This document shows, piece by piece, positions 1-64,000 of a stretch of 64,000 nt of DNA; position 1 is the stretch's first letter; every line of letters begins with the position of its first letter. The notes beneath the pieces were generated by a model. That model saw only the letters and a list, made by a program, of their open reading frames with translations, did no database searches and was not told where the DNA came from. Position numbers and translations under genes: made by a program. Location: the NCBI GenBank assembly GCA_040753795.1, contig JBFMDX010000001.1, positions 496,001 to 560,000 on the forward strand, written 5' to 3'. The DNA comes from Thermodesulfobacteriota bacterium (GTDB taxonomy: Bacteria > Desulfobacterota > Desulfobacteria > Desulfobacterales > Desulfosudaceae).

Positions 1-261
1 GTTTATGAAGAAGCCAGAGCGGAAAACCGGTTGATCGGGGACTGGTCGGTGAACCGTTCCTTTACTCCCTGGATCAAGCTTCCCTGGACCGACTCCCTGT
101 CTGATCTGGAAAGGGAGACGCAGCGCGTTATCAACAGGGTGTATCTCCGGCCTTATTATTTCAAACTGTTTGCCGGGGAGATTCTGAAAAACGCCAATGG
201 CATGCTGGCCAGATACGCGGTCCAGGAGGCGATCAAGGCCGCTCGCGGAGTATGGACATAA
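1..261 (+). CDS. C-terminal end of a probable B12-binding-type radical SAM protein (partial)
   Basis: The reading frame is open from the first base of the window and ends at TAA 259-261, so only the last 86 residues are present. The fragment is hydrophilic and helical, with a DW-containing segment followed by an aromatic/arginine-rich stretch (VYLRPYYF). This resembles the C-terminal tails of large radical SAM Fe-S oxidoreductases with B12-binding domains. No catalytic motif is inside the window, so the family call is an inference from tail character only. Its stop lies close to the start region of the next gene, which suggests co-transcription with the TMTC-like genes. Confidence 0.4.
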   Translation, partial: VYEEARAENRLIGDWSVNRSFTPWIKLPWTDSLSDLERETQRVINRVYLRPYYFKLFAGEILKNANGMLARYAVQEAIKAARGVWT

Positions 262-305
262 AACCGTGCCTGCCGGCACTACTGCATTATAGTCGTGAAT
301 TTTCC

Positions 306-2270
306 ATGACGAATACCATATCCACCAAGTCCCGCCTGCCGGTGGTCGTCCTGCTGATGGCCGTCAGCCTGGGGCTGTACGCCAACACCCTGACCAACGC
401 GTTTGTATGGGATGACCTTCTGTCCGTGGCGGAGAGCCGTCATGTCAGGGACATCGGCAATATCCCGCGGTTCTTCTCCCCGCGATACTGGAATGAGTCG
501 CATCCTTACCCCGGCCAGTACCGGCCCGTGCGGATGATCTCCTTTACGCTGGACTATTTTTTCTCAAAGCTGAACCCGGCCGGATACCGGGTGACCAACG
601 TTCTGCTCCATGCCGCCAACGTTCTGCTGGTATTTTATCTGGTCATCCTGGCGGTGGAGAGCGGCAGCGGGGGGGATCCGTTTGGCCGGAGGCGCTGCCT
701 GGAGGGGACCGCGTTCCTAACGGCGCTTTTATTCGCCGCGCACCCGATTCACACCGAGTCGGTCAATCTGATCAAGAATCGTTCGGATCTGCTGGTGATG
801 GTGTTTTGCCTGATATCGCTGCTGCTGTTTATCCGTCACCTGTCCGCGGCCGGCCGGATTCGCTCCTGGCTGATGCTGGCCGGGGCCTGGTTCTGTTTCA
901 TCCCGGCGGTGCTGTCCAAGGAGATGGCCTTAAGCCTGCCGGGGGTGGCGGCGCTTTACGCGGCCTGTTTTCTTTCCGGTGACCGGAGGAAAAAGGCGCT
1001 GATCCGGGTGATCCCATACGGGATGATCATCCTGGGCTATTTCTGGTTCATGCATGCCTTTATCCGGCCCGGAGACCCGTTGCCACCGGTGGCCGTCCTG
1101 CCAGCAGGCGCCATTCAACGGGTAATGACGGTTATCAAAACGCTGGGCATCTATTTTCGCATGCTGCTGTTCCCCTTTCCCCTGGTCCTGGAACATCCCT
1201 TTTCTATTCCCGAAACGCTGCTGGACCCGGGTATTCTGACGTTTCTGCTGCTGCTGGCGCCGACCGGGATCCTTGCCGCACGGTCACTGTTCGGCAACCG
1301 GATCGTCCTGTTCGCAATCGGCTGGATCTGGCTGACCCTGGTGCCGGCGGCCAATATCGTCTACGTGGCGGCCCGGCCCATTGCCGAACAGCGGTTGTAC
1401 ATTCCTTCGCTGGGGTTCTGTCTGATGCTGGGGTATGGCCTTCAGTCACTGGCATCCCCTCGCTCCGGCCGGTCGGCCCGAAGCCTGGCGGTCTTGATCG
1501 GCGGTATCATTTTTATCCTCTATGCCGCCGTTGCCGTGCAGCGAAACCGGGAATGGCGAGATGAAATTACCCTTTACACCCGGTCCCTGGCCGAAAACGC
1601 CGCCAGCCCCAGGATTCAATACAATCTCGGCAATGCCCTGTGCCGGGAGCAACGGTATGAAGAGGCCGTCGGCCACTACCGGGCGGCGTTGCGCCTGGTG
1701 CCGGACTATCTGGATGCCCATTACAACCTGGGAATTACGCTTTATGGACTGGGAAAACACGAAGAGGCGATCGGCCATTACCGGCAGGTCCTGGCCCGGG
1801 AACCGGGAAATGTAGATGCCCTGAACAACCTGGGCGTGGCGTTGCATGCATCCGCCCGTCTGGACGAAGCCTTGGGGGTTTTTACGGCCGCCTTGAAAAT
1901 TTCTCCGGGTGATATGCAGGCCAACTGGAACATGGGGGATCTTCTGGTCGATCTGGGCCGTTCCCGGGAAGCCGTCGGTTATTACACGTCAGCCCTGAAG
2001 TCACGACCGGATTGCCTGGCTGTCTACCACAGCCTTGGAAAGGCGCTGATGGAACAGGGAGAGACAGACAAGGCGATCGCGGTTTATGAAAAAGCCTTCA
2101 GGATTTATCCGGATGATGCGGACATTCTCTGCAATTTTGGTGTCGCCTTGATGGTTCAGGGGAAGCGACCGGAAGAGGCCTGTGCATTATTATCCCGGGC
2201 GCTGCGAATCGATCCTTGCCACGTAAAAGCGAGGCAGGCTTATCAGGAGTGCCCGGAGAGGATCAATTGA
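306..2270 (+). CDS. TMTC-like multi-pass membrane protein with 6 TPRs (copy 1)
   Basis: A 654-residue protein with a hydrophobic N-terminal part of about 420 residues and a C-terminal array of six TPR units, each carrying the NLG..L...GR.EEA pattern. The N-terminal part shows features of the TMTC/DUF1736 group. There is a WDD just after the first membrane segment, where GT-C glycosyltransferases keep their acidic catalytic residues. There are also NES..P..YRPVR and HPIHTESV motifs. Eukaryotic TMTC proteins are O-mannosyltransferases; a sugar-transfer role here is inference. An in-frame ATG at 252 would add 18 residues; ATG 306 is chosen because the hydrophobic segment follows it directly. Neither start has a strong Shine-Dalgarno sequence. 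It is the first of three tandem paralogues. Confidence 0.75.
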   Translation: MTNTISTKSRLPVVVLLMAVSLGLYANTLTNAFVWDDLLSVAESRHVRDIGNIPRFFSPRYWNESHPYPGQYRPVRMISFTLDYFFSKLNPAGYRVTNVLLHAANVLLVFYLVILAVESGSGGDPFGRRRCLEGTAFLTALLFAAHPIHTESVNLIKNRSDLLVMVFCLISLLLFIRHLSAAGRIRSWLMLAGAWFCFIPAVLSKEMALSLPGVAALYAACFLSGDRRKKALIRVIPYGMIILGYFWFMHAFIRPGDPLPPVAVLPAGAIQRVMTVIKTLGIYFRMLLFPFPLVLEHPFSIPETLLDPGILTFLLLLAPTGILAARSLFGNRIVLFAIGWIWLTLVPAANIVYVAARPIAEQRLYIPSLGFCLMLGYGLQSLASPRSGRSARSLAVLIGGIIFILYAAVAVQRNREWRDEITLYTRSLAENAASPRIQYNLGNALCREQRYEEAVGHYRAALRLVPDYLDAHYNLGITLYGLGKHEEAIGHYRQVLAREPGNVDALNNLGVALHASARLDEALGVFTAALKISPGDMQANWNMGDLLVDLGRSREAVGYYTSALKSRPDCLAVYHSLGKALMEQGETDKAIAVYEKAFRIYPDDADILCNFGVALMVQGKRPEEACALLSRALRIDPCHVKARQAYQECPERIN

Positions 2271-2272
2271 AC

Positions 2273-4642
2273 ATGGTAAACGCTTCTATTCCCCGGTATC
2301 GGGCGTTGCCGCTCCTGGCGCTGGCGATTGTTTCACTGGCGCTTTTCAGCAATACCCTGTCCGGCAAATTCTTGTGGGACGACCGCATCCTGATTGCCGA
2401 TAACCTGTATATCCGAAATTTTAATAACATTCCCCGTTTTCTGACGCCCCGCTACTGGAACGAGTCCAGTCCTTCCTCCGGCGTTTACCGGCCGGTGCGG
2501 GAGATATCCCTGGCATTGGACTATTATTTCTGGAAGGAAAACCCGGCCGGATACCGGGTGACCAACATTCTGATTCACGCGGTCAGCGTTCTGCTGGTGT
2601 TTTCTCTGGCGGGCCTGTTGACCGGCGCGGAAGGAGCCGGCGGGGCGCAATCCGGAACGAACGATCGGACGGCTTTTGCTTTTTTGACGGCGCTGTTTTT
2701 CGCCGTGCATCCGATCCATACCGAATCGATCAACCTGGTCAAGAACCGCTCGGACCTGCTGGCGATGCTGTTTTTTCTGATATCGCTGCTGCTGTTTATC
2801 CGTCACCTGTCCGCGGCCGGCCGGATCCGTTCGTGGCTGATGCTGGCCGGGGCCTGGCTGTGTTTTATCCCGGCGGTGGTGTCCAAGGAGATGGCCCTGA
2901 GCCTGCCGGGGGTGGCGGCCCTGTATGCGGCCTGTTTTCTTGACGGCAGCAAGCGCAAAAAAGCGCTGATCCGGGTGATCCCGTACGGGGTGATGATCCT
3001 GGGTTTTCTCTGGTTCATGCATACGTTTATCCGGCCCGGCGACCCCTTGCCGCCGAACGTTCCTCTGCCAGCGAACACCGTCCAGCGGGTATTGACGGTG
3101 ATGAAGACCCTGGGGTTTTATCCGCGGATGCTGCTGGTGCCCTTTCCCATGAGCCTGGAACATCCATTTCCCATCCCCGTATCGCCGCTGGACCCGGATA
3201 TTGTGATCTTCCTGTGCCTGCTGGTGTTGTCCGGCGTGCTGGCCGTCCGGTCGCTGGCCGGTAACCGCATTGTTCTTTTCGCGATCGGCTGGATCGGGTT
3301 GACCCTGGTGCCGTCGGCCAATATCGTTTACCTGGTGTCGCGGCCTGTTGCCGAGCAGCGGCTGTATATTCCCTCACTGGGGTTTTGCCTGCTGCTGGTA
3401 TGCGGCGTCCGGCGACTGGCGGCTGCTCCATCCGGCCGGCTGAACCGGAACCGGGCGGCCGCAATCGGCGGCCTTGCCCTCATTGTTTATGCCGCTCTCA
3501 CCGTGCAGCGGAACCGGGACTGGGGGCAGCCCATCCTGTTCTACTCCAAGGTTCTGGCGGGCAGTCCGTCCAACGCCCGCATGCACAATAATCTCGGTGT
3601 CGCCTTGAGCGAATCCGGACGGTACGAAGAGGCCGTCGACCATTATCAGGCCGCACTGCGGCTGGACCCTTATAATATCAGGGCCTATAATAATCTGGGA
3701 CTGGTCATGGCCGACAGCGGTCGCCCGGTTGAGGCCATTGATTATTTTCAGCGGGCGATCGCTCTGAATCCAACTTACGCGGAGGTGCATATCAACCTGG
3801 GGGCGGTGCTGGCCATAGAAGGCCGCCTGGAAGAGGCGATCCGTCACTACCGGATCGCTCTGGACCTGCTGCCGGACTCCGCCTGGGCGCACCACAATCT
3901 GGCCGTCGCTTTTTCGAGAACGGGAAAAACGGAAGAAGCCCTGGACCAATTTTTTGCGGCTATCGCTCTTGATCCCGATTTCACGGAAGCCTATGTCAAT
4001 CTGGGGGCGGCCCTGGCCAAGGCGGGCCGATCGGGCGAGGCGATTGCTTATTATGAAAGCGCTTTGCGTCTGGATCCGGGAAATGTTATGGCGAACAGCA
4101 ACCTGGGAGTGGAGATGGCACGCCGCGGCCAATGGGAAGACGCCATCCGGTTTTTTATGAGGGCGATTGCCCTGGATCCGGATTACGTGGACGCGCATGT
4201 TAATCTGGGCCTTGCGCTGGGAGCGACAGGCCGATCGGATGAGGCGATCCGGCATTATGAAACGGCCATGCGCCTGGAGCCGGGCAGCGCCGACGCCCAC
4301 AACCGGTTGGGAGCCGAGTTGCTGAAAGCAGGGCGGCGGGAAGAGTCCATCCGCCATTTTTTTGACGCCTTGCGGCTGCAGCCGGATCACGCCCAGGCGC
4401 TCAACAATCTGGGCCTGGCGCTATCCCTGACCGGACGGGTGGATGAGGCCGCCGGTTATTTGCAGACAGCGTTGCGGCTAATGCCCGACAGCGCCGATAT
4501 CTGTTGCAATCTGGGAAAAGCACGCCTGCTTCAGGGCCGGCGTAAGGAGGCGGAAGACTTGCTTTCCCGGGCCCTGCAGCTGGATCCCGACAGTGAGAAG
4601 GCGCAGCGGGCTTATCGGGAATGCCTGGAGGCGGGGAAGTGA
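2273..4642 (+). CDS. TMTC-like multi-pass membrane protein with 10 TPRs (copy 2)
   Basis: A 789-residue paralogue of the preceding gene, starting 2 bases after its stop. The start ATG 2273 follows GGAGAGG at 2255-2261. The membrane half keeps the WDD, NES..P..YRPVR and HPIHTESI motifs. The TPR array has ten consecutive 34-residue units, the longest of the three copies, so the difference in length is almost entirely TPR number. The central membrane segment is nearly identical at DNA level to copy 1, while the N-terminus and the TPRs are diverged. By analogy with GT-C enzymes it would sit in the cytoplasmic membrane with the TPRs exposed on one side as a docking surface. Substrate and partner are unknown. 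Confidence 0.75.
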   Translation: MVNASIPRYRALPLLALAIVSLALFSNTLSGKFLWDDRILIADNLYIRNFNNIPRFLTPRYWNESSPSSGVYRPVREISLALDYYFWKENPAGYRVTNILIHAVSVLLVFSLAGLLTGAEGAGGAQSGTNDRTAFAFLTALFFAVHPIHTESINLVKNRSDLLAMLFFLISLLLFIRHLSAAGRIRSWLMLAGAWLCFIPAVVSKEMALSLPGVAALYAACFLDGSKRKKALIRVIPYGVMILGFLWFMHTFIRPGDPLPPNVPLPANTVQRVLTVMKTLGFYPRMLLVPFPMSLEHPFPIPVSPLDPDIVIFLCLLVLSGVLAVRSLAGNRIVLFAIGWIGLTLVPSANIVYLVSRPVAEQRLYIPSLGFCLLLVCGVRRLAAAPSGRLNRNRAAAIGGLALIVYAALTVQRNRDWGQPILFYSKVLAGSPSNARMHNNLGVALSESGRYEEAVDHYQAALRLDPYNIRAYNNLGLVMADSGRPVEAIDYFQRAIALNPTYAEVHINLGAVLAIEGRLEEAIRHYRIALDLLPDSAWAHHNLAVAFSRTGKTEEALDQFFAAIALDPDFTEAYVNLGAALAKAGRSGEAIAYYESALRLDPGNVMANSNLGVEMARRGQWEDAIRFFMRAIALDPDYVDAHVNLGLALGATGRSDEAIRHYETAMRLEPGSADAHNRLGAELLKAGRREESIRHFFDALRLQPDHAQALNNLGLALSLTGRVDEAAGYLQTALRLMPDSADICCNLGKARLLQGRRKEAEDLLSRALQLDPDSEKAQRAYRECLEAGK

Positions 4643-4644
4643 TC

Positions 4645-6444
4645 ATGTTGAACGGCGGCACGTTTTTCCGGTCCCGGGCTCTGGCGGTCTTGGTGCTGCT
4701 GGCGGCATGCCTGGGCCTGTATGTCAACACGCTGCCCAACGCGCTGCTGTGGGATGACCTGCCGCAGATCGCGGAAAACCGGGCGATCCGGGACATCCGC
4801 CACATCCCTCGATTGCTGACGCCCCGCTACTGGAATGAGTCCCATCCTTCCCCGAATCTTTACCGCCCGGTGCGGGAGATATCCCTGGCGCTGGATTATT
4901 TTTTCTGGAAGCTGGACCCGGCCGGGTACCGGGTGACCAACATTCTGATTCACGCCATTAACGTCCTGCTGATATTTTATCTGACCACCCTGGTGGCGGC
5001 GGGTGGCGGTGCCGGAAAGCAACCGGCCGTCCGCAAGGCGCGGGTAGCGGGATGGCCTTTCCTGACAGCTCTTTTTTTCGCCGCCCATCCGATTCATACC
5101 GAATCGATTAACCTGGTCAAAAACCGTTCGGAACTGCTGGCGCTGCTGTTTGTTCTGATATCGCTGCTACTGTTTATCCGTCACCTGGCCGCAGCCGGCC
5201 GCAGCCGTTCTTGGTTGATGCTGGCCGGGGCCTGGCTGTGTTTTGCCCCGGCGTTGCTGTCCAAGGAAACGGCCTTGAGCCTGCCGGGGGTAGCGGCGCT
5301 CTACGCGGTCTGCTTTATTTCCGGAGAGGAACGAAAAAAGGCCCTGGTGCGGGTGGTCCCTTACGGCGTGACCATCCTGGCGTATTTCTGGTTCATGCAC
5401 GTTTTCATCCGGCCCGGCGACCCCCTGCCGCCGGGGGCTATTCTCCCCGAGGGCGCCGTTCAGCGGGCGCTGACGGTGATGAAGACCCTGGGCATGTACG
5501 GCCGCATGCTGCTGGTGCCTTTTCCGTTGAACGCCGAGCATGCCTTTACGGTCCCGGAGTCACTTTCGGACCCGGGCGTTGTCACTTTCCTGTGTCTGCT
5601 GGCATTGAGCGCGGGAATCGCCGTTCGGTCATTGTCCGGCAAAGGGATCGTTCTTTTCGCGATCGGCTGGATCGGGCTGACCCTGGTGCCGGCGGCCAAT
5701 ATCGTCTATCTCGTATCCCGGCCCATTGCCGAGCAGCGGCTGTACATTCCGTCGCTGGGGTTCTGCCTGCTGCTGGCGGTCGCGGTTCAATCCCTTTCCT
5801 CCATTCGTCCCGGCCGGCTGAACATGACCCGGGCGGCCGTCATCGGCAGTGTCGTTTTTGCTCTCTATGCGGCCGTTACCGTTCAGCGGAACCGGGACTG
5901 GCGCGATGAAATCACGTTTTATTCCCAAACCGCGGCCGCCAGCCCAAAAAGCGCCCGGATTCACAACAACCTCGGCGTGGCCCTGAAAAAAGCCGGCCGG
6001 TATGAGGAGGCCATCGGCCATTTCCAGGACGCCCTGCGGCTGAATCCGGACTATATCAATGCCCATTTGAATCTGGCGGTCGTCCTTTACCGGACGGGCC
6101 GGTCCGAAGATGCCGTCCGCCATTATCAGGCGGGGCTCGCGCGGGAACCGGACAGGCCCGGCCCGGATTATGCCGCCGCCTACAATAATCTCGGTGCCGT
6201 GCTGATGGAACAGGGTGATGCGGAAAAAGCCATGGCGCTGTTCCGCAAGGCCCTGACGATCAATCCCGAGGACAGGGACGTCTGCTATAATTTAGGGGTT
6301 GCCCTGATGTCGAGGGGGAATTTTCAGGAGGCGTCGGCCCTGTTCGCTCGGGTGCTGAAGATGGATCCGGGCCATGGCCCTGCCAGGCGGGAGCAGGCGT
6401 ATTGTCGGGACATGATCAGCGGCGGCCTGGAGTCAGGCAAGTGA
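4645..6444 (+). CDS. TMTC-like multi-pass membrane protein with 4 TPRs (copy 3)
   Basis: A 599-residue third paralogue, beginning 2 bases after the previous stop, with GGGGA at 4633-4637 before ATG 4645. The same WDD after membrane segment 1, NES..P..YRPVR and HPIHTESI motifs are present, followed by only four TPR units; the second has a short insert (about PDRPGPDY). The tight spacing of all three genes indicates one transcript. The series 6, 10 and 4 TPRs suggests that one membrane enzyme was tripled and that the TPR part then diverged to meet different partners or substrates. It ends 7 bases before the convergent SCP2-like gene. Confidence 0.75.
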   Translation: MLNGGTFFRSRALAVLVLLAACLGLYVNTLPNALLWDDLPQIAENRAIRDIRHIPRLLTPRYWNESHPSPNLYRPVREISLALDYFFWKLDPAGYRVTNILIHAINVLLIFYLTTLVAAGGGAGKQPAVRKARVAGWPFLTALFFAAHPIHTESINLVKNRSELLALLFVLISLLLFIRHLAAAGRSRSWLMLAGAWLCFAPALLSKETALSLPGVAALYAVCFISGEERKKALVRVVPYGVTILAYFWFMHVFIRPGDPLPPGAILPEGAVQRALTVMKTLGMYGRMLLVPFPLNAEHAFTVPESLSDPGVVTFLCLLALSAGIAVRSLSGKGIVLFAIGWIGLTLVPAANIVYLVSRPIAEQRLYIPSLGFCLLLAVAVQSLSSIRPGRLNMTRAAVIGSVVFALYAAVTVQRNRDWRDEITFYSQTAAASPKSARIHNNLGVALKKAGRYEEAIGHFQDALRLNPDYINAHLNLAVVLYRTGRSEDAVRHYQAGLAREPDRPGPDYAAAYNNLGAVLMEQGDAEKAMALFRKALTINPEDRDVCYNLGVALMSRGNFQEASALFARVLKMDPGHGPARREQAYCRDMISGGLESGK

Positions 6445-6451
6445 TTGGCGG

Positions 6452-6907
6452 CTACTTTTCATCAGCAGTATCCGGTTGCCCGGCAGTCTCCGCTTCTTTT
6501 TTCTTTTTCTTTAACCGGAACACCTTTTCCAGCCGGCCGCTGGTTTTCATGTACCAGCCGATGGTCTGGGCGTCGCCCTCCAGCTGAAGATCGCCTTTGA
6601 GTACGGCGTTATAAAGGGCTTTCGGTTTTCCCCGCATCATATCCAGCATGATCTTTCCGCCGGTCTGATTGTCCCGCCAGATCAGCTTGAAATCCACGGG
6701 AATCGGGGTTACCGAGGACTTCAGCTTTCCGCCGGCGCAGGAAAAGTAGCGGGCGGTGGTGTTGTCCCGGGAAGTCATCACAAAGGTGAACTGCCTTTCG
6801 GCCAGCCGTTGACGGAAAGAGTAGTCGATCAGCCCCGCGAATTGTAAAAGCCTTGCGTAGCCGTACATCAGGTGGCGGAGCCGCAGGTGGTAAGCCAGAC
6901 GTTTCAT
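6452..6907 (-). CDS. SCP2-like sterol-carrier domain protein
   Basis: A 151-residue basic protein. Residues about 50-130 fit the SCP2 fold pattern: a beta-rich segment (VDFKLIW), then a helix with LKGDLQLEGDAQT..W, matching the typical small helix and loop before the lipid cavity closes. The C-terminus is a Lys-rich, acidic tail. SCP2 domains bind fatty acyl-CoAs or lipids. AAGGAT precedes ATG 6907. The next gene upstream on the same strand also encodes an SCP2-like protein, so both probably serve lipid or acyl-CoA binding; the ligand cannot be read from sequence. Confidence 0.6.
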   Translation of the reverse strand: MKRLAYHLRLRHLMYGYARLLQFAGLIDYSFRQRLAERQFTFVMTSRDNTTARYFSCAGGKLKSSVTPIPVDFKLIWRDNQTGGKIMLDMMRGKPKALYNAVLKGDLQLEGDAQTIGWYMKTSGRLEKVFRLKKKKKEAETAGQPDTADEK

Positions 6908-6930
6908 CGGTTATCCTTAACTTAAAATAA

Positions 6931-6970
6931 TCCGGGGATGATTTTCCCCGATTGAAAACTCATCCCCGGA
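6931..6970 (-). terminator. Stem-loop after the second SCP2-like gene
   Basis: An 11-bp perfect stem (TCCGGGGATGA 6931-6941 with 6960-6970) with an 18-base loop. On the minus strand it is followed by an A/T-rich run (ATTATTTTAAG). It lies between the two SCP2-like genes and may end or attenuate the transcript of the upstream one. Confidence 0.55.
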
Positions 6971-7014
6971 TATATACCTCTTTTTACAAATGGTGCCAAG
7001 CGGGCTTAAGAACA

Positions 7015-7599
7015 TCAGGAGAACAGGGGCTGCATGGCCAGGGCAAAGGACATCTCCCCTTCGATCTGCAGCTTGCCGCTCATGAACATCTGAATGGGCG
7101 TGTCTTTGCGGGCCGTCAATGTCCGGGCGTCTTCAATGGCCAGCTTGAGGGTGCAGGCCGGGGTCTTGGCGCCGTTGAACGTGGCCGTGATGACGGCTTC
7201 TTTCCCGTCCGGCCTTCTCAGCTTGTAAACAGCCGTCCCCTTCAGGGAGGCCAGGCTGTTGAGTTTTTGACGGGAAGCCTGTCCTCCGGAGATCTGGCCC
7301 TGGAATCCCATCAGCATGTCGATGTTTTTCATGTCCGCCAGCAGAGACATGGTTTCCAGGGGGATGGCCAGCAGGACCATGGGGTTGTCGATATCACCCT
7401 GTTTGACGTCAAACTCCTGTCCGTCCTTGATGGTGTAGCTGTAGCGGCTGCCGGAAACATCGACGGTCAGGGTCAGGTTGGTGCCTTTGAGCGCCTCGTC
7501 CGGTCCCCGCAGGGCGATAAACTGGCGGGCCATGGTGGGGATGAATTCGGTTAAGAGTTCGGCGACATCGACGGTAATCGTGAATGTTTGCTGTGACAT
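7015..7599 (-). CDS. SCP2-like sterol-carrier domain protein
   Basis: A 194-residue protein with a strong C-terminal SCP2 signature: PIQMFMSGKLQIEGEMSFA followed by a hydrophobic end, the usual lipid-pocket closing helix. The N-terminal half is beta-rich and looks like a second, more diverged copy of the same fold or an extended sheet. GGAGG 5 bases before ATG 7599 fixes the start. A sigma-70-type promoter is visible at 7685-7712. The likely role is binding of long-chain acyl-CoA or membrane lipid in the cytoplasm. Confidence 0.65.
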   Translation of the reverse strand: MSQQTFTITVDVAELLTEFIPTMARQFIALRGPDEALKGTNLTLTVDVSGSRYSYTIKDGQEFDVKQGDIDNPMVLLAIPLETMSLLADMKNIDMLMGFQGQISGGQASRQKLNSLASLKGTAVYKLRRPDGKEAVITATFNGAKTPACTLKLAIEDARTLTARKDTPIQMFMSGKLQIEGEMSFALAMQPLFS

Positions 7600-7684
7600 G
7601 GTGTCCTCCGGTTTGATGTTGTGTCCTTGTTATCGGCCGGCAGGAGGGCTCCCGGCGGCCGGTTAAAATATTTTGTACAGTTGT

Positions 7685-7712
7685 ATAATAAATTATCCGG
7701 CGCTCTTGTCAA
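7685..7712 (-). promoter_or_regulatory. Sigma-70-type promoter for the SCP2-like genes
   Basis: On the minus strand a perfect TTGACA (7712-7707) is separated by 16 bases from TATTAT (7690-7685), a 5/6 match to the -10 box. The predicted transcript starts about 80 bases upstream of ATG 7599. Confidence 0.6.
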
Positions 7713-7852
7713 GATGTTTTTTGTACACCTGTTCATTTTTTGCAAAAGGCGTCGGTTCTTTGGGTCGACCCTATCTCCATCCGAATCTGATTACCGGAAA
7801 TTCAATATCACCGGTATCTTCTTCAAAATCCCCCGCCGGCGGCTCTTTTGGG

Positions 7853-7882
7853 TTGACATCCCCGGGTCGTTCCGCATAGATT
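7853..7882 (+). promoter_or_regulatory. Candidate promoter for metF
   Basis: TTGACA at 7853-7858 and TAGATT at 7877-7882 with 18-base spacing, about 75 bases before the metF start. The rest of the 7600-7956 intergenic stretch is A/T-rich and shows no further gene. Confidence 0.4.
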
Positions 7883-7956
7883 TTATTTCTTTACCGCAGT
7901 GAAGGATGATAATACCTCATGCCGCCTGGCACAGGAGTTGTAAAAGGGGAATAAAC

Positions 7957-8826
7957 ATGAAGATTCTGCAGTTGTATGAAAGCAAAAAAGCGTCGGTCAT
8001 ATCCCTGGAATTTTTCCCGCCCAAGGATGCCGGCGCGTTTGAAAAAACGGTGGACGAACTGGCCCTTTTGCAGCCGGACTATGTGACGGTGACGTTCGGC
8101 GCCGGGGGATCAACCCGGGAAGGGTCGTACCAGACCGTTAAACGATTGATCGAGGATAAAAACCTGCCGGTGGTCGCCTATATCGCCGGTTACGGCCTAG
8201 GGCCGAACGAGATCACCGCTGTACTGGACAAGTATCAGGCACTGGGAATCGGGACGATTTTTGTTATCCGCGGCGACAAACCCCGGGAGGCCGATTTTGT
8301 CCCGCACCCTGACAGCTTCAATTATGCATATGAAATGCTCCGGTTCATCAGGGAAAGATACGACTTCACGCTGGGCTGCGCCGGTTACCCGGAAGGGCAT
8401 ATAGAGGCCGAGAACCTGGAGGCCGACATCGAGCATCTGAAATTGAAGATCGACAGCGGCGCCGAATATGTGGTTACCCAGTTCTGTTATGACAACAGCC
8501 TGTTTGCGAATTATGTGGAAAAATGCCGGGCCAGAGGCATCACTGTTCCCATCATCCCCGGCATCATGCCGGTCTATTCTCTGAAATTGACCCGGACGCT
8601 CACCAAACTGTGCGGCGCGTCCATCCCCGAATCGATGAAGCGGCTCCTGGACGGATTGGCCGATGCCGGCAGTGACACGGTGCTGGACTTCGGTATCGAT
8701 CAGGCAACGGAACAGTGCCGGGGTCTGTTGAGGCAGAAGGTGCCGGGGCTGCATTTTTACACCATGGACCGCAGCCGCTCCACCTGCGAGATCATTCGTC
8801 GCCTGAAATCGGATCGTTTGATTTAA
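7957..8826 (+). CDS. metF: Methylenetetrahydrofolate reductase
   Basis: A 289-residue TIM-barrel flavoprotein that interconverts 5,10-methylene- and 5-methyl-tetrahydrofolate. Typical features are the N-terminal LEFFPPKD strand with the catalytic Glu, VTVTFGAGGSTREG, the IRGDKP segment, GCAGYPEGH, and TQFCYDN near residue 190. The start ATG 7957 follows AAAGGGGA at 7943-7950; an upstream in-frame codon at 7906 would give a non-homologous extension. In this organism the enzyme probably serves the methyl branch of the acetyl-CoA pathway as well as methionine synthesis. It stands alone here, about 17.6 kb from the acs operon, and overlaps the convergent dikinase gene by 4 bases. Confidence 0.92.
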   Translation: MKILQLYESKKASVISLEFFPPKDAGAFEKTVDELALLQPDYVTVTFGAGGSTREGSYQTVKRLIEDKNLPVVAYIAGYGLGPNEITAVLDKYQALGIGTIFVIRGDKPREADFVPHPDSFNYAYEMLRFIRERYDFTLGCAGYPEGHIEAENLEADIEHLKLKIDSGAEYVVTQFCYDNSLFANYVEKCRARGITVPIIPGIMPVYSLKLTRTLTKLCGASIPESMKRLLDGLADAGSDTVLDFGIDQATEQCRGLLRQKVPGLHFYTMDRSRSTCEIIRRLKSDRLI

Positions 8827-11438
8827 CCCGAACCGGCTTGTCCGGCCAGAACGGATTTTCTGATGTCGGCGTTGATTTTTTCCCGGTAATAGGCGATGGC
8901 CGCCTCGTTGGACATGATCATGTCCAGCTGCCGGGTATGCAGAACCAGATAGCCCAGGATTTTCAATCGCTCCAGCATGAAAGCGATTTCAAATCCTTCG
9001 ACCCGGGCGACCAGGTTGTCCCGGTTGGTTTCGACCCGGAACCCGTGATCCGTGAGGATGTCGGCGATGAACCGGATGCGCCGGATCCGGCGCTGGCTGT
9101 CGGCGGCGCCTCCCTTGAAACGGAAGCTGATATAGTTTTCGGCGGTCCGTTCGCTGACCAGGGACTCCACGGTTGAAAAATGATATCCCAGCCGGGACGT
9201 GAAGCTGCAGTAATTTTTGGAAATCATGAAATAGTTGCGTTCCGTGTAGGCGGACTTGACGGACGTCTCCAGGTCCCGGTTGGCCGTGGAGCGGAACATA
9301 ACCGAAGCCAGCCCCTTGTTGTCAATGGGCGGCGGCCCGTCCCAGGGCACCGCGATCATGCCTTCCCACAGGGCCAGCATGGGAACGGACGTGATCTCCT
9401 CCAGCCGGATATGCTTTCCTCTGGCGTCTTCCCGGACCCCGTCATCCAGGTTCAGTATCCACCATTGCATGGGCACTTTATAGAAGAGCTGCTTGCTGGA
9501 GCGCTCGGAGAAGTCGTGATCCCTGCCGAAATTGAACATCTCCTGCACCGATTTCTCATGGGCAAAGCGGGTGATGTCGTGAAAGGTTTGGCAGTTCTCG
9601 GGTTTGAAGTCCGGAGAATAGGGGTCCAGCAGGTTCAGGGGGATGATGTATCGGCTGACCTCCAGCAGGGTGTTATACACCGGGCTGCCTTCGATGCGGC
9701 TGCGGTCGGAATCCGCGGGCCGCTGGGGGAGGTCCACGATGCCGGCGTAAACACAGGCGCTGCCGGCGTCCACCGTCACGCGGTCACCGTTTTTCAGGGT
9801 CCGGGTGAGGTCTTTCAGGCCGAATATGGCCGGCACCTGGAATTCCCGGGCGACGTTGGCCAGATGACCGGCAAAGGTGCCGTGCTCGGTCAGAACGGCG
9901 GCCGTGCGGTTGAGCAGCGAGGCCCACAGGGGCAGCGCCTGGCTGGCCACCAGTACCCCGCCCTCGGGAAAGCGGACCATGTCGTCGGGACCGGTCACGA
10001 TGAACACTTCTCCGGCGGCGATTCCCGGGCAGATGACGGTTCCCCCCGAGGCCAGCACGTTTTCCCTGGCCTTCTGCATGAGGGCGTCGGAAACTTCGGC
10101 CGTTCCGGATTCCATCTGCCGAAGGGGTCGACACTGAAGGATATAGACAGTTCCGTCCCGGTCGATGGCCCATTCCACGTCCTGGGGAGACCCATAGTAC
10201 AGTTCCATGCGCACGGCCAGTTCCGCCAGGGCCGTGGCCTCGTCATCCCGAATGGACGGCTGGGACACGGTTTCATCAACGGTTTCCATCCGGCAGGTGC
10301 CGCCTTCGGTCCGGCAGACGAAACGGCTTTTTTTGTCCCGGATATCCCGGCGGGATATCTCCAGGGGTTCAGTCCGCGCGACCACGAACAGGTCGCAGTC
10401 CACGCTGCCGTCCACCACGGCCTTGGGCAGGCCCCAGGCTGAATTGATGAAGATGGAGTCGTCGCCGGCGTCCAGGGGATTGCGGGTGTACATGACGCCG
10501 CCGCAGCGGGCGTCCACCATGGCCAGACAGCCGACGCTCATGGCGATGTCTTCATCCCGGATGCCTTTATTGAGGCGGTAGGTGATGGCGGTCAAACTGT
10601 ACTTGCTGGCCACGACCTCCTTGTAGGTTTGCACCAGGGACGCCAGGGACACGTTGAGTTCGGAGTGATACTGTCCGGCAAAGGAGTTGGCGGCCGAGTC
10701 TTCGCCCATGGCGCTGCTTCTCAAGGCCATGGGAACCGGTCCGCCCGATTCTTGCTCCAGGGCGCCGGCGGCCCCGGTCATCTCCTGCTCCAGGTCTTCC
10801 GGAAGAGGCGCGCTGATGATCATTTTCCGGATCTCCTCGCTGGCGGCGTAGAGGGCCTCCATATCGGTGATATCGATGGCGATAAAGCGCTTGTCGATGT
10901 CGGCCTGGAGATCGTTGTGGGCAATGAAGTGTTGATAGGCACGGGCGGAAATGACAAATCCGGCCGGGACCTTCAGCCCGACCTTGTTCCGGATTTCGCC
11001 CAGGTTGGCCATCTTGCCGCCGACCAGGTCCGCCATGGTGCGGTCCACGTCGGCCAGGGGAATGACGGCCCGCTGGTCGGCGGGCTCTTTTTTCTGCTCG
11101 ATCAGGGCGCTGACGTTTTTCATGATTTCGTCAAAACGCCCGTAAAGCGGGTTGTATTTGCCGCCGCTTAACTGCTCCAGGTGTTTGAGGAGGCGGAGCA
11201 GGTTGACGGTAATGGCGATGCAGTTGCTTCTGACAAAGGACATGCCGAAGGGCTGCCTGCCCGCCAGGGCCTGTTCCATGGCGGTCATGATTTCAAGGGC
11301 GCTGTTATTGGCGTTGAGCAGCAGCTTGAAGTGGTGGTAGCGCTCCTTGAAGGCAATGCGGAGGCCCTCCACGTCGACCGTGTCGGCGGATGACGTTCCG
11401 GTGAGCCGCGATTTGAAGAAATGGATCAGTCGTTTCAT
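8823..11438 (-). CDS. Dikinase-like phosphotransferase: ATP-grasp, phosphohistidine domain, novel C-terminal domain
   Basis: An 871-residue protein. Residues 1-125 are a helical extension. Residues about 130-440 form the PPDK-type ATP-grasp domain with GGKMANLGE, RSSAMGEDSAANSFAGQ and VEWAID...YILQCRP. Residues about 465-570 are the swivelling domain with His525 in FAGHLANVARE, the residue phosphorylated in PEP synthase and PPDK. Residues 570-871 are not the PEP/pyruvate TIM barrel but a roughly 300-residue domain I do not recognise, so the phosphate acceptor is unknown. Rifampin phosphotransferase shows that this architecture can serve other acceptors. The upstream neighbours are a TauE/SafE permease, a membrane protein and two response regulators on the same strand. 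No Shine-Dalgarno is visible; a perfect 19-bp hairpin lies directly upstream. Confidence 0.75.
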   Translation of the reverse strand: MKRLIHFFKSRLTGTSSADTVDVEGLRIAFKERYHHFKLLLNANNSALEIMTAMEQALAGRQPFGMSFVRSNCIAITVNLLRLLKHLEQLSGGKYNPLYGRFDEIMKNVSALIEQKKEPADQRAVIPLADVDRTMADLVGGKMANLGEIRNKVGLKVPAGFVISARAYQHFIAHNDLQADIDKRFIAIDITDMEALYAASEEIRKMIISAPLPEDLEQEMTGAAGALEQESGGPVPMALRSSAMGEDSAANSFAGQYHSELNVSLASLVQTYKEVVASKYSLTAITYRLNKGIRDEDIAMSVGCLAMVDARCGGVMYTRNPLDAGDDSIFINSAWGLPKAVVDGSVDCDLFVVARTEPLEISRRDIRDKKSRFVCRTEGGTCRMETVDETVSQPSIRDDEATALAELAVRMELYYGSPQDVEWAIDRDGTVYILQCRPLRQMESGTAEVSDALMQKARENVLASGGTVICPGIAAGEVFIVTGPDDMVRFPEGGVLVASQALPLWASLLNRTAAVLTEHGTFAGHLANVAREFQVPAIFGLKDLTRTLKNGDRVTVDAGSACVYAGIVDLPQRPADSDRSRIEGSPVYNTLLEVSRYIIPLNLLDPYSPDFKPENCQTFHDITRFAHEKSVQEMFNFGRDHDFSERSSKQLFYKVPMQWWILNLDDGVREDARGKHIRLEEITSVPMLALWEGMIAVPWDGPPPIDNKGLASVMFRSTANRDLETSVKSAYTERNYFMISKNYCSFTSRLGYHFSTVESLVSERTAENYISFRFKGGAADSQRRIRRIRFIADILTDHGFRVETNRDNLVARVEGFEIAFMLERLKILGYLVLHTRQLDMIMSNEAAIAYYREKINADIRKSVLAGQAGSG

Positions 11439-11445
11439 GTCGTCA

Positions 11446-11486
11446 GATGATAAGAAGCGCCGGAAGGTCCGGCGCTTCTTATCATC
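11446..11486 (-). terminator. Perfect 19-bp stem-loop between the membrane protein gene and the dikinase gene
   Basis: Positions 11446-11464 and 11468-11486 are exactly complementary with a 3-base loop. There is no U-tract on the minus strand, and the stem ends 7 bases before the dikinase start at 11438. It could be a processing site, an attenuator or a cover on the ribosome entry site. Confidence 0.6.
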
Positions 11487-11518
11487 ATATCGCTTGTCCT
11501 TTTTCCGGTCAATACCGA

Positions 11519-12214
11519 TCAGTGGCTGATCTGCATGCCTGATCCTTCAAAGATAAAGAGAATGGCGTATCCGTACCACAGGGTATAAATCACGTAAAAG
11601 ACCAGCGCAAACAGCACCGTTCCCAGCCGGTCGGTGATTTTTTCCGGTACGATTTTATAGTAGTTGTAGGCGCACTCCACGGCCTTGGTCATGACCGTAT
11701 AGACCACTTTGCCTTCGGCAAATTTCTCCTGCTTGTTGAGATCCTTCTGCATGGCCTTCAGGCTTTTATGCCAGCAGAAAAGGGCCTTCCGGCCTTCCAG
11801 CCCGTATTTGGCCTGGAGTTTTTCCCCGTCGTTGTGGAACAGCGTGTCGGCGTCTTCCAGACAGTTGCCCAGAATAGCACCGAAATCGCCGGTAACCGTC
11901 AGGGTGGCGCCTTCGACCACGGCCGTGGCCTGAGACTTCCGGAACAGCAGGGCGCTTTCCGCGGCCTGGGCTTCGGTGTCATAGGTCAGTTTGACCGTGA
12001 CCGGTTTGCCGGTCTGGGCTTTTTTCACATCCTCGCTGATGGCCGGAATGTAGTAGGCTGATCCCTTGGAAATGGAGTTGAACAGGTTGTCCAGGTAATT
12101 GAGCCCGTTCTGTCCGTGGTACAGGGGCATGAAGATGGCGACCAGCACCGCCAGAAAGGCCGCCAATAATATAATGCCGCCAAACAGCTCTTTCTTGTTG
12201 GTAGTCGATGTCAT
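11519..12214 (-). CDS. Unknown membrane protein with two membrane segments
   Basis: A 231-residue protein with a membrane segment at about residues 10-30 and another at about 198-222, and a hydrophilic domain of about 165 residues between them. That domain carries beta-strand-like stretches (VTVKLTYD, ATLTVTGDFG) and scattered cysteines. GGAGG overlapping the end of the TauE gene precedes ATG 12214, with 4 bases between the genes, so the two are translationally linked. I do not recognise the family. The context suggests an accessory subunit of the TauE permease. Confidence 0.6.
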   Translation of the reverse strand: MTSTTNKKELFGGIILLAAFLAVLVAIFMPLYHGQNGLNYLDNLFNSISKGSAYYIPAISEDVKKAQTGKPVTVKLTYDTEAQAAESALLFRKSQATAVVEGATLTVTGDFGAILGNCLEDADTLFHNDGEKLQAKYGLEGRKALFCWHKSLKAMQKDLNKQEKFAEGKVVYTVMTKAVECAYNYYKIVPEKITDRLGTVLFALVFYVIYTLWYGYAILFIFEGSGMQISH

Positions 12215-12218
12215 GGTA

Positions 12219-13499
12219 TTACGCCTCCTTGCCTCTAAGTTTTTTGATGTTCAATACAAACGTGCCGATGACCCAGACCGCGAAAATGGTGATAAAGACA
12301 AAAAAGAGCCAGATGCCCAGTTTGTCCAGAATGGCCGCTGTCTCCTTGGAAAGCGGGAACCAGCCCACGGAGGAGAGTTTGGAGGGCAGGGCGAAAAACC
12401 GGTTGATAAAGCCGGCCAGCACCGCCATGGCGTAAAATCCCCGGATGGTGATGCCCTTGACCACTTTGGTGGTCATGGCGCCGATCTGGATGCCCACCAG
12501 GGAACCCAGCAGCATGCCCATGGCCAGGGTATAGAAGATGAAGCCGTAGATGGCATACTGGCCGATGGCCGCGTATCCGGCCGTAAAGATGATCTGGAAA
12601 ATATCCGTGCCCACGGTGGTCATGGAGGATACGCCCAGAACGTAAACGAAGATGGGGAAAGTCAGAAATCCGCCGCCTACGCCCATGATGGCCGCGGCCA
12701 GGCCGACGAAAAAACCGCTGGCTATGAGGAACCAGGAGGAGATACGGCGTCCGCCGGGAATCAGGCCCTGGTCAAAGGTGACCATGGGGGGCAGGTTCAT
12801 GGCCTGGAGTTTTTTTGGCAGATTGCCCATATCAGTGCCCTCGTCTTTTCCGCCGTGGAAATCGCCGCCGCCCTCCGCCTTTCTGGCCTTGAGAAAGTCA
12901 AGCAGGGAATAAAGGCCCAGGGCGCCCAGCATGAGCACGTAGATGGTGGTGATAAAGGCGTCGCTGATGACAGGGTTTAATTCATACAGAACGCGGTTGA
13001 TCCACCCGCCCAGGGAGGCGCCGCCGATGGAGCCGATCAGGAAGATGACGGCCAGGGACACCGAGATGTTGCCGAGTTTTTTGTGCAGCACGCTGCCCAT
13101 GATGGCCTTGGCAAAAATATGGAACAGGTCAGTACCCACCGCCAGAATACCCTTGATGCCGGCGCTCATCAGGGCCGGGGCGATGATGAACCCGCCGCCC
13201 GCGCCGATGCAGCCGGTAATCAGCCCCGCGCACAGACCGATCAGGATCGAGGCGATGAAGACTTTCATGGTAAAGAAGGACGGGCTGTAGGCGGTTTTTC
13301 CGCCGAGATAGCCCGGGAGCCCGCCGGCGATGTCGTCGGCGAACACCACGCCGCCGATGAGGATCGGCAGCAGCATCAATACCAGAACCAGGAGGCGTCT
13401 TTTATCGCTCAAAATGGTTCTGGCCGTACTGATTTCCCATTCCGCATGGGCTTGCGCGCCCGCGTACAGGAACTGGCCTGCTTTGGTCAAGAACCGCAT
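12219..13499 (-). CDS. TauE/SafE (TSUP) family permease
   Basis: A 426-residue multi-pass membrane protein of the sulfite-exporter TauE/SafE family. Two homologous halves are visible, each with the glycine-rich signature: GCIGAGGGFIIAPAL at about 115-130 and AAIMGVGGGFLTFPI at about 265-280. The N-terminus has an extra hydrophilic stretch of about 35 residues and a first membrane span. It is longer than simple family members (about 250-300 residues), because of this extension and a loop between the halves. AAGGAGA precedes ATG 13499. Family members export or import small sulfur or carbon oxyanions; sulfite or a related compound would fit a sulfate reducer, but the substrate is inference. Confidence 0.85.
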   Translation of the reverse strand: MRFLTKAGQFLYAGAQAHAEWEISTARTILSDKRRLLVLVLMLLPILIGGVVFADDIAGGLPGYLGGKTAYSPSFFTMKVFIASILIGLCAGLITGCIGAGGGFIIAPALMSAGIKGILAVGTDLFHIFAKAIMGSVLHKKLGNISVSLAVIFLIGSIGGASLGGWINRVLYELNPVISDAFITTIYVLMLGALGLYSLLDFLKARKAEGGGDFHGGKDEGTDMGNLPKKLQAMNLPPMVTFDQGLIPGGRRISSWFLIASGFFVGLAAAIMGVGGGFLTFPIFVYVLGVSSMTTVGTDIFQIIFTAGYAAIGQYAIYGFIFYTLAMGMLLGSLVGIQIGAMTTKVVKGITIRGFYAMAVLAGFINRFFALPSKLSSVGWFPLSKETAAILDKLGIWLFFVFITIFAVWVIGTFVLNIKKLRGKEA

Positions 13500-13535
13500 G
13501 AATTTTCTCCTTTTTGTTAAGCTGTTGAAAGTTTG

Positions 13536-13970
13536 TTAAGTCTGTTTCCGGATAATATCCTCAATTCCTTTAATTTTTGATTCCTGAAGCCGTTTTTTCT
13601 GACAGGCGTCCTTTATTTTATAAAACAGTTCGTCAAAGTCCGCCGGTTTGACGATATAATCAAAGGCGCCGACCTCCATGCCTTCTCTGGCCGCGTCCAG
13701 CATGGCGTGACCGGTGAGCATGATGACCTCGATCAGGGGCCATCGGGTTTTGATTTCTTTTAAGATCTCGATGCCGCCGCGGCAGCCGGGCATTTTGACA
13801 TCCAGGACCACCACGTCCACGGGCTGCTTTTCAATCAGGGCCAGGGCCTCTTCTCCGCTGGGAATGCCGGTGGCGTTTATCTCCCGCCTGGTCATCCGTT
13901 TGGTGATGACATCGAGAAATCCGGTCTCGTCATCCACAAAAAGCACGTTCACCATATCAGGCATTTCCAC
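13536..13970 (-). CDS. Single-domain response regulator (receiver only)
   Basis: A receiver domain of about 144 residues with the acidic pair in LFVDDE, the phospho-acceptor Asp in VVVLDVKMPG and the conserved Lys in YIVKPADF. No DNA-binding or output domain follows, only a basic helical tail. The GTG at 13970, ATG at 13964 or ATG at 13952 could each be the start; they differ by at most 6 residues and none has a decisive ribosome site. It lies between the second receiver gene and TauE on the same strand. Confidence 0.85.
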   Translation of the reverse strand: MEMPDMVNVLFVDDETGFLDVITKRMTRREINATGIPSGEEALALIEKQPVDVVVLDVKMPGCRGGIEILKEIKTRWPLIEVIMLTGHAMLDAAREGMEVGAFDYIVKPADFDELFYKIKDACQKKRLQESKIKGIEDIIRKQT

Positions 13971-13993
13971 CCATTCCCGAAGTGATTGGATCG

Positions 13994-14416
13994 TTAGGAG
14001 CCGTCTTTTCCCATCTTGCCCAGGTAACGGCGTTTTTCCTCATTGATTTTCCGCTTCTCGCGGGCCTCTTCAATTTTCCGCACCAGTTCACTGATCTGGC
14101 AGGGCTTCATCAGATAGTCGCCGGCGCCGAGGTTGATCCCTTCCACCGCCGCTTCAAAGGTGGCCTGTCCGCTTAACATGATGACCTCCACCAGGGGAAA
14201 CCGTTTTTTGATCTCTTTTAGCACAGTAATGCCGTCCATGCCCGGCATTTTTACGTCCAGGACCACCACATCGGCATCCTGTTCCGCCAGCAGTCGAATA
14301 GCCGTTGTCCCTTCAAGGGCGGTCCGGACATCGTATCCCCGCTTGCTTAAAAGCTTGGCGTTTGAAGTGACAAAAGCCTCCTCGTCATCTACCAGCAGTA
14401 CTGTTGCCGTTGTCAT
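13994..14416 (-). CDS. Single-domain response regulator (receiver only)
   Basis: A 140-residue receiver with LLVDDEE, the phospho-acceptor in VVVLDVKMPGMDG and the conserved Lys in YLMKPCQI, ending in a strongly charged helix (REKRKINEEKRR). It has no output domain. It is the first gene of the operon, 23 bases before the next receiver and about 70 bases from a sigma-54-type promoter. GAGG with 7-base spacing precedes ATG 14416. With no histidine kinase in the operon, signal input must come from elsewhere. The pair may act as phosphate relays or by binding a partner protein. Confidence 0.88.
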   Translation of the reverse strand: MTTATVLLVDDEEAFVTSNAKLLSKRGYDVRTALEGTTAIRLLAEQDADVVVLDVKMPGMDGITVLKEIKKRFPLVEVIMLSGQATFEAAVEGINLGAGDYLMKPCQISELVRKIEEAREKRKINEEKRRYLGKMGKDGS

Positions 14417-14486
14417 CTCCTGACCTCATATAATAAGACGGGGGGCGGCTCATGCACCCCGGTCGCCTCTGCTGCCAGACTGAAAT

Positions 14487-14504
14487 TAGCACTTTCTATG
14501 CCAA
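14487..14504 (-). promoter_or_regulatory. Sigma-54 (-24/-12) promoter for the receiver/TauE/dikinase operon
   Basis: On the minus strand the sequence TTGGCATAGAAAGTGCTA matches the TGGCAC-N5-TTGCW consensus, with exact spacing between the GG and GC doublets and one mismatch in the -12 element. The -12 GC lies about 73 bases before ATG 14416. No enhancer-binding-protein gene is in the window. Confidence 0.6.
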
Positions 14505-14508
14505 GAGT

Positions 14509-14817
14509 AGCACAGGGGAAGAAGGACCCGCAAGCGGGCTCCGCCAATCTGGATCACACCGGTTGCTAATATAGTGGATTCAAAGAATGAACGCTCCGGC
14601 CGGGTGGCTGGCGGAGACGCCGGATGCCGGAAGCGCGGTATGGCTGTCGACCGCAGACGGCTGCCAAACGGTATCAACCGAATCCCGGGGTGAAGAGACC
14701 TTTTACAATCTATAAAAAATGTCGACACAAGGCCGGCCAGGAACCAGGCTTGTTTGACTGGGGCAAGTCGGGATTTTAATAATAGATAAAATAATTTATA
14801 TGGTTATCTGAAACCGG
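14509..14817. other. Intergenic stretch with no recognised gene
   Basis: About 300 bases upstream of the sigma-54 promoter and downstream of the flavoprotein gene. A short stem (CCCGC 14527-14531 with GCGGG 14534-14538) is the only clear structure. Enhancer sites for the sigma-54 promoter would be expected here, but I cannot identify a repeated motif. An 80-codon minus-strand frame at 14486-14728 shows no protein-like composition. Confidence 0.4.
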
Positions 14818-15654
14818 TCAAGGCGTTTTCACCGGTTTTTTCCACTCTCCATCCCGGAATGTTTCACGGACGGCCTTGAGCCGGTCTTTTATGGTTTCGT
14901 ACTCCTGTTTTTTGCCGAACAGCCATTCCATGTGTTTCATCTGGCCTTCTTTGGTGAATTCCGGGTCAAAATAGTAAAAATCCAGCCTGCCGCCATTTTG
15001 CCTGGCCACGGATTTGCAGATGGCGCATTCCAGGCCCCCGTCCGGGTGGGGCCGGAACAGGTCGGAAAAACACCGGGGGCATTGTCCGGGGCCGGTTGTT
15101 TTCCCCGCATCCGGTCGGGTCAGTGCCTGCGCGATATCAGTGATGCGCTGGCTGAAGGAGTCGTCCAGGGCCGCTTCACCGGGATGGGTGCCGAGGAAGC
15201 TTTCCACGCGGACGATATTTAACCCCAAAGACGCGGTCTGGGCGCACAGAGCCGTCTGGGCCAGGCCGGCGTATTTTTTCAGACCCAGGGTCAGGATGAC
15301 GGCGGCGGGGATGTGCTGGAAATGATGGAAATAGTGCGCTACCTGCAGCACCCGGTCGGAAATCATCTTGACGATGCCCACCGGCCCCAGGGCATAGTTC
15401 GGCGCCGCCATGATGATCGCGTCGGCCTGTTTCATCTGTTCCAGGAGCCAGACCATATCGTCCTCGATCTGGCATTGTTTGCCCGGAATCAGGCAGGCGT
15501 AACATCCCCGGCAGGGGCTTATCTCCAGGTCCGGCAGCCGGACCAGGGACAATTGCCATTGCCCACCCATCTGCCTGGCGACGGCCTTGGTGATAATTTC
15601 CGAGTTGCCCCGTTTCCGGTAAGAGGCGATCAATCCCAACAGCGTTTTTGCCAT
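14818..15654 (-). CDS. Iron-sulfur-type flavodoxin-fold reductase with C-terminal cysteine ribbon
   Basis: A 278-residue protein. The N-terminal half is an NAD(P)H-dependent FMN reductase/flavodoxin fold: LLGLIASYRKRGNSE binds FMN phosphate, and the loop SPCRGCYACLIPGKQC at about residues 46-62 has the compact cysteine motif of iron-sulfur flavoproteins. At about 190-215 two more cysteine pairs (CPRC and CAIC) form a zinc-ribbon- or rubredoxin-like knuckle not needed in the core family. A GGGGGG run precedes ATG 15654. The likely role is cytoplasmic electron transfer from a ferredoxin or NAD(P)H to an unknown acceptor. Its partner is not evident from the neighbours. Confidence 0.75.
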   Translation of the reverse strand: MAKTLLGLIASYRKRGNSEIITKAVARQMGGQWQLSLVRLPDLEISPCRGCYACLIPGKQCQIEDDMVWLLEQMKQADAIIMAAPNYALGPVGIVKMISDRVLQVAHYFHHFQHIPAAVILTLGLKKYAGLAQTALCAQTASLGLNIVRVESFLGTHPGEAALDDSFSQRITDIAQALTRPDAGKTTGPGQCPRCFSDLFRPHPDGGLECAICKSVARQNGGRLDFYYFDPEFTKEGQMKHMEWLFGKKQEYETIKDRLKAVRETFRDGEWKKPVKTP

Positions 15655-15721
15655 GTCAACCCCCTTTTTTTCTGGAAACGCTAACGTGACCCCGCTGTCG
15701 GTGTCAACAAAGAAAAAGGGG

Positions 15722-18034
15722 TTATCGGCCCGCTCCGCGGCGGGACTGGATGGAATGGAGCCTGGCTTTCATCCCGGAGCTTACTTCGGCGGCGTTGGCT
15801 TCGTCCGTGTCGATGTGAAATTCGAGATTAAAATCGGGATTTACCCGAACGACCACATCGCCGAAAATCAGCGACCGTTCACCTTCGACCTGGATCATGA
15901 CGACATCCCTGTCCCGCACGCCGAGTTCCAGTGCGTCCTGGGGGCCGATATGGATATGCCGCTGGGCGCAGATGACCCCCTTGGACAGCGTCACTTGTCC
16001 GGCCGGTCCGATCAGGGTCAGGCCGGGGGTGCCTTCCAGGTCGCCCGACTGCCGGATGGGCGCGTCGATGCCGAGCTTGAATTCCTCCGTCCGTGATATT
16101 TCCACCTGGGTTTCGTTTCTGGCCGGGCCCAGGACCCGGACCCGATCCACCCGTCCCTTGGGGCCGACCAGATCGACCTGCTCCTTGCAGGAGAACTGGC
16201 CGGTCTGATAAAGCGGGGTGTGGAAGGTTAACCCGTGGCCGGGGCCGAACAGGGCCGCGACATGTTCCTTGGACAGGTGGACGTGATGGGCGGAAACACC
16301 GACCGGTATGAGTTTGTCATGGCTTTTGATGACCCGGGTTACCCGGGCCCTGGATACGGTATTGACGGATTCGCGGGCGATCATGCGCTCCTCGTCCGTG
16401 GGCACGATCAGGATTTTTACCGGGGAATTGTCGGCGGAGATGGTCGCGGCGGGTGAACCCCGATAGGCGGGATCGCGGTTGGCCGCCTCGTCCAGAACAA
16501 TGCCGATGCCCGACAGTCCCTGGCAGACCCGGGCCCGTACTTCCGCCGCGTTCTCCCCGATGCCGCCGGTAAAGACCAGCACATCGATGCCGCCCAGGGC
16601 TGCCCAGAAGGAACCGATGTATTTTTTGACGTTGTAGCAGAACAGCTGAAGCGCTGTCAGCGCCCGGTCGTTCCCCTGGCCGGCTGCCTCCAGGATCTCA
16701 CGCATGTCGCTGGAAATACCGGATATGCCCAGCAACCCGCTCTCCTTCATGAGTACTTTTTCCATTTCCGCGGGGGTCAAACTGTGCTCCTTCATGATGT
16801 GCAGCAGGGCGCCGGGATCAAAGTCCCCGCAACGGGTCCCCATGGTCAGCCCGGCGATGGTGCTCATGCCCAGGCTGGTGTCCACGCAGCGGCCGTGGTC
16901 GATGGCCGCCAGGGAACAGCCGTTCCCCAGATGGCAGGTGATCATCTTCAATTCGGGACTACGCCTTTTGAGGAACTGCGCCGCCTGGAGGGAAACGAAT
17001 TTGTGGGACGTGCCGTGGTAGCCGATTTTATAGATCCCTTCCTCGAAAAAGCGGTAGGGAATACCGTAGATGCGGGCGAATTTCGGTATGGTGGCATGAA
17101 AGCCGGTGTCGAAGACGGCGATATTGGCGGCCCGGGGTATGAGCCGCCGCGCTTCTTCAATACCGGCCACGTTGGCCGGGATATGCAGGGGCGCTGTTTT
17201 TTCGACGGCCCGGATGGCTCCCAGCACCTCATCCGTGACTTCCACCGCGTTGGAATGATCCCGGCCGCCGTAAACCACCCGGTGGCCGACCACTTCGATT
17301 TTTTCCAGGGTGTCCCTTCCGCCCAGCCCGTTGACCATGGCCGCGAACGCTGCCGCGAATCCGCCGCCTTCTATCGTTTCCCGGCCTTTGACGCCGGCGC
17401 GGTCAAAAACGTGGGTGGTGTCACTCAAGCCGATGCGATCGACCAGTCCTTTGACCAGGGGGAGCTCGCTGCGGCCGTCAAACAGGCGGTATTTCAGAGA
17501 CGAGGAACCGCAATTCACGGTCAGGATGAGCCCGCCGGACGGCAGGGGAAAACTGGCCAGCCCGTAAGGATCTACCTGGGCTTTCTGGGCTTCGATCAGC
17601 CGTTCCTTTTCCCGGACATCAAGATCTCTCGCCACCAGCCTTCGGGAAATGGTGGCGGCCAGGGTCGCCGCCAGAAACGGTTCGGTCGAGACAATCGGGG
17701 TCAGCACCTCATGGGGGACCATGACCACCCTGGCGTCGGTCAGGGCGGAAACATCGGCCGTGGTCGGCTCGCCCGTCATGAGCGACATTTCACCGAAGAA
17801 TTCGCCCTTTTCCAGCACGTTCAGCCTTTCCCGGACGCCGTCGGCATTGGCGCGGGAAATCTCGATCCGTCCGTCCAGGATTACGCCGAAAAAATGTCCG
17901 GCTTCGCCGAACCGGATGATGGCTTCTCCTTCCGGGATATGTTCAAAGCGGGCCTGGGACAGGATTGTAGCCAGGGACGCATCGGACAGCTTTTTGAATA
18001 CGGGCAGGTTTTTCAGCTCGTTATCGTTCGGCAC
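15722..18034 (-). CDS. Fusion: cyclic-nucleotide-binding-like domain + acetate kinase + PduL phosphotransacylase
   Basis: A 770-residue chain that would carry both steps from acetyl-CoA (or propionyl-CoA) to the free acid plus ATP. Residues 1-135 are a cNMP-binding fold; in the phosphate cassette (GEFFGEMSLMTGEP, 77-90) the usual Arg is replaced by Thr92, so classic cAMP binding is doubtful. Residues about 168-560 are a complete acetate kinase: LTVNCGSSSLKY, GHRVVYGG, HGTSHKFV, HLGNGCSLAAI, MGTRCGDFDPG and FTGGIGEN. Residues 574-770 are PduL-type phosphotransacylase with both zinc/CoA His motifs, SAHHVHLS (His583-586) and CAQRHIHIGP (His693, His695). The start is GTG 18034 behind AAGGAG. It is divergently placed from murJ. 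Confidence 0.9.
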   Translation of the reverse strand: MPNDNELKNLPVFKKLSDASLATILSQARFEHIPEGEAIIRFGEAGHFFGVILDGRIEISRANADGVRERLNVLEKGEFFGEMSLMTGEPTTADVSALTDARVVMVPHEVLTPIVSTEPFLAATLAATISRRLVARDLDVREKERLIEAQKAQVDPYGLASFPLPSGGLILTVNCGSSSLKYRLFDGRSELPLVKGLVDRIGLSDTTHVFDRAGVKGRETIEGGGFAAAFAAMVNGLGGRDTLEKIEVVGHRVVYGGRDHSNAVEVTDEVLGAIRAVEKTAPLHIPANVAGIEEARRLIPRAANIAVFDTGFHATIPKFARIYGIPYRFFEEGIYKIGYHGTSHKFVSLQAAQFLKRRSPELKMITCHLGNGCSLAAIDHGRCVDTSLGMSTIAGLTMGTRCGDFDPGALLHIMKEHSLTPAEMEKVLMKESGLLGISGISSDMREILEAAGQGNDRALTALQLFCYNVKKYIGSFWAALGGIDVLVFTGGIGENAAEVRARVCQGLSGIGIVLDEAANRDPAYRGSPAATISADNSPVKILIVPTDEERMIARESVNTVSRARVTRVIKSHDKLIPVGVSAHHVHLSKEHVAALFGPGHGLTFHTPLYQTGQFSCKEQVDLVGPKGRVDRVRVLGPARNETQVEISRTEEFKLGIDAPIRQSGDLEGTPGLTLIGPAGQVTLSKGVICAQRHIHIGPQDALELGVRDRDVVMIQVEGERSLIFGDVVVRVNPDFNLEFHIDTDEANAAEVSSGMKARLHSIQSRRGAGR

Positions 18035-18176
18035 GTCGCCCTTCTCCTTATTTCTTGTGTCGGTTGCGGGGATTAGGCTCGATACGCCTGATTCTTTAGA
18101 CTATTACAACATCAGGCCGGAATCAACATATTCCGCATACGGCGGCAATCCGGATCAACCCGGCCTCGCGGTGGTA

Positions 18177-18205
18177 TTGACGGTTTTACTGCGGTCGAAT
18201 AACAT
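18177..18205 (+). promoter_or_regulatory. Candidate promoter for the murJ operon
   Basis: TTGACG at 18177-18182 and TAACAT at 18200-18205 with 17-base spacing, about 75 bases before the murJ start. It is the only promoter-like pair found on the plus strand of this intergenic region. Confidence 0.4.
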
Positions 18206-18231
18206 AAGGCCATAATAAATAATGAACCCTT

Positions 18232-18263
18232 TAACCACATAATCACTTAATCACATAACCACA
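18232..18263 (+). repeat. Four tandem 8-bp repeats (TAAYCACW) in the murJ leader
   Basis: The units TAACCACA, TAATCACT, TAATCACA and TAACCACA lie head to tail without gaps and end about 20 bases before the murJ ATG. The region carries no Shine-Dalgarno sequence. Confidence 0.7.
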
Positions 18264-18284
18264 TAATTGAAACGTCGTTTATTC

Positions 18285-19874
18285 ATGAACGAAAAACGTC
18301 AGGTGGCCAGGGCCACCGGGGTGATCGGCGGGGCCACGCTGGCCAGCCGCATTTTCGGCTACATCCGTGACATGGTGGTGGCCGGGTTTTTGGGCGCCGG
18401 CCTGGTCGCGGACGCTTTTTTTATCGCCTTTACCATTCCCAATTTGTTACGTCGTCTTTTCGCCGAAGGCGCCCTGACCATTTCCTTTATCCCGGTGTTC
18501 ATCGATCGTATGAAAAACCAGGGACGCGAGGACGCCTTCGTCATGGCCCGTTCCGCCCTGCGTCTGCTGACCACGGTGATGCTGGCGGTTGTTCTGGCCG
18601 GCATCCTTTTTACTCCGGCCATCGTGCGCGTGATCGGCTGGGGGTGGGCGGCGGACGAACCGGACAAGATTGCCCTGACGGTGACGCTGACGCGCATCAT
18701 GTTTCCTTATCTGCTGTTTGTCTCACTGGTGGCCCTGTGCATGGGCATTTTAAACGCCCTGGGTTATTTCGCGGCCCCGGCGATTTCTCCGGTGTTTTCT
18801 AATATCGCCATGATCGCCGCCGTCAGCGGCGCGGCAGCCCTGTCCGGGGACAGCCTGTTCCGGGCAAAGGGCCTGGCCTGGGGGGTAGTGGCCGGGGGCG
18901 TTCTGCAGTTGGCCCTGCAGCTGCCGTTTCTGATGAAGGTGGGCTTGCGGATCAGGCAGAGAGCGCCCTTGTTCCATCCGGGACTGAAAAGAGTGGCCAT
19001 CTTGATGTTGCCGGCGGTTTTCGGGGCGGCGGTTTACCAGGTCAATATCGTTGTCGGCCGGCTGCTGGCCACCATGCTCCCGGAAGGCAGCGTCAGTTGC
19101 CTGTATTACGCCGACCGCCTGGTGCAGTTCCCCCTGGGCGTTTTCGCCCTGTCCGGCGCCATGGCGGCGCTGCCGAGCCTGTCCCGTCAGGCGGCCGCCG
19201 GGGATTATGGGGCGGTGGCCGATACCTTCGCTTTTTCCCTGAAACTGACCTTTTTTATTACCCTGCCCGCCATGACCGGTCTGATCGTCCTGCGCGAACC
19301 CATTGTGGCGCTGCTGTTTCAGCGGGGGGAATTCGATGCCGCCGCGGTAAGAATGACGGCCCAGGCGCTGCTGTTTTACTCCCTTGGTCTGTGGGCGGTT
19401 TCCGCTGCCCGTATCGTGGTGTCCGTTTTTTACGCTCTTTCGGATACCCGCACGCCGGTTCTGATGGCGTTTGTCGCCAGCCTGGCCAATATCGGTTTCG
19501 GCCTGGCGCTCATGGGGCCCCTTGCCCACGGCGGCCTGGCCCTGGCCGTGTCGCTGTCGGCGGTGGTGAATTTTATCCTGCTGATGGGAGCGTTAAGGGC
19601 CAGACTCCCTTCCCTGAAGATGTCCGCGGTAACCGTATCTTTTGTTCGATCCGCGGTTTGTTCCGGCCTGATGGGCCTGGTGGTCCGGGAGGCGTCCGTG
19701 CGTCTGATCCCGGCCGGCGCCGGTGTCGCCGGATTGCTGGCGGGAATTCCGGCCTGCATCGTCGCGGGGGTTGCGTGCTATGTTTTTTTTGCGTATATTG
19801 CCGGAAGCGGTGAGGTGATCGGTCTGATGAATTTTTTCAGGAGGGGGAATGGCCCGGATAAAAACCGGTCATAA
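18285..19874 (+). CDS. murJ: Lipid II flippase MurJ (MVF family)
   Basis: A 529-residue multi-pass protein that moves lipid-linked peptidoglycan precursor across the cytoplasmic membrane. The N-terminus carries the family hallmark GGATLASRIFGYIRDM and the segment ADAFFIAFTIPNLLRRLFAEGA, followed by SFIPVF. About 13-14 membrane segments are visible along the chain, the usual number. ATG 18285 is preferred over TTG 18267; neither has a Shine-Dalgarno sequence. The downstream ftsB-like gene overlaps its 3' end by 26 bases, linking wall synthesis with division. Confidence 0.93.
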   Translation: MNEKRQVARATGVIGGATLASRIFGYIRDMVVAGFLGAGLVADAFFIAFTIPNLLRRLFAEGALTISFIPVFIDRMKNQGREDAFVMARSALRLLTTVMLAVVLAGILFTPAIVRVIGWGWAADEPDKIALTVTLTRIMFPYLLFVSLVALCMGILNALGYFAAPAISPVFSNIAMIAAVSGAAALSGDSLFRAKGLAWGVVAGGVLQLALQLPFLMKVGLRIRQRAPLFHPGLKRVAILMLPAVFGAAVYQVNIVVGRLLATMLPEGSVSCLYYADRLVQFPLGVFALSGAMAALPSLSRQAAAGDYGAVADTFAFSLKLTFFITLPAMTGLIVLREPIVALLFQRGEFDAAAVRMTAQALLFYSLGLWAVSAARIVVSVFYALSDTRTPVLMAFVASLANIGFGLALMGPLAHGGLALAVSLSAVVNFILLMGALRARLPSLKMSAVTVSFVRSAVCSGLMGLVVREASVRLIPAGAGVAGLLAGIPACIVAGVACYVFFAYIAGSGEVIGLMNFFRRGNGPDKNRS

Positions 19875-20154
19875 GGTTGCCTTGGCCGGGGGCGGAGTGC
19901 TGATGCTCGTGCTGGTGGGGTTGATTCTGTTCGGTGAGGGGGGATACGTTGACTATCTCCGGCTGATCGACCAGAAAAAAGCCCTGGAGATAAAAAATAC
20001 TGCCGCCGAACAAGAAAATTTTCTGCTGCGGCGCCAGGTGTACCGGCTGGAAACCGACAAGCGTTATATCGAGCACCTTGCCAGAAAGGAATTGGGCATG
20101 ATCGCCAAGGACGAGATTGTATACAAGTTCAAAGAACAGGGAGGGGCTCCATGA
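19849..20154 (+). CDS. ftsB: FtsB/DivIC-like septum formation initiator
   Basis: A 101-residue single-pass protein: a short basic N-terminus, one membrane helix at about residues 10-30, then a coiled coil (about 38-75) ending in YIEHLARKELGMIAKDE, the conserved FtsB/DivIC tail motif that contacts FtsL/FtsQ. GGAGG lies 4 bases before ATG 19849, inside the end of murJ. The length is typical. The gene symbol rests on size, topology and the tail motif; DivIC is an alternative name for the same role. Confidence 0.8.
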   Translation: MARIKTGHKVALAGGGVLMLVLVGLILFGEGGYVDYLRLIDQKKALEIKNTAAEQENFLLRRQVYRLETDKRYIEHLARKELGMIAKDEIVYKFKEQGGAP

Positions 20155-20474
20155 AAGACAACCCGGTTTTTTTTACGGCGTCCATGGCCGGGCTCTGCGC
20201 CGATCAGGGTTATTTTGATCAGAGCCTGAAAATTTATCGGCACCTGCTGGGGTCCGATCCGGAAAACCAGGCCCTGCAAAAGGCCATGGCCGGGATAGAA
20301 GCCAGGCAGTCGGCGGTCAAAACGGTTTCAGCCAAGGCCGGAGAACGGCTGGATGGGCTGGAGACGATTATCCAGCGGTGGGTCGGCCTGCTGGTTGAAC
20401 ATAATTTGAAATCGAAATTCGACAAGATTCGAAAAAATATTGGGAAGCTTCAGCGTCTGGATAGCAAAACCTGA
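20151..20474 (+). CDS. Small helical protein with a TPR-like unit
   Basis: A 107-residue soluble protein that overlaps the ftsB stop by ATGA, so it is translationally coupled. Residues about 8-45 form one TPR-like helix pair (ADQGYFDQSLKIYRHLL...DPENQAL). The rest is a predicted amphipathic helix with Lys-rich C-terminus. I do not recognise a named family. Its position suggests a division or envelope accessory role, which is inference. Confidence 0.65.
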   Translation: MKDNPVFFTASMAGLCADQGYFDQSLKIYRHLLGSDPENQALQKAMAGIEARQSAVKTVSAKAGERLDGLETIIQRWVGLLVEHNLKSKFDKIRKNIGKLQRLDSKT

Positions 20475-20524
20475 AGAGGGTGGTTACAGATGGCGATAAG
20501 CATGGACGGGTAAGATTGATTTTC

Positions 20525-21013
20525 ATGCGCGACTTTGGAAAATGGGTGGAGGAGACGATTCGGGAAGCGGTGATCCTTTCCGTCGTCGCCATATGCCTTG
20601 CTCTGGCGGTTAATGCGTTTTCTCCGGTCGGTATTCCGCTATTCTGCCCCGGCGACGAGCCTGTCGGGGCGGTTGATTCCCACTTTCCAGTCGTAAGCGT
20701 GACTGAGGCCAGGCGGTTGCATGATGCCGGCGGAGTGGTGTTCGTGGATTCCCGGTCAGCCGAGCAATATGAAGCCGGCCATATCCCGGGCGCCTGTTCC
20801 CTGCCGCTCTATGAACTGGATGATGCCCTGCTGCCGTTTCTGAGCGAGGTTCAGCCCGACGCCGCGATCATTGTATATTGCTCCAGCGTTACCTGCGAAG
20901 ACAGCCATATGCTGGCCAGGGAACTTTCCGATATGGGCTATGAGAATGTCCGGATTTTTGCCGGGGGTATGGCTGCCTGGCGGGAAAAGGGGTTTACCGT
21001 TGCCGTTCAATGA
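20525..21013 (+). CDS. Membrane-anchored rhodanese-like sulfurtransferase
   Basis: A 162-residue protein: a short N-terminus, one membrane segment at about 15-35, then a rhodanese domain with VFVDSRSAEQYEAGHIPGA and the active-site loop VYCSSVTCED (Cys119). The domain should lie in the periplasm. A second Cys (Cys124) in the loop could make a redox pair. ATG 20525 is preferred over an upstream codon at 20480, because the latter adds an unrelated hydrophilic stretch. It is followed 7 bases later by a MauE/DoxX protein, a common partnership in periplasmic thiol or sulfur handling. Confidence 0.82.
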   Translation: MRDFGKWVEETIREAVILSVVAICLALAVNAFSPVGIPLFCPGDEPVGAVDSHFPVVSVTEARRLHDAGGVVFVDSRSAEQYEAGHIPGACSLPLYELDDALLPFLSEVQPDAAIIVYCSSVTCEDSHMLARELSDMGYENVRIFAGGMAAWREKGFTVAVQ

Positions 21014-21020
21014 CAGAAAA

Positions 21021-21488
21021 ATGATGTTCTGGACAACTATTGAAGTACTGGCCCGCTGGATGCTGGGCGGGATCTTTTTATATTCAAGTTTTCATAAGAT
21101 TGCCGATCCGTCGCAGTTTGTCCGGATTATCGTCGGTTATGACCTTTTCCCTCCGGTGACGATCTATCCCCTCGCCGTGATCTGTCCGTTTTTTGAACTG
21201 CTCTGCGGAGCCGCTCTGATTCTCGGGGTGTATCCCCGTGGCGCCGTCCTGATCGTCAACGTCATGCTGTTTTTATTCATTGTTGCCATTTCCATCAACC
21301 TGGCCCGGGGCCACCAGTTCGACTGCGGCTGTTTTTCGTTCACGCACGATCCTGACTCATCCGCTCTCCAGTTGCTTTACCGGGATGTGTTTTACCTGGC
21401 GGCGGGGTTGTATGTTCTGTTCTTCCGGCTGCCCCGGAAATCGTTTCTGCACATCAACATCGGTTCGGATAAAAAAACATCGCCATAG
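21021..21488 (+). CDS. MauE/DoxX-type redox-associated membrane protein
   Basis: A 155-residue protein with four membrane segments, opening with ARWMLGGIFLYSSFHKI, a DoxX/MauE hallmark (basic residue at the end of helix 1). CGCF lies after the third segment at about residue 102-105. ATG 21021 is used; the frame remains open further upstream but overlaps the rhodanese gene. MauE-type proteins supply electrons or form disulfides for periplasmic redox proteins; the rhodanese next door is the likely partner. Confidence 0.75.
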   Translation: MMFWTTIEVLARWMLGGIFLYSSFHKIADPSQFVRIIVGYDLFPPVTIYPLAVICPFFELLCGAALILGVYPRGAVLIVNVMLFLFIVAISINLARGHQFDCGCFSFTHDPDSSALQLLYRDVFYLAAGLYVLFFRLPRKSFLHINIGSDKKTSP

Positions 21489-21508
21489 GCGGAATGTCAT
21501 AAAAGAGG

Positions 21509-21537
21509 TTGACAAGGCAAATAAACGATGCAATATT
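21509..21537 (+). promoter_or_regulatory. Candidate promoter of the acyl-CoA dehydrogenase operon
   Basis: A perfect TTGACA at 21509-21514, 17-base spacing and AATATT (4/6) at 21532-21537. The palindrome at 21539-21554 covers the expected transcription start. Confidence 0.45.
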
Positions 21538-21538
21538 G

Positions 21539-21554
21539 AACTGACATGTCAGTT
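21539..21554. promoter_or_regulatory. 16-bp perfect palindrome, candidate repressor operator
   Basis: AACTGACATGTCAGTT lies directly after the -10 box, where a bound repressor would block transcription. Its shape suits TetR- or GntR-type regulators of fatty-acid oxidation; no such regulator gene is in the window. Confidence 0.5.
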
Positions 21555-21622
21555 TTTTCTGAAAGACGCAAGCGTAGTTTTTCGGAAAATATATTAAATA
21601 CAGTAAATTAAGGAGGCGGAGT

Positions 21623-22717
21623 ATGCTTAATTTCGCGATGTCAAAACAGCAGGAAATGGTCAAGAAGGAGGTCGCAAAGCTGGTCAAGGCGCTTGTGACC
21701 GAAACCGCGCATGATATGGATGAAAGCGGCAGTATCCCGGCAGAGTCCATCCAGAAAGCCTGGGAACTGGGCTTTTCGGTCAACTCCGTCCCCGAAGCCT
21801 ACGGCGGATTCGGTATGGCGGATTCCCCCCTGGAAAGCGCCCTGGTCCTGGAGGAACTGGCGTACGGCGACATGGCTTTCGCGGTCACGGCCACGGCTCC
21901 GTCTCTGTTTATCTCACCTCTGGTCAGAATGGGCACCGAAGCCCAGAAAAAGAAATACCTGCCCAAGGTCTGCAAGGAGGAGTTCTCTCCCTGTACGCTG
22001 GCGATCAACGAGCCGCGTTTCGCCTTTGACGTGGTCGACCTGAAGACCACTGCCGAGAAAAAGGGCGCCGCCTATGTCATCAACGGCCAGAAGTGCTTTG
22101 TTCCCCTGGCGGCCAAGTCTTCCCATATCATGGTGGCCGCGGCCGTGAACGGGAAAAACGAACTTTTTATCGTGGACGCGAAAAATCCGGGCATGAAGAT
22201 CGGTGAACGGGAAAAGACTCTGGGCATGTACGCCCTGGAAATGTACCCGGTCTCTCTGGAAAACTGCGAAGTGCCGGCGGACGACAAGCTGGGCGGCGAA
22301 GAGGGCTGCAATTATGCCGCCCTGCTGCAGCGGGCCAGGGCGGCCATGGCGGCCATGGCTACCGGCGTGGCCAACGCCTCTTATGAGTTTGCCCGGGAAT
22401 ATGCCAAGACCCGCGAGCAGTTCGGTGAGCCGATTGCCTACCGGCAGTCCGTGGCCTTCATGCTGGCGGAAATGGCTTATGAAGTGGATTCCATGCGCCT
22501 GATGGCCTGGAAGGCGGCCTCAAAACTGGAAGCCGGCAAGGACGCCACCCGGGAAGCCTATCTGGCCAAGCTGTATGCCGGTGAGATGGCCATGAAGATC
22601 GCCGATTACGGCGTGCAGATCATGGGCGGTCACGGCTATATCCGGGAATACCCGGTGGAACGGTATTACCGTAATGCCCGGAGCTTCAGCACCGTGGAAG
22701 CACTGTCATCCATGTAA
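21623..22717 (+). CDS. Acyl-CoA dehydrogenase, short form with altered C-terminal active-site loop
   Basis: A 364-residue acyl-CoA dehydrogenase with the N-terminal helical part, a middle sheet (CTLAINEPRF, YVINGQKCFVP) and the C-terminal helical FAD part (YAKTREQFGEPIAYRQ, QIMGGHGYIREYPVERYYR). Where the family has the catalytic Glu in EGTSE, this protein ends RSFSTVEALSSM. A Glu is in register, but the flexible Gly is lost and the last helix of about 15-20 residues is missing. AAGGAGG precedes ATG 21623. It is followed by a second, canonical dehydrogenase, so the two may form a heteromer in which this chain is structural or regulatory. That is inference. Confidence 0.88.
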   Translation: MLNFAMSKQQEMVKKEVAKLVKALVTETAHDMDESGSIPAESIQKAWELGFSVNSVPEAYGGFGMADSPLESALVLEELAYGDMAFAVTATAPSLFISPLVRMGTEAQKKKYLPKVCKEEFSPCTLAINEPRFAFDVVDLKTTAEKKGAAYVINGQKCFVPLAAKSSHIMVAAAVNGKNELFIVDAKNPGMKIGEREKTLGMYALEMYPVSLENCEVPADDKLGGEEGCNYAALLQRARAAMAAMATGVANASYEFAREYAKTREQFGEPIAYRQSVAFMLAEMAYEVDSMRLMAWKAASKLEAGKDATREAYLAKLYAGEMAMKIADYGVQIMGGHGYIREYPVERYYRNARSFSTVEALSSM

Positions 22718-22790
22718 CGGTTCGGCGTGAAAGGCCGTTGCCGGTATGGCGTGAAAAAATAATGACGATGAAAGATATAAGGAGAGACCA

Positions 22791-23984
22791 ATGTTAGATC
22801 TTGAATTCTCGGAAAAACTTGAGCGAGTAGCGACCAGCATGAAGGGGTTTGCCATGGGTCTGCTGCGGCCCATTGCCAGAAAATACGATGAAGCCGAACA
22901 CGAGTATCCCAAGGAACTGGACGTGCTGCGAGGCATGGGCGGCGCCATGGGCGGCGGCAAAAAGAAAAAGAAGGAAGGCGAACCGGAGAAAAAAGACGCC
23001 TCCGATACCACCAGCAACATTTCCATTGTCGTGACCGTGGAGCAGATGTGCTACGGCGACGTGGGCCTGATGCTGACCATTCCCGGCCAGGGCCTGGGCA
23101 ATGCCGCCATCGCGGCCGTGGCCACGCCGGAACAGATGGAAAAATACGGCGACAAGTGGGCGGCCATGGCCATCACCGAGCCCGCCTCCGGATCGGACTC
23201 CGGTTCCATCTGCACCACCGCTGAACTGGACGGAGACGAGTGGGTGTTAAACGGTGAAAAGATTTTCGTTACCTGCGCCGACCGCTGCGACGCCGTGGTC
23301 GTCTGGGCCACCGTGGACAAGGAAGCCGGCAAAAACGGCATCAAGTCCTTTATCGTGGAAAAAGGTACGCCCGGGTTCAAGCTGGAGCACCTGGAGCATA
23401 AGCTGGGCATCCGCGCTTCGGATACCGGCACCTTCGTGCTGAACAACTGCCGCATTCCCAAGGAGAACATCCTCGGCAGCGCCGAAGTCAAGAAGGGCAC
23501 CGAGGGGTTCAAGGGCGTCATGAAAACCTTTGACAATACCCGGCCCATGGTGGCGGCCATGGCCAACGGCGTGGCCGGCGCGGCCATTGATTTCACCAGG
23601 GAAAAACTGACGGAAGCCGGCTGCAAGCTCGATTATCAGAAAAACCCGAACAATGTCAGCAGCCTCGAAAGAGAACTCTACTGGATGGAAGCCAACCTCG
23701 AGGCCATGCGGCTCCTGACCCTGCGGGCGGCCTGGATGGCGGACAACAAGATGTTCAATAACCTGGAAGCCTCCATGTCCAAGGCCAAATCCGGCCGCTA
23801 CGGCACGCTGATTACGCAGAAGTGCTGCGACCTGCTCGGTCCCCTGGGATTTTCCCGGGAACACCTGGCTGAAAAATGGATGCGCGACAGCAAGATCCTG
23901 GATATTTTTGAAGGTACCGGTCAGATTCAGCACCTGATTGTGGCCAGAAACATCTTGAATTTGTCCAGAAAAGAACTTAAATAG
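22791..23984 (+). CDS. Acyl-CoA dehydrogenase with Lys/Glu-rich insertion
   Basis: A 397-residue FAD enzyme that introduces the alpha-beta double bond into an acyl-CoA. It has MAITEPASGSDSGSI (flavin and acyl binding), GEKIFVTCADRCDA, and the C-terminal FEGTGQIQHLIVARNIL with catalytic Glu. Residues about 53-75 carry a GGGKKKKKEGEPEKKD insertion in the N-terminal helical domain, absent from common family members and probably a surface loop. AAGGAGAG precedes ATG 22791, 73 bases after the first dehydrogenase. The chain length of the substrate cannot be judged. Confidence 0.92.
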   Translation: MLDLEFSEKLERVATSMKGFAMGLLRPIARKYDEAEHEYPKELDVLRGMGGAMGGGKKKKKEGEPEKKDASDTTSNISIVVTVEQMCYGDVGLMLTIPGQGLGNAAIAAVATPEQMEKYGDKWAAMAITEPASGSDSGSICTTAELDGDEWVLNGEKIFVTCADRCDAVVVWATVDKEAGKNGIKSFIVEKGTPGFKLEHLEHKLGIRASDTGTFVLNNCRIPKENILGSAEVKKGTEGFKGVMKTFDNTRPMVAAMANGVAGAAIDFTREKLTEAGCKLDYQKNPNNVSSLERELYWMEANLEAMRLLTLRAAWMADNKMFNNLEASMSKAKSGRYGTLITQKCCDLLGPLGFSREHLAEKWMRDSKILDIFEGTGQIQHLIVARNILNLSRKELK

Positions 23985-24055
23985 CAGATGCCGGGTTCAT
24001 TCTTGAAGATGCGACAAGGCCATAATGTGAATACTTTGATGAAGGAGGTTGGTTG

Positions 24056-25219
24056 ATGAAACTGGATGATATTAAGAAGGTAGCGGTTGTCGGTTCCGGC
24101 GCCATGGGCAACGGCATTGCCCAGGTATGCGCCATGGCCGGGATCAAGGTCACCATGGTGGATATTAAACAGGAGTTTGTCGATAGAGGCATGGCCACCA
24201 TCAACAAAAGCCTGGATTTCCTGGTCGGCAAAGGGAAACTCACCGCCGAGGCCAAGGCCGGCGTGCTGGGCAACCTGAGCACATCCTTGAGCAACGCCGA
24301 AGCGGTCAAGGACGTTCAGGCGGTTATCGAAGCGGTACCGGAAATCATGGACCTGAAGAAAAAGGTCTTTGCGGAAATATCGGCGGCCGCGCCGGCGGAA
24401 GCCCTGCTGGCTTCCAATACCTCCACCATGAGCATCACCGAAATCGCCACGGCGGTAAGTCATCCGGAACGGTTCATCGGTATGCATTTCTTCAACCCGG
24501 TTCCGGCCATGAAGGGCGTGGAGATCATTTACGGCCAGAAAACAGCCGACGCCAACGTGGACCTGCTCTGTGAGCTGACCAAAAAGATAAAAAAGATTCC
24601 CATCAAGGTGCTCAAGGACGCTCCGGGATTCATCGTCAACCGTATCGGCGCGCCCAACCAGGCCCTGATCAGCGCTATCCTGGATGAGGGCAAGATCAAG
24701 CCGGACAGCATCGACACCGTCATGAAATCCACCGGCATGCCCATGGGCCCATTTGAGCTGGCGGACTATGTCGGTATCGACGTTTTCTATCATACCCTCA
24801 AATATTATTCCGAGACCCTTTCACCGGAGTTCAAACCCGGCAAGACTCTGCAGGGACTGCTGGACAGCGGCAAGCTCGGCATGAAGAGCGGTCAGGGGAT
24901 TTATACCTGGGAAGGCGGCAAGGCCAAAATCAGCGACGCCGAGCGCTGTCAGGAAATCGGCCCCATGGATTTTCTGGCCATTCAGATCAATGAAGCGGTG
25001 CGGGTGTTTAAAGAGAAAATCGCGGGTTCCGTGGAGGATATCGATCAGGGCATGGTTCACTGCATGCGGGCCTTTGCCGGTCCCTTTGCCCTGGGCGCGG
25101 GACTGGATCCCAAACAGCTGAGCGACGCGCTCAACAAACTGCACCAGAGATTCGGCCTGGCCATTTATAAGCCGGAACCGGAAATCGTCGACGGTTCTTA
25201 TAAAAATCTGGGCAAGTAG
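24056..25219 (+). CDS. 3-hydroxyacyl-CoA dehydrogenase
   Basis: A 387-residue NAD-dependent enzyme for the third beta-oxidation step. The Rossmann motif GSGAMGNGIAQ lies at about 13-23, the acidic NAD-ribose residue in VDIKQ, the catalytic His in GMHFFNPVP and the Asn/Arg motif in GFIVNRIGAPNQ. It is longer than the about 280-residue 3-hydroxybutyryl-CoA dehydrogenases because of a second copy of the C-terminal helical dimerisation domain (about 290-387). AAGGAGG at 24042-24048 gives 7-base spacing to ATG 24056. No enoyl-CoA hydratase or thiolase is in this operon, so those steps must be coded elsewhere. Confidence 0.92.
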   Translation: MKLDDIKKVAVVGSGAMGNGIAQVCAMAGIKVTMVDIKQEFVDRGMATINKSLDFLVGKGKLTAEAKAGVLGNLSTSLSNAEAVKDVQAVIEAVPEIMDLKKKVFAEISAAAPAEALLASNTSTMSITEIATAVSHPERFIGMHFFNPVPAMKGVEIIYGQKTADANVDLLCELTKKIKKIPIKVLKDAPGFIVNRIGAPNQALISAILDEGKIKPDSIDTVMKSTGMPMGPFELADYVGIDVFYHTLKYYSETLSPEFKPGKTLQGLLDSGKLGMKSGQGIYTWEGGKAKISDAERCQEIGPMDFLAIQINEAVRVFKEKIAGSVEDIDQGMVHCMRAFAGPFALGAGLDPKQLSDALNKLHQRFGLAIYKPEPEIVDGSYKNLGK

Positions 25220-25254
25220 CCATTTTATTGGAAAATGCTCCGTGGATCGACCAG

Positions 25255-25292
25255 ACGGGGGGACGACATGATGTCGTTCCCCCGTTTTTTTT
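25255..25292 (+). terminator. Rho-independent terminator after the hydroxyacyl-CoA dehydrogenase gene
   Basis: A 15-bp stem with one G:U pair (25255-25269 with 25271-25285) followed by eight T. It closes the beta-oxidation operon. Confidence 0.9.
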
Positions 25293-25386
25293 CGGGGCGG
25301 CTTTACGGTCCATGCGGACAGGTTTGAGCCGGTTTCCCCCGGTCCGTGTTCTCAACGGAAAGGGATGGCCAAACCATCAAATTGTA

Positions 25387-25415
25387 TTGACATGGTATTA
25401 ATATGGATATAGAGT
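25387..25415 (+). promoter_or_regulatory. Candidate promoter of the acs operon
   Basis: A perfect TTGACA at 25387-25392 and TAGAGT (4/6) at 25410-25415 with 17-base spacing. The leader to the GTG at 25600 would be about 180 bases. I found no clear riboswitch fold in it. The rest of the 25293-25599 gap is A/T-rich and empty. Confidence 0.45.
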
Positions 25416-25599
25416 ATTTTTTTTGGTGCGCAATACGGTTTTGTTTATCGTAACCAATTGAAATATAAAGAAATTTAGTTATGGAAGGGGTTTTGATATA
25501 TAAAGGCTATTATTTGGCTGGCCGATCCACGGCGGGGACAGACTCTTGCCGGGGACAGGCAGCCGGGAAAAAGAACTAATCTTACTAAGGAGGTAAGCT

Positions 25600-27144
25600 G
25601 TGGGTTTTGAAATCACAAAACAAGCTTATGCCGGCAGCATCAAGGAAATTGCCATTGGAAAAGGCAAAACTGCCGTGAAAGTCGGCGGAGAGACGACCTC
25701 ACCTTTCTACCTGTTTGAAGGGGAAATGCCGAACAAGCCCAAGGTGGCCATGGAACTCTGGGACATGAAGCCCGAGGACTGGCCGGCCTGGGCCGTGGCG
25801 CCGTTCAAGGATGTTCTTTCCGATCCGGCCGCCTGGGCCAAGAAGTGCGTTGAGTTCGGCGCCGACATGGTCGTGCTCCAGCTCAAAAGTATTGATCCCA
25901 ACGGCAAGAACGCCAGTGCCGCCGACGCGGTGGCCGTGGTGAAGAAAGTGACCGGGGCGGTTAAGGTGCCGGTTATCGTCTGGGGCAGCGCCAACGCGGA
26001 AAAGGACGAGGAAGTCTTCAAGAAGATCGCCGAAGAGTGCCAGAACGTTCAGTTGACCCTGGGACCGGTGGAAGAGAAGAACCACAAGGGCATAGGCGCC
26101 GCCGCCATGGGTTACGGCCATGCCGTCATCTCTTCCTCTCCCATCGACGTCAACCTGGCCAAGCAGATCAACATCCTGCTGGAAAACCTGGGCATGCCCA
26201 CGGACCGGATCGTCATCGATCCGACCACCGGCGGTCTGGGCTACGGCATGGAATACACCTATTCAGTAATGGAGCGCCTGCGCATGGCGGCCATGGGCCA
26301 GGGCGACGACAAGCTCCAGTACCCCATCATCAACAACCTGGGCAACGAAGTCTGGCGCTGCAAGGAAGCCAAACAAGGCGTGGATGAGGCCCCGGCCCTG
26401 GGTGATCCGGAAAAACGGGCCGTCCTGATGGAAGCCGTCGGCGCCGTCACTTACCTGATGGCCGGCAGCAACATTCTGATTATGCGTCATCCGGAAGCGG
26501 TCCGCATGGTCAAGGCCTTCATCGATAAACTGGCTGACGGCGGCTCCCTCAAGGACGTGGCCGGTATCAAGCAGCTTCTGGCACCGGCCAAGATCGACTA
26601 CGCCGCTCTGGCCCCCAAGCCCGATCTGACGATTGAAGAGGAAAAGAAAGTCGAGGCCAAGAAAGCGGCTCCGGCGGCCAAAAAAGCCGCTCCGGCTCCG
26701 GCAGCCAAGAAAGCGGCTCCGGCGCCTAAGGCCGCACCGGCCGCTCCGGCGGCGGCAGCTGCTCCGGCTGCTCCGGCAGCCCCGGCCGTAGATGCGGCCG
26801 CGGCCGCGGCCGAAGCCAAAGTCCGCGCGGAAATGGATGCCAAGGCCAGAGCCGAAGCCGACGCCAAGGCCAAAGTGGAAGCGGCCGCCAAGGCTAAGGC
26901 CGAAGCTGAAGCCCAGAAAAAAGCCGCGGCCGAAGCTGAGAAAAAGGCCGAAGCCGAAGCCCGGGCCAAGCGTGATGAAGAGGAGAACGTTCTGCGCCTG
27001 AAACGGGCCGAAGAGCGCGAGAAACTGGCTGCGGCAAGGAAGCCGACGAGCCAGGCGCTTTACACATTTACCGCCGCCGCCGAGCAGATGACCGATCTGG
27101 ACAGAATTGTTGCCAGATTAAACAAGCTGCACAGACGGGGATAA
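25600..27144 (+). CDS. acsD: CODH/ACS complex subunit delta (corrinoid iron-sulfur protein small subunit) with long C-terminal tail
   Basis: A 514-residue protein. Residues 1-345 are the TIM-barrel small subunit of the corrinoid iron-sulfur protein (FYLFEGEMPNKPKVAMELWD, DPTTGGLGYGMEYTYSVMERLR, NEVWRCKEA). It pairs with AcsC to hold the cobamide that carries the methyl group. Residues about 350-400 are an Ala/Pro/Lys-rich flexible linker, 400-475 a highly charged Ala/Glu/Lys coiled coil, and 485-514 a short folded-looking end (LYTFTAAAEQMTDLDRIVARL). Typical homologues such as the acetogen form stop after the barrel (about 320 residues), so the tail is an added module. GTG start 25600 follows AAGGAGG at 25587-25593. 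It is first in the operon. Confidence 0.93.
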   Translation: MGFEITKQAYAGSIKEIAIGKGKTAVKVGGETTSPFYLFEGEMPNKPKVAMELWDMKPEDWPAWAVAPFKDVLSDPAAWAKKCVEFGADMVVLQLKSIDPNGKNASAADAVAVVKKVTGAVKVPVIVWGSANAEKDEEVFKKIAEECQNVQLTLGPVEEKNHKGIGAAAMGYGHAVISSSPIDVNLAKQINILLENLGMPTDRIVIDPTTGGLGYGMEYTYSVMERLRMAAMGQGDDKLQYPIINNLGNEVWRCKEAKQGVDEAPALGDPEKRAVLMEAVGAVTYLMAGSNILIMRHPEAVRMVKAFIDKLADGGSLKDVAGIKQLLAPAKIDYAALAPKPDLTIEEEKKVEAKKAAPAAKKAAPAPAAKKAAPAPKAAPAAPAAAAAPAAPAAPAVDAAAAAAEAKVRAEMDAKARAEADAKAKVEAAAKAKAEAEAQKKAAAEAEKKAEAEARAKRDEEENVLRLKRAEEREKLAAARKPTSQALYTFTAAAEQMTDLDRIVARLNKLHRRG

Positions 27145-27234
27145 TCGTATCCGAAGATAATGACACATCGGTGGCTATCGCCGAAGATATAAAAAATATT
27201 ATTAAAATATATTAAATATGAGGAGGAACCTCTA

Positions 27235-29274
27235 ATGGCAGACGAAGAAAAAAAAGCTACGGTAGCTAAAGTTGAAAAAGCGCCGAAGGTAGCCGATCCT
27301 GTCAAGGTTTCGATCGAGCCCGCGACTCAGGAGATGCTCGCCCGGGCCCAGAAACTGGGGATTGAAACCGTATTTGACAGAGCCGAAACCATGAAGGCCT
27401 GCGCCATCGGCGAGCAGGGCACCTGCTGCAAGAACTGCGGCATGGGACCCTGCCGGCTTCCGCTTCCCAAGGATGGCATTCAGGGAGAAGACACCAGAAA
27501 AGGCCTGTGCGGAGCGACCGCCAATACCATCGCGGCCCGCAACTTCGCCAGAATGGTGGCGGCCGGCACCTCCGCCCATTCCGATCACGGCCGCAGCGTG
27601 GCCGAGGTCTTCCTTTCCGTGGCCCGGAAAGAGACCCATGACTACACCATCAAAGATGTCAGCCGCATGCTCCAGATCGCTCCCTGGTTTAACGTGGCCA
27701 CCACGGTCGAGGTGGACGGCAAGACTCAGGACAGAAACGTTGATGAAATCGCTCTGGAACTGGCTGAAAAAATTCTGGCCGAGTGGGGCAAGCCCGAAGG
27801 CGAACTGGCCTACCTGAAACGGGCGCCCAAGCCGCTTTATGAAAAATGGAAAAAGATGGGCGTGCTTCCCCGGAATATCGACCGGGAAGTCGTCGAGGTC
27901 ATGCACCGCACCCACATGGGCGTGGATCAGGACTACAAGAATATCGTCAAGCAGTGCACCCGGACGTCCCTGGCCGACGGCTGGGGCGGCTCCATGATGG
28001 CCACCGACCTGCAGGACATCATGTTCGGCGCGCCGACGCCCCTTCAGTCTGAAGCCAACCTCGGCATCATGAAGGAAGACCACGTGAACATCATCGTTCA
28101 CGGCCATGAACCGGTCCTGTCCGAGATGATCGTGGCCGCGGCCCAGTCCAAAGAGATGCTCGACTACGCCAAGAAAAACGGAGCCAACGGCATCCAGCTC
28201 GGCGGCATCTGCTGTACGGCCAACGAGATTCTGCAGCGCCACGGCATTCCCACGGCAGGCAACTTCCTGCAGCAGGAACTGGCCATCGTGACCGGCGCCT
28301 GCGACGCCATGGTGGTGGATATCCAGTGCGTGTTCCAGAACCTGGCCAACGTGGCCAAGTGCTTCCACACCAAGCTGATTACCACCCATCCCATCGCCAA
28401 GATGGAACAGGATAACGTCATCCATATTGAATTCAGTGAACATCATGCCATGGACGACGCCGTGAAAATCGTCAGGATGGCCTGTGAAAACTTTAAGAAT
28501 CGTAAAGCCGAAGTCGTCATTCCCCGGCACAAGGCCGTTCAGATCGCCGGTTTCGGCGTCGAGTCCATTGAATACCACCTGGGCGGTTCCTTCCGCGGCA
28601 CCTACTATACCCTGAACGACAACATCATTAATGGTCGTATCCGGGGTCTGGCGGGCGTGGTCGGCTGCAACAACGCCCGGGTTAAGCACAACGAAAACCA
28701 CATCACGATCGTCAAAGAGCTGATCAAGAATGACGTTCTGGTCCTAACCACCGGCTGCTCGGCCATTACCTGCGCCATGCACGGACTGCTGACGCCGGAA
28801 ACGGCGGCTGTGTACTGCGGTCCCGGTCTGGCCGAAGTCTGCGAAACCGTCGGTATCCCCCCGGTCCTTCACCTGGGCTCCTGCGTTGACAACACCCGCA
28901 TTCTGCTGGCGGCCACCGAGGTGATTAAAGCCGGCGGACTGGGAAAAGATCTTTGTGATATTCCCGCGGCCGGTTCCGCGCCCGAGTGGATGAGCGAGAA
29001 GGCCATCGCCATCGGTCATTATTTTGTCTCTTCAGGCGTGTATACCGTTTTCGGCAACCATCTCCCCCTGGACGGCGCACCGGTATTCCAGGACTACCTG
29101 TACAAGGAAATGGAAAAGATATATGGCGGCAAATGGGATTGCGAGCCGGATCCGGTCAAACACGCGCAGAAGATGATCGCCCATATCGACAAGAAGCGGA
29201 AAGCCCTGGGCATCGACAAGGCCAGGGAACGCGTTCTCATGGATATGGCCGACCGCCAGGCACTGGATGCATAA
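27235..29274 (+). CDS. acsA: Carbon monoxide dehydrogenase catalytic subunit
   Basis: A 679-residue Ni-Fe-S enzyme that interconverts CO and CO2. The N-terminal Cys set for the D and B clusters is present (Cys56, Cys64, Cys65, Cys68, Cys73, Cys92; motif CCKNCGMGPCR). C-cluster ligand motifs follow: GICCTANEI, VDIQCVFQNL, GVVGCNNAR, TTGCSAITCAMHG and HLGSCVDNTRI. The N-terminus has a charged extension of about 25 residues. AGGAGG precedes ATG 27235. With AcsB it forms the tunnel-linked CODH/ACS complex. No cooC-type nickel insertase lies beside it. Confidence 0.96.
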   Translation: MADEEKKATVAKVEKAPKVADPVKVSIEPATQEMLARAQKLGIETVFDRAETMKACAIGEQGTCCKNCGMGPCRLPLPKDGIQGEDTRKGLCGATANTIAARNFARMVAAGTSAHSDHGRSVAEVFLSVARKETHDYTIKDVSRMLQIAPWFNVATTVEVDGKTQDRNVDEIALELAEKILAEWGKPEGELAYLKRAPKPLYEKWKKMGVLPRNIDREVVEVMHRTHMGVDQDYKNIVKQCTRTSLADGWGGSMMATDLQDIMFGAPTPLQSEANLGIMKEDHVNIIVHGHEPVLSEMIVAAAQSKEMLDYAKKNGANGIQLGGICCTANEILQRHGIPTAGNFLQQELAIVTGACDAMVVDIQCVFQNLANVAKCFHTKLITTHPIAKMEQDNVIHIEFSEHHAMDDAVKIVRMACENFKNRKAEVVIPRHKAVQIAGFGVESIEYHLGGSFRGTYYTLNDNIINGRIRGLAGVVGCNNARVKHNENHITIVKELIKNDVLVLTTGCSAITCAMHGLLTPETAAVYCGPGLAEVCETVGIPPVLHLGSCVDNTRILLAATEVIKAGGLGKDLCDIPAAGSAPEWMSEKAIAIGHYFVSSGVYTVFGNHLPLDGAPVFQDYLYKEMEKIYGGKWDCEPDPVKHAQKMIAHIDKKRKALGIDKARERVLMDMADRQALDA

Positions 29275-29323
29275 GCGGATATTACTTTTCACATGATAAA
29301 AAGCCTCAACGAAGGAGGACAAT

Positions 29324-31534
29324 ATGTCTAAGTTAGTTGCCTTTGCCGCCATTCAGGGCGGTTATAAAGTGGTATCCCAGGTGGAAGGCGAGCTGGTCAA
29401 CGCGCTGGAATCCATGAACGCGGATACCAAAGTGGAGTTCCCCAATACCGGGTATTTTCTGCCGGTCATCTATTCCCTGACCGGCATGAAGGTCAAGACG
29501 CTGGAAGACATGAAGGCGCCCATGGCTTTTGCCCGCAAGCTGCTGCCCCCTCATATCAAGGGCAAAAACCATCTGCCCTACCTGGGGCCGTTGCTGGATG
29601 CCGGCATGGCGTCCATCCTGGCCTATGAAATCAAGGAAGCCCTGCGTATCGTCCGGCAGCCGGACTTTTACTTTCCCCAGGAAGACCCGGACCTGGAAAA
29701 CGGCAAGAAGTGGGTCGGCCCGGCCGATGATATTATTTTGAGAAAACGCGGTGTCGAATTCGTCGATGGTTCGGCCCCCGGCTTTGCCGCCATGGTCGGC
29801 GCGGCGCCCAATCCCGAGATTGCCAAGATGATCGTGGAAGATTATCAGAAGCGCAACCTTTACATCTTCTGCGCCGCCAATCACAACGGCACCACCCTCA
29901 TCGATCAGCTCATCGAGGCCGGTGTCCAGGTCGGCTGGAACACCCGTATCGTTCCCTTCGGCCCGGATATTTCGTCGGCCGTCTTCGCCCTGGGCTTCGC
30001 CAACCGGGCCGCCATGGCCTTCGGCGGCGTCCAGCCCGGCGATTACAAGAAAATATTGATGTACAACAAGGATCGCGTTTTCGCCTTTGTCAACGCCCTG
30101 GGCGATATCGGAACCGAGTGGGCCTGCGCGGCCGCCGGCTGCGTTAACTGGGGTTTCCCCACCCTGGCCGACACCGACGTTCCCGAGATCCTGCCCACGG
30201 GTATCTGCACCTACGAGCACGTGGTGGCCAACGTCAAGCATGACGAGATGGTCCAGCGTTCGGTGGAAGTCCGCGGCCTCAAGGTCACGGTTTCCCAGAT
30301 CGACATCCCCTGCTCCTTCGGTCCGGCCTACGAGGGCGAGCGCATCCGCGGCAAGGACCTGCATTCCCAGATGGGCGGCGGCAAGACCCAGTGCACCGAA
30401 CTGGTCAAGTCGGCCGACATGAAGGAGATCGAAGACGGCAAGGTGACCGTGGTGGGCAAGGACATTCCCGATCTCAAGGAAGGCGACGTTCTGCCCCTGG
30501 GCATTTATGTCCAGATCGCCGGCCGCGAATTCCAGGAAGATTTCGAGCCGATCCTGGAACGGCAGATTCACCACCTGGTCAACTATATCCAGGGCATCAT
30601 GCATGTCGGCCAGCGCGATATCTCCTGGGTGCGCGTCGGCAAGGGCGCGGTTGAAAAAGGGTTTACCTTGAAAGATATCGGCGTGGTTCTGCATGCCAAA
30701 ATGCATCAGGACTTCGGCAAGATTCTGGACAAGGTCCAGGTCACCCTGTTCACCAATAAAGACGACGTGGACAAGCTGACCGCCAAGGCCCGGGCCGAGT
30801 ACAAGAAGAGAGATGAGCGCGTCGACAAGATGACCGACGAAGACGTGGAGACCTACTATTCCTGCACTCTCTGTCAGTCCTTCGCGCCCAACCATGTCTG
30901 CTCCATCAGCCCGGAGCGGACCGGCCTGTGCGGCGCTTATAACTGGATGGACTGCAAGGCGTCCTTTGAGATCAACCCCACCGGACCCAACCAGCCCATC
31001 GTCAAGGGTGAGTGCATCGATCCGAAGCTGGGTCAGTGGAAGGGCGTCAACGAGTTTGTCTTCAAGGCCTCCCGCGGCGCGGTAACCCATTACAACTTCT
31101 ACTCCATGGTTCATGATCCCATGACGACCTGCGGTTGCTGCGAATGTATCGCGGCCACGCTGCCGGGTTTGAACGGCGTCATGACGGTCGGCCGGGATTA
31201 CACCGGCGACACCCCCTGCGGCATGAAGTTCACCACCCTGGCGGGCGTCATGGGCGGCGGCGCGGTCTCCCCGGGCTTCGTGGGCCATTCCAAGTACAAC
31301 ATCACCCAGGGCAAATTCCTCAAGGGTGACGGCGGACTGCTGCGCATGGTCTGGATGCCCAAGATGCTCAAGGAAGAACTCAAGGATCGCATCGACGCCA
31401 GAGCCAAACTGCTGGGCGTTCCGGATCTGTATGATAAGATCGCCGACGAAACCGTCGGGGTTACGGAAGAAGAGATCCGGCCGTTCCTGGAGGAAAAGGG
31501 CCATCCGGCGCTTTCCATGGAACCCCTCATGTAA
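29324..31534 (+). CDS. acsB: Acetyl-CoA synthase catalytic subunit
   Basis: A 736-residue enzyme that makes or cleaves acetyl-CoA from CO, a methyl group and CoA. A-cluster ligands are visible: Cys514, Cys517, Cys526 and Cys536 for the cubane (CTLCQSFAPNHVC, then TGLC) and the Cys603-Gly604-Cys605 motif that holds the distal nickel. Length and domain order match the bacterial ACS, including the N-terminal CODH-contact domain absent from the archaeal form. AAGGAGG at 29312-29318 precedes ATG 29324. A strong hairpin lies between this gene and acsC. Confidence 0.96.
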   Translation: MSKLVAFAAIQGGYKVVSQVEGELVNALESMNADTKVEFPNTGYFLPVIYSLTGMKVKTLEDMKAPMAFARKLLPPHIKGKNHLPYLGPLLDAGMASILAYEIKEALRIVRQPDFYFPQEDPDLENGKKWVGPADDIILRKRGVEFVDGSAPGFAAMVGAAPNPEIAKMIVEDYQKRNLYIFCAANHNGTTLIDQLIEAGVQVGWNTRIVPFGPDISSAVFALGFANRAAMAFGGVQPGDYKKILMYNKDRVFAFVNALGDIGTEWACAAAGCVNWGFPTLADTDVPEILPTGICTYEHVVANVKHDEMVQRSVEVRGLKVTVSQIDIPCSFGPAYEGERIRGKDLHSQMGGGKTQCTELVKSADMKEIEDGKVTVVGKDIPDLKEGDVLPLGIYVQIAGREFQEDFEPILERQIHHLVNYIQGIMHVGQRDISWVRVGKGAVEKGFTLKDIGVVLHAKMHQDFGKILDKVQVTLFTNKDDVDKLTAKARAEYKKRDERVDKMTDEDVETYYSCTLCQSFAPNHVCSISPERTGLCGAYNWMDCKASFEINPTGPNQPIVKGECIDPKLGQWKGVNEFVFKASRGAVTHYNFYSMVHDPMTTCGCCECIAATLPGLNGVMTVGRDYTGDTPCGMKFTTLAGVMGGGAVSPGFVGHSKYNITQGKFLKGDGGLLRMVWMPKMLKEELKDRIDARAKLLGVPDLYDKIADETVGVTEEEIRPFLEEKGHPALSMEPLM

Positions 31535-31547
31535 TGTTGCGATGACC

Positions 31548-31572
31548 GGGACCGGGGCAACCCCCCGGTCCC
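31548..31572 (+). terminator. Stem-loop between acsB and acsC
   Basis: GGGACCGGGG (31548-31557) pairs with CCCCGGTCCC (31563-31572) around a 5-base loop, followed by only three T. It looks like an attenuator or mRNA-end stabiliser rather than a full terminator. Confidence 0.65.
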
Positions 31573-31645
31573 TTTATCGCGGCTTGGGGTGTGACACGAT
31601 TAAATAACGTTTTGGATTTTAATATAAGGAAAGAAGGAGAGAGAA

Positions 31646-32992
31646 ATGGGTTTAACCGGAATTCAGATATTCAAACTCCTGCCGCAGACCAACTGCAAGG
31701 AGTGCGGTGCTCCCACCTGCCTGGCCTTTGCCATGAACCTGGCGGCCGGCAAGGCGGAGCTTGACAGCTGCCCGTACGTTTCCGACGAGGCCAAGGAAAA
31801 GCTGGCCGAGGCCTCCGCGCCTCCCATCCGCCCCGTCAAGCTGGGCAAGGGCGTCCGCGCCCGGGTTACCGGCGGAGAAACGGTCCTGTGCCGCCATGAG
31901 AAAACATTTTACAACCCCACCATCCTGGCGGCCATGGTCGACGGCAAGATCAGCAAGAAGGATCTGGAAGCCAAGCTGAAAGCCTGGAACGCCATCCAGT
32001 ATGAGCGCGTCGGTCTGAACCTGCGGCCGGAGATGGTGGCCGTGAAAGACACCGGCGACGCCAAGGCCTTTGCCGCCACCGCCAAGGTCGTGGCCGAGAC
32101 TTCGGAATTCAACGTCATCCTGATGACCGAAGATCCCGCCGCCATGAAAGCCGGAGTTGAGGCCTGCGGCTTCAAGCGTCCCCTCCTGTTCGGGGCGACC
32201 AAGGCCAATATCGACGATATGTGCAAGATCGCCAAGGAAGCCGATCTGCCCCTGGGCGTCAAGGCCGGTTCCGTGGCCGACCTGATTCCCCTGACGGACA
32301 AACTGACCGCCGCCGGCCTCAAGGACATCGTCCTGGATTCGGGCGCCCGGGAAGTCAAACAGGCCCTGGAAGACCAGGTGGCCATCCGGCGCGCGGCCCT
32401 CAAGGCGCAGAACCGGTCCCTGGGTTTTCCCACCATTACTTTCCCCTGTGAAATGGCCGGCAATGTTGATGTGGAAGCCATGATCGCCGCCATGTTCGTG
32501 GCCAAGTACGGCGGCATCGTGGTCATGTCCGATTTCGCCGGTGAAACGGTCTTCCCGCTGCTGCTGGAACGCCTCAACATCTTTACCGATCCTCAGCGGC
32601 CCATGACCGTTACCGAGGGCATTTACGAGATCAACAACCCCGGCGAGAACTCACCGATCCTGGTGACCACCAACTTTGCCCTGACCTACTTCATCGTTTC
32701 CGGTGAAATTGAAAACAGCAAGGTGCCGTCATGGCTGCTGATCAAGGATTCCGAAGGTCTGTCCGTCATGACCGCCTGGGCGGCCGGAAAGTTCGCCGGT
32801 GACGACGTGGGCGCCTTCGTGAAAAAGTCCGGTATCATGGACAAGGCCAAGACCAGGGAGTTGATCATCCCCGGTTACGCCGCCGCCATCGCCGGCGAGG
32901 TCGAGGAAGAGCTGGCCGGCTGGACCATTACCGTCGGTCCCCGGGAAGCGTCGCTGATTCCCGCCTTCCTGAAAGAAAAAGCAAAGAAGTAG
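31646..32992 (+). CDS. acsC: Corrinoid iron-sulfur protein large subunit (CODH/ACS subunit gamma)
   Basis: A 448-residue partner of AcsD. The N-terminal domain holds the [4Fe-4S] cluster used for reductive activation of cobalt, with Cys17, Cys20, Cys25 and Cys42 (TNCKECGAPTC, then DSCPYV). A TIM barrel follows (about 95-320) and a C-terminal cobamide-binding domain (about 325-448). The normal length is about 446. AAGGAG at 31634-31639 precedes ATG 31646. Confidence 0.95.
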   Translation: MGLTGIQIFKLLPQTNCKECGAPTCLAFAMNLAAGKAELDSCPYVSDEAKEKLAEASAPPIRPVKLGKGVRARVTGGETVLCRHEKTFYNPTILAAMVDGKISKKDLEAKLKAWNAIQYERVGLNLRPEMVAVKDTGDAKAFAATAKVVAETSEFNVILMTEDPAAMKAGVEACGFKRPLLFGATKANIDDMCKIAKEADLPLGVKAGSVADLIPLTDKLTAAGLKDIVLDSGAREVKQALEDQVAIRRAALKAQNRSLGFPTITFPCEMAGNVDVEAMIAAMFVAKYGGIVVMSDFAGETVFPLLLERLNIFTDPQRPMTVTEGIYEINNPGENSPILVTTNFALTYFIVSGEIENSKVPSWLLIKDSEGLSVMTAWAAGKFAGDDVGAFVKKSGIMDKAKTRELIIPGYAAAIAGEVEEELAGWTITVGPREASLIPAFLKEKAKK

Positions 32993-33010
32993 AATGTATG
33001 GAATAGAATT

Positions 33011-33053
33011 GTCCGGGTAAGGAAGGGCTCATTAAATCCCTCCTTCCCGGACA
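33011..33053 (+). terminator. Imperfect stem-loop between acsC and acsE
   Basis: GTCCGGGTAAGGAAGGG (33011-33027) pairs with one bulge and one mismatch to 33038-33053, followed by CTTTAT. It is likely to lower or segment transcription into acsE. Confidence 0.55.
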
Positions 33054-33092
33054 TCTTTATTAACCCCGGCAGCAAGCATAAGGAAAATTGAT

Positions 33093-33974
33093 ATGATACT
33101 TATTGGTGAAAGTTTAAACGTCATCTCCAAGAAGATCGGCAAGGCGTTCAAAGAGCGCGATCCCAAGCCGATCCAGGAAGAGGCCCTGGACCAGAAAGCC
33201 AAGGGCATGGATTACATCGACATTAACCTGGGGCCGGCCAAAAAGGACGGCATCGAGCTGATGCCCTGGGTCATCCAGACGGTGCAGGCAGTGGTGGATC
33301 TGCCCCTGGCCCTGGATACCTCCAACATCGACGCCATCGAAGCCGGCCTGAAAGTGTATCAGCCGACCTCCCAGCCGCCCCTGGTCAACTCCATCATGGT
33401 TCGGCCGGAACGTTACAACCGCATGGTGCCGCTGGCGGCCGAACACAATGCCGATTTCATCGCCCTGATGTGGGGTCCGGAAGGCCTGCCCCGGGACGAG
33501 AACGAGCGCGCCGCTCTGGCCGTGGAATTGATGACCGTGGCCAACGAAGCCGGCATCGGCAACGAGCGCATGTGGTTTGACGGCATCGTCACCCCGGTCA
33601 ACGTTCAGCAGGACCAGGTGATGAGCCTGCTCAATTTCCAGATGATGATCGGCGACATCGCCCCGGGCTGCAAAAGCACCTGCGGTCTGTCCAACATTTC
33701 CAACGGCCCACCCTCCCACCTGCGGCCCATCCTGAACCAGACCTACATGATCATGCTGGAACGCTACGGCATGTACTCGGTCATTTCCGATCCTCTGGAC
33801 ACGAAACTGACCGACATTGCCAAGGGCAACCGTCAGGACATCAAGGACGTGGTTCTGGCCGTCATGGACGGGACCGAACCGGACGCGCCGACCAAGGAAC
33901 TTCAGGACTACGTCAAGACCGCCAAGGTCATTCTGGGCCACACCCTTTATTCCGATTCCTGGCTCGAAATTTAA
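33093..33974 (+). CDS. acsE: 5-methyltetrahydrofolate:corrinoid iron-sulfur protein methyltransferase
   Basis: A 293-residue pterin-binding TIM barrel that moves the methyl group between tetrahydrofolate and the AcsC/AcsD corrinoid protein. It shows the family N-terminus LIGESLNVISKKIG, the pterin-binding strand DYIDINLGPAKKDG, LALDTSNIDAIEAGL, and STCGLSNISNG with the Asn that hydrogen-bonds the pterin. AAGGA precedes ATG 33093. It is the last gene of the operon and is followed by a terminator. Confidence 0.94.
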   Translation: MILIGESLNVISKKIGKAFKERDPKPIQEEALDQKAKGMDYIDINLGPAKKDGIELMPWVIQTVQAVVDLPLALDTSNIDAIEAGLKVYQPTSQPPLVNSIMVRPERYNRMVPLAAEHNADFIALMWGPEGLPRDENERAALAVELMTVANEAGIGNERMWFDGIVTPVNVQQDQVMSLLNFQMMIGDIAPGCKSTCGLSNISNGPPSHLRPILNQTYMIMLERYGMYSVISDPLDTKLTDIAKGNRQDIKDVVLAVMDGTEPDAPTKELQDYVKTAKVILGHTLYSDSWLEI

Positions 33975-33995
33975 CGGCGATCTATGTTTTACCGC

Positions 33996-34048
33996 AAAAG
34001 CCTTTTCCCGGTCATCATCCTGATGTGTCGGGGAAAGGCTTTTTGTTT
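33996..34048 (+). terminator. Terminator of the acs operon
   Basis: AAAAGCCTTTTCCC (33996-34009) pairs with GGGGAAAGGCTTTT (34031-34044), followed by a T-rich run. Confidence 0.8.
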
Positions 34049-34113
34049 AAGTTTTAAGTATTAAGTTTTAAGTATTAAGTTTTAAGTATTAAGTGTTAAG
34101 TTTTAAGTGTTAG
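34046..34113 (+). repeat. Array of about ten 7-bp repeats (AAGTNTT), left arm
   Basis: Heptamers AAGTTTT, AAGTATT and AAGTGTT follow each other without spacers. The complementary sequence forms a second array at 34363-34415, so the two arms face each other around the MITE-like element. Confidence 0.85.
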
Positions 34114-34220
34114 GTTTGGAGGGCGGTTAATGTGGTTCCGGACTGTCAAACCTTCATGTCCGAATATTATAAATCTTGTTCCTTGAAATCCGAACCTCAA
34201 ACCTGAAACTTAATACTTAA

Positions 34221-34362
34221 GGGCACCTCTAAAAATTGCCTTTTGGCTCGATGTCGGCGTTGCGCTCAAATTTTAATCCTCGAAATACTTCAATGTATTC
34301 ATCCGGTTAAAATTTTCGCACGCCTTGACCTCGAACTAAAATTCTAATTTTTAGAGATACCC
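34221..34362. mobile_element. MITE-like element, 142 bp, 17-bp terminal inverted repeats
   Basis: The left end GGGCACCTCTAAAAATT (34221-34237) and the right end (34346-34362) are inverted repeats with 2 mismatches in 17. The whole element folds on itself: CAAATTTTAATCC in the middle pairs with GGTTAAAATTTT, giving one long imperfect hairpin. TTAA stands on both sides (34217-34220 and 34363-34366), as expected for a TTAA target duplication, but the flanks are TTAA-rich anyway. It has no coding capacity; mobility would need a transposase in trans. Confidence 0.75.
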
Positions 34363-34415
34363 TTAACCCTTAACCCTTAACACTTAAAACTTAACACTTA
34401 ATACTTAAAACTTTT
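34363..34415 (-). repeat. Array of about seven 7-bp repeats (AACACTT-like), right arm
   Basis: AACCCTT, AACCCTT, AACACTT, AAAACTT, AACACTT, AATACTT and AAAACTT. These are the complement of the left-arm unit AAGTNTT, so the arms form an inverted pair ending 33 bases before the thioesterase start. Confidence 0.8.
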
Positions 34416-34448
34416 GTCCTAATTTTCTGAAAAATGCGGGAGCACAAT

Positions 34449-34928
34449 ATGACCGACAAAGCCTTTCAGGACTACTACCCCGAAGACGTCAGCTGGTGTT
34501 ACGGCTGCGGCAGCCTCAACCCGCGGGGCCACCGGATCAAGAGCTACTGGGACGGTGAAGAAACGGTCTGCCGGTTCCAGCCTCAACCGTTTCACACCGC
34601 CATCCCCGGCTATGTCTATGGCGGGCTGATCGCCTCTCTCATCGACTGCCACAGCACCGGCACCGCCGCTGCCGTCGCCTACCGGGCAGAAGACCGGCCC
34701 ATGGGAACGGAACCGGCCCTGCGGTTTGTCACCGCCTCGCTGCACGTGGACTTCCTCAAGCCCACGCCTCTGGGCCCGGTGCTTGAAATCCGGGGCCGGG
34801 TAAAAGAGATCAAAGGCAAAAAAGTCGTTGTGGAGACCACTCTCTCGGCCGAGGGCGTTGTCCGCGCCCGGGGAGAAGTGGTCGCCGTGCGGATGCCGCC
34901 ATCCATGGCTCCGGCATCCCCGCCATAA
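34449..34928 (+). CDS. PaaI-type hotdog thioesterase
   Basis: A 159-residue hotdog-fold protein. The N-terminal CYGCGSLNPRGHRI segment is typical of the PaaI/YbgC branch, followed by HTAIPGYVYGGLIASLIDCHSTG, where the catalytic acidic residue sits on the central helix, and FVTASLHVDFLKPTPLG on the strand. It probably hydrolyses a short or aromatic acyl-CoA. ATG 34449 follows GGGAG at 34438-34442. The gene stands alone between the repeat region and the ferredoxin genes. Confidence 0.85.
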   Translation: MTDKAFQDYYPEDVSWCYGCGSLNPRGHRIKSYWDGEETVCRFQPQPFHTAIPGYVYGGLIASLIDCHSTGTAAAVAYRAEDRPMGTEPALRFVTASLHVDFLKPTPLGPVLEIRGRVKEIKGKKVVVETTLSAEGVVRARGEVVAVRMPPSMAPASPP

Positions 34929-35207
34929 ACCGTCCGCTTTCGGGATGTCCAGGCCCAGTCTGGCTGTCGTCCCCTTATGTCGATCCGGTCCCCGGCATCC
35001 CGCAGGGGCGACCGCCGGTCGCCCGTCAAACCCCGGCGTTACAAATTTCATCTTCCCGCTTGCCTTCCGTCGGTATTTTTTCCAATATGTTATGGTAACG
35101 TCTCTGGGAGAGTCATCAAAACGGAGTTCCAGGGTGAATTAATAGAGACCGGGGTAACCAAGCCTGGCGCGGACCGCAACCGGCCCTCCAGGAGAAAGGG
35201 GAAAACG

Positions 35208-36434
35208 ATGAATATCACCAGGGCGCATGTTCAACTGGCGGAGAAATTCATGTTCAAGGAGCACTGGCCGGATGTGTTGGTGCCCGAATCGTTGAAAACC
35301 CTGGTTGCCATGGCCTTTACCGAAGAAGAGGCGCAACTGGTTAACGCCCTGACCTTTTCGGCGGCCACCGCCGGAAGGATCGCCCGTCGCGTCAACCGGG
35401 ACGTGGCCGAGGTCGCCCCCATGTTGGAATCCCTGGCCGAACGCCTGCTGATCACCAGTCTTAAGATCAAGGGCATCCAGACCTATACGTTCATGAATTT
35501 TGTGCCGGGGATCTTTGAAACCCAGATGATCCGGTCGAAAAACGAGGAGCAGGTCGCGGAGCGGCGGGAGTATTTTGCCAGGTTCGCCGCCCTTTTCGGG
35601 GAGTTCTACGCGGAATTGATGCCCTGGCTGGAGCAGCGCCTAAAAGACAGAAATATCCGCTTCATGCGGATCATTCCGGTGAACAAATCCCTGGAGGTGT
35701 CCGGCGGCGTGGTTCCCCTGCCCACCGACAGCTTCATGGAAACCATTGATCGCAACAACAGCTTCTGCCTGGTCGAGGCCTGCGCCTGCCGGCAGGAAAA
35801 GCGGCTGGTGGGCCAGGGGTGCGACAAGCCCCTGGATGTCTGCTCGGCCATGGGTTGGCTGGCGGATTTCTGCATTGAAAAAGGACTGGCCCGCCGGGTG
35901 TCAAAGCAGGAGTACATTGACGCCAAAATCCGGGCGGCCGAAGCGGGACTGGTCAACATGACCGATAATCTGGCCAACCCGCTGCAGGTGTGCTCCTGCT
36001 GTTCCTGCTGCTGCGGCGCCCTGAAAATGCTTAAAGACTACAACATCCCCACCATCATCACCGGCAGCCGTTTTGAAGCCGCGGTGGCCGCCGACCAGTG
36101 TGATGCCTGCGGCAAGTGCGCCCGGATATGCCCCATGGACGCCATCGGGTGGGAGAAGAAGTCCCCGCCGGTGACGATCAACTACGCCCGCTGCATCGGC
36201 TGCGGGCTGTGCGTCACCGCCTGCGACAAGAACAAGGCCATGTCCTTAAGGGAGAGAAAGACCTATGCTCCGCCCTCTAAAACGGTGCCGGACTATTACG
36301 CCGACCGGTATATGGAGGTAAAAGGCGGTAATATTCCGTTCGGCCCGAAACTGAAACTCGGCATCGGGCGCATCATCGGCCGGGTTTCCCCGTTTTCCGT
36401 CAGCGGGCCGGGCTATAAACCGCCGAAACCCTAG
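35208..36434 (+). CDS. Winged-helix/ferredoxin protein with CxCCxCCC motif
   Basis: A 408-residue soluble protein. Residues about 35-105 look like a winged helix (EEAQLVNALTFSAATAGRIARRV). A first cysteine group follows: CAC at 192-194 and two more Cys about 10-20 residues on. The cluster CSCCSCCCG is at 262-270. Two classic [4Fe-4S] motifs come next: Cys298/301/304/308 and Cys329/332/335/339. The C-terminus is basic and Pro-rich. GGAGAAAGGGG precedes ATG 35208; the frame is open 77 codons further upstream, but that part has no protein-like character. The next gene shares the CAC, CxCCxCCC and ferredoxin blocks. The function is unknown; electron transfer or redox sensing is an inference. Confidence 0.8.
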   Translation: MNITRAHVQLAEKFMFKEHWPDVLVPESLKTLVAMAFTEEEAQLVNALTFSAATAGRIARRVNRDVAEVAPMLESLAERLLITSLKIKGIQTYTFMNFVPGIFETQMIRSKNEEQVAERREYFARFAALFGEFYAELMPWLEQRLKDRNIRFMRIIPVNKSLEVSGGVVPLPTDSFMETIDRNNSFCLVEACACRQEKRLVGQGCDKPLDVCSAMGWLADFCIEKGLARRVSKQEYIDAKIRAAEAGLVNMTDNLANPLQVCSCCSCCCGALKMLKDYNIPTIITGSRFEAAVAADQCDACGKCARICPMDAIGWEKKSPPVTINYARCIGCGLCVTACDKNKAMSLRERKTYAPPSKTVPDYYADRYMEVKGGNIPFGPKLKLGIGRIIGRVSPFSVSGPGYKPPKP

Positions 36435-36451
36435 CGACCGGAGAACCCTCC

Positions 36452-37420
36452 ATGCTGAAAATCGTCGCAACGGTGCTGGGCCTGCTGCTGGGCGCTTATA
36501 TCCTCATCGCTCTGGTCATCCTGCTGATCGGCGAACGCCGGCCGTATCCGCGGGCCTCTACAACGCGGTTCATCCGGGCGGCCGGCTGGAAGCGAGTGCT
36601 CGATCCCCGCTCCTTCCTGCACGGCTACATTTATTTCCGCTGGCTGAAACAGTATGTCGCTCTGGGGCTGAACCTGTCCCGGCGGGTTCCCGTGCTGGGG
36701 CCGCTGATCGTCGACCGCCTGATCCGGCCGGCCTATCATGCCAAGACCGTTACCGTCGACCAGGCGGCCGCCATCGTCACCATTGACCGGTCCATTCCTC
36801 TCCAGGACCTGGGCGAACAGATCATTCCCTATCCCACGGCCAGGGACTTTGTCATCGGCCCGGCCACTGATTTCGCGGTCATGGCGTGCGCCTGCCGGGC
36901 CACCCGGGAAAACCCCTGTCAGCCGACCCAGGTGTGCATTATCACCGGCCAGCCGTTTGTCGATTTCGTTCTCGAACACAGCCCCCGCCTGAGCCGGCGG
37001 ATCACCCGGGAAGAAGCCCTGCAAATCATCAGGGAGGAACATGACCGGGGCCACGTGCAGTCGGTCTGGTTCAAGGACGCGACCCTGGGCCGGATCTGGG
37101 CCATCTGCAACTGCTGCAAATGCTGCTGCGCCGGCATGGAGTTCATGAACCATTTTGGAATAAAGTTCATGTGCTCTTCGGGGTTTATCCCGGAAACGGA
37201 TTACGACCTCTGCAATGCCTGCTTTAAATGCGTGGCCCGATGTCCCTTCAACGCCATGGAGAAAGATGAGGGCCGGCCCCGTCTTGTCTGGGACAAGTGT
37301 ATGGGCTGCGGCGTGTGCGTGGATGCCTGCCCCCAGTCCGCCCTGCGACTTGTCCGGGATGAGAAAAAAGGGGTGCCCCTGGATGTAAGGATGATGGGGG
37401 AAGCGCCTTCGGTTTTATGA
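36452..37420 (+). CDS. Membrane-anchored ferredoxin with CxCCxCCC motif
   Basis: A 322-residue paralogue of the C-terminal part of the preceding protein, 17 bases downstream of it. A membrane segment at about 6-27 replaces the winged helix. The same three cysteine blocks occur in the same order: CACR at 146-149 with NPCQPTQVC, CNCCKCCCAG at 219-228, and two [4Fe-4S] motifs starting at Cys254 and Cys283. GGAG before ATG 36452 gives a good start. The pair may be a soluble and a membrane-bound form of one redox unit. No catalytic subunit is next to them. Confidence 0.8.
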   Translation: MLKIVATVLGLLLGAYILIALVILLIGERRPYPRASTTRFIRAAGWKRVLDPRSFLHGYIYFRWLKQYVALGLNLSRRVPVLGPLIVDRLIRPAYHAKTVTVDQAAAIVTIDRSIPLQDLGEQIIPYPTARDFVIGPATDFAVMACACRATRENPCQPTQVCIITGQPFVDFVLEHSPRLSRRITREEALQIIREEHDRGHVQSVWFKDATLGRIWAICNCCKCCCAGMEFMNHFGIKFMCSSGFIPETDYDLCNACFKCVARCPFNAMEKDEGRPRLVWDKCMGCGVCVDACPQSALRLVRDEKKGVPLDVRMMGEAPSVL

Positions 37421-37430
37421 GAATCTTTTC

Positions 37431-39140
37431 TTATATGGCTTCAGGACCGGCGGAAACACTTTTGAGCAGCGCCAGGAAATCCGTGAATCGCCGGGTCTGC
37501 AGCACCCGGTCCAGCATGACCGGGTCGCGGAAGATGCGGGCGATTTTGGCGGCCAGTTCCAACTGGGCGCCGGGGTCATCGGCCGGCGTTAGCAGCAGGA
37601 AGATCAGGTGCGCCGGCCGGCCGTCGGGGGCGTCAAAATCGATGCCGGCGTCTGAAAAGCCCACCACCGCCAGCGGTTTCTTCAGACCTTCCAACCGGGC
37701 ATGAGGGATGGCCACGCCGTTGCCGATGCCCGTTCCCGTGATTGATTCTCGCTCCCATACGGCGGCTTCTACTGTTTTCGGATCCAGGCCGATCGCTCGG
37801 CAGGCAGCGGCCGTCAATTCACCTATGGCCGTTCGCCGCGAATCGGCCTGGAGTTGCCGCAGAAAGAGCTTTGCGGAAAGGAGGCCGGTCAACCGTCGTT
37901 TTTTTGTCGGCTGGAGAACATATCGCATCATCGGACCGCTCATCATGGAGGTGACGATGGCCATGATGATCAGGGCCACAAACAACCGTTGCCGGATAAT
38001 ACCTGCCTCCAGGGCCAGTATGCCCAGGATAATTTCCATGGCGCCGCGGGAATTCATGGCAAACCCCACGGCCCAGGATTCGCGGGGTGTCATCCCCCCC
38101 CACCGGGCGCCCAGGGTGCCGCCGATGATTTTGCAGGCGCAGGCGACCATCAGCACGGTGGCTATCAGGGAAGCGTCGAAATGCTCAAGAAAATTTACTT
38201 TCAGGCCGATACTGGCAAAAAATACGGGCGCGAAGATAAAGGAAACAAAATGTTCGATGGTGACCCGGGTGTGTTCGCGCAGGTGGGAAGAATCCCCGAT
38301 GGCGATACCGATGAGGAACGAGCCGAAAATGGCGTGGATGCCGATCCATTCGGTCAGGGCGGCGCCCAGCAGGGCCAGGGTCAGGGCGAAGCCCATGACG
38401 CCGCCGGGCCATACGGTGTAAGCCTGCAGAAAAGGCAGCGCCCGGTGGATCAGCCAGCGGCCGATAGTCAGCACCACGCCGGCAAACAGGAGCGTCAGGG
38501 ATATGGTCATCAGTATCCGGCCCTCATAACCGGGAACGGGATTGATCATCCCCAGGACAACGGCAAACGCCAGCCAGCCGATCAGGTCGTTGAAAATGGC
38601 GGCGCTGACGATGACGATCCCCAGGTCGCTGCGATACAGGTTCATATCCATCAGGGTTTTGGCGATGACCGGCAGGGCGGAAATGGCGAAGGCGGTGGCC
38701 AGGAACAGGGCAAAAACCAGCGGCGGCGCTTCCGACTGGCGACCCAGGGACTGCGGATTGAGCCAGGCAAGGGCAAGGGCAAAAAGGAAGGGAATCACCA
38801 TGCTGGTGACGCCCACCTTGAACCCCGCCCGGCCCTGGGCCCAGACCGTGGAAAGGTCGACTTCCATGCCGGCCACCAGCATGAACAGGACAATGGCCAG
38901 GGTGGCGACGGTTTCCAGGGCAATGGCGTTCGGACCGCCGGCGGGGAAGAGAAAGGCGCTGATCCCCGGCGCCAGCGCCCCCAGGACCGTCGGCCCCAGC
39001 AGGACACCCGCCAGCAGTTCCCCCAGCACCGCCGGCTGGCGCAGTTTCTGGGCCAGTTCTCCCAGCAGTCGCGCGGCGCCGAGGAGAATCCCCAGGGAAA
39101 GAAACAAAACAATGATTTCCTGAGGGGTCAGATGGCCCAT
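37431..39140 (-). CDS. CPA2-type cation:proton antiporter fused to PTS EIIA-like domain
   Basis: A 569-residue protein. Residues 1-390 form about 12-13 membrane segments with the CPA2/Kef pattern (QPAVLGELLAGVLLGPT, SAAIFNDLIGWLAF, GIHAIFGSFLIGIAIG). The C-terminal part (about 425-569) is a PTS EIIA type-2 domain with the phospho-acceptor His in VAIPHARLEGL. It may couple Na+ or K+/H+ exchange to phosphorylation state. GGAAGGG lies upstream of ATG 39140. It converges with the ferredoxin gene, with 10 bases between them. Confidence 0.87.
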   Translation of the reverse strand: MGHLTPQEIIVLFLSLGILLGAARLLGELAQKLRQPAVLGELLAGVLLGPTVLGALAPGISAFLFPAGGPNAIALETVATLAIVLFMLVAGMEVDLSTVWAQGRAGFKVGVTSMVIPFLFALALAWLNPQSLGRQSEAPPLVFALFLATAFAISALPVIAKTLMDMNLYRSDLGIVIVSAAIFNDLIGWLAFAVVLGMINPVPGYEGRILMTISLTLLFAGVVLTIGRWLIHRALPFLQAYTVWPGGVMGFALTLALLGAALTEWIGIHAIFGSFLIGIAIGDSSHLREHTRVTIEHFVSFIFAPVFFASIGLKVNFLEHFDASLIATVLMVACACKIIGGTLGARWGGMTPRESWAVGFAMNSRGAMEIILGILALEAGIIRQRLFVALIIMAIVTSMMSGPMMRYVLQPTKKRRLTGLLSAKLFLRQLQADSRRTAIGELTAAACRAIGLDPKTVEAAVWERESITGTGIGNGVAIPHARLEGLKKPLAVVGFSDAGIDFDAPDGRPAHLIFLLLTPADDPGAQLELAAKIARIFRDPVMLDRVLQTRRFTDFLALLKSVSAGPEAI

Positions 39141-39180
39141 GGCGTCTTACCCTTCCGCTGGTAACATGTAAAAAGCGGCT

Positions 39181-39771
39181 TTAAAGGCTGATGACCTTGT
39201 CGGCCAGCTGCATGGCGGTGACGATGTCAAGCATATTGGTGGTTTCGCCCACCTGTTTTCTGTCCAGAAGACTGAAATGATCCAGACAGGTGCCGCAGAC
39301 CATGATTTTCAAGCCCGCGGATTCGTAAGCTTTCAGGTCATCGAGAACGGCCGATCCGTCAACGGTCAGCTTGACGCCGTTGTTGACGAACACCACTCGC
39401 CACAGGTCGTCGCCCATCTCTTTTAATGTGCGGATGAAGTTGACCATCAGTTTCTGTCCCAGGGTGTCGTCGCCGAATCCCAGGCGGTCGGTGGCGCACA
39501 GGACCATGATTTTTCCGTGCTCCCGGTGCTTTTCCGGAGAAAGCGCGGCCACCGTGGCGGAAGGGCGGGTGCCGGTGATCCGATAGTCTTCCCCCTGCTG
39601 GGCCGAGTTCGTGGTAAAACCCTGGGACCCCAGAAACCGCAGCACATTTTCCCGGGCGGCCGGGTTGTCGACCACAACCGTTACGCCGGTGAGCGGTTCG
39701 GCTTCCAGAACAGCCTTTGTTTTTAAAACCGGGGCCGGGCAGGACAGGCCGCGGGCATCTATTTCTTTCAT
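39181..39771 (-). CDS. yedF: YedF-like sulfurtransferase (TusA domain + DsrE-like domain)
   Basis: A 196-residue two-domain protein. Residues 1-75 are TusA-like with the CPxP motif (ARGLSCPAPVLKTK). Residues about 88-196 are DsrE/F-like with MVCGTCLDHFSLLDR near 158-172, whose cysteines are typical of the selenium-metabolism YedF family. It probably carries persulfide or selenide in the cytoplasm. AAAGGAAG precedes ATG 39771. The neighbours do not show a selenium operon. Confidence 0.88.
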   Translation of the reverse strand: MKEIDARGLSCPAPVLKTKAVLEAEPLTGVTVVVDNPAARENVLRFLGSQGFTTNSAQQGEDYRITGTRPSATVAALSPEKHREHGKIMVLCATDRLGFGDDTLGQKLMVNFIRTLKEMGDDLWRVVFVNNGVKLTVDGSAVLDDLKAYESAGLKIMVCGTCLDHFSLLDRKQVGETTNMLDIVTAMQLADKVISL

Positions 39772-39972
39772 GGTACTTCCTTTCTTAAAAACAGGCCAAA
39801 CAGCACAAGGCTTTCACATTGTCATTCCAGCGGAGGCTGAAGCGCAACAAACAAAAAAATCATCCGAAGCCCCTGTTGACTGAAAGATTGGCTACGGACC
39901 GATAACATAAACGGAAAAAACCGGATGGTAAGACGACTAAAACAGCATATCAGGAAAAAAGGCCGTGGTAAA

Positions 39973-39992
39973 GGGGCTGCGGTTACAGCCCC
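39973..39992 (-). terminator. Stem-loop over the stop codon of the radical SAM gene
   Basis: GGGGCTG (39973-39979) pairs with CAGCCCC (39986-39992); the TAA stop lies in the loop. On the minus strand TTTACC and a later T-rich run follow. Confidence 0.6.
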
Positions 39993-40861
39993 CGCATGGC
40001 GTCGGGCCGGAGGGCGCTCATGTCGCGGGCGGCCAGCACGGCATTGACGGTGTCCAGCATCGCGGCCTTGTCTTTCTGGAGTCTGCCGCTGACGGGCAGG
40101 TAGTTGGAGGCGTGGGCGCCGATGAAGGTCAGGCCGTCGATGAAGATGTTTTCAAACATCACCTTCATTTCCTCCAGGGTTTGGAAAGGGTCGGGCAGGA
40201 TAAACTCTCCGGACTCGACTTTTCTGAACAGGGCCGTGCGCGGCACCGGGGTATAAGTCAGGGCCGCCAGGTAACGGGGCCTCATCCGGTTGGTGATTTC
40301 CGCGGTCAGGGCGGCGTGTTGTTTCGCCTTTTCTCCGGTTCCGGCGATTCCCAGCAGCACCATGGACGAGAGGTTGAAGCCCGTTTCCACCAGGCGCCTG
40401 CCCGCTTCCAGCATCTGCGCGGCGTTTACCCCTTTATTGACGGCCTTCAGCACCTCGTCATCGCCGGACTCCACCCCCAGGTAGGCCTTGGTCAGGCCGG
40501 CCTGCCGCAGGCGCTCCAGGTCGGCCGCGCTTTTGGCCAGGGTGCTCTGGGGGCCCACATAGGTGCCCACATGACGCAGGGAGGGAAATGTTCCGTAAAG
40601 CGCCTGTAAAATATTTAGAAGCGCCTCCGTGTCCATGCACACCGCGTCCCCGTCGCACAGAAAGACTTTTTCCACGTCCCCGTAATGCTCCCGGGCCATG
40701 CGGATGTCCTCCCTTATCTCATCCAGGGACCGGATCCGGAACCCGCGGTCCTTGTACATGCCGCAAAAGGCACAACCGTTGTGCGAGCACCCGATGGTGC
40801 ACTGCAGCAGATAGCTGTCGGCCTCGGAAAAGGGCCGGTAAATCTGTCCTTCGTAACGCAT
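39983..40861 (-). CDS. Radical SAM protein
   Basis: A 292-residue protein with the Fe-S cluster motif in CTIGCSHNGCAFCGMY, spaced CX4CX2C when the last three Cys are used, followed by a TIM-barrel pattern (VFLCDGDAVCM, YLGVESGDDEVLKAVNKG). The GVESG motif binds SAM. It has no extra Fe-S or B12 domain; the length is that of small Elp3/HemN-related radical SAM enzymes. AGGAGA precedes ATG 40861. The substrate is unknown. Confidence 0.85.
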   Translation of the reverse strand: MRYEGQIYRPFSEADSYLLQCTIGCSHNGCAFCGMYKDRGFRIRSLDEIREDIRMAREHYGDVEKVFLCDGDAVCMDTEALLNILQALYGTFPSLRHVGTYVGPQSTLAKSAADLERLRQAGLTKAYLGVESGDDEVLKAVNKGVNAAQMLEAGRRLVETGFNLSSMVLLGIAGTGEKAKQHAALTAEITNRMRPRYLAALTYTPVPRTALFRKVESGEFILPDPFQTLEEMKVMFENIFIDGLTFIGAHASNYLPVSGRLQKDKAAMLDTVNAVLAARDMSALRPDAMRGL

Positions 40862-40969
40862 GGCTTTCTCCTGAACGAAACATCATCAAGATAGTTGTTT
40901 TTAGCATTTAAAACAAATTTTTTTGGGGAGAAAACAATTTAACCGGTTCCTCGTGCTGGCGGCGTAATC

Positions 40970-40998
40970 TTGACTCTGGTTTGAAGGCCTCATATTAT
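40970..40998 (+). promoter_or_regulatory. Sigma-70-type promoter before the aspartyl protease-like gene
   Basis: TTGACT (5/6) at 40970-40975, 17-base spacing and TATTAT (5/6) at 40993-40998. The predicted transcription start, near 41005, leaves almost no leader before the first ATG at 41008. Confidence 0.6.
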
Positions 40999-41007
40999 TA
41001 GGGGTAA

Positions 41008-41754
41008 ATGATGGGTCTATCCAATATGCCAGAAAAGCCATTGTTTCTGATATGTGTCTTACTCTTTGCCTTCCTGCCCCTTCCTTCCGGGAGCGAGTTC
41101 TATGAATACGTCGATGAAAACGGTGTGAAAACCTATACGGACAGCCAGGGAGGCATCCCCCAGTCCCGCGAGGATGGCGTTCAGGTCCACAAGGAGCCTT
41201 ACGACGATCTCCCGGAAGAAGAGCGGCAGCGCATGATCGAGGCGGAAGCGGCCAGGCTGGAGGAAATCAGGCGCCGGCAGTCGGAAGAACGGGAAAAGTA
41301 CCAGCAGGAGAAACGCCTCCGGGACCTGGAAAAAGAAGAGGCCGGGAAAAAACAGGCCATAGAAAAACGAATAACTTCCGTTGCCATCACCGGTGACAAC
41401 CAGATCCTGGTCCCCGTGACCCTGGGGTATCTGGGCAAAACCGTTCAGGCCAATCTGCTGCTGGACACCGGCGCCAATGTGACCACCATTCACGACAATA
41501 TTGCGGAGCAACTGGGCATCATCGGCGGCCGGCGCGGCAGTATGGTTGTCGCCGGCGGGGATAAGATCAAGACCCGGCATCTTCCCATCGATTTTATCAC
41601 GGTGGGATCCAAAACCATTCCCAAGCCCTGGATTACCGTTCTAACGTACACCGGCAAGGAGGCGCCATTCGACGGTTTGCTGGGCCTGGATTTTCTCCGC
41701 CAATTCAAATACATCATTGATTTTGAAAAAAGCGTGATCATCTGGGCTGAATAG
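41008..41754 (+). CDS. Secreted retropepsin-like aspartyl protease with DUF4124-like N-terminus
   Basis: A protein of up to 248 residues. A signal peptide (PLFLICVLLFAFLPLPSGS) is followed by a DUF4124-like YEYVDENGVKTYTD motif, a charged coiled coil (about 65-120), and a retropepsin-type domain with the catalytic Asp in LLLDTGANVTTIHD (Asp153) and the later GLLGLDFLRQF strand. ATG codons at 41008, 41011 and 41026 all fit a signal peptide; 41026 suits the promoter best, because the others would be almost leaderless. It probably acts in the periplasm as a homodimer. Its target is unknown. Confidence 0.78.
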   Translation: MMGLSNMPEKPLFLICVLLFAFLPLPSGSEFYEYVDENGVKTYTDSQGGIPQSREDGVQVHKEPYDDLPEEERQRMIEAEAARLEEIRRRQSEEREKYQQEKRLRDLEKEEAGKKQAIEKRITSVAITGDNQILVPVTLGYLGKTVQANLLLDTGANVTTIHDNIAEQLGIIGGRRGSMVVAGGDKIKTRHLPIDFITVGSKTIPKPWITVLTYTGKEAPFDGLLGLDFLRQFKYIIDFEKSVIIWAE

Positions 41755-41776
41755 CCCGGATCGACGGCAACCCGCA

Positions 41777-42748
41777 TCATGGCCACGGAACCCCGGCCAT
41801 TGAGAAAATTTTCTCGTTCTGCTCTTTGGGGATGAGTTCATTCTTCATCTGTTCGGTCAGGGCCTTGATGCCATACCACTGCCCAGAGGAGACAACCACC
41901 GTTTCAAAGGTGCCGTCGTCCCGCATTACCGCGCCGCAGCCCGAGGCCCAGAAGAACAGGCGTTTGTCGATATGGCCCTTGACCTGTTCTCCGCGGCCGA
42001 AAAACACTACTTTTTCATGGACGCCGATTTTCCTGAGCACGGTATATTGAAGACGCACGGACACCCCGCCGTGGCCATAGGCCATAAAACCGCCCCAGCC
42101 CATGGTTTCATCCAGGACGGCGAACAGGGGCAGGGGATGCAGGCAGCCGTTGCGGCTGAAGAGATGAATTGTTTTCTCGTCTTCAGAATTAAATCCGGCA
42201 AAGGCGCAGGCAATGCCGTCCCGCGGGGTTTGCCAGAGATGGAACTGTCTTTTCAGGCCCGGCATGGACCGCTCGACCCCGCACACAAAACAGTTCCGGT
42301 AATAGGGGATATGCGCCAGGTTTCCCGACAGCTGAGAAAAGTTGTCCGGGACATAGTCGCGCTGGTATTCATCGGTTCCCAGGTTGTCCCTTCCGAATTC
42401 AATTTCGCCGGTGATATAGGGCATCTTTGCCCCCGGCGCGCTGATGCGGCCGGAGATGCCGGTCGCGGTCGGAACCGCCTCCACCCGTACCGTGTCGCCG
42501 ACCTTTACCTCGCTGCCTCCCATGCGGAAACGGCAATGGACCGGGTACCTCAAGTCGTTTTGCCCGGTACAATGGTCAAAAAACGTCGCCAGTTCGACAA
42601 TCGCGCCCATGCCGATGCCGCCGTGGGGCAGACCGACCCAGCCCTCTTTGCCGGCGTCCATGGCCATGGGCACTGATATTTTTCCGTCGCCTGGTAAAAT
42701 GTCGGCATCGTTAAACAGAAACGCGCGCACAAAATCGTTCGGCACCAT
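41777..42748 (-). CDS. Double-hotdog-like protein
   Basis: A 323-residue protein that appears to hold two hotdog-type halves. The first has GWVGLPHGGIGMGAIVELATFFD, the usual central helix with an acidic residue. The second opens with the PaaI-like YYRNCFVCG and has a helix LFAVLDETMGWGGFMAYG. Such proteins bind or hydrolyse acyl-CoA thioesters. AAGGAG at 42755-42760 with 6-base spacing sets ATG 42748; a TTG at 42754 is less likely. The MITE-like element begins at the base next to this ribosome site, so the native leader has been replaced. Confidence 0.65.
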   Translation of the reverse strand: MVPNDFVRAFLFNDADILPGDGKISVPMAMDAGKEGWVGLPHGGIGMGAIVELATFFDHCTGQNDLRYPVHCRFRMGGSEVKVGDTVRVEAVPTATGISGRISAPGAKMPYITGEIEFGRDNLGTDEYQRDYVPDNFSQLSGNLAHIPYYRNCFVCGVERSMPGLKRQFHLWQTPRDGIACAFAGFNSEDEKTIHLFSRNGCLHPLPLFAVLDETMGWGGFMAYGHGGVSVRLQYTVLRKIGVHEKVVFFGRGEQVKGHIDKRLFFWASGCGAVMRDDGTFETVVVSSGQWYGIKALTEQMKNELIPKEQNEKIFSMAGVPWP

Positions 42749-42760
42749 CCGCAACTCCTT

Positions 42761-42923
42761 AGCCCGGATATTTCATGAAATTTTTCGACATGGATAAATC
42801 TCTATATAAAAGACAAGCCGTTAGAGCAAAATTTAGATGTTTTTGAAAATACAAACTGTCATGAGCCGATTGATGAATATTACGCCAATTTTATGTCGAA
42901 AATTTTCATGAAATATCCGGGCT
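42761..42923. mobile_element. MITE-like element, 163 bp, 31-bp terminal inverted repeats
   Basis: The ends 42761-42791 and 42893-42923 are inverted repeats with a single mismatch, beginning AGCCCGGATATTTC. The 101-bp centre is A/T-rich and non-coding. A TA dinucleotide overlaps both junctions, which fits the TA target duplication of IS630/Tc1-type transposases, though this is weak evidence. On the minus strand TTGCTC (42829-42824), 17 bases and TATAGA (42806-42801) may give a promoter for the adjacent hotdog gene. Confidence 0.8.
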
Positions 42924-42986
42924 AGGCTTTTGTCATCCCCCCGTCATGACCAGGATGGCAGATGTTTTTATTGATTTCACATTTTC

Positions 42987-43015
42987 TTGACAAAATTACA
43001 ATAGAATTGTAAAAG
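42987..43015 (+). promoter_or_regulatory. Promoter candidate with embedded palindrome before the activase gene
   Basis: A perfect TTGACA at 42987-42992, 17-base spacing and TAAAAG (4/6) at 43010-43015. A 7-3-7 palindrome TTACAAT-AGA-ATTGTAA occupies 42996-43012, between and over the two boxes, so it is a likely repressor site. Confidence 0.5.
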
Positions 43016-43139
43016 TTTTGTAAAACCTCTTTCGGATACCGGTCTCAACGACACCGTAAGTTGACCTTATTCCTGTACAACTGACTGATAATAAAAAAGT
43101 TATTTTATATTTTAGGATGCCCTTGGGGGGAGGGTGCTG

Positions 43140-46100
43140 ATGATTGTTAAAAAACACGTTTTAGGTATTGATATCGGGTCCGTTAGCGCCGGGCTGGTCG
43201 TTATTTCTCCGGAAAAACATATCATTCAAAGCGGTTATCGCTTTCACAACGGCAATATCGCCGACACCCTCCGGCAAATGCTGGCGCCGGTCGATCTGCC
43301 GGCCATCGGCGCGGTGGCCGCTACCTCATCCACCCCGCCGGTCATTAACGCCCGGTTCCGGTATGATGACCAGGTGGCCCTGATTGCCGCGGCCCGGGAG
43401 CGCCACCCCGAAGCCGGGGCCATACTGTCCGTGGGCGGTGAAAAATTCGGGCTGATTCTCTTTGATGAAAACGGTCATTATCGCAAGTATCTTTCCAACA
43501 CTTCCTGCGCCGCCGGAACCGGCAGCTTCCTGGACCAGCAGGCCGGGCGCCTTAACCTGGCCGGCATCGAGGACCTCTGCGCCCGCGCCCTGGGCAACAC
43601 CGGCGGCATTCCCCGCATCGCCAGCCGCTGCGCCGTGTTCGCCAAAACCGACCTGATCCACGCCCAGCAGGAGGGCTACTCCCTGGAAAGCATCTGCGAC
43701 GGCCTGTGCCACGGCCTGGCCCGCAACATCGTCGACACGTTATTTACCAATGAACACCCGCGCCCGCCCATGGTGCTCTGCGGCGGGGTATCGCACAACC
43801 GGCCGGTGGCCGGGCATATCGGCACCCTCACCGGCGTGGACATTATCGCGGACCAGTGGTCCCATCTGTACGGGGCTTACGGCGCGGCCCTGCATTGCCT
43901 TGCCGGGATAAAGGCCGCTTCCGATTCTGTCCGCCTCCTTCATCCGGACGACATTATTTCCAGCTCCGCCGTCGAGCGCTCTTATGCCTACCGTCCCCTG
44001 GAGTTGACCCTTTCCCAATACCCGGATTTTGAATCCCACGAACAATATGTCTTTTCCCCGGAAAGGGACGGGGCACCGGGCACGGTTGAGGTCGACGTCT
44101 ATGCTCCGGCGTCCGCCGCAACCACCTGGACGCCTTTTCTCGGGGTCGACATCGGGTCCACCAGCACCAAGGCGGTGTTAATGGGCGAGGCCGGCGATGT
44201 CCTGGCCGGTTTTTATACCCGCACGGCCGGTCGTCCGGTGGACGCCATCCAGTCCGTTCTAGCCGCCGTTGAAGACCTCGGCCGCCGCAAGGGCGTCACC
44301 ATCGCCGTCCGCGGGGCCGGGACCACCGGATCCGGCCGCAAGTTCGTGGGCCGCGTCCTGGGCGCCGACCTGATCCTGGATGAAATCACCGCCCACGCCC
44401 GGGCGGCGGTGGCGCTTAACCCGGCCGTGGACACCATCATTGAAATCGGGGGACAGGATGCCAAGTTCACCACCTTAAAAGACGGACGGGTGACTTTCTC
44501 GGCCATGAACACCGTGTGCGCCGCCGGCACCGGCAGCTTTATCGAGGAGCAGGCCCGCCGGCTCCAGTGCCCTCTGGACGAATTCCCCGCGCGCACGAAA
44601 GGGTGCCGGTCGCCCATGACCAGCGACCGATGCACGGTTTTCATGGAGCGGGACATCAACCATTTTTTAAGCGTCGGGTACGCCAGGGAGGAGATGCTGG
44701 CCGCCAGCCTGCATGCCGTCCGGGAAAACTACCTGGCCAAAGTGGCCACCCCGAGCCAGATCGGGAGCACCGTCCTGTTCCAGGGGGCCACGGCCAAAAA
44801 CCGGGCCCTGGTGGCGGCCTTTGAGCAGGGGCTCAATCAGCCTATCCATGTATCCCGCTACTGCCACCTGACCGGCGCCCTGGGCACCGCCCTCACCCTG
44901 GCCGAAACCGCCCGCGAACAGGATGGATTTGTTTCTCAATTCCGGGGTATTGAGCTTTACCGGGCGCAGATTCCCATCCGCAATGAGATCTGCGACCTGT
45001 GCGCCAATCACTGCAAGATCACCGTGGCCGTCGTGGGCACCGAGACGGTGGCTTACGGATTTTTGTGCGGCCGCGATTACGAAACCCGCCGCTTCGTCGG
45101 CAACAATACTTCCGGGTTCGACCTCATGTCCGCCCGCCGGGACATCCTCAAGCCGCCGCCGTCGGACGCGCCGTCCCGGAGCGTCACCATCGGCCTCCCG
45201 GCCGCCCTGCAACTGGTGGACGATCTGTCGTTCTGGACCCATTTTTTCGCGCAGCTGGGCATCCGCACCATTGTCAGTGACCGTTTTGCCGAAGGGGTGA
45301 AAACCGGTAAACGGCTGACCGGCGCCGAATTCTGCGCGCCGGTGGCCGCCCTGCACGGTCATGTGCGCCATCTGCTGGACCGGGCCGATTACGTCTTCGT
45401 GCCGACCTATTTTGAGAACCGCGACAAGGAGAAACACACCCGCCGCCAGTACTGCTATTATACCCAGTACGCGCCGGCCCTGGTGGCCGACCTGGAGCCG
45501 TCCCGCGTCCTGACGCCCCTGGTCAACTACCTGTACAGCCATTTCCACACCAAGCGGGAGCTTTACCGGATGCTCAAATCCGTCTGCGCGGAACCGGTGG
45601 GTTTCATGGAAGTCAATACGGCCTACGAAAACGCCCTGGCCCTTCGCGGCGCCGGGCGTGACCGGCTGCGGGACAGCTACCGCCGGCACCGGCAGGATTC
45701 CTCCGGCGATATCCGGGTGGTGCTGCTCGGCCGGCCCTATACGGTCCTGAGCCGGGAAATGAACAAGCACATCCCCGATATATTTTCAGCCCTCGGCATT
45801 AAGGTTTTTTATCAGGATATGCTCGATCCCGCCACGGCGGATCTTGAAACCGTAAAGCCCCTGCTGGATGAAATCCACTGGGAACACGCCGCTGAAATAC
45901 TCAAATCCGCCGTGGTCGCGGCCCAGACCGAATCCCTTTATCCGGTTCTGCTGACTTCGTTCATGTGCACGCCGGATTCCTTTGTCATGGACTACTTCCG
46001 CCGCGTCATGGACCTGCACGGCAAGCCCTATCTCATTCTCCAGATCGACGAGCACGGCTCCAGCGTGGGTTACGAAACCCGCATCGAGGCGGCCGTCCGG

Positions 46101-47387
46101 GCCTTCCGCAACCACAACAGCAGCGTCGTGCCCCCGGTTCCCCGGGCATCCTGCCGCTGCCTGCAGCCCGCCCACGCCAGCCGGCTCGAGGGCAAAACCG
46201 TCCTCATGCCCAACTGGGACGACATCACCTGTCGCCTCCTGGTCGCCGCCATGCAGCGGGACGGTTATGACGCCCGTCTGCTGGAAGAGACCGAGTCCTC
46301 CGTCCGCAAAAGCCTGCGGCACAATACCGGCCAGTGCATTCCCTTGAACATCATCGCCCAGGAGTTCGCCGATTATGTCGGCCACCACCACCTCGAACCG
46401 GACCGGACGGTGCTGTGGATGGCCGGCGGCGAAATCGCCTGCAACCTCAAGCTCTACCCTTACCACATCAAGCGGCTGGTCAACGACTTCGGCAACGGCC
46501 TGGAAAAGGCGGAGGTGTATAGCGGCGACATCACCTTAAGCGACATCTCCCCGAAGATGTCGCTGTACGCCTACTTTGCTTTCATGTTCGGCGGGATGCT
46601 GCGGAAAATGGCCTGCCGCCTGCGGCCTTATGAACGCGAGGCCGGCGCCACGGACCGGGCCCTGGCCGAAAGCGTCCGGATCGGCGTCGACGCTTTCCTG
46701 GGCCGCCGGGACTGGGAAGAGGCGGCCGCGGCCGCTACCGCGCTTTTCGAGGCGGTGGACATCAGTGAAGAACCCCGCCGTCCCCAGGTGGCCATCTTCG
46801 GCGACCTGTATGTCCGCGACAACCGCTTTATCAACCAGAACCTGATCCGCTTTATCGAGCAGAACGGCGGGGAGGTCATCACCACGCCTTACAGCACTTA
46901 CGCGCGGATGATCGCCGGGCCCTATTTCCGCAAATGGTTCCGGGAGGGGAAATACTGGCACACCTTTTCCTCCAGGGCGCTGATGTCGTCGGTCCAGTGG
47001 ATGGAGAGAAGGTACTACCGTCATTTTGAACGGGTGTTGCGGGAACCGGAGCACGCCTTCAGGGACGACCCCGGCAAGATCCTGGCCGGCTATCATCTGG
47101 GGATCGAGCACACCGGCGAATCCATGGACAACATCCTCAAGGTTCACTACATCCGGAAACATTTTCCGGATGTGGCCCTGTTCGTCCAGACCAATCCGGC
47201 CTTCTGCTGCCCCTCCATCGTGACCCAGGCCATGTCGCGAAAGATCGAAGAGAACACCGGCGTGCCCGTGGTTTCCATCACCTACGACGGCACCGGCAGC
47301 TTCAAGAATTCAAAAATTATTCCCTACCTGGCCTATCCGCGGAAAACGGGGCAGCCGTGGGACCGGAGAATAGTGTCGGTCAGATAG
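43140..47387 (+). CDS. Acyl-CoA dehydratase/reductase activase-type ATPase, two ASKHA modules plus DUF2229 region
   Basis: A 1415-residue cytoplasmic protein of the BcrAD/BadFG and 2-hydroxyglutaryl-CoA dehydratase activator superfamily. ASKHA module 1 (about 5-260) starts with GIDIGSVSAG; module 2 (about 335-590) starts with GVDIGSTSTKAVL. Each has the CAAGTGSF motif whose Cys ligates the inter-subunit [4Fe-4S] cluster. A CDLCANHC motif follows at about 625, then a DUF2229/dehydratase-like part with FMCTPDSF and several Cys that could hold a second cluster. Activators use ATP to push electrons to low potential. Here activator and acceptor-like parts are one chain. GGGAGGG at 43127-43133 precedes ATG 43140. 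The natural substrate is unknown. Confidence 0.85.
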   Translation: MIVKKHVLGIDIGSVSAGLVVISPEKHIIQSGYRFHNGNIADTLRQMLAPVDLPAIGAVAATSSTPPVINARFRYDDQVALIAAARERHPEAGAILSVGGEKFGLILFDENGHYRKYLSNTSCAAGTGSFLDQQAGRLNLAGIEDLCARALGNTGGIPRIASRCAVFAKTDLIHAQQEGYSLESICDGLCHGLARNIVDTLFTNEHPRPPMVLCGGVSHNRPVAGHIGTLTGVDIIADQWSHLYGAYGAALHCLAGIKAASDSVRLLHPDDIISSSAVERSYAYRPLELTLSQYPDFESHEQYVFSPERDGAPGTVEVDVYAPASAATTWTPFLGVDIGSTSTKAVLMGEAGDVLAGFYTRTAGRPVDAIQSVLAAVEDLGRRKGVTIAVRGAGTTGSGRKFVGRVLGADLILDEITAHARAAVALNPAVDTIIEIGGQDAKFTTLKDGRVTFSAMNTVCAAGTGSFIEEQARRLQCPLDEFPARTKGCRSPMTSDRCTVFMERDINHFLSVGYAREEMLAASLHAVRENYLAKVATPSQIGSTVLFQGATAKNRALVAAFEQGLNQPIHVSRYCHLTGALGTALTLAETAREQDGFVSQFRGIELYRAQIPIRNEICDLCANHCKITVAVVGTETVAYGFLCGRDYETRRFVGNNTSGFDLMSARRDILKPPPSDAPSRSVTIGLPAALQLVDDLSFWTHFFAQLGIRTIVSDRFAEGVKTGKRLTGAEFCAPVAALHGHVRHLLDRADYVFVPTYFENRDKEKHTRRQYCYYTQYAPALVADLEPSRVLTPLVNYLYSHFHTKRELYRMLKSVCAEPVGFMEVNTAYENALALRGAGRDRLRDSYRRHRQDSSGDIRVVLLGRPYTVLSREMNKHIPDIFSALGIKVFYQDMLDPATADLETVKPLLDEIHWEHAAEILKSAVVAAQTESLYPVLLTSFMCTPDSFVMDYFRRVMDLHGKPYLILQIDEHGSSVGYETRIEAAVRAFRNHNSSVVPPVPRASCRCLQPAHASRLEGKTVLMPNWDDITCRLLVAAMQRDGYDARLLEETESSVRKSLRHNTGQCIPLNIIAQEFADYVGHHHLEPDRTVLWMAGGEIACNLKLYPYHIKRLVNDFGNGLEKAEVYSGDITLSDISPKMSLYAYFAFMFGGMLRKMACRLRPYEREAGATDRALAESVRIGVDAFLGRRDWEEAAAAATALFEAVDISEEPRRPQVAIFGDLYVRDNRFINQNLIRFIEQNGGEVITTPYSTYARMIAGPYFRKWFREGKYWHTFSSRALMSSVQWMERRYYRHFERVLREPEHAFRDDPGKILAGYHLGIEHTGESMDNILKVHYIRKHFPDVALFVQTNPAFCCPSIVTQAMSRKIEENTGVPVVSITYDGTGSFKNSKIIPYLAYPRKTGQPWDRRIVSVR

Positions 47388-47409
47388 CGGATCAAAAAAA
47401 GACGTCCCA

Positions 47410-47985
47410 TTATGCCCGCGCCGCCCACACATCATACAGTTCCCGCAGGGCCTGCCGGATATCCCCCTGATGACGGCGATAAAGATCGACAATGGCCGGC
47501 TCCGAGATTGTTTCCGCCTTGCCGGTGAGTTGCCGCACCAGATCATGCAAAAGGGCCGGGGAGGTCCGGGTATGGACCAGGGGCGGCAGAAGGGATTTGC
47601 CGTGAGTCGTCACCACGATGGCGCCGGCCGCTCGGATTCTAAAATAGAGCCCAAACCAGGACGGACGGGAAAGTTGTTCCGTCCCGTCGATCAAAAAAGC
47701 GGTGTTCGCGGCGTCCCGACCGGAAAGCGGCTTTGGCCAGGGGGTGTAAACCGGCCGGTTCTCCTTTTTCAAATACAGGTAGCAACAGCAAAAACCGGTC
47801 TGCTCAAGCCGGCGGCCGATGGTTTCCAGCAGGGTGGTTTTGCCGCTTCCGCAGGGACCGATGATGGCTCCGCGATAGCGCTGCGCGGCCAGCCGTTCCA
47901 TGACGGCGTTTAAGGAAAGGGCCGTGAACTGATAGGGCAGTGATTCGATGTGGCGGCTGGCAAAAGGATTGACGCGGGATTTCAT
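47410..47985 (-). CDS. P-loop ATPase of unknown role
   Basis: A 191-residue protein with Walker A GPCGSGKTTLLE at about residues 43-54 and a Walker B-like AFLIDGTEQL near 95-104. The C-terminus is helical (DLYRRHQGDIRQALRELYDVW), like the lid of small AAA proteins. The ATG at 47985 overlaps the stop of the upstream arrestin-like gene by ATGA, so the two are translated together. It is much shorter than MoxR or ExeA ATPases. The role is not known; the context suggests it serves the arrestin-like membrane protein. Confidence 0.7.
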   Translation of the reverse strand: MKSRVNPFASRHIESLPYQFTALSLNAVMERLAAQRYRGAIIGPCGSGKTTLLETIGRRLEQTGFCCCYLYLKKENRPVYTPWPKPLSGRDAANTAFLIDGTEQLSRPSWFGLYFRIRAAGAIVVTTHGKSLLPPLVHTRTSPALLHDLVRQLTGKAETISEPAIVDLYRRHQGDIRQALRELYDVWAARA

Positions 47986-48368
47986 GGGGCCTCTTCCGGA
48001 ACGGTTGCGGTAAGGTCGATTTCCTGCCCGAAGGGGGACACGACGATTTCCTTGACGGCCGTTTGATCCGACCCTTCCGCCGACAGTTCCAGCGCCCAGG
48101 TCAGGGACACCAGTTGCCCGGAAAAGCTATACGGGCTCAGGGGAAGGGCCAGGCTAAACGGCCGGGCGCCGGTTGCCGGCGGGTGGTCGAAAACAACTTC
48201 AGAAACCATGCCGACGTCTTCGGTCCCTTTGCCCCGGGTGAACCAGAACAGCCGGAGAAAGATTTTCCCGGGCGGGGAATCCGCCTGCCAGGCGGCTTTT
48301 CCTTCAACCGTCTCGCCCGGCGCAAAAACATCCCGGTCGTCCTTTATGCTGAGGGACAGCCCATCCAT
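47982..48368 (-). CDS. Arrestin-like/Vps26-like small protein
   Basis: A 128-residue all-beta protein. The segments VFAPGETVEGKAAW, IFLRLFWFTRG, and FSLALPLSPYSFSGQLVSLTWALEL follow the arrestin N-domain pattern (proline-glycine turn, alternating strands, then the PYSFSG-like edge). It is a single domain with no signal peptide. ATG 48368 comes 1 base after the upstream stop codon. The C-terminal part of the upstream DUF3592 protein shows the same fold pattern, so the two may pair. Confidence 0.6.
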   Translation of the reverse strand: MDGLSLSIKDDRDVFAPGETVEGKAAWQADSPPGKIFLRLFWFTRGKGTEDVGMVSEVVFDHPPATGARPFSLALPLSPYSFSGQLVSLTWALELSAEGSDQTAVKEIVVSPFGQEIDLTATVPEEAP

Positions 48369-48369
48369 A

Positions 48370-50061
48370 TTATGACGCCTCGCTTTCCAGGGGATAGACG
48401 GTGATCTCAAAATCCTCTTTTATGTCCGGCCAGCGGGGCACCTCACACTGCAGGCGGATTTTCCATACAATGGCGTTGTTGTCGCTCTTAAAGGAGTGCA
48501 TGGTCGGGGACGGAATCCGCAGACTCGTCTGGCCACGGCGAAGGGTTTCCGGGTCCGCGGATGCCGCCAGGACTTTTTCATAAAAGGGTTGCCGGTCCGT
48601 GCAGGTGTCTGTGCCCCGGCGGTAGGTGGCGGTTTCCTCACCGATCAGCAGGAGCTTGAACTCACGGATATTGTAGACGTTTCCGGAGGTGTTCCAGTCC
48701 ACGTCCGTCGCGTCCCCCGGCCGGAGAACATGGGTCTCCAGGCTGATCGTCGGCCTGGGGTTGAACGCGGCCAGGATAAAGTAGAAGATGCCGCCGATCA
48801 ATACCAGCCCGACCAGGACAAAAGGGATTAAAAACAGCATGAGAAAATAATCCGGGTTCCCGGTCCGCCAGCCGGCATAGGCCTGGTAAACAAAGACCGA
48901 AACGATCCCGTTCCAGAAAGCCGCCACCGCCATGCTGACGATGATTTTCCCGGCAGCCGATGATTGCGGCTTCAGGATCATCCGGCCGCTGCCGACATCA
49001 ACCCGGGCAGGCAACCTTCGTGATGTGCCGGCCGAACCAATCGCTCCGGCGGCGTTACCCGTTCTCAGGGCATAAATGAATCCGCCCAGGCCCACGATCA
49101 TGAAGATCAGCGGGATCAGGGCCATCAACGCTTCCGGCCCCATCGTCCGTATTAGTACCGCCTCGGCCGGATCGTCCGGGTTGACGTAGCAGATGGCTTG
49201 CCGGCCGGGCGGGTACTGGTCGACCACCGCGGCCTTGCCGGCATATCCGCTGGAGGAACCGCCGATGAACCTGTACTTTCCCGAGCGGAAAGGCTGGCCA
49301 TTGAAATTATACTCATAGACGATATCCACGCTGTAGGTGGTGCCGTCATCACTGTCATGGCTTTTGACCCGGCTGGACTGGACGACGCAGGGCGTTTCAA
49401 CCCAATTGTCCGCGTTCAGATATTTTGTTAATGCCGGAAACACCAGGAAGTATCCGAAGGCCGACCCGGCTACCAGGAAGATCAGGAAAAATCCGGCCAG
49501 GAAAAACCTGCCGTATTTCGACCGGGAGGCTTTGGCCGAAAGGGAATAGGCTTTCGTTTTCCCGGCGCCAGCGGTCCAGGCCCCGTAAATAACCGCACCG
49601 CCGATAACGACAAAAATCATGGGGAACAGCACCAGCAGCCCCGTCCAGAGGCTGCCCCGGGCCAGAACCGCTTCGGCCGGATTGTCCGGATTCACGAAGC
49701 AGAAGGCGTCCGCGCCCGGCGCATATCGCCTGGCCAGGGCGTCGGCTTTGGAGACATCATCATGAGTACTGCTGAAGAAGCCGGACTTGAACTGTCGGCT
49801 ATGGTAGTCGGCGCCTTTGACCCGATAGGCATATTCAACCTCGAAGGCATACCCGTCGCTGACCGTGGTCACCCGGCCGGAAATAATGGCGCAGGGCGTT
49901 TTCTCCCAGGACAGGATCTTGAAGTCGGTCATGGTCTGCCGCACGATAAAACTTGCGAACAGAAGCCCCATGCCCATGAAAACAAGGCCGAACAGCGTGG
50001 CGAATAATTTCCCCGGCCGGGTCGATGATGACGTTATCCCTTTATTTCTGAACCGGACCAT
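48370..50061 (-). CDS. Membrane protein with two DUF3592 repeats and a C-terminal arrestin-like domain
   Basis: A 563-residue protein. Two DUF3592-like units occur (about 18-160 and 190-330). Each has a membrane helix, a beta domain with TPC.....V and FCFVNPDNPAEAVL or ICYVNPDDPAEAVL, and a second membrane helix. A third membrane pair is at about 370-430. Residues about 435-563 (SLETHVLRPGDATDVDW, then HSFKSDNNAIVWKIRL) fit an arrestin-like beta sandwich. The start at 50061 has only a weak Shine-Dalgarno sequence. It heads a three-gene operon with the small arrestin-like protein and the P-loop ATPase. DUF3592 has no known function. Confidence 0.75.
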   Translation of the reverse strand: MVRFRNKGITSSSTRPGKLFATLFGLVFMGMGLLFASFIVRQTMTDFKILSWEKTPCAIISGRVTTVSDGYAFEVEYAYRVKGADYHSRQFKSGFFSSTHDDVSKADALARRYAPGADAFCFVNPDNPAEAVLARGSLWTGLLVLFPMIFVVIGGAVIYGAWTAGAGKTKAYSLSAKASRSKYGRFFLAGFFLIFLVAGSAFGYFLVFPALTKYLNADNWVETPCVVQSSRVKSHDSDDGTTYSVDIVYEYNFNGQPFRSGKYRFIGGSSSGYAGKAAVVDQYPPGRQAICYVNPDDPAEAVLIRTMGPEALMALIPLIFMIVGLGGFIYALRTGNAAGAIGSAGTSRRLPARVDVGSGRMILKPQSSAAGKIIVSMAVAAFWNGIVSVFVYQAYAGWRTGNPDYFLMLFLIPFVLVGLVLIGGIFYFILAAFNPRPTISLETHVLRPGDATDVDWNTSGNVYNIREFKLLLIGEETATYRRGTDTCTDRQPFYEKVLAASADPETLRRGQTSLRIPSPTMHSFKSDNNAIVWKIRLQCEVPRWPDIKEDFEITVYPLESEAS

Positions 50062-50080
50062 ATCATGACCTTTATCCCTC

Positions 50081-50584
50081 CTATACTCCTAGCCGCGCCT
50101 TGAGTTCCTCGTTTTCTTTTTTTAACCTGATGATGTCCGCACTGGTTTTTTTCAACCGCTCCGTAACCACCTCCGCCAGCACGCGGTAAAGGATGCAGCA
50201 GAACGCCAGTTTGTCGTGTTCGGAAAAATTGTTGATCAGGGAAGAATCCACCGCCAGGCAGGTGGTCTCGCCGACGGCGGTGGCCGATGCCGAACGATGC
50301 GAATCGGTCAACATGCTCATCTCGCCGAATACATCCCCCTTGCGTTTCAAGGTCGCGAGGTCCTCGCCGTCCTTCATCACCCGGACTTCGCCCGAAAGGA
50401 GAAAATAAAGCAAGGGGCTGACGTCACCTTCCCTGATGATCGTTTCCCCGTCATCATACTGGCAGATCTTGCTCTGCTTGAGGATGTTTCCCAGGGCTTT
50501 GCTCTTGAACTCCTTCATCAAAGGGATGGTAAGGAGTTTTTCCACATTCTGCATGGTGTCTTTTAAATACTTGGATTCCTTCAT
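50081..50584 (-). CDS. Cyclic-nucleotide-binding domain protein
   Basis: A 167-residue protein. The cNMP fold spans about 25-135, with the phosphate cassette GDVFGEMSMLTDSHRSASATA retaining the key Glu and Arg, unlike the domain in the acetate kinase fusion, so ligand binding is plausible. A C-terminal coiled coil (about 140-165) probably makes a dimer. It has no DNA-binding domain. AAGGGAG precedes ATG 50584; a longer frame upstream adds a Ser-rich stretch of no recognisable character. It ends 19 bases before the DUF3592 gene. Confidence 0.8.
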   Translation of the reverse strand: MKESKYLKDTMQNVEKLLTIPLMKEFKSKALGNILKQSKICQYDDGETIIREGDVSPLLYFLLSGEVRVMKDGEDLATLKRKGDVFGEMSMLTDSHRSASATAVGETTCLAVDSSLINNFSEHDKLAFCCILYRVLAEVVTERLKKTSADIIRLKKENEELKARLGV

Positions 50585-50825
50585 GCCGTCTCCCTTGAAC
50601 GATTTAGGCGATTGATCCGTGCTGGAATTGGATTGCCTTAAGTTTGAAGATGCTATCAGATTATGGAACAAAAATCACGGAATACGGTGGACACGACCGC
50701 CGGATTATTGACACCCCCGCTCCTTCTTGCTATAAATTCGACGCCTTGAAAAATTCATTCTCAGGCGGCTTACCCTTTTTGATAAGGATGAAAACAATAG
50801 GGGCATTTATTTAACGCGGGTGTAA

Positions 50826-51230
50826 ATGATGATGAATGACCGTGATTACCAGTCGCTTTTTACCGAAGCGGCCCTGGAAAAGATTTTTCCTCAAGAAAAG
50901 GCCGATCAATTTTTCGAGGCGCTATACGGTGATTCAGATGAAGGCGCCTATGATATCGGCCTGGCCTTTGCCGGCCATACCGGCAATCAGTTGAATTTCG
51001 AATTTCACCTGCGCCAGCGACCGGGGAAATGCCTGGCCTGCAACCTGACCTATGGGTTGCCGAATGTGCTGAGCCGGCATCCGGTGATTGATGTCAAGGG
51101 CCTGGTCAATGAGATCAACTCCCTGCTGGACGGACGGGCGTCCTGCCGGAACTGGAAAATCGGCCGGACCCGGGAAGTGTCCCGAATACTCCACGTAGTT
51201 CCCTTTGTTATCGAGTTGGAAACCCGGTGA
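50826..51230 (+). CDS. Unknown small protein
   Basis: A 134-residue soluble protein with an acidic N-terminal helix (DYQSLFTEAALEKIFPQEKADQFFEALYGD), a beta-rich centre (LNFEFHLRQRPGKCLACNLT) and two Cys in CLAC. I do not recognise the family. A degenerate copy of its last about 20 codons lies at 54851-54910. Three in-frame ATG codons lie within the first 7 bases (50826 and 50829 lead). It sits divergent to the cyclic-nucleotide protein and convergent to the next gene pair. Confidence 0.55.
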   Translation: MMMNDRDYQSLFTEAALEKIFPQEKADQFFEALYGDSDEGAYDIGLAFAGHTGNQLNFEFHLRQRPGKCLACNLTYGLPNVLSRHPVIDVKGLVNEINSLLDGRASCRNWKIGRTREVSRILHVVPFVIELETR

Positions 51231-51276
51231 CATCGGATTTCTAAGCTCAAGTCTCCGCGTATTGATCGGCGGAATA

Positions 51277-51579
51277 TTATTGTTTGTAAACATTGGAAAT
51301 GGTGTGGGCCCATATAAACAGGGCCAGCCAAGCCGTGGCCAGAATTCCGGCAGCGCCGACAGACGAATAGAGAACGATGGTCCCAGTATTTTTTCGTTTT
51401 ATCCAGGCCGCGATAAAGATGATCGTATACAGCAAAGCCCAAAGGCTCCAGGGAACCAGGAGAAAAAGATCCTTATCCCCGCTCCCGAAATTTAAATATC
51501 CATCCGCGATCAGGAAACCCCACAGCGGCGTCAGTGCCGCCGGTAGCAGGCACAGAACAAGTTTCCCGGTAAAAATCAT
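51277..51579 (-). CDS. Small three-helix membrane protein
   Basis: A 100-residue protein with three membrane segments at about 3-22, 38-58 and 68-92. The start ATG 51579 overlaps the stop of the upstream rhodanese membrane protein (ATGA), so the two are translated together. The function is unknown; a partner subunit is plausible. Confidence 0.6.
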   Translation of the reverse strand: MIFTGKLVLCLLPAALTPLWGFLIADGYLNFGSGDKDLFLLVPWSLWALLYTIIFIAAWIKRKNTGTIVLYSSVGAAGILATAWLALFIWAHTISNVYKQ

Positions 51580-52880
51580 GATCCGTGCTGTACCGGTTTT
51601 TGCGGCGGACACGATAGTGACTTTCTCGAAATCCATAACAGGACACAGATGCCGGTGATAAAAAGCAGCTCCGTGATTTCTTCCCAGATAATATACCACC
51701 AGAGGGCGTCAGCATAGACGGCAAACAGAAACAGGCGGAAGAAAGAAAAACACAGCATCCCCGCCCCGATGGAAAACAGCAGGACGGCCGACAGGGAGGG
51801 CGTGAAACCGCTTCGCCGCCAGGACAGAAACGCCAGGCCGAAGAGGAGCATGGCCGCCAGCGGGGCGTAACGGATTTCAAAATATTGGAAAACAACCGGA
51901 TGGGCATAATGGTACATGGTACCGAAAATGTCCGTGTTATATGAATCCAGGCGTGGAGAGGCCAGCAGCGGCATGGCGCCGCACGTCATCAGCGAAAGAG
52001 AGATAAAGGCCAGAACCTGAGTGCCCCGGCAGGGGGCGTCGGCGTATTTGTAGCAGGCCGGACATACATTGGTGGCGGCACAGCGAATTTTCATTTCCGC
52101 CATGTTCATCAGTTTCAGGTCCATGAACTGGAAGGCAGCGGAAAAAGCGAAACCAAAGGCCGCCACCATGCCGGCGATGTGAAGGTATTCGATCAGGCAG
52201 GCATCCTCCCCGAAAAAAAGGTAATTGAGGGCGCAAAAGCTTTCCCCGGCAAGAAAGAATATCATGGATAACCGCAAAGCTTTACCGGCCATGGCCGCTG
52301 ATTTTCTTAAATAAAAAATGAGCACGGCGGTCAGCAGCATGTAAAGTGGCTTCACGGCAAAGGCCGCCGCACAGGCGGCGATTTGAACGGATATGGGCGC
52401 CGGCATTTCCGGAAACGGTTGCGGCGGGCTGTTTCCCCTGATCAGGCTGAAATAGGGGCCGCTTCCGCCGGCCGTGCCTTCGGGCCATTTCTGCATGCCG
52501 CCGGTGATATTGAACACGGGTTGCGCCGACTCCTTCATGACTTGCCGTACCGCCCTGGCGCTGTCAAATCCCGCGCTACAGATAAAAAAAAGCGTCTGGC
52601 CCGGGTACTGGGTGGAAATGCTCCGGCCGGCGGATGGCGACAGGATATCGTCAATAGGCCGGTTGACGGCTCCATTGATGTGCCCCTGGAGGAATTCCCC
52701 CGGCCGGCGGACATCGATCAGTACGGCGGGCTTCCTTTGATCGGTAAGAACTTGCCGCGCTTGCGCCGGGCGCATGGCGGGAACGTTCCAGAAAACCGAC
52801 ATATAGATTCCCACGGGAACAGCCAGGAGGATCAGATATGCCAGCACCATTTTTTCCAAGGGGTATTCGTTTCCGGTCAT
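51576..52880 (-). CDS. Rhodanese domain fused to a multi-pass membrane domain
   Basis: A 434-residue protein. An N-terminal membrane helix (about 10-30) is followed by a rhodanese domain (about 40-135) with VLIDVRRPGEFLQGHINGA and the active-site Cys in FFICSAGFDSARA. Then come about eight membrane segments (175-425). A Cys-rich loop lies between segments (RCAATNVCPACYKYADAPC, about 265-285), which could bind iron or zinc or take part in thiol chemistry. It probably moves sulfane sulfur or electrons through the membrane. It pairs with the small three-helix protein, which starts inside its stop codon. Confidence 0.75.
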   Translation of the reverse strand: MTGNEYPLEKMVLAYLILLAVPVGIYMSVFWNVPAMRPAQARQVLTDQRKPAVLIDVRRPGEFLQGHINGAVNRPIDDILSPSAGRSISTQYPGQTLFFICSAGFDSARAVRQVMKESAQPVFNITGGMQKWPEGTAGGSGPYFSLIRGNSPPQPFPEMPAPISVQIAACAAAFAVKPLYMLLTAVLIFYLRKSAAMAGKALRLSMIFFLAGESFCALNYLFFGEDACLIEYLHIAGMVAAFGFAFSAAFQFMDLKLMNMAEMKIRCAATNVCPACYKYADAPCRGTQVLAFISLSLMTCGAMPLLASPRLDSYNTDIFGTMYHYAHPVVFQYFEIRYAPLAAMLLFGLAFLSWRRSGFTPSLSAVLLFSIGAGMLCFSFFRLFLFAVYADALWWYIIWEEITELLFITGICVLLWISRKSLSCPPQKPVQHGS

Positions 52881-52901
52881 AACCGCTTTCCCGTGAGGTG
52901 A

Positions 52902-54506
52902 TTATTCGTATATTTTTGAAAATATATTGAGCAAAGGGAAAATATCAAACACTTTCAAAGAGGTTCCCGGGGTGACATGGGACAACAGGGGCGTAATCAG
53001 AAGCCGGTGGTCTTTCCCGTTGCCGCTGCTTTCCAATTCCCGGAAAATCAGCCGTGACTGGTCCGGGGGAATCAGGGCGTCATAATAATCGTGGAGAAGC
53101 AACACCCTGCTTTGGACGAGATCCAGCTTGTTCTCAGGGGAAAGGGCGGCTCCGGCAGGCAGGTTGAGGGGGGCGAAGCCGTTTTCTCTCACATCGATGT
53201 GCCGGAGAGTCGTTTCGTAAAATTCGTGTTTGACCGCTATAGAGGGCTCATGGCAGTAATGCGTCAGCATCTCGCTGACTTTCCGCCGGGTAGCGGTGTC
53301 CAGGGCCAGGCCGTCCATGTTCCGGAAAACGGTGACCAGGCGGATCCAGATATGGTTGTTCCATTCTTCTTCACTGACCGGTTGCCGCAATGCCAGCAGA
53401 AAAATTTCCGATTGAACTGTTTCCAGGCTGTAATAAGGACCGAAAAGAATCATCGGGTCGATCAGATGACGCGCCTCCGGACCGGCGGCCGCGACCAGGG
53501 CCAGGCCCGCGCCGAAGGAAAAACCGATGATGCCTGTTCGGTCGCCGTATTGCGAGGACAACGCCACGGCCAGATCGGCAATGGCGCGCGTGTCGGCATC
53601 GTCGAAGCGGCATTGTTTTAACCCGGCCAGGGCGATGGCGGCGGTCCTGATGCCGGATACGGCGAGTTGTTCCGCGAAGGCAGTCAGCCGCGCATCCTTT
53701 TCTCCCTGCAGGGTCAACCCATGGATAACGATAAACGTCTTTTGCGCCGGCGAAACGGGATCATACAAATCGTATTGCGTGCCTCCGGGGGTCACGCATT
53801 CAGTGAAGCAAATCCGTTGCGAACGAAGCGCTTCCGGAGGACGTCTGGCCGACAGCACCATCAGACGGCCGGCCTTGAGCAACGGCCGGAGCGAAGGCAT
53901 TCTCTCGCTGACGAAAAGACGGTCGATCAGCAGGGCCATGACGATTCCTCCGGCCGCGTCGAGCACAACATGCTGTTTGATGAACAGGGTGGCCGCTGAA
54001 GTGAGAAGGAACATGACGGAAAACAACATACCCTGGGCTTTACTGTTTCGGAAAACCACCAGGGTGGCCAGCAGGGACGTTGATACATGAAGACTGGGAA
54101 AACCGCAGATCGGTCTGTCCATGCGGTAAATGGAAGCCACCATGTTTCCGGCCAGTCCGTCCGGTACAAATTCCGGGCGCGGCACGTACACCGGAAAAAG
54201 GAGAAAAATAACGGCCGACATCACGATCAGCGACGAAAACGCCGCTACCGAACGGTAAAAAAGCCGGCGGCTTTTGATCAGAAATGACGGCAGAACGATA
54301 AAACCATACAGGAGATAGAAGGGGTAAACAAATTCAGGGATGAACGGGATGGCCCTGTCCACCGGCAGGGTCAGGTTGACGGCTGACTCAAGAGAAACCG
54401 TCCGGTTGGCAAGCGTATAGGATGCGAAAAAGAGGGCATAAATTCCCGTCGCGGCAAAAAGCCTTTCGCTTAGGGACAATTCCGGTTGAGTCGGGGGTAA
54501 GGTCAT
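52902..54506 (-). CDS. PAP2-type lipid phosphatase fused to alpha/beta hydrolase
   Basis: A 534-residue protein. Residues 1-215 are a PAP2 membrane domain with RP (110-111), FPSLHVS (136-142, His140) and KQHVVLD (177-183, His179 and Asp183), the three phosphatase motifs in the Aur1/IPC-synthase-like variant. Residues about 235-534 are an alpha/beta hydrolase: IVIHGLTL oxyanion loop, nucleophile Ser330 in GFSFGAG, Asp in HDYYDALIP and His in LLSHVTPG. The order suggests a two-step lipid headgroup or acyl remodelling enzyme. The start at 54506 has no strong Shine-Dalgarno sequence. It lies 21 bases upstream of the rhodanese membrane gene on the same strand. Confidence 0.78.
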   Translation of the reverse strand: MTLPPTQPELSLSERLFAATGIYALFFASYTLANRTVSLESAVNLTLPVDRAIPFIPEFVYPFYLLYGFIVLPSFLIKSRRLFYRSVAAFSSLIVMSAVIFLLFPVYVPRPEFVPDGLAGNMVASIYRMDRPICGFPSLHVSTSLLATLVVFRNSKAQGMLFSVMFLLTSAATLFIKQHVVLDAAGGIVMALLIDRLFVSERMPSLRPLLKAGRLMVLSARRPPEALRSQRICFTECVTPGGTQYDLYDPVSPAQKTFIVIHGLTLQGEKDARLTAFAEQLAVSGIRTAAIALAGLKQCRFDDADTRAIADLAVALSSQYGDRTGIIGFSFGAGLALVAAAGPEARHLIDPMILFGPYYSLETVQSEIFLLALRQPVSEEEWNNHIWIRLVTVFRNMDGLALDTATRRKVSEMLTHYCHEPSIAVKHEFYETTLRHIDVRENGFAPLNLPAGAALSPENKLDLVQSRVLLLHDYYDALIPPDQSRLIFRELESSGNGKDHRLLITPLLSHVTPGTSLKVFDIFPLLNIFSKIYE

Positions 54507-54850
54507 CGTGCTCAGAAGGAAAAAGGTTACAGGATAAGTTGTTATCGTTTACGCCCGTTATCTATAGCAGCGCTGCTGTCGGGTGTCAACGCGAGGAATC
54601 GGACCATCGTCGGGCAGGGGAATGTAGGACGGACATAGTTGGATCAGATCGGTATGAGACGCAGAGGATCTGCCCGATCCTTCGTCATTACCGGTATTTG
54701 TCGACTCTGCTCAGGCACCTGAAGCAAATGAAGGGCTAAGCGGACTTCCAATCACTATCATGGCGCCGGAATGCAGCGCGGGCAGAAATCAGCCGGCAAC
54801 AGGGACTTTCAGGTTGAGACATATTTGACTGAAGTCGGAGCGATTCCGCT
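54507..54850. other. Intergenic stretch with no recognised gene
   Basis: About 340 bases upstream of the PAP2 fusion gene and before the gene remnant. Composition is mixed, short open frames are not protein-like, and no promoter for the PAP2 gene stands out. Confidence 0.4.
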
Positions 54851-54910
54851 GCCCGGGAAGTGTCCCGAAAACCCCACGTGATTTCTCTTGCGATCGAGAT
54901 GGACGGTTAG
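54851..54910 (+). pseudogene. Degenerate 3' end copy of the small gene at 50826-51230
   Basis: Positions 54851-54910 align with 51169-51230 from the common CCCGGGAAGTGTCCCGAA run to the stop codon, with about three quarters of the bases identical and a 3-base gap. In the same frame it reads REVSRKPHV...EMDG and stop. The rest of the gene is missing or unrecognisable. Confidence 0.6.
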
Positions 54911-55057
54911 AAGCGCGGTACGAGCTTGATACGATGGAATCCCGCCTGATTAATCAATAAGACTAATCGAAAAATCAATTAAAGCTTGACGGCTCTTTCC
55001 CCCGTTTGTTACCATTCGCAAAAATTTGACAGCACTTAACAGGATTGGGGGGGAAAG

Positions 55058-57889
55058 ATGGGCTTTCGAATTAATAAGGCATTTTCCTTGGTCACATTAT
55101 GCTTAGCGATCGGGCTTTTATCGTCGCCCTTATTCATTAATTGTGCCATTGCCGCCATTTATTACGTAGATGCCGACGCTACGGGTAATAATGACGGACT
55201 TTCCTGGGGGAACGCTTTCTTAACCCTGCAGGATGCTCTGGTTATTGCCGTGCCCGGCGACCAGATATGGGCGGCGGCCGGCACCTACTATCCGGACGAG
55301 GGCGCCGGCCAGACCGACGGGGCACGCTCATCTTCCTTTGATATCCCAAGTGATGTGGAAGTTTACGGCGGATTTGGCGGCACGAACGGGGCCGGCGGCG
55401 GTATTTTGGAAACTGGTCTCGATCAACGGGACTGGCGCAACAATATCACTATCCTGAGCGGTGACCTGAATCAGGACGATACCGGCGGTGGCGACAACAG
55501 CGAAAACGCGTATCAAGTGGTTACTTTCGATGGCGTCAGCCCACAGACGGTACTGGATGGATTCACCATTACAGCCGGTAATGCCGACAGCGGATATGCG
55601 GTCGGCGGTGGTATTTATAATGATAGCCTGGGCAGCGGTGCTGTCAGCAGCCCGACAATAAGCAACTGCACCATTTCCAATAATCATGCGGACTGGTCAG
55701 GAGGAGGAGTGTTTAATGGCACCAATTCCGGATCCACGTCAAATCCAACCCTGACCAACTGCGTCATCAGCCGCAATTCCAGCTCTTTCGGCGGCGGAAT
55801 CTGCAATAATACTAACGACCAGTGCACCTGCAGCCCGATCCTTTTAAACTGCGTCATCAGCGGCAATGAGGCCAATTCAGGCGGCGGCATTTGCAATAAT
55901 GCTCCATACGGAACATGCCGCCCAAAGTTGACCAACTGTATTATCAGCGGTAACCAGGCTTTCCAGTTGGGCGGGGGCATGTGGAACAGCAACTATGGTT
56001 TCAGTTACGTTGTCTGCGAACCGATCCTGACCAATTGTACCATCAGCGGCAACAGGACTGTGGATGACGACTGGGGTTATGGCCCTCCTAATAACGGCGG
56101 CGGAGGAATTTACAGTGAATCGAGCGCTGTTCAATTGATTAATTGCATATTATGGAACAACGCTTCTCCAACGTTTGGGAGCGAAATCCTCCTGAATGGC
56201 ACCCCTTTGCCCTCGTTTACGAATTGTATTGTCAAGGGCAGCGGCGGCAGCGCTGCCTGGGACACGTCCCTGGGGACGGACAACGGGGGCAACATCGATG
56301 TTGATCCGCTTTTCGTTGTCCCGCCAGATCCGGCTGCCGCCCCGACCACGGCCGGTGACGTGCACCTTCAAGCCGGCTCGCCCGGTATTGACCAGGGAAC
56401 GGCAACCGGCGCGCCGGCCACGGACATAGACGGCCATACCCGGGATGCCTCACCGGACATGGGGGCGGATGAGTTTGTTCCGGATACGGACGGAGACGGC
56501 GAACCGGACATAACCGACGGCTGCCCCAATGATCCTTTAAAAATCACCTCCGGTGCTTGCGGTTGCGGTACGCCGGATACGGATACCGACGGTGATGGAA
56601 CACCGAACTGCTCTGATGGTTGCCCGAATGATCGGCTCAAAACGTCTCCGGGTGCTTGCGGCTGCGGTACACCGGACACGGATACCGACGGTAATGGGAC
56701 ACCGGATTGCGTCTCTGCCGCCCCCCAGGGGCCGGTGGCAAATGCCGGACCGGATCAGGCTGTTGACAGTGAAACATTGGTTTATCTGTATGGCTACCAC
56801 TCATATGATCCGGACGGAACCATCGTGAGCTATTTATGGGAACAGACGGATGGACCGGTTGTCACCCTGACGGACGTCAACAGCATGGTTGCCCAATTTA
56901 CATCTCCGTCAGTTGTCACGGGAGAAGTGCCGCTGACGTTTACCCTGACCGTTATCGACGATGATGGTTTGTCTTCATCCGCATCCGTTCATGTAACGAT
57001 AAGTTCACCGTATGAGGACTCATGTGAAGAACCGCCACAACCCATTTCCCCGGCAAGTGGTGTTAAGGATCTGTCATTGACGCCGGTCCTCGTGATTGAT
57101 AAGGGCCTTGATCCCATAACCTGCGGCACGGTTGACAAGACCCGCTGGCAAATAAGTGAAGATTCCGATTTTCAAAACCTGCTTTATGACCGGAATGTAT
57201 TTGAAGGTGATCTGTTCAGTCACCGGGTACCCCCGGGAGTGCTGAAACCCTACTGGACATATTACTGGAGAGCTAATATACATTGCGGCAGCGGGTGTTT
57301 ATCGGAATATTCAACGCCATCTTTTTTTGTGACGGGTGGCGTGGAAAATGACGCCAATTGGGACGGCATGCCGGATGATCAGGAACCGACCGGGAAAAGG
57401 GATTTGAACGGGGACGGACAGCCGGACACCCAAGGGAATCATTTCAGGAGCGTGAGAACGGTAGTCGGAAACAAGAATGTCGCCATTGAAACTTCTGGAA
57501 ATATCACTTTTCTGCAATCCCTGGGCAACAATAGCCAGGAGATCATTGACGGAATGCCGGCCAACATGCCCTGGGGGTTGATTAATTTCAGAATTGAAAC
57601 CGCAAACCCGGGGGATACCGTTCAGGTAATCATTTATTTGGATAAAAAAGCACCGGCAGATTCCGTGTTTTACAAGTATGACCCTATAGACGGGTGGATC
57701 GATTACAGCGATCATGCCACATTCGCGCCTGACATGAAGTCCGTAACCATCGAAATCCAGGATGGCGGGTTTGGCGATCTGGACGGTGTTGCCAATGGCG
57801 TTGTGGTCGATCCCGCCGGCATTGGCACTGAAAAAGTTGGGGGTGGCGGCAGCGGTGGCGGCTGTTTTCTGAATGTCGCCTTCGAATAG
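55058..57889 (+). CDS. Large secreted beta-helix protein with Ca-binding, PKD-like and anchor domains
   Basis: A 943-residue exported protein. A signal peptide ends near residue 33. Residues about 34-450 are a parallel beta-helix with repeated TNCxISGN and GGGICNN units. Two thrombospondin-3-like calcium repeats follow (DTDGDGEPD, DTDGDGTPN, 475-555), then a PKD/REJ-like domain (about 560-655), a further beta-sandwich, and a choice-of-anchor U-type domain (about 790-925). The end is GGGGSGGGCFLNVAFE, like the Gly-rich tail plus Cys of surface-sorted delta-proteobacterial proteins but cut short. GGGGGGAAAG precedes ATG 55058. It probably sits on the cell surface and binds a polysaccharide; the ligand is unknown. 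Confidence 0.82.
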   Translation: MGFRINKAFSLVTLCLAIGLLSSPLFINCAIAAIYYVDADATGNNDGLSWGNAFLTLQDALVIAVPGDQIWAAAGTYYPDEGAGQTDGARSSSFDIPSDVEVYGGFGGTNGAGGGILETGLDQRDWRNNITILSGDLNQDDTGGGDNSENAYQVVTFDGVSPQTVLDGFTITAGNADSGYAVGGGIYNDSLGSGAVSSPTISNCTISNNHADWSGGGVFNGTNSGSTSNPTLTNCVISRNSSSFGGGICNNTNDQCTCSPILLNCVISGNEANSGGGICNNAPYGTCRPKLTNCIISGNQAFQLGGGMWNSNYGFSYVVCEPILTNCTISGNRTVDDDWGYGPPNNGGGGIYSESSAVQLINCILWNNASPTFGSEILLNGTPLPSFTNCIVKGSGGSAAWDTSLGTDNGGNIDVDPLFVVPPDPAAAPTTAGDVHLQAGSPGIDQGTATGAPATDIDGHTRDASPDMGADEFVPDTDGDGEPDITDGCPNDPLKITSGACGCGTPDTDTDGDGTPNCSDGCPNDRLKTSPGACGCGTPDTDTDGNGTPDCVSAAPQGPVANAGPDQAVDSETLVYLYGYHSYDPDGTIVSYLWEQTDGPVVTLTDVNSMVAQFTSPSVVTGEVPLTFTLTVIDDDGLSSSASVHVTISSPYEDSCEEPPQPISPASGVKDLSLTPVLVIDKGLDPITCGTVDKTRWQISEDSDFQNLLYDRNVFEGDLFSHRVPPGVLKPYWTYYWRANIHCGSGCLSEYSTPSFFVTGGVENDANWDGMPDDQEPTGKRDLNGDGQPDTQGNHFRSVRTVVGNKNVAIETSGNITFLQSLGNNSQEIIDGMPANMPWGLINFRIETANPGDTVQVIIYLDKKAPADSVFYKYDPIDGWIDYSDHATFAPDMKSVTIEIQDGGFGDLDGVANGVVVDPAGIGTEKVGGGGSGGGCFLNVAFE

Positions 57890-57891
57890 AG

Positions 57892-57919
57892 TCCGTGGGG
57901 GTTCCCCCGGATTTTATTT
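57892..57919 (+). terminator. Terminator of the beta-helix protein gene
   Basis: TCC and GGGGG (57892-57901, 2-base bulge) pair with CCCCCGGA (57904-57911) around TT, followed by TTTTATTT. It also lies just past the convergent FAD oxidoreductase gene. Confidence 0.6.
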
Positions 57920-57967
57920 CCGGACTTTTCCCTGAAATACCAGACCAGCCCTTCCATCTCCGGTGGT

Positions 57968-59344
57968 CTAAAAACGGAAGATGGCCGCGGCCTTTTCCTT
58001 CCATCGGTTAAAAGCAGCCGCGTCAAAGGTCTCCGGAAACTTCCGGTAGTGCCGGACGGCCTGCTGCACCCGCAGCCCGTTTCTGGTGAACTTGAGCAGG
58101 ACCGGCAGAACGGACAGCCCGCTGAAAAACCGGCCCAGGGCGTCTGATACGGTCAGGTTGACGGCCCGGGTTTCGTAGGCGTCGACAATATCCTTTGGCC
58201 GGAGCACTCCGGCGGTCAGCAGCTTATGCACATCATCCTGGACAAGACCGCGGGTGATCTTCTGCGAAACATACAGGCCGGCCAGCTGGGCCCCGATGGT
58301 AGTGTGGAAGCGATGGTTGTATTCCCAGAGGGAGGCGGTGTCAAAAGGCGAACCGGTACGGATGATGTTGGCAATGGTCCGGGCCAGAAGCTTACCAGCC
58401 GCCATGGAGGTGTAGGTGCCGCTGCCGTTCTGCGGATTGGCCATATAAGCACTGTCGCCGACTACGGCAAAGCCGTCGCAGACCATGGAAAAAGGCGGGT
58501 ACCGTAAAGGAATATGCCGGCCGCCGGCATAGGTTTTTTCGAGGCAAAAGCCCAGGTCCCGGATTTTCTCGTCCATGACCCGGCGCGGGTGGCTGACCCC
58601 GGGATTCTGAATCTTGGTGCCGCTTAAGATGCCGAAGCGGCCCCTGTCCAGATCCAGCTGGTAGAGCAGGATCGAATACGGGCCGGAAACCCCGACATGG
58701 CAGATGACGCCCTTGTCGACGATATGTTTTTCGCGCATCACCCGGGCGGCCCGGTCCCGGTCAACCGTCCACAACTCCTGGAGGGCAAAAACATAATCCG
58801 CGTCCTCGATGTCAAGATCGATCAGGCCGGCTCCGGGCAGGGATTTGAAGATGGCGGCCTTGTCGCCGCAGGCGGCCACGACCATATCAGCCGAAAGGTT
58901 TTGTTGGTCGCCGCTGTCTCTGTTTTTGATGGTAACTCCGGCCACCGCGTCATTCTCGGTCAGCAGGCCCGTCGCCTCGGTGTCAAAAAGAAAAGCGACG
59001 CCCCGTTCCCGGCACATTTTTTTGAGATGCTCCTGGTACTTTGACATCATCAGCGGATAGAGTTTCAGGCCGTCGATGCGGTACTCGACGTTGCCGTCCC
59101 GGCTGCGGACAAAATAGGGATGGTCATAACGAAAGGCCAGGTGCTCGTCCAGCGGTTCCGGCAGGCCGGCGGCCAGAAAAGTGGTCACCTCCACGTCATT
59201 GCACCAGGTGTTCCCGAAATGGTCTTCACTCCGTTGTTCGATCACGGTGGCCTTTACACCCGCTCCGGCCAGCTCCAGGGCCGTGCTCAACCCCCCGGTG
59301 CCGGCGCCGATAATGATCACTTGCACTGCTTTTTGTCCGCTCAT
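57968..59344 (-). CDS. FAD-dependent oxidoreductase of the geranylgeranyl-reductase/halogenase type
   Basis: A 458-residue flavoprotein. Its Rossmann motif IIGAGTGGLSTALELAGAG is near the N-terminus, and the second FAD motif GFAVVGDSAYMANPQNGSGT is at about 300-319. The C-terminal about 70 residues are helical and hydrophobic, which suggests membrane association. ATG 59344 follows GGGGAAAAGTG; a codon at 59371 would add nine residues. Reduction or oxidation of an isoprenoid or a lipid is plausible, but the substrate is not evident. Its neighbour on the other strand is an unknown gene. Confidence 0.8.
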   Translation of the reverse strand: MSGQKAVQVIIIGAGTGGLSTALELAGAGVKATVIEQRSEDHFGNTWCNDVEVTTFLAAGLPEPLDEHLAFRYDHPYFVRSRDGNVEYRIDGLKLYPLMMSKYQEHLKKMCRERGVAFLFDTEATGLLTENDAVAGVTIKNRDSGDQQNLSADMVVAACGDKAAIFKSLPGAGLIDLDIEDADYVFALQELWTVDRDRAARVMREKHIVDKGVICHVGVSGPYSILLYQLDLDRGRFGILSGTKIQNPGVSHPRRVMDEKIRDLGFCLEKTYAGGRHIPLRYPPFSMVCDGFAVVGDSAYMANPQNGSGTYTSMAAGKLLARTIANIIRTGSPFDTASLWEYNHRFHTTIGAQLAGLYVSQKITRGLVQDDVHKLLTAGVLRPKDIVDAYETRAVNLTVSDALGRFFSGLSVLPVLLKFTRNGLRVQQAVRHYRKFPETFDAAAFNRWKEKAAAIFRF

Positions 59345-59509
59345 CACTTTTCCCCTTTTTATCAAGTCCATGTTACAGTATGTTTTATATACGTTATCAG
59401 TTCATAATCACAAAGACTTTTTGTCGTTACGCTCCGGGAAGAATATTTACAAACCGGGCTTGGGGTGAAATATCCGGTTAAAAACATATTCGTTTTTCAT
59501 GAGGTTGCC

Positions 59510-60073
59510 ATGACTGAAAATAAAACCGCTCATACAATTGAACGGGCCGTTGACGTGCTGACCGGCGTGGCCACGAACCGCGAGGTGATCAAGCGTGAAC
59601 TGGCCAGGCTGCCCGATGATGACGAGTGTATCAACAAATCAAAGGTCGAGTATGAGATCCAGTTGCTGCGGATCGTGTTTACCGGCTGGGCGGTGGCTTA
59701 TTTTCTGGCCGACCATCCCCTCAAAACCGATCTGTCCGAGGCCTTCTGGCTTTCCCTGCACGGGTTTGCCGGCCGGATTTCCGCCATGGCTTCAGCCGGA
59801 ACCCCCGGACCGGCCGTTGACTATTTCGCGACCATCCGGGAGCGGGCCCAATGTTATACCGAGGCCCTGAACACCAATATGGACGAAGCCGATCCCGCCA
59901 TCGTGGTCGGGGCCGCTTTTTTGCGGCTGTGCGGCGACGTCGGCGGGCAGGTCGTCGCCGATGCCGGCAAGCAGGTCTTTGTCAACACCTTAAATACGGT
60001 CAAGCTCTACCTTGATGCCGTTACCATAGAACAACAGGAATGGGAATCCGGGCCGGGGCAAAAAAAGCACTGA
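59510..60073 (+). CDS. Unknown protein, possibly helical and lysine-deacetylase unrelated
   Basis: A 187-residue soluble protein, predicted mostly helical (RAVDVLTGVATNREVIKRELARLP, then FWLSLHGFAGRISAM). I do not recognise a family. GAGG at 59500-59503 precedes ATG 59510, which is preferred over the codon at 59465. It lies about 75 bases upstream of perR, and the two could share a transcript, although perR has its own promoter-like sequence. Confidence 0.6.
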   Translation: MTENKTAHTIERAVDVLTGVATNREVIKRELARLPDDDECINKSKVEYEIQLLRIVFTGWAVAYFLADHPLKTDLSEAFWLSLHGFAGRISAMASAGTPGPAVDYFATIRERAQCYTEALNTNMDEADPAIVVGAAFLRLCGDVGGQVVADAGKQVFVNTLNTVKLYLDAVTIEQQEWESGPGQKKH

Positions 60074-60083
60074 TAAAAAGGGG

Positions 60084-60112
60084 TTGACTTAAAGAAGAGT
60101 TAATGTTATTTG
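60084..60112 (+). promoter_or_regulatory. Candidate perR promoter
   Basis: TTGACT at 60084-60089, 17-base spacing and a weak TATTTG at 60107-60112, partly overlapping the PerR-type palindrome that starts at 60111. Confidence 0.35.
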
Positions 60113-60125
60113 ATAATAATTATCA
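60111..60125. promoter_or_regulatory. PerR/Fur-type box (7-1-7 palindrome)
   Basis: TGATAATAATTATCA is a perfect 7-1-7 inverted repeat close to the PerR box consensus TTATAATNATTATAA. It lies at the start of perR, over the promoter, so autoregulation is likely. Its position rules out an upstream ATG at 60103 as the perR start. Confidence 0.75.
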
Positions 60126-60147
60126 TTTATGGTCGGTGGTTTTCAAG

Positions 60148-60597
60148 TTGAAAGACAAAAAAGAAAGATTTGAACGCATCATTGAAAAATTAAGGGACAG
60201 CGGCCACAAGATAACGCCCCAGCGGCTGGCCATTGTAAAAATTCTGGCCACAAGCGAAGGCCATCCCAGCGTGGAGAATATCCATAGCCGGATCAAAAAA
60301 GACTTTCCGACCATGAGTCTGGCCACGGTTTACAGAAACATTGTATTGATTAAGTCTCTTGGCGAAGTTCTTGAACTGGGGTTTCCGGACGGGAGCAATC
60401 GCTATGACGGCAACAAACCGTATTCTCATCCACACGTCATCTGCGTTAAATGCGGGAAAATTGTCGACCCGGACCTGGACAGCCTCGACAGCATGAAAAA
60501 AGAGGTGGCTTCAGAAACGGGCTTTAAAATCCTGAACCATCGGCTGGACTTTTTCGGTGTCTGCGGTGACTGCCTGTCCAAAAAGATAAAAAGATAG
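60148..60597 (+). CDS. perR: Fur-family peroxide-type repressor
   Basis: A 149-residue metal-dependent repressor. The winged helix (about 15-85) has ITPQRLAIVKIL and SLATVYRNIVLIKSLG. The dimer domain has HPHVICVKCGKI and the C-terminal CGDC, giving the two CxxC pairs that bind structural Zn. Start TTG 60148 behind GGTGG is used because ATG 60103 would lie upstream of the 7-1-7 box at 60111-60125; this gives a normal PerR length. It sits just before katG, its probable target. The name PerR rather than Fur rests on the adjoining katG and the box. Confidence 0.85.
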   Translation: MKDKKERFERIIEKLRDSGHKITPQRLAIVKILATSEGHPSVENIHSRIKKDFPTMSLATVYRNIVLIKSLGEVLELGFPDGSNRYDGNKPYSHPHVICVKCGKIVDPDLDSLDSMKKEVASETGFKILNHRLDFFGVCGDCLSKKIKR

Positions 60598-60625
60598 GAT
60601 TTTTTCTGTCAGCAGCGCGCCATAA

Positions 60626-62842
<2,217 letters not shown>

Positions 62843-62913
62843 TTGAAACGCTCTGGTCATGGCGGCAGGTGAGTGACGTCGCCAATCAGCCCGGCCTGCC
62901 ACAAGACGTAAAA

Positions 62914-62949
62914 AGGCCCCGGAGAAAATTTCTCCGGGGCCTTTTTTTT
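62914..62949. terminator. Strong bidirectional terminator between katG and the molybdopterin gene
   Basis: AGGCCCCGGAGA pairs with TCTCCGGGGCCT (62914-62942) around AAATT, followed by a run of T on the plus strand and preceded by AAAA, so it works in both directions. Confidence 0.9.
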
Positions 62950-62976
62950 ATTGGCATGCCTGTGAATAGATGACGA

Positions 62977-64000
62977 TCAGCCCACGCAACCCAGGGTGGG
63001 GTCCTGAACGGCGATGCCGGACCGGCTCCGTTTCTTTTTGGAAACCTGGCAGAGCAGGGTTTTATAAACCGGAAAGCCGGAGATTTCATCAAACTGGCCC
63101 ATATCCGCCAGCTCGTTGACATTGGCCTGGCGCCATTCTTCGGTGCCCAGGGGGCCGCCGCCGCCTGCCGGGGCATAGACAAACCCCGGCATGATTCGAT
63201 CGCTTACATGGGCCCGCATGGGCACGGCTCCCCGGGCGGTCCTGATGATGACCCGGTCCCCGGTTTGAATGCCCCGGTCCCGGGCATCGGCGGTGTTCAT
63301 CTCCACGGCGGGATAAGGATACTTTTTTATGAAAGCGGGAATGGCCCGCAGGCAGGATTTCATGTCCGGCTTAAAGGGTCCGGTGCCCAGGACCAGGGGA
63401 AACCGTCTGGCCAGCTCCGGATTGCTGACAGCGGTTTCCACGGATTCTTCATAAACGGGAAGACCGTTGTAGCCGTAACGCTCCAACACCGTGGACCGGA
63501 TTTCGAATTTGCCGGAGGGCGTTTCGAATCCGGGCCGGCCGTCTTTTCGCAGCAGGCCCTTTTCCCATTTGCGATATTCCATGGGGGCCTTGCCGATCGT
63601 CACCGCATGCCGGTCGGCCGCTTCCAGGTCCGCCACCGTTATGCCGGAATCCTTCAACAGCGTTTCCAGAAGCTCCCGGGGGGTCCGGGGGTAGAGATGG
63701 CCGTAACCCAGCCGGTCGGCCAGGTCCAGCAGAATCCGGAACCCGGGCCGGCTTTCCCCCACCGGTTCGATCATCTTTTCCCGCAGGCGCAGGGTCCCGC
63801 CGTAATAGCAGTAGGACTCCTGCTCAAAAGCCGTGGCAGCCGGCAGGACGATATCGGCGTAGGCCGCGTCCGCGGTGAGCTGCAGGTCCATGGTGACCAG
63901 AAAATCAAGTTCGCTCAAGGCCCTTCGCCAGAGGGCGGGATCGGGCCAGGCGGTGATGAGCGATGCCCCATACACCAGCAGGGCCCGGATTTTGTAAGGA
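62977..64000 (-). CDS. Molybdopterin oxidoreductase, C-terminal part (partial)
   Basis: The frame is open to the window edge; 340 residues are visible, so the N-terminus with any [4Fe-4S] motif lies beyond 64000. The visible part matches the DMSO-reductase superfamily: YKIRALLVYGAS, FLVTMDLQLTADAAYADIVLPAATAFEQE, and at the C-terminus the dinucleotide-binding domain with VEMNTADARDRGIQTGDRVIIRTARG. ADIVLPAATAFEQES is the usual motif near the metal site. The substrate cannot be told from this half. It converges on katG across the shared terminator. Confidence 0.85.
   Translation of the reverse strand, partial: PYKIRALLVYGASLITAWPDPALWRRALSELDFLVTMDLQLTADAAYADIVLPAATAFEQESYCYYGGTLRLREKMIEPVGESRPGFRILLDLADRLGYGHLYPRTPRELLETLLKDSGITVADLEAADRHAVTIGKAPMEYRKWEKGLLRKDGRPGFETPSGKFEIRSTVLERYGYNGLPVYEESVETAVSNPELARRFPLVLGTGPFKPDMKSCLRAIPAFIKKYPYPAVEMNTADARDRGIQTGDRVIIRTARGAVPMRAHVSDRIMPGFVYAPAGGGGPLGTEEWRQANVNELADMGQFDEISGFPVYKTLLCQVSKKKRSRSGIAVQDPTLGCVG

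Follow-up and report, generated by a model that had tools for sequence, protein, structure and literature searches.

A recurrent three-domain protein combining a cyclic-nucleotide-binding-like domain, acetate kinase and PduL phosphotransacylase in a single chain: a likely bifunctional enzyme

Does an open reading frame that appears to join acetate kinase (AckA) to the phosphotransacylase PduL, behind a cyclic-nucleotide-binding-like (CNB) domain, encode a genuine bifunctional enzyme, and what might the additional domain do? The frame lies on the minus strand of a 64,000-nucleotide stretch of a Thermodesulfobacteriota genome, hereafter the window. A preliminary description had placed three domains in this frame, at residues 1-135, 168-560 and 574-770. 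Pfam profile matches confirm the arrangement on the minus strand, and the limits obtained (31-115, 170-554 and 577-751) agree with those proposed. The features are as follows.

15722..18034, minus strand: three-domain gene (CNB-AckA-PduL), 770 residues, with a GTG start at 18034 and a stop codon ending at 15722
18044..18049, minus strand: AAGGAG, a Shine-Dalgarno-like pattern read by eye, ending 9 bases 5' of the GTG
17690..17944, minus strand: CNB domain, residues 31-115, Pfam PF00027 (cNMP_binding), E 2.3e-19
17750..17797, minus strand: phosphate-binding cassette, residues 80-95, FGEMSLMTGEPTTADV; Glu82 is retained and the Arg position is Thr91
16373..17527, minus strand: acetate kinase domain, residues 170-554, Pfam PF00871 (Acetate_kinase), E 2.1e-127, with residue map
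15782..16306, minus strand: PduL (PTAC) phosphotransacylase domain, residues 577-751, Pfam PF06130, E 1.9e-76, with residue map

A CNB domain, a complete acetate kinase and a complete PduL are thus encoded by one 770-residue open frame. All three Pfam domains score above their cut-offs; for instance, the CNB match reaches 69.6 bits against a cut-off of 27.5. NCBIfam models assign the chain to both the acetate/propionate family kinases (412.5 bits, cut-off 293.4) and the phosphate propanoyltransferases (261.9 bits, cut-off 209). An AlphaFold model of the full chain, for which the input alignment consisted of AckA rows only, has a mean pLDDT of 66.8 and a pTM of 0.58. The AckA part is confident, most of the CNB and PduL parts fall below 60, and no conclusion was drawn from the model. 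Searches of the phylum and of selected classes, taken together, revealed the three-domain protein in 32 genomes, the window's own counted, and a two-domain AckA-PduL protein lacking the CNB domain in 9. One protein was inspected from each of the 32, and 6 of the 9 two-domain genomes were domain-scanned.

The kinase part was mapped by alignment to the Methanosarcina thermophila acetate kinase (MtACK, 1g99; the best PDB match is 2iir). Of 25 mapped positions, 22 are identical in the window protein, including N7, R91, H123, D148, H180, N211, G239, R241, G331, N335 and E384 (MtACK numbers). The catalytic positions N7, R91, H123, D148, H180, R241 and E384 are all among them; we take R91, H123, D148, H180, R241 and E384 to have their accepted catalytic roles. 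The nucleotide-binding loops are likewise identical at S10-S12 and K14 in PHOSPHATE1, N211 in PHOSPHATE2, G239 in LOOP3 and G331 in ADENOSINE. Across 42 fusion frames, R91, D148, H180, R241 and E384 are invariant wherever the residue is present (41 or 42 of 42). Unlike the solved enzyme, the window AckA is fused to PduL and a CNB domain, and differs at three positions: F179 is Tyr339, P232 is Thr392 and A330 is Gly490. The last change is common, since Gly occupies position 330 in 39 of the 42 fusions. The other two lie near the acid pocket, which Phe179 lines in MtACK, and are rare among the 41 fusions with a residue there (Thr for P232 in 1, Tyr for F179 in 2). V254 and L283, equivalent to MtACK V93 and L122, are retained. 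Val93, Leu122 and Pro232 are named as determinants of acetate binding in the part of PMC4390882 consulted. Given the rarity of T392 and Y339, a shift in the acid preference of the window AckA is possible.

Conservation of the kinase is less complete elsewhere in the family. The window copy has Asn at the N211 position, where Ser is found in 27 of 41 fusions. Excerpts of PMC4390882, which discuss N211, G239, G331 and the four loops, describe Ser at this position in the acetate kinase of Cryptococcus, an enzyme with a strong preference for making acetate, and report that in MtACK N211S brings kcat down from 715 to 13 per second. Ser at N211 in the relatives is therefore no more than a hint as to direction and a caution as to rate. 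In the fusions of two genomes, G083 and G019 (loci L010 and L011, respectively), the PHOSPHATE2 motif GNG has become ENT or EHT, and GGIGEN in the ADENOSINE loop has become GWLGQS or GWIGET, with Trp replacing Gly331. Arg285, S10 and L122 are also altered, and R91, D148, H180, R241 and E384 are retained. The portion of PMC5517563 consulted states that all ATP-dependent acetate kinases share Gly331 and that the pyrophosphate enzyme of Entamoeba has Gln in its place; it adds that closing the MtACK pocket did not yield pyrophosphate use. L010 and L011 may use another acceptor, or they may be failing kinases or pseudo-kinases. Their loop losses, together with the frequent Ser at N211 (27 of 41 fusions), mean that a strong kinase cannot be assumed in every member of the family.

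In the PduL part, we mapped the 17 positions named in the available sections of PMC4784909, which assign residue roles and list the zinc ligands H48, H50, E109, H157, H159 and H204 together with the conserved R103. In the window protein, 16 of the 17 are identical to the solved enzyme (PF06130; 5cuo), the sole change being Thr at K70. All six zinc ligands are present, here and without exception in the 42 fusion frames; R103 and S127, which contact the phosphate, are identical in the window protein. Apart from K70, the window PduL differs from the solved enzyme in being the C-terminal part of a fusion rather than a separate protein.

With identity at 22 of 25 AckA and 16 of 17 PduL positions, the zinc ligands among them, one chain should be able to interconvert acetyl-CoA and acetate plus ATP. 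The PduL part would make acyl phosphate from phosphate and acetyl-CoA or a different short acyl-CoA; within the same polypeptide, AckA would then transfer the phosphoryl group to ADP, yielding the acid and ATP. Both steps may run in reverse, so that the predicted net reaction is acetyl-CoA + Pi + ADP <-> acetate + ATP + CoA. The ADP-forming acetyl-CoA synthetase carries out the same net reaction as one enzyme. Its fold and mechanism differ from those of AckA and PduL, and the likeness is functional only. We consider it likely that the window fusion is a bifunctional acetate kinase-phosphotransacylase; activity, direction, substrate and coupling, like any ligand of the CNB domain, are what we infer from the sequences. 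Channelling of acyl phosphate within the chain, as proposed in the preliminary description, may also occur, although the sequence itself gives no sign of it.

The distribution of other acetate enzymes points the same way. In 8 of 14 fusion genomes checked, no full-length acetate kinase was found besides that of the fusion (G258, G437, G455, G400 with a split copy, G589, G542, G516 and G741). The last four also have a weak partial acetate kinase match (60-70 bits), which looks like a butyrate kinase, a naming of our own, and G420 has only a partial acetate kinase match. A separate full-length AckA is present in the window's genome (G000), G083, G019, G137 and G472. No match to the Pta family was found in 6 of the 14 genomes (G258, G472, G437, G455, G400 and G420), and the Pta matches of G589, G542, G516 and G741 are weak (at most 102 bits), which leaves 10 of 14 without a strong match to Pta. 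These absences are less safe in G437 and G420, which are 82% and 85% complete, than in G455 (99%). In genomes without another full-length AckA or a strong Pta, the fusion is probably a main acetyl-CoA/acetate route. The bifunctional reading is thus supported both by the conserved active sites and by genomes in which the fusion is the only full-length AckA and often the only strong phosphotransacylase match.

The window organism itself fits this pattern less well. Its genome has a single PduL domain, the fused one, and also carries a separate pta-ackA pair on another contig. Moreover, among the fusions in the AckA tree the window copy sits on the longest branch (0.94), and its median identity to the other members is 31% for the CNB domain, 48% for AckA and 60% for PduL. 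Together with the Y339 and T392 replacements, these points stand against the main reading. They would fit a protein in which PduL is active and the AckA part is failing or re-specialised, as a kinase for another acid or a regulatory pseudo-kinase, with pta-ackA doing the ordinary work. The altered PHOSPHATE2 and ADENOSINE loops of L010 and L011 are in keeping with this, as both genomes possess separate Pta and AckA. Yet in the window protein the mapped catalytic and nucleotide-loop positions are intact, except for the widespread A330 to Gly change, and the fusion of G137 retains GNG and GGIGEN although that genome has a separate pair too. We therefore regard loss or re-specialisation of the kinase as unlikely, and a bifunctional enzyme as the preferred reading.

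The genomic context adds a plausible host and no pathway. CODH/acetyl-CoA synthase genes occur in the window at 25600-33974, the last of which, a methyltransferase, falls below its NCBIfam cut-off, and the genome encodes dsrA (610.7 bits, cut-off 392.85). These genes are in keeping with an anaerobic host that has the Wood-Ljungdahl pathway and dissimilatory sulfite reductase. In a comparison of 25 loci, in 23 of which the fusion frame was located by script, no conserved neighbours were found. The largest shared group covers 6 of the 25 loci, its members lie at scattered positions, and consequently no pathway can be read from the context, a further point against the main reading. Promoter-like sites are at chance level (3 found, 2.2 expected), and 11 terminator-like sites were found where 6.6 were expected. 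Near the fusion, two small stand-alone receiver-domain proteins are encoded in tandem on the minus strand (13536-13970 and 13994-14416), and no histidine kinase was found among seven proteins scanned around the fusion. That acetyl phosphate serves these receivers as phosphodonor is speculation. Two further proteins are encoded on the minus strand of the window: a sodium/proton exchanger with a PTS EIIA domain in one chain (37431-39140), and a PEP-synthase-like protein with a PPDK_N domain and a PEP-utilizers mobile domain (8823-11438), for which no further Pfam domain was found in the C-terminal 300 residues.

We next consider the CNB domain. From the architecture we infer that it may regulate the fusion. 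Catalysis probably does not need it, because 9 genomes carry the two-domain form. CNB domains are attached to other proteins that are not transcription regulators. For instance, the mycobacterial acetyltransferase Pat/Kat, as described in part of PMC5861322, resembles the fusion in having an N-terminal CNB domain on an acetyl-CoA-using enzyme, but it is another enzyme and one in which cAMP binds. The Family 2b encapsulin, in an excerpt of PMC8049743, likewise carries a CNB domain, although it is a shell protein whereas the fusion is an enzyme pair. No CNB relatives were found in viral contigs.

The distinctive feature of the domain in the fusions is its phosphate-binding cassette. The window protein retains the Gly-Glu pair (G81, E82), and Glu82 is kept in 30 of 32 three-domain proteins. 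The cassette Arg is absent from all 32, being replaced by Ala in 24, Thr in 5 and Asn in 3. The preliminary description had noticed the missing Arg, correctly, and placed the equivalent residue at Thr92; alignments to solved cGMP-dependent kinases show it to be Thr91 (EPTTA in the window, EPRTA in the kinases). Its suggestion that the ligand may not be cAMP is strengthened by the family-wide loss. Because the Arg is missing in 32 of 32, canonical binding of cAMP or cGMP, or ordinary cAMP control, is unlikely.

Could the domain nevertheless bind cAMP or cGMP and switch the enzyme? Its clear homology to PF00027, the retention of Glu82 and the precedent of mycobacterial Pat, a cAMP-controlled enzyme with a fused CNB domain (PMC5861322, consulted in part), would allow it. 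The uniform replacement of the Arg argues against it, as does a comparison with three of the five other CNB proteins encoded by this genome, two of which (L003 and L004) carry Arg at that position and one of which (L005) lacks it; we find such a switch quite improbable. Sensing of a purine nucleoside appears similarly improbable. The parts of PMC10959531 available describe trypanosome PKA regulatory subunits that have lost the cassette Arg, which is replaced by polar T318 or N442 beside a Val, and that bind purine nucleosides through Glu (E311/E435) in place of PKA A202/A326. The fusion cassettes resemble these in having Thr, Asn or Ala at the Arg position, with an adjoining Val in 15 of 32, but the position of the ribose-contacting Glu, as matched by motif and by ourselves, is Ser84 in the window and Ser, Ala or Pro in the 32 proteins (26, 4 and 2, respectively). 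For the N-terminal CNB domain, a part in regulation or oligomerisation without canonical cyclic nucleotide binding is most likely; the domain may have another ligand or a purely structural role.

A frameshift or an assembly join between the domains, as raised in the preliminary description, would make the window gene a sequencing or assembly product of separate genes, but nothing in the window copy speaks for this, a single relative (G400) shows a frame break, and because 32 genomes carry the same architecture in one open frame this explanation can safely be ruled out.

All of the sampled and class-level searches for the three-domain form lay within the window's own phylum. Among 389 genomes sampled from the window's class, the AckA-PduL fusion occurs in 5, with the CNB domain in G000, G258, G083 and G019 and without it in G137. 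A sample of 395 genomes from the phylum yielded five further three-domain genomes (G472, G437, G455, G589 and G542, the frame of G437 reaching a contig end), the two-domain form in G516 and G741, a partial match in G420 and the split copy of G400 (L149), in which a break between AckA and PduL puts the two sides, CNB-AckA and PduL, in separate reading frames. At most two candidates were scored per genome in both samples, and these frequencies are accordingly estimates. The fusion is far more frequent in some groups. The class of G589 gave matches at E <= 1e-120 in 40 of 155 genomes; judged by coordinates, 26 of these have a three-domain copy, 8 a two-domain copy and 6 partial matches only. These counts include again G455, G589, G542, G516 and G741. 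Four genomes of this class (G907, G908, G909 and G910) have two separate fusion matches each, both near full length in G907 and G910. All 3 genomes of the class of G472 match, namely G472, G437 and the split copy of G400. Closer to the window the fusion is patchy, as evidenced by 1 of 86 genomes in the family of G258 and neither of the 2 other genomes searched in the window's own family (E <= 1e-60).

Quick trees with SH-aLRT support only were built for both enzymes. In the PduL tree (123 rows), all 42 fused PduL domains fall inside a 43-row group (SH-aLRT 99), the sole non-fused member of which is L149, the PduL of the frame-split G400 copy. This tree favours a single origin of the forward fusion. 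In the AckA tree (94 rows, 13 of them forward fusions), the forward fusions form one group together with the stand-alone AckA proteins of G690 and G707 (SH-aLRT 86), and these two group with the two-domain fusions (SH-aLRT 99). No PduL match was found in the 1.5-kb flanks of either stand-alone gene. The AckA tree would thus require that PduL was lost once or that the two enzymes were joined twice.

A contig scan by exact short peptides returned 435 loci. Among the best 80, the three-domain protein was not found, and 16 Bacilli loci (L047-L060, L066 and L085) encode a fusion in the reverse order, PduL-AckA. They belong to Paenibacillus, Brevibacillus, Alicyclobacillus, Tumebacillus, Cohnella and Aneurinibacillus. 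In 13 loci, from Azoarcus or other proteobacterial MAGs, ackA and then pduL are adjoining genes, one of these loci being cut by a contig end. The Bacilli proteins resemble the window fusion in carrying both enzymes in one chain, but have the opposite order, no CNB match and a distinct AckA clade, their 16 sequences forming another group in the AckA tree (SH-aLRT 100). By this grouping the Bacilli reverse fusion is separate from the forward fusion. The statement of the preliminary description that AckA and PduL are normally separate proteins thus needs qualifying, as the forward fusion is found repeatedly in the phylum and the reverse one in Bacilli. Occurrence in either order suggests that the union of AckA and PduL is favoured. 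The adjoining ackA and pduL genes, the reverse fusions and the single group of fused PduL domains also speak for the bifunctional reading.

We found no description of either the forward fusion or the Bacilli reverse fusion in the open-access literature, subscription journals lying largely outside the search. As far as that search reaches, the three-domain architecture is real, recurrent and undescribed. AckA and PduL are well known, and the fusing of consecutive enzymes is a familiar theme; greater interest lies in the CNB domain, whose cassette is altered in every copy inspected. A bolder proposal, which we put forward tentatively and regard as unlikely, is that the fusion is an undescribed, widespread one-chain acetyl-CoA-to-ATP enzyme whose CNB domain senses a metabolite other than a cyclic nucleotide, such as a nucleoside or a CoA derivative, gates the flux between acetyl-CoA and acetate, the enzyme retaining acetyl phosphate and thereby preventing it from phosphorylating response regulators.

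In many anaerobes AckA and a phosphotransacylase stand at the core of energy metabolism and set the level of acetyl phosphate, a possible signal. The presence of both activities and a sensor-like domain in one chain would make acetyl phosphate channelling and allosteric control testable, and the uniform loss of the CNB Arg marks this family as a place to seek a new CNB ligand.
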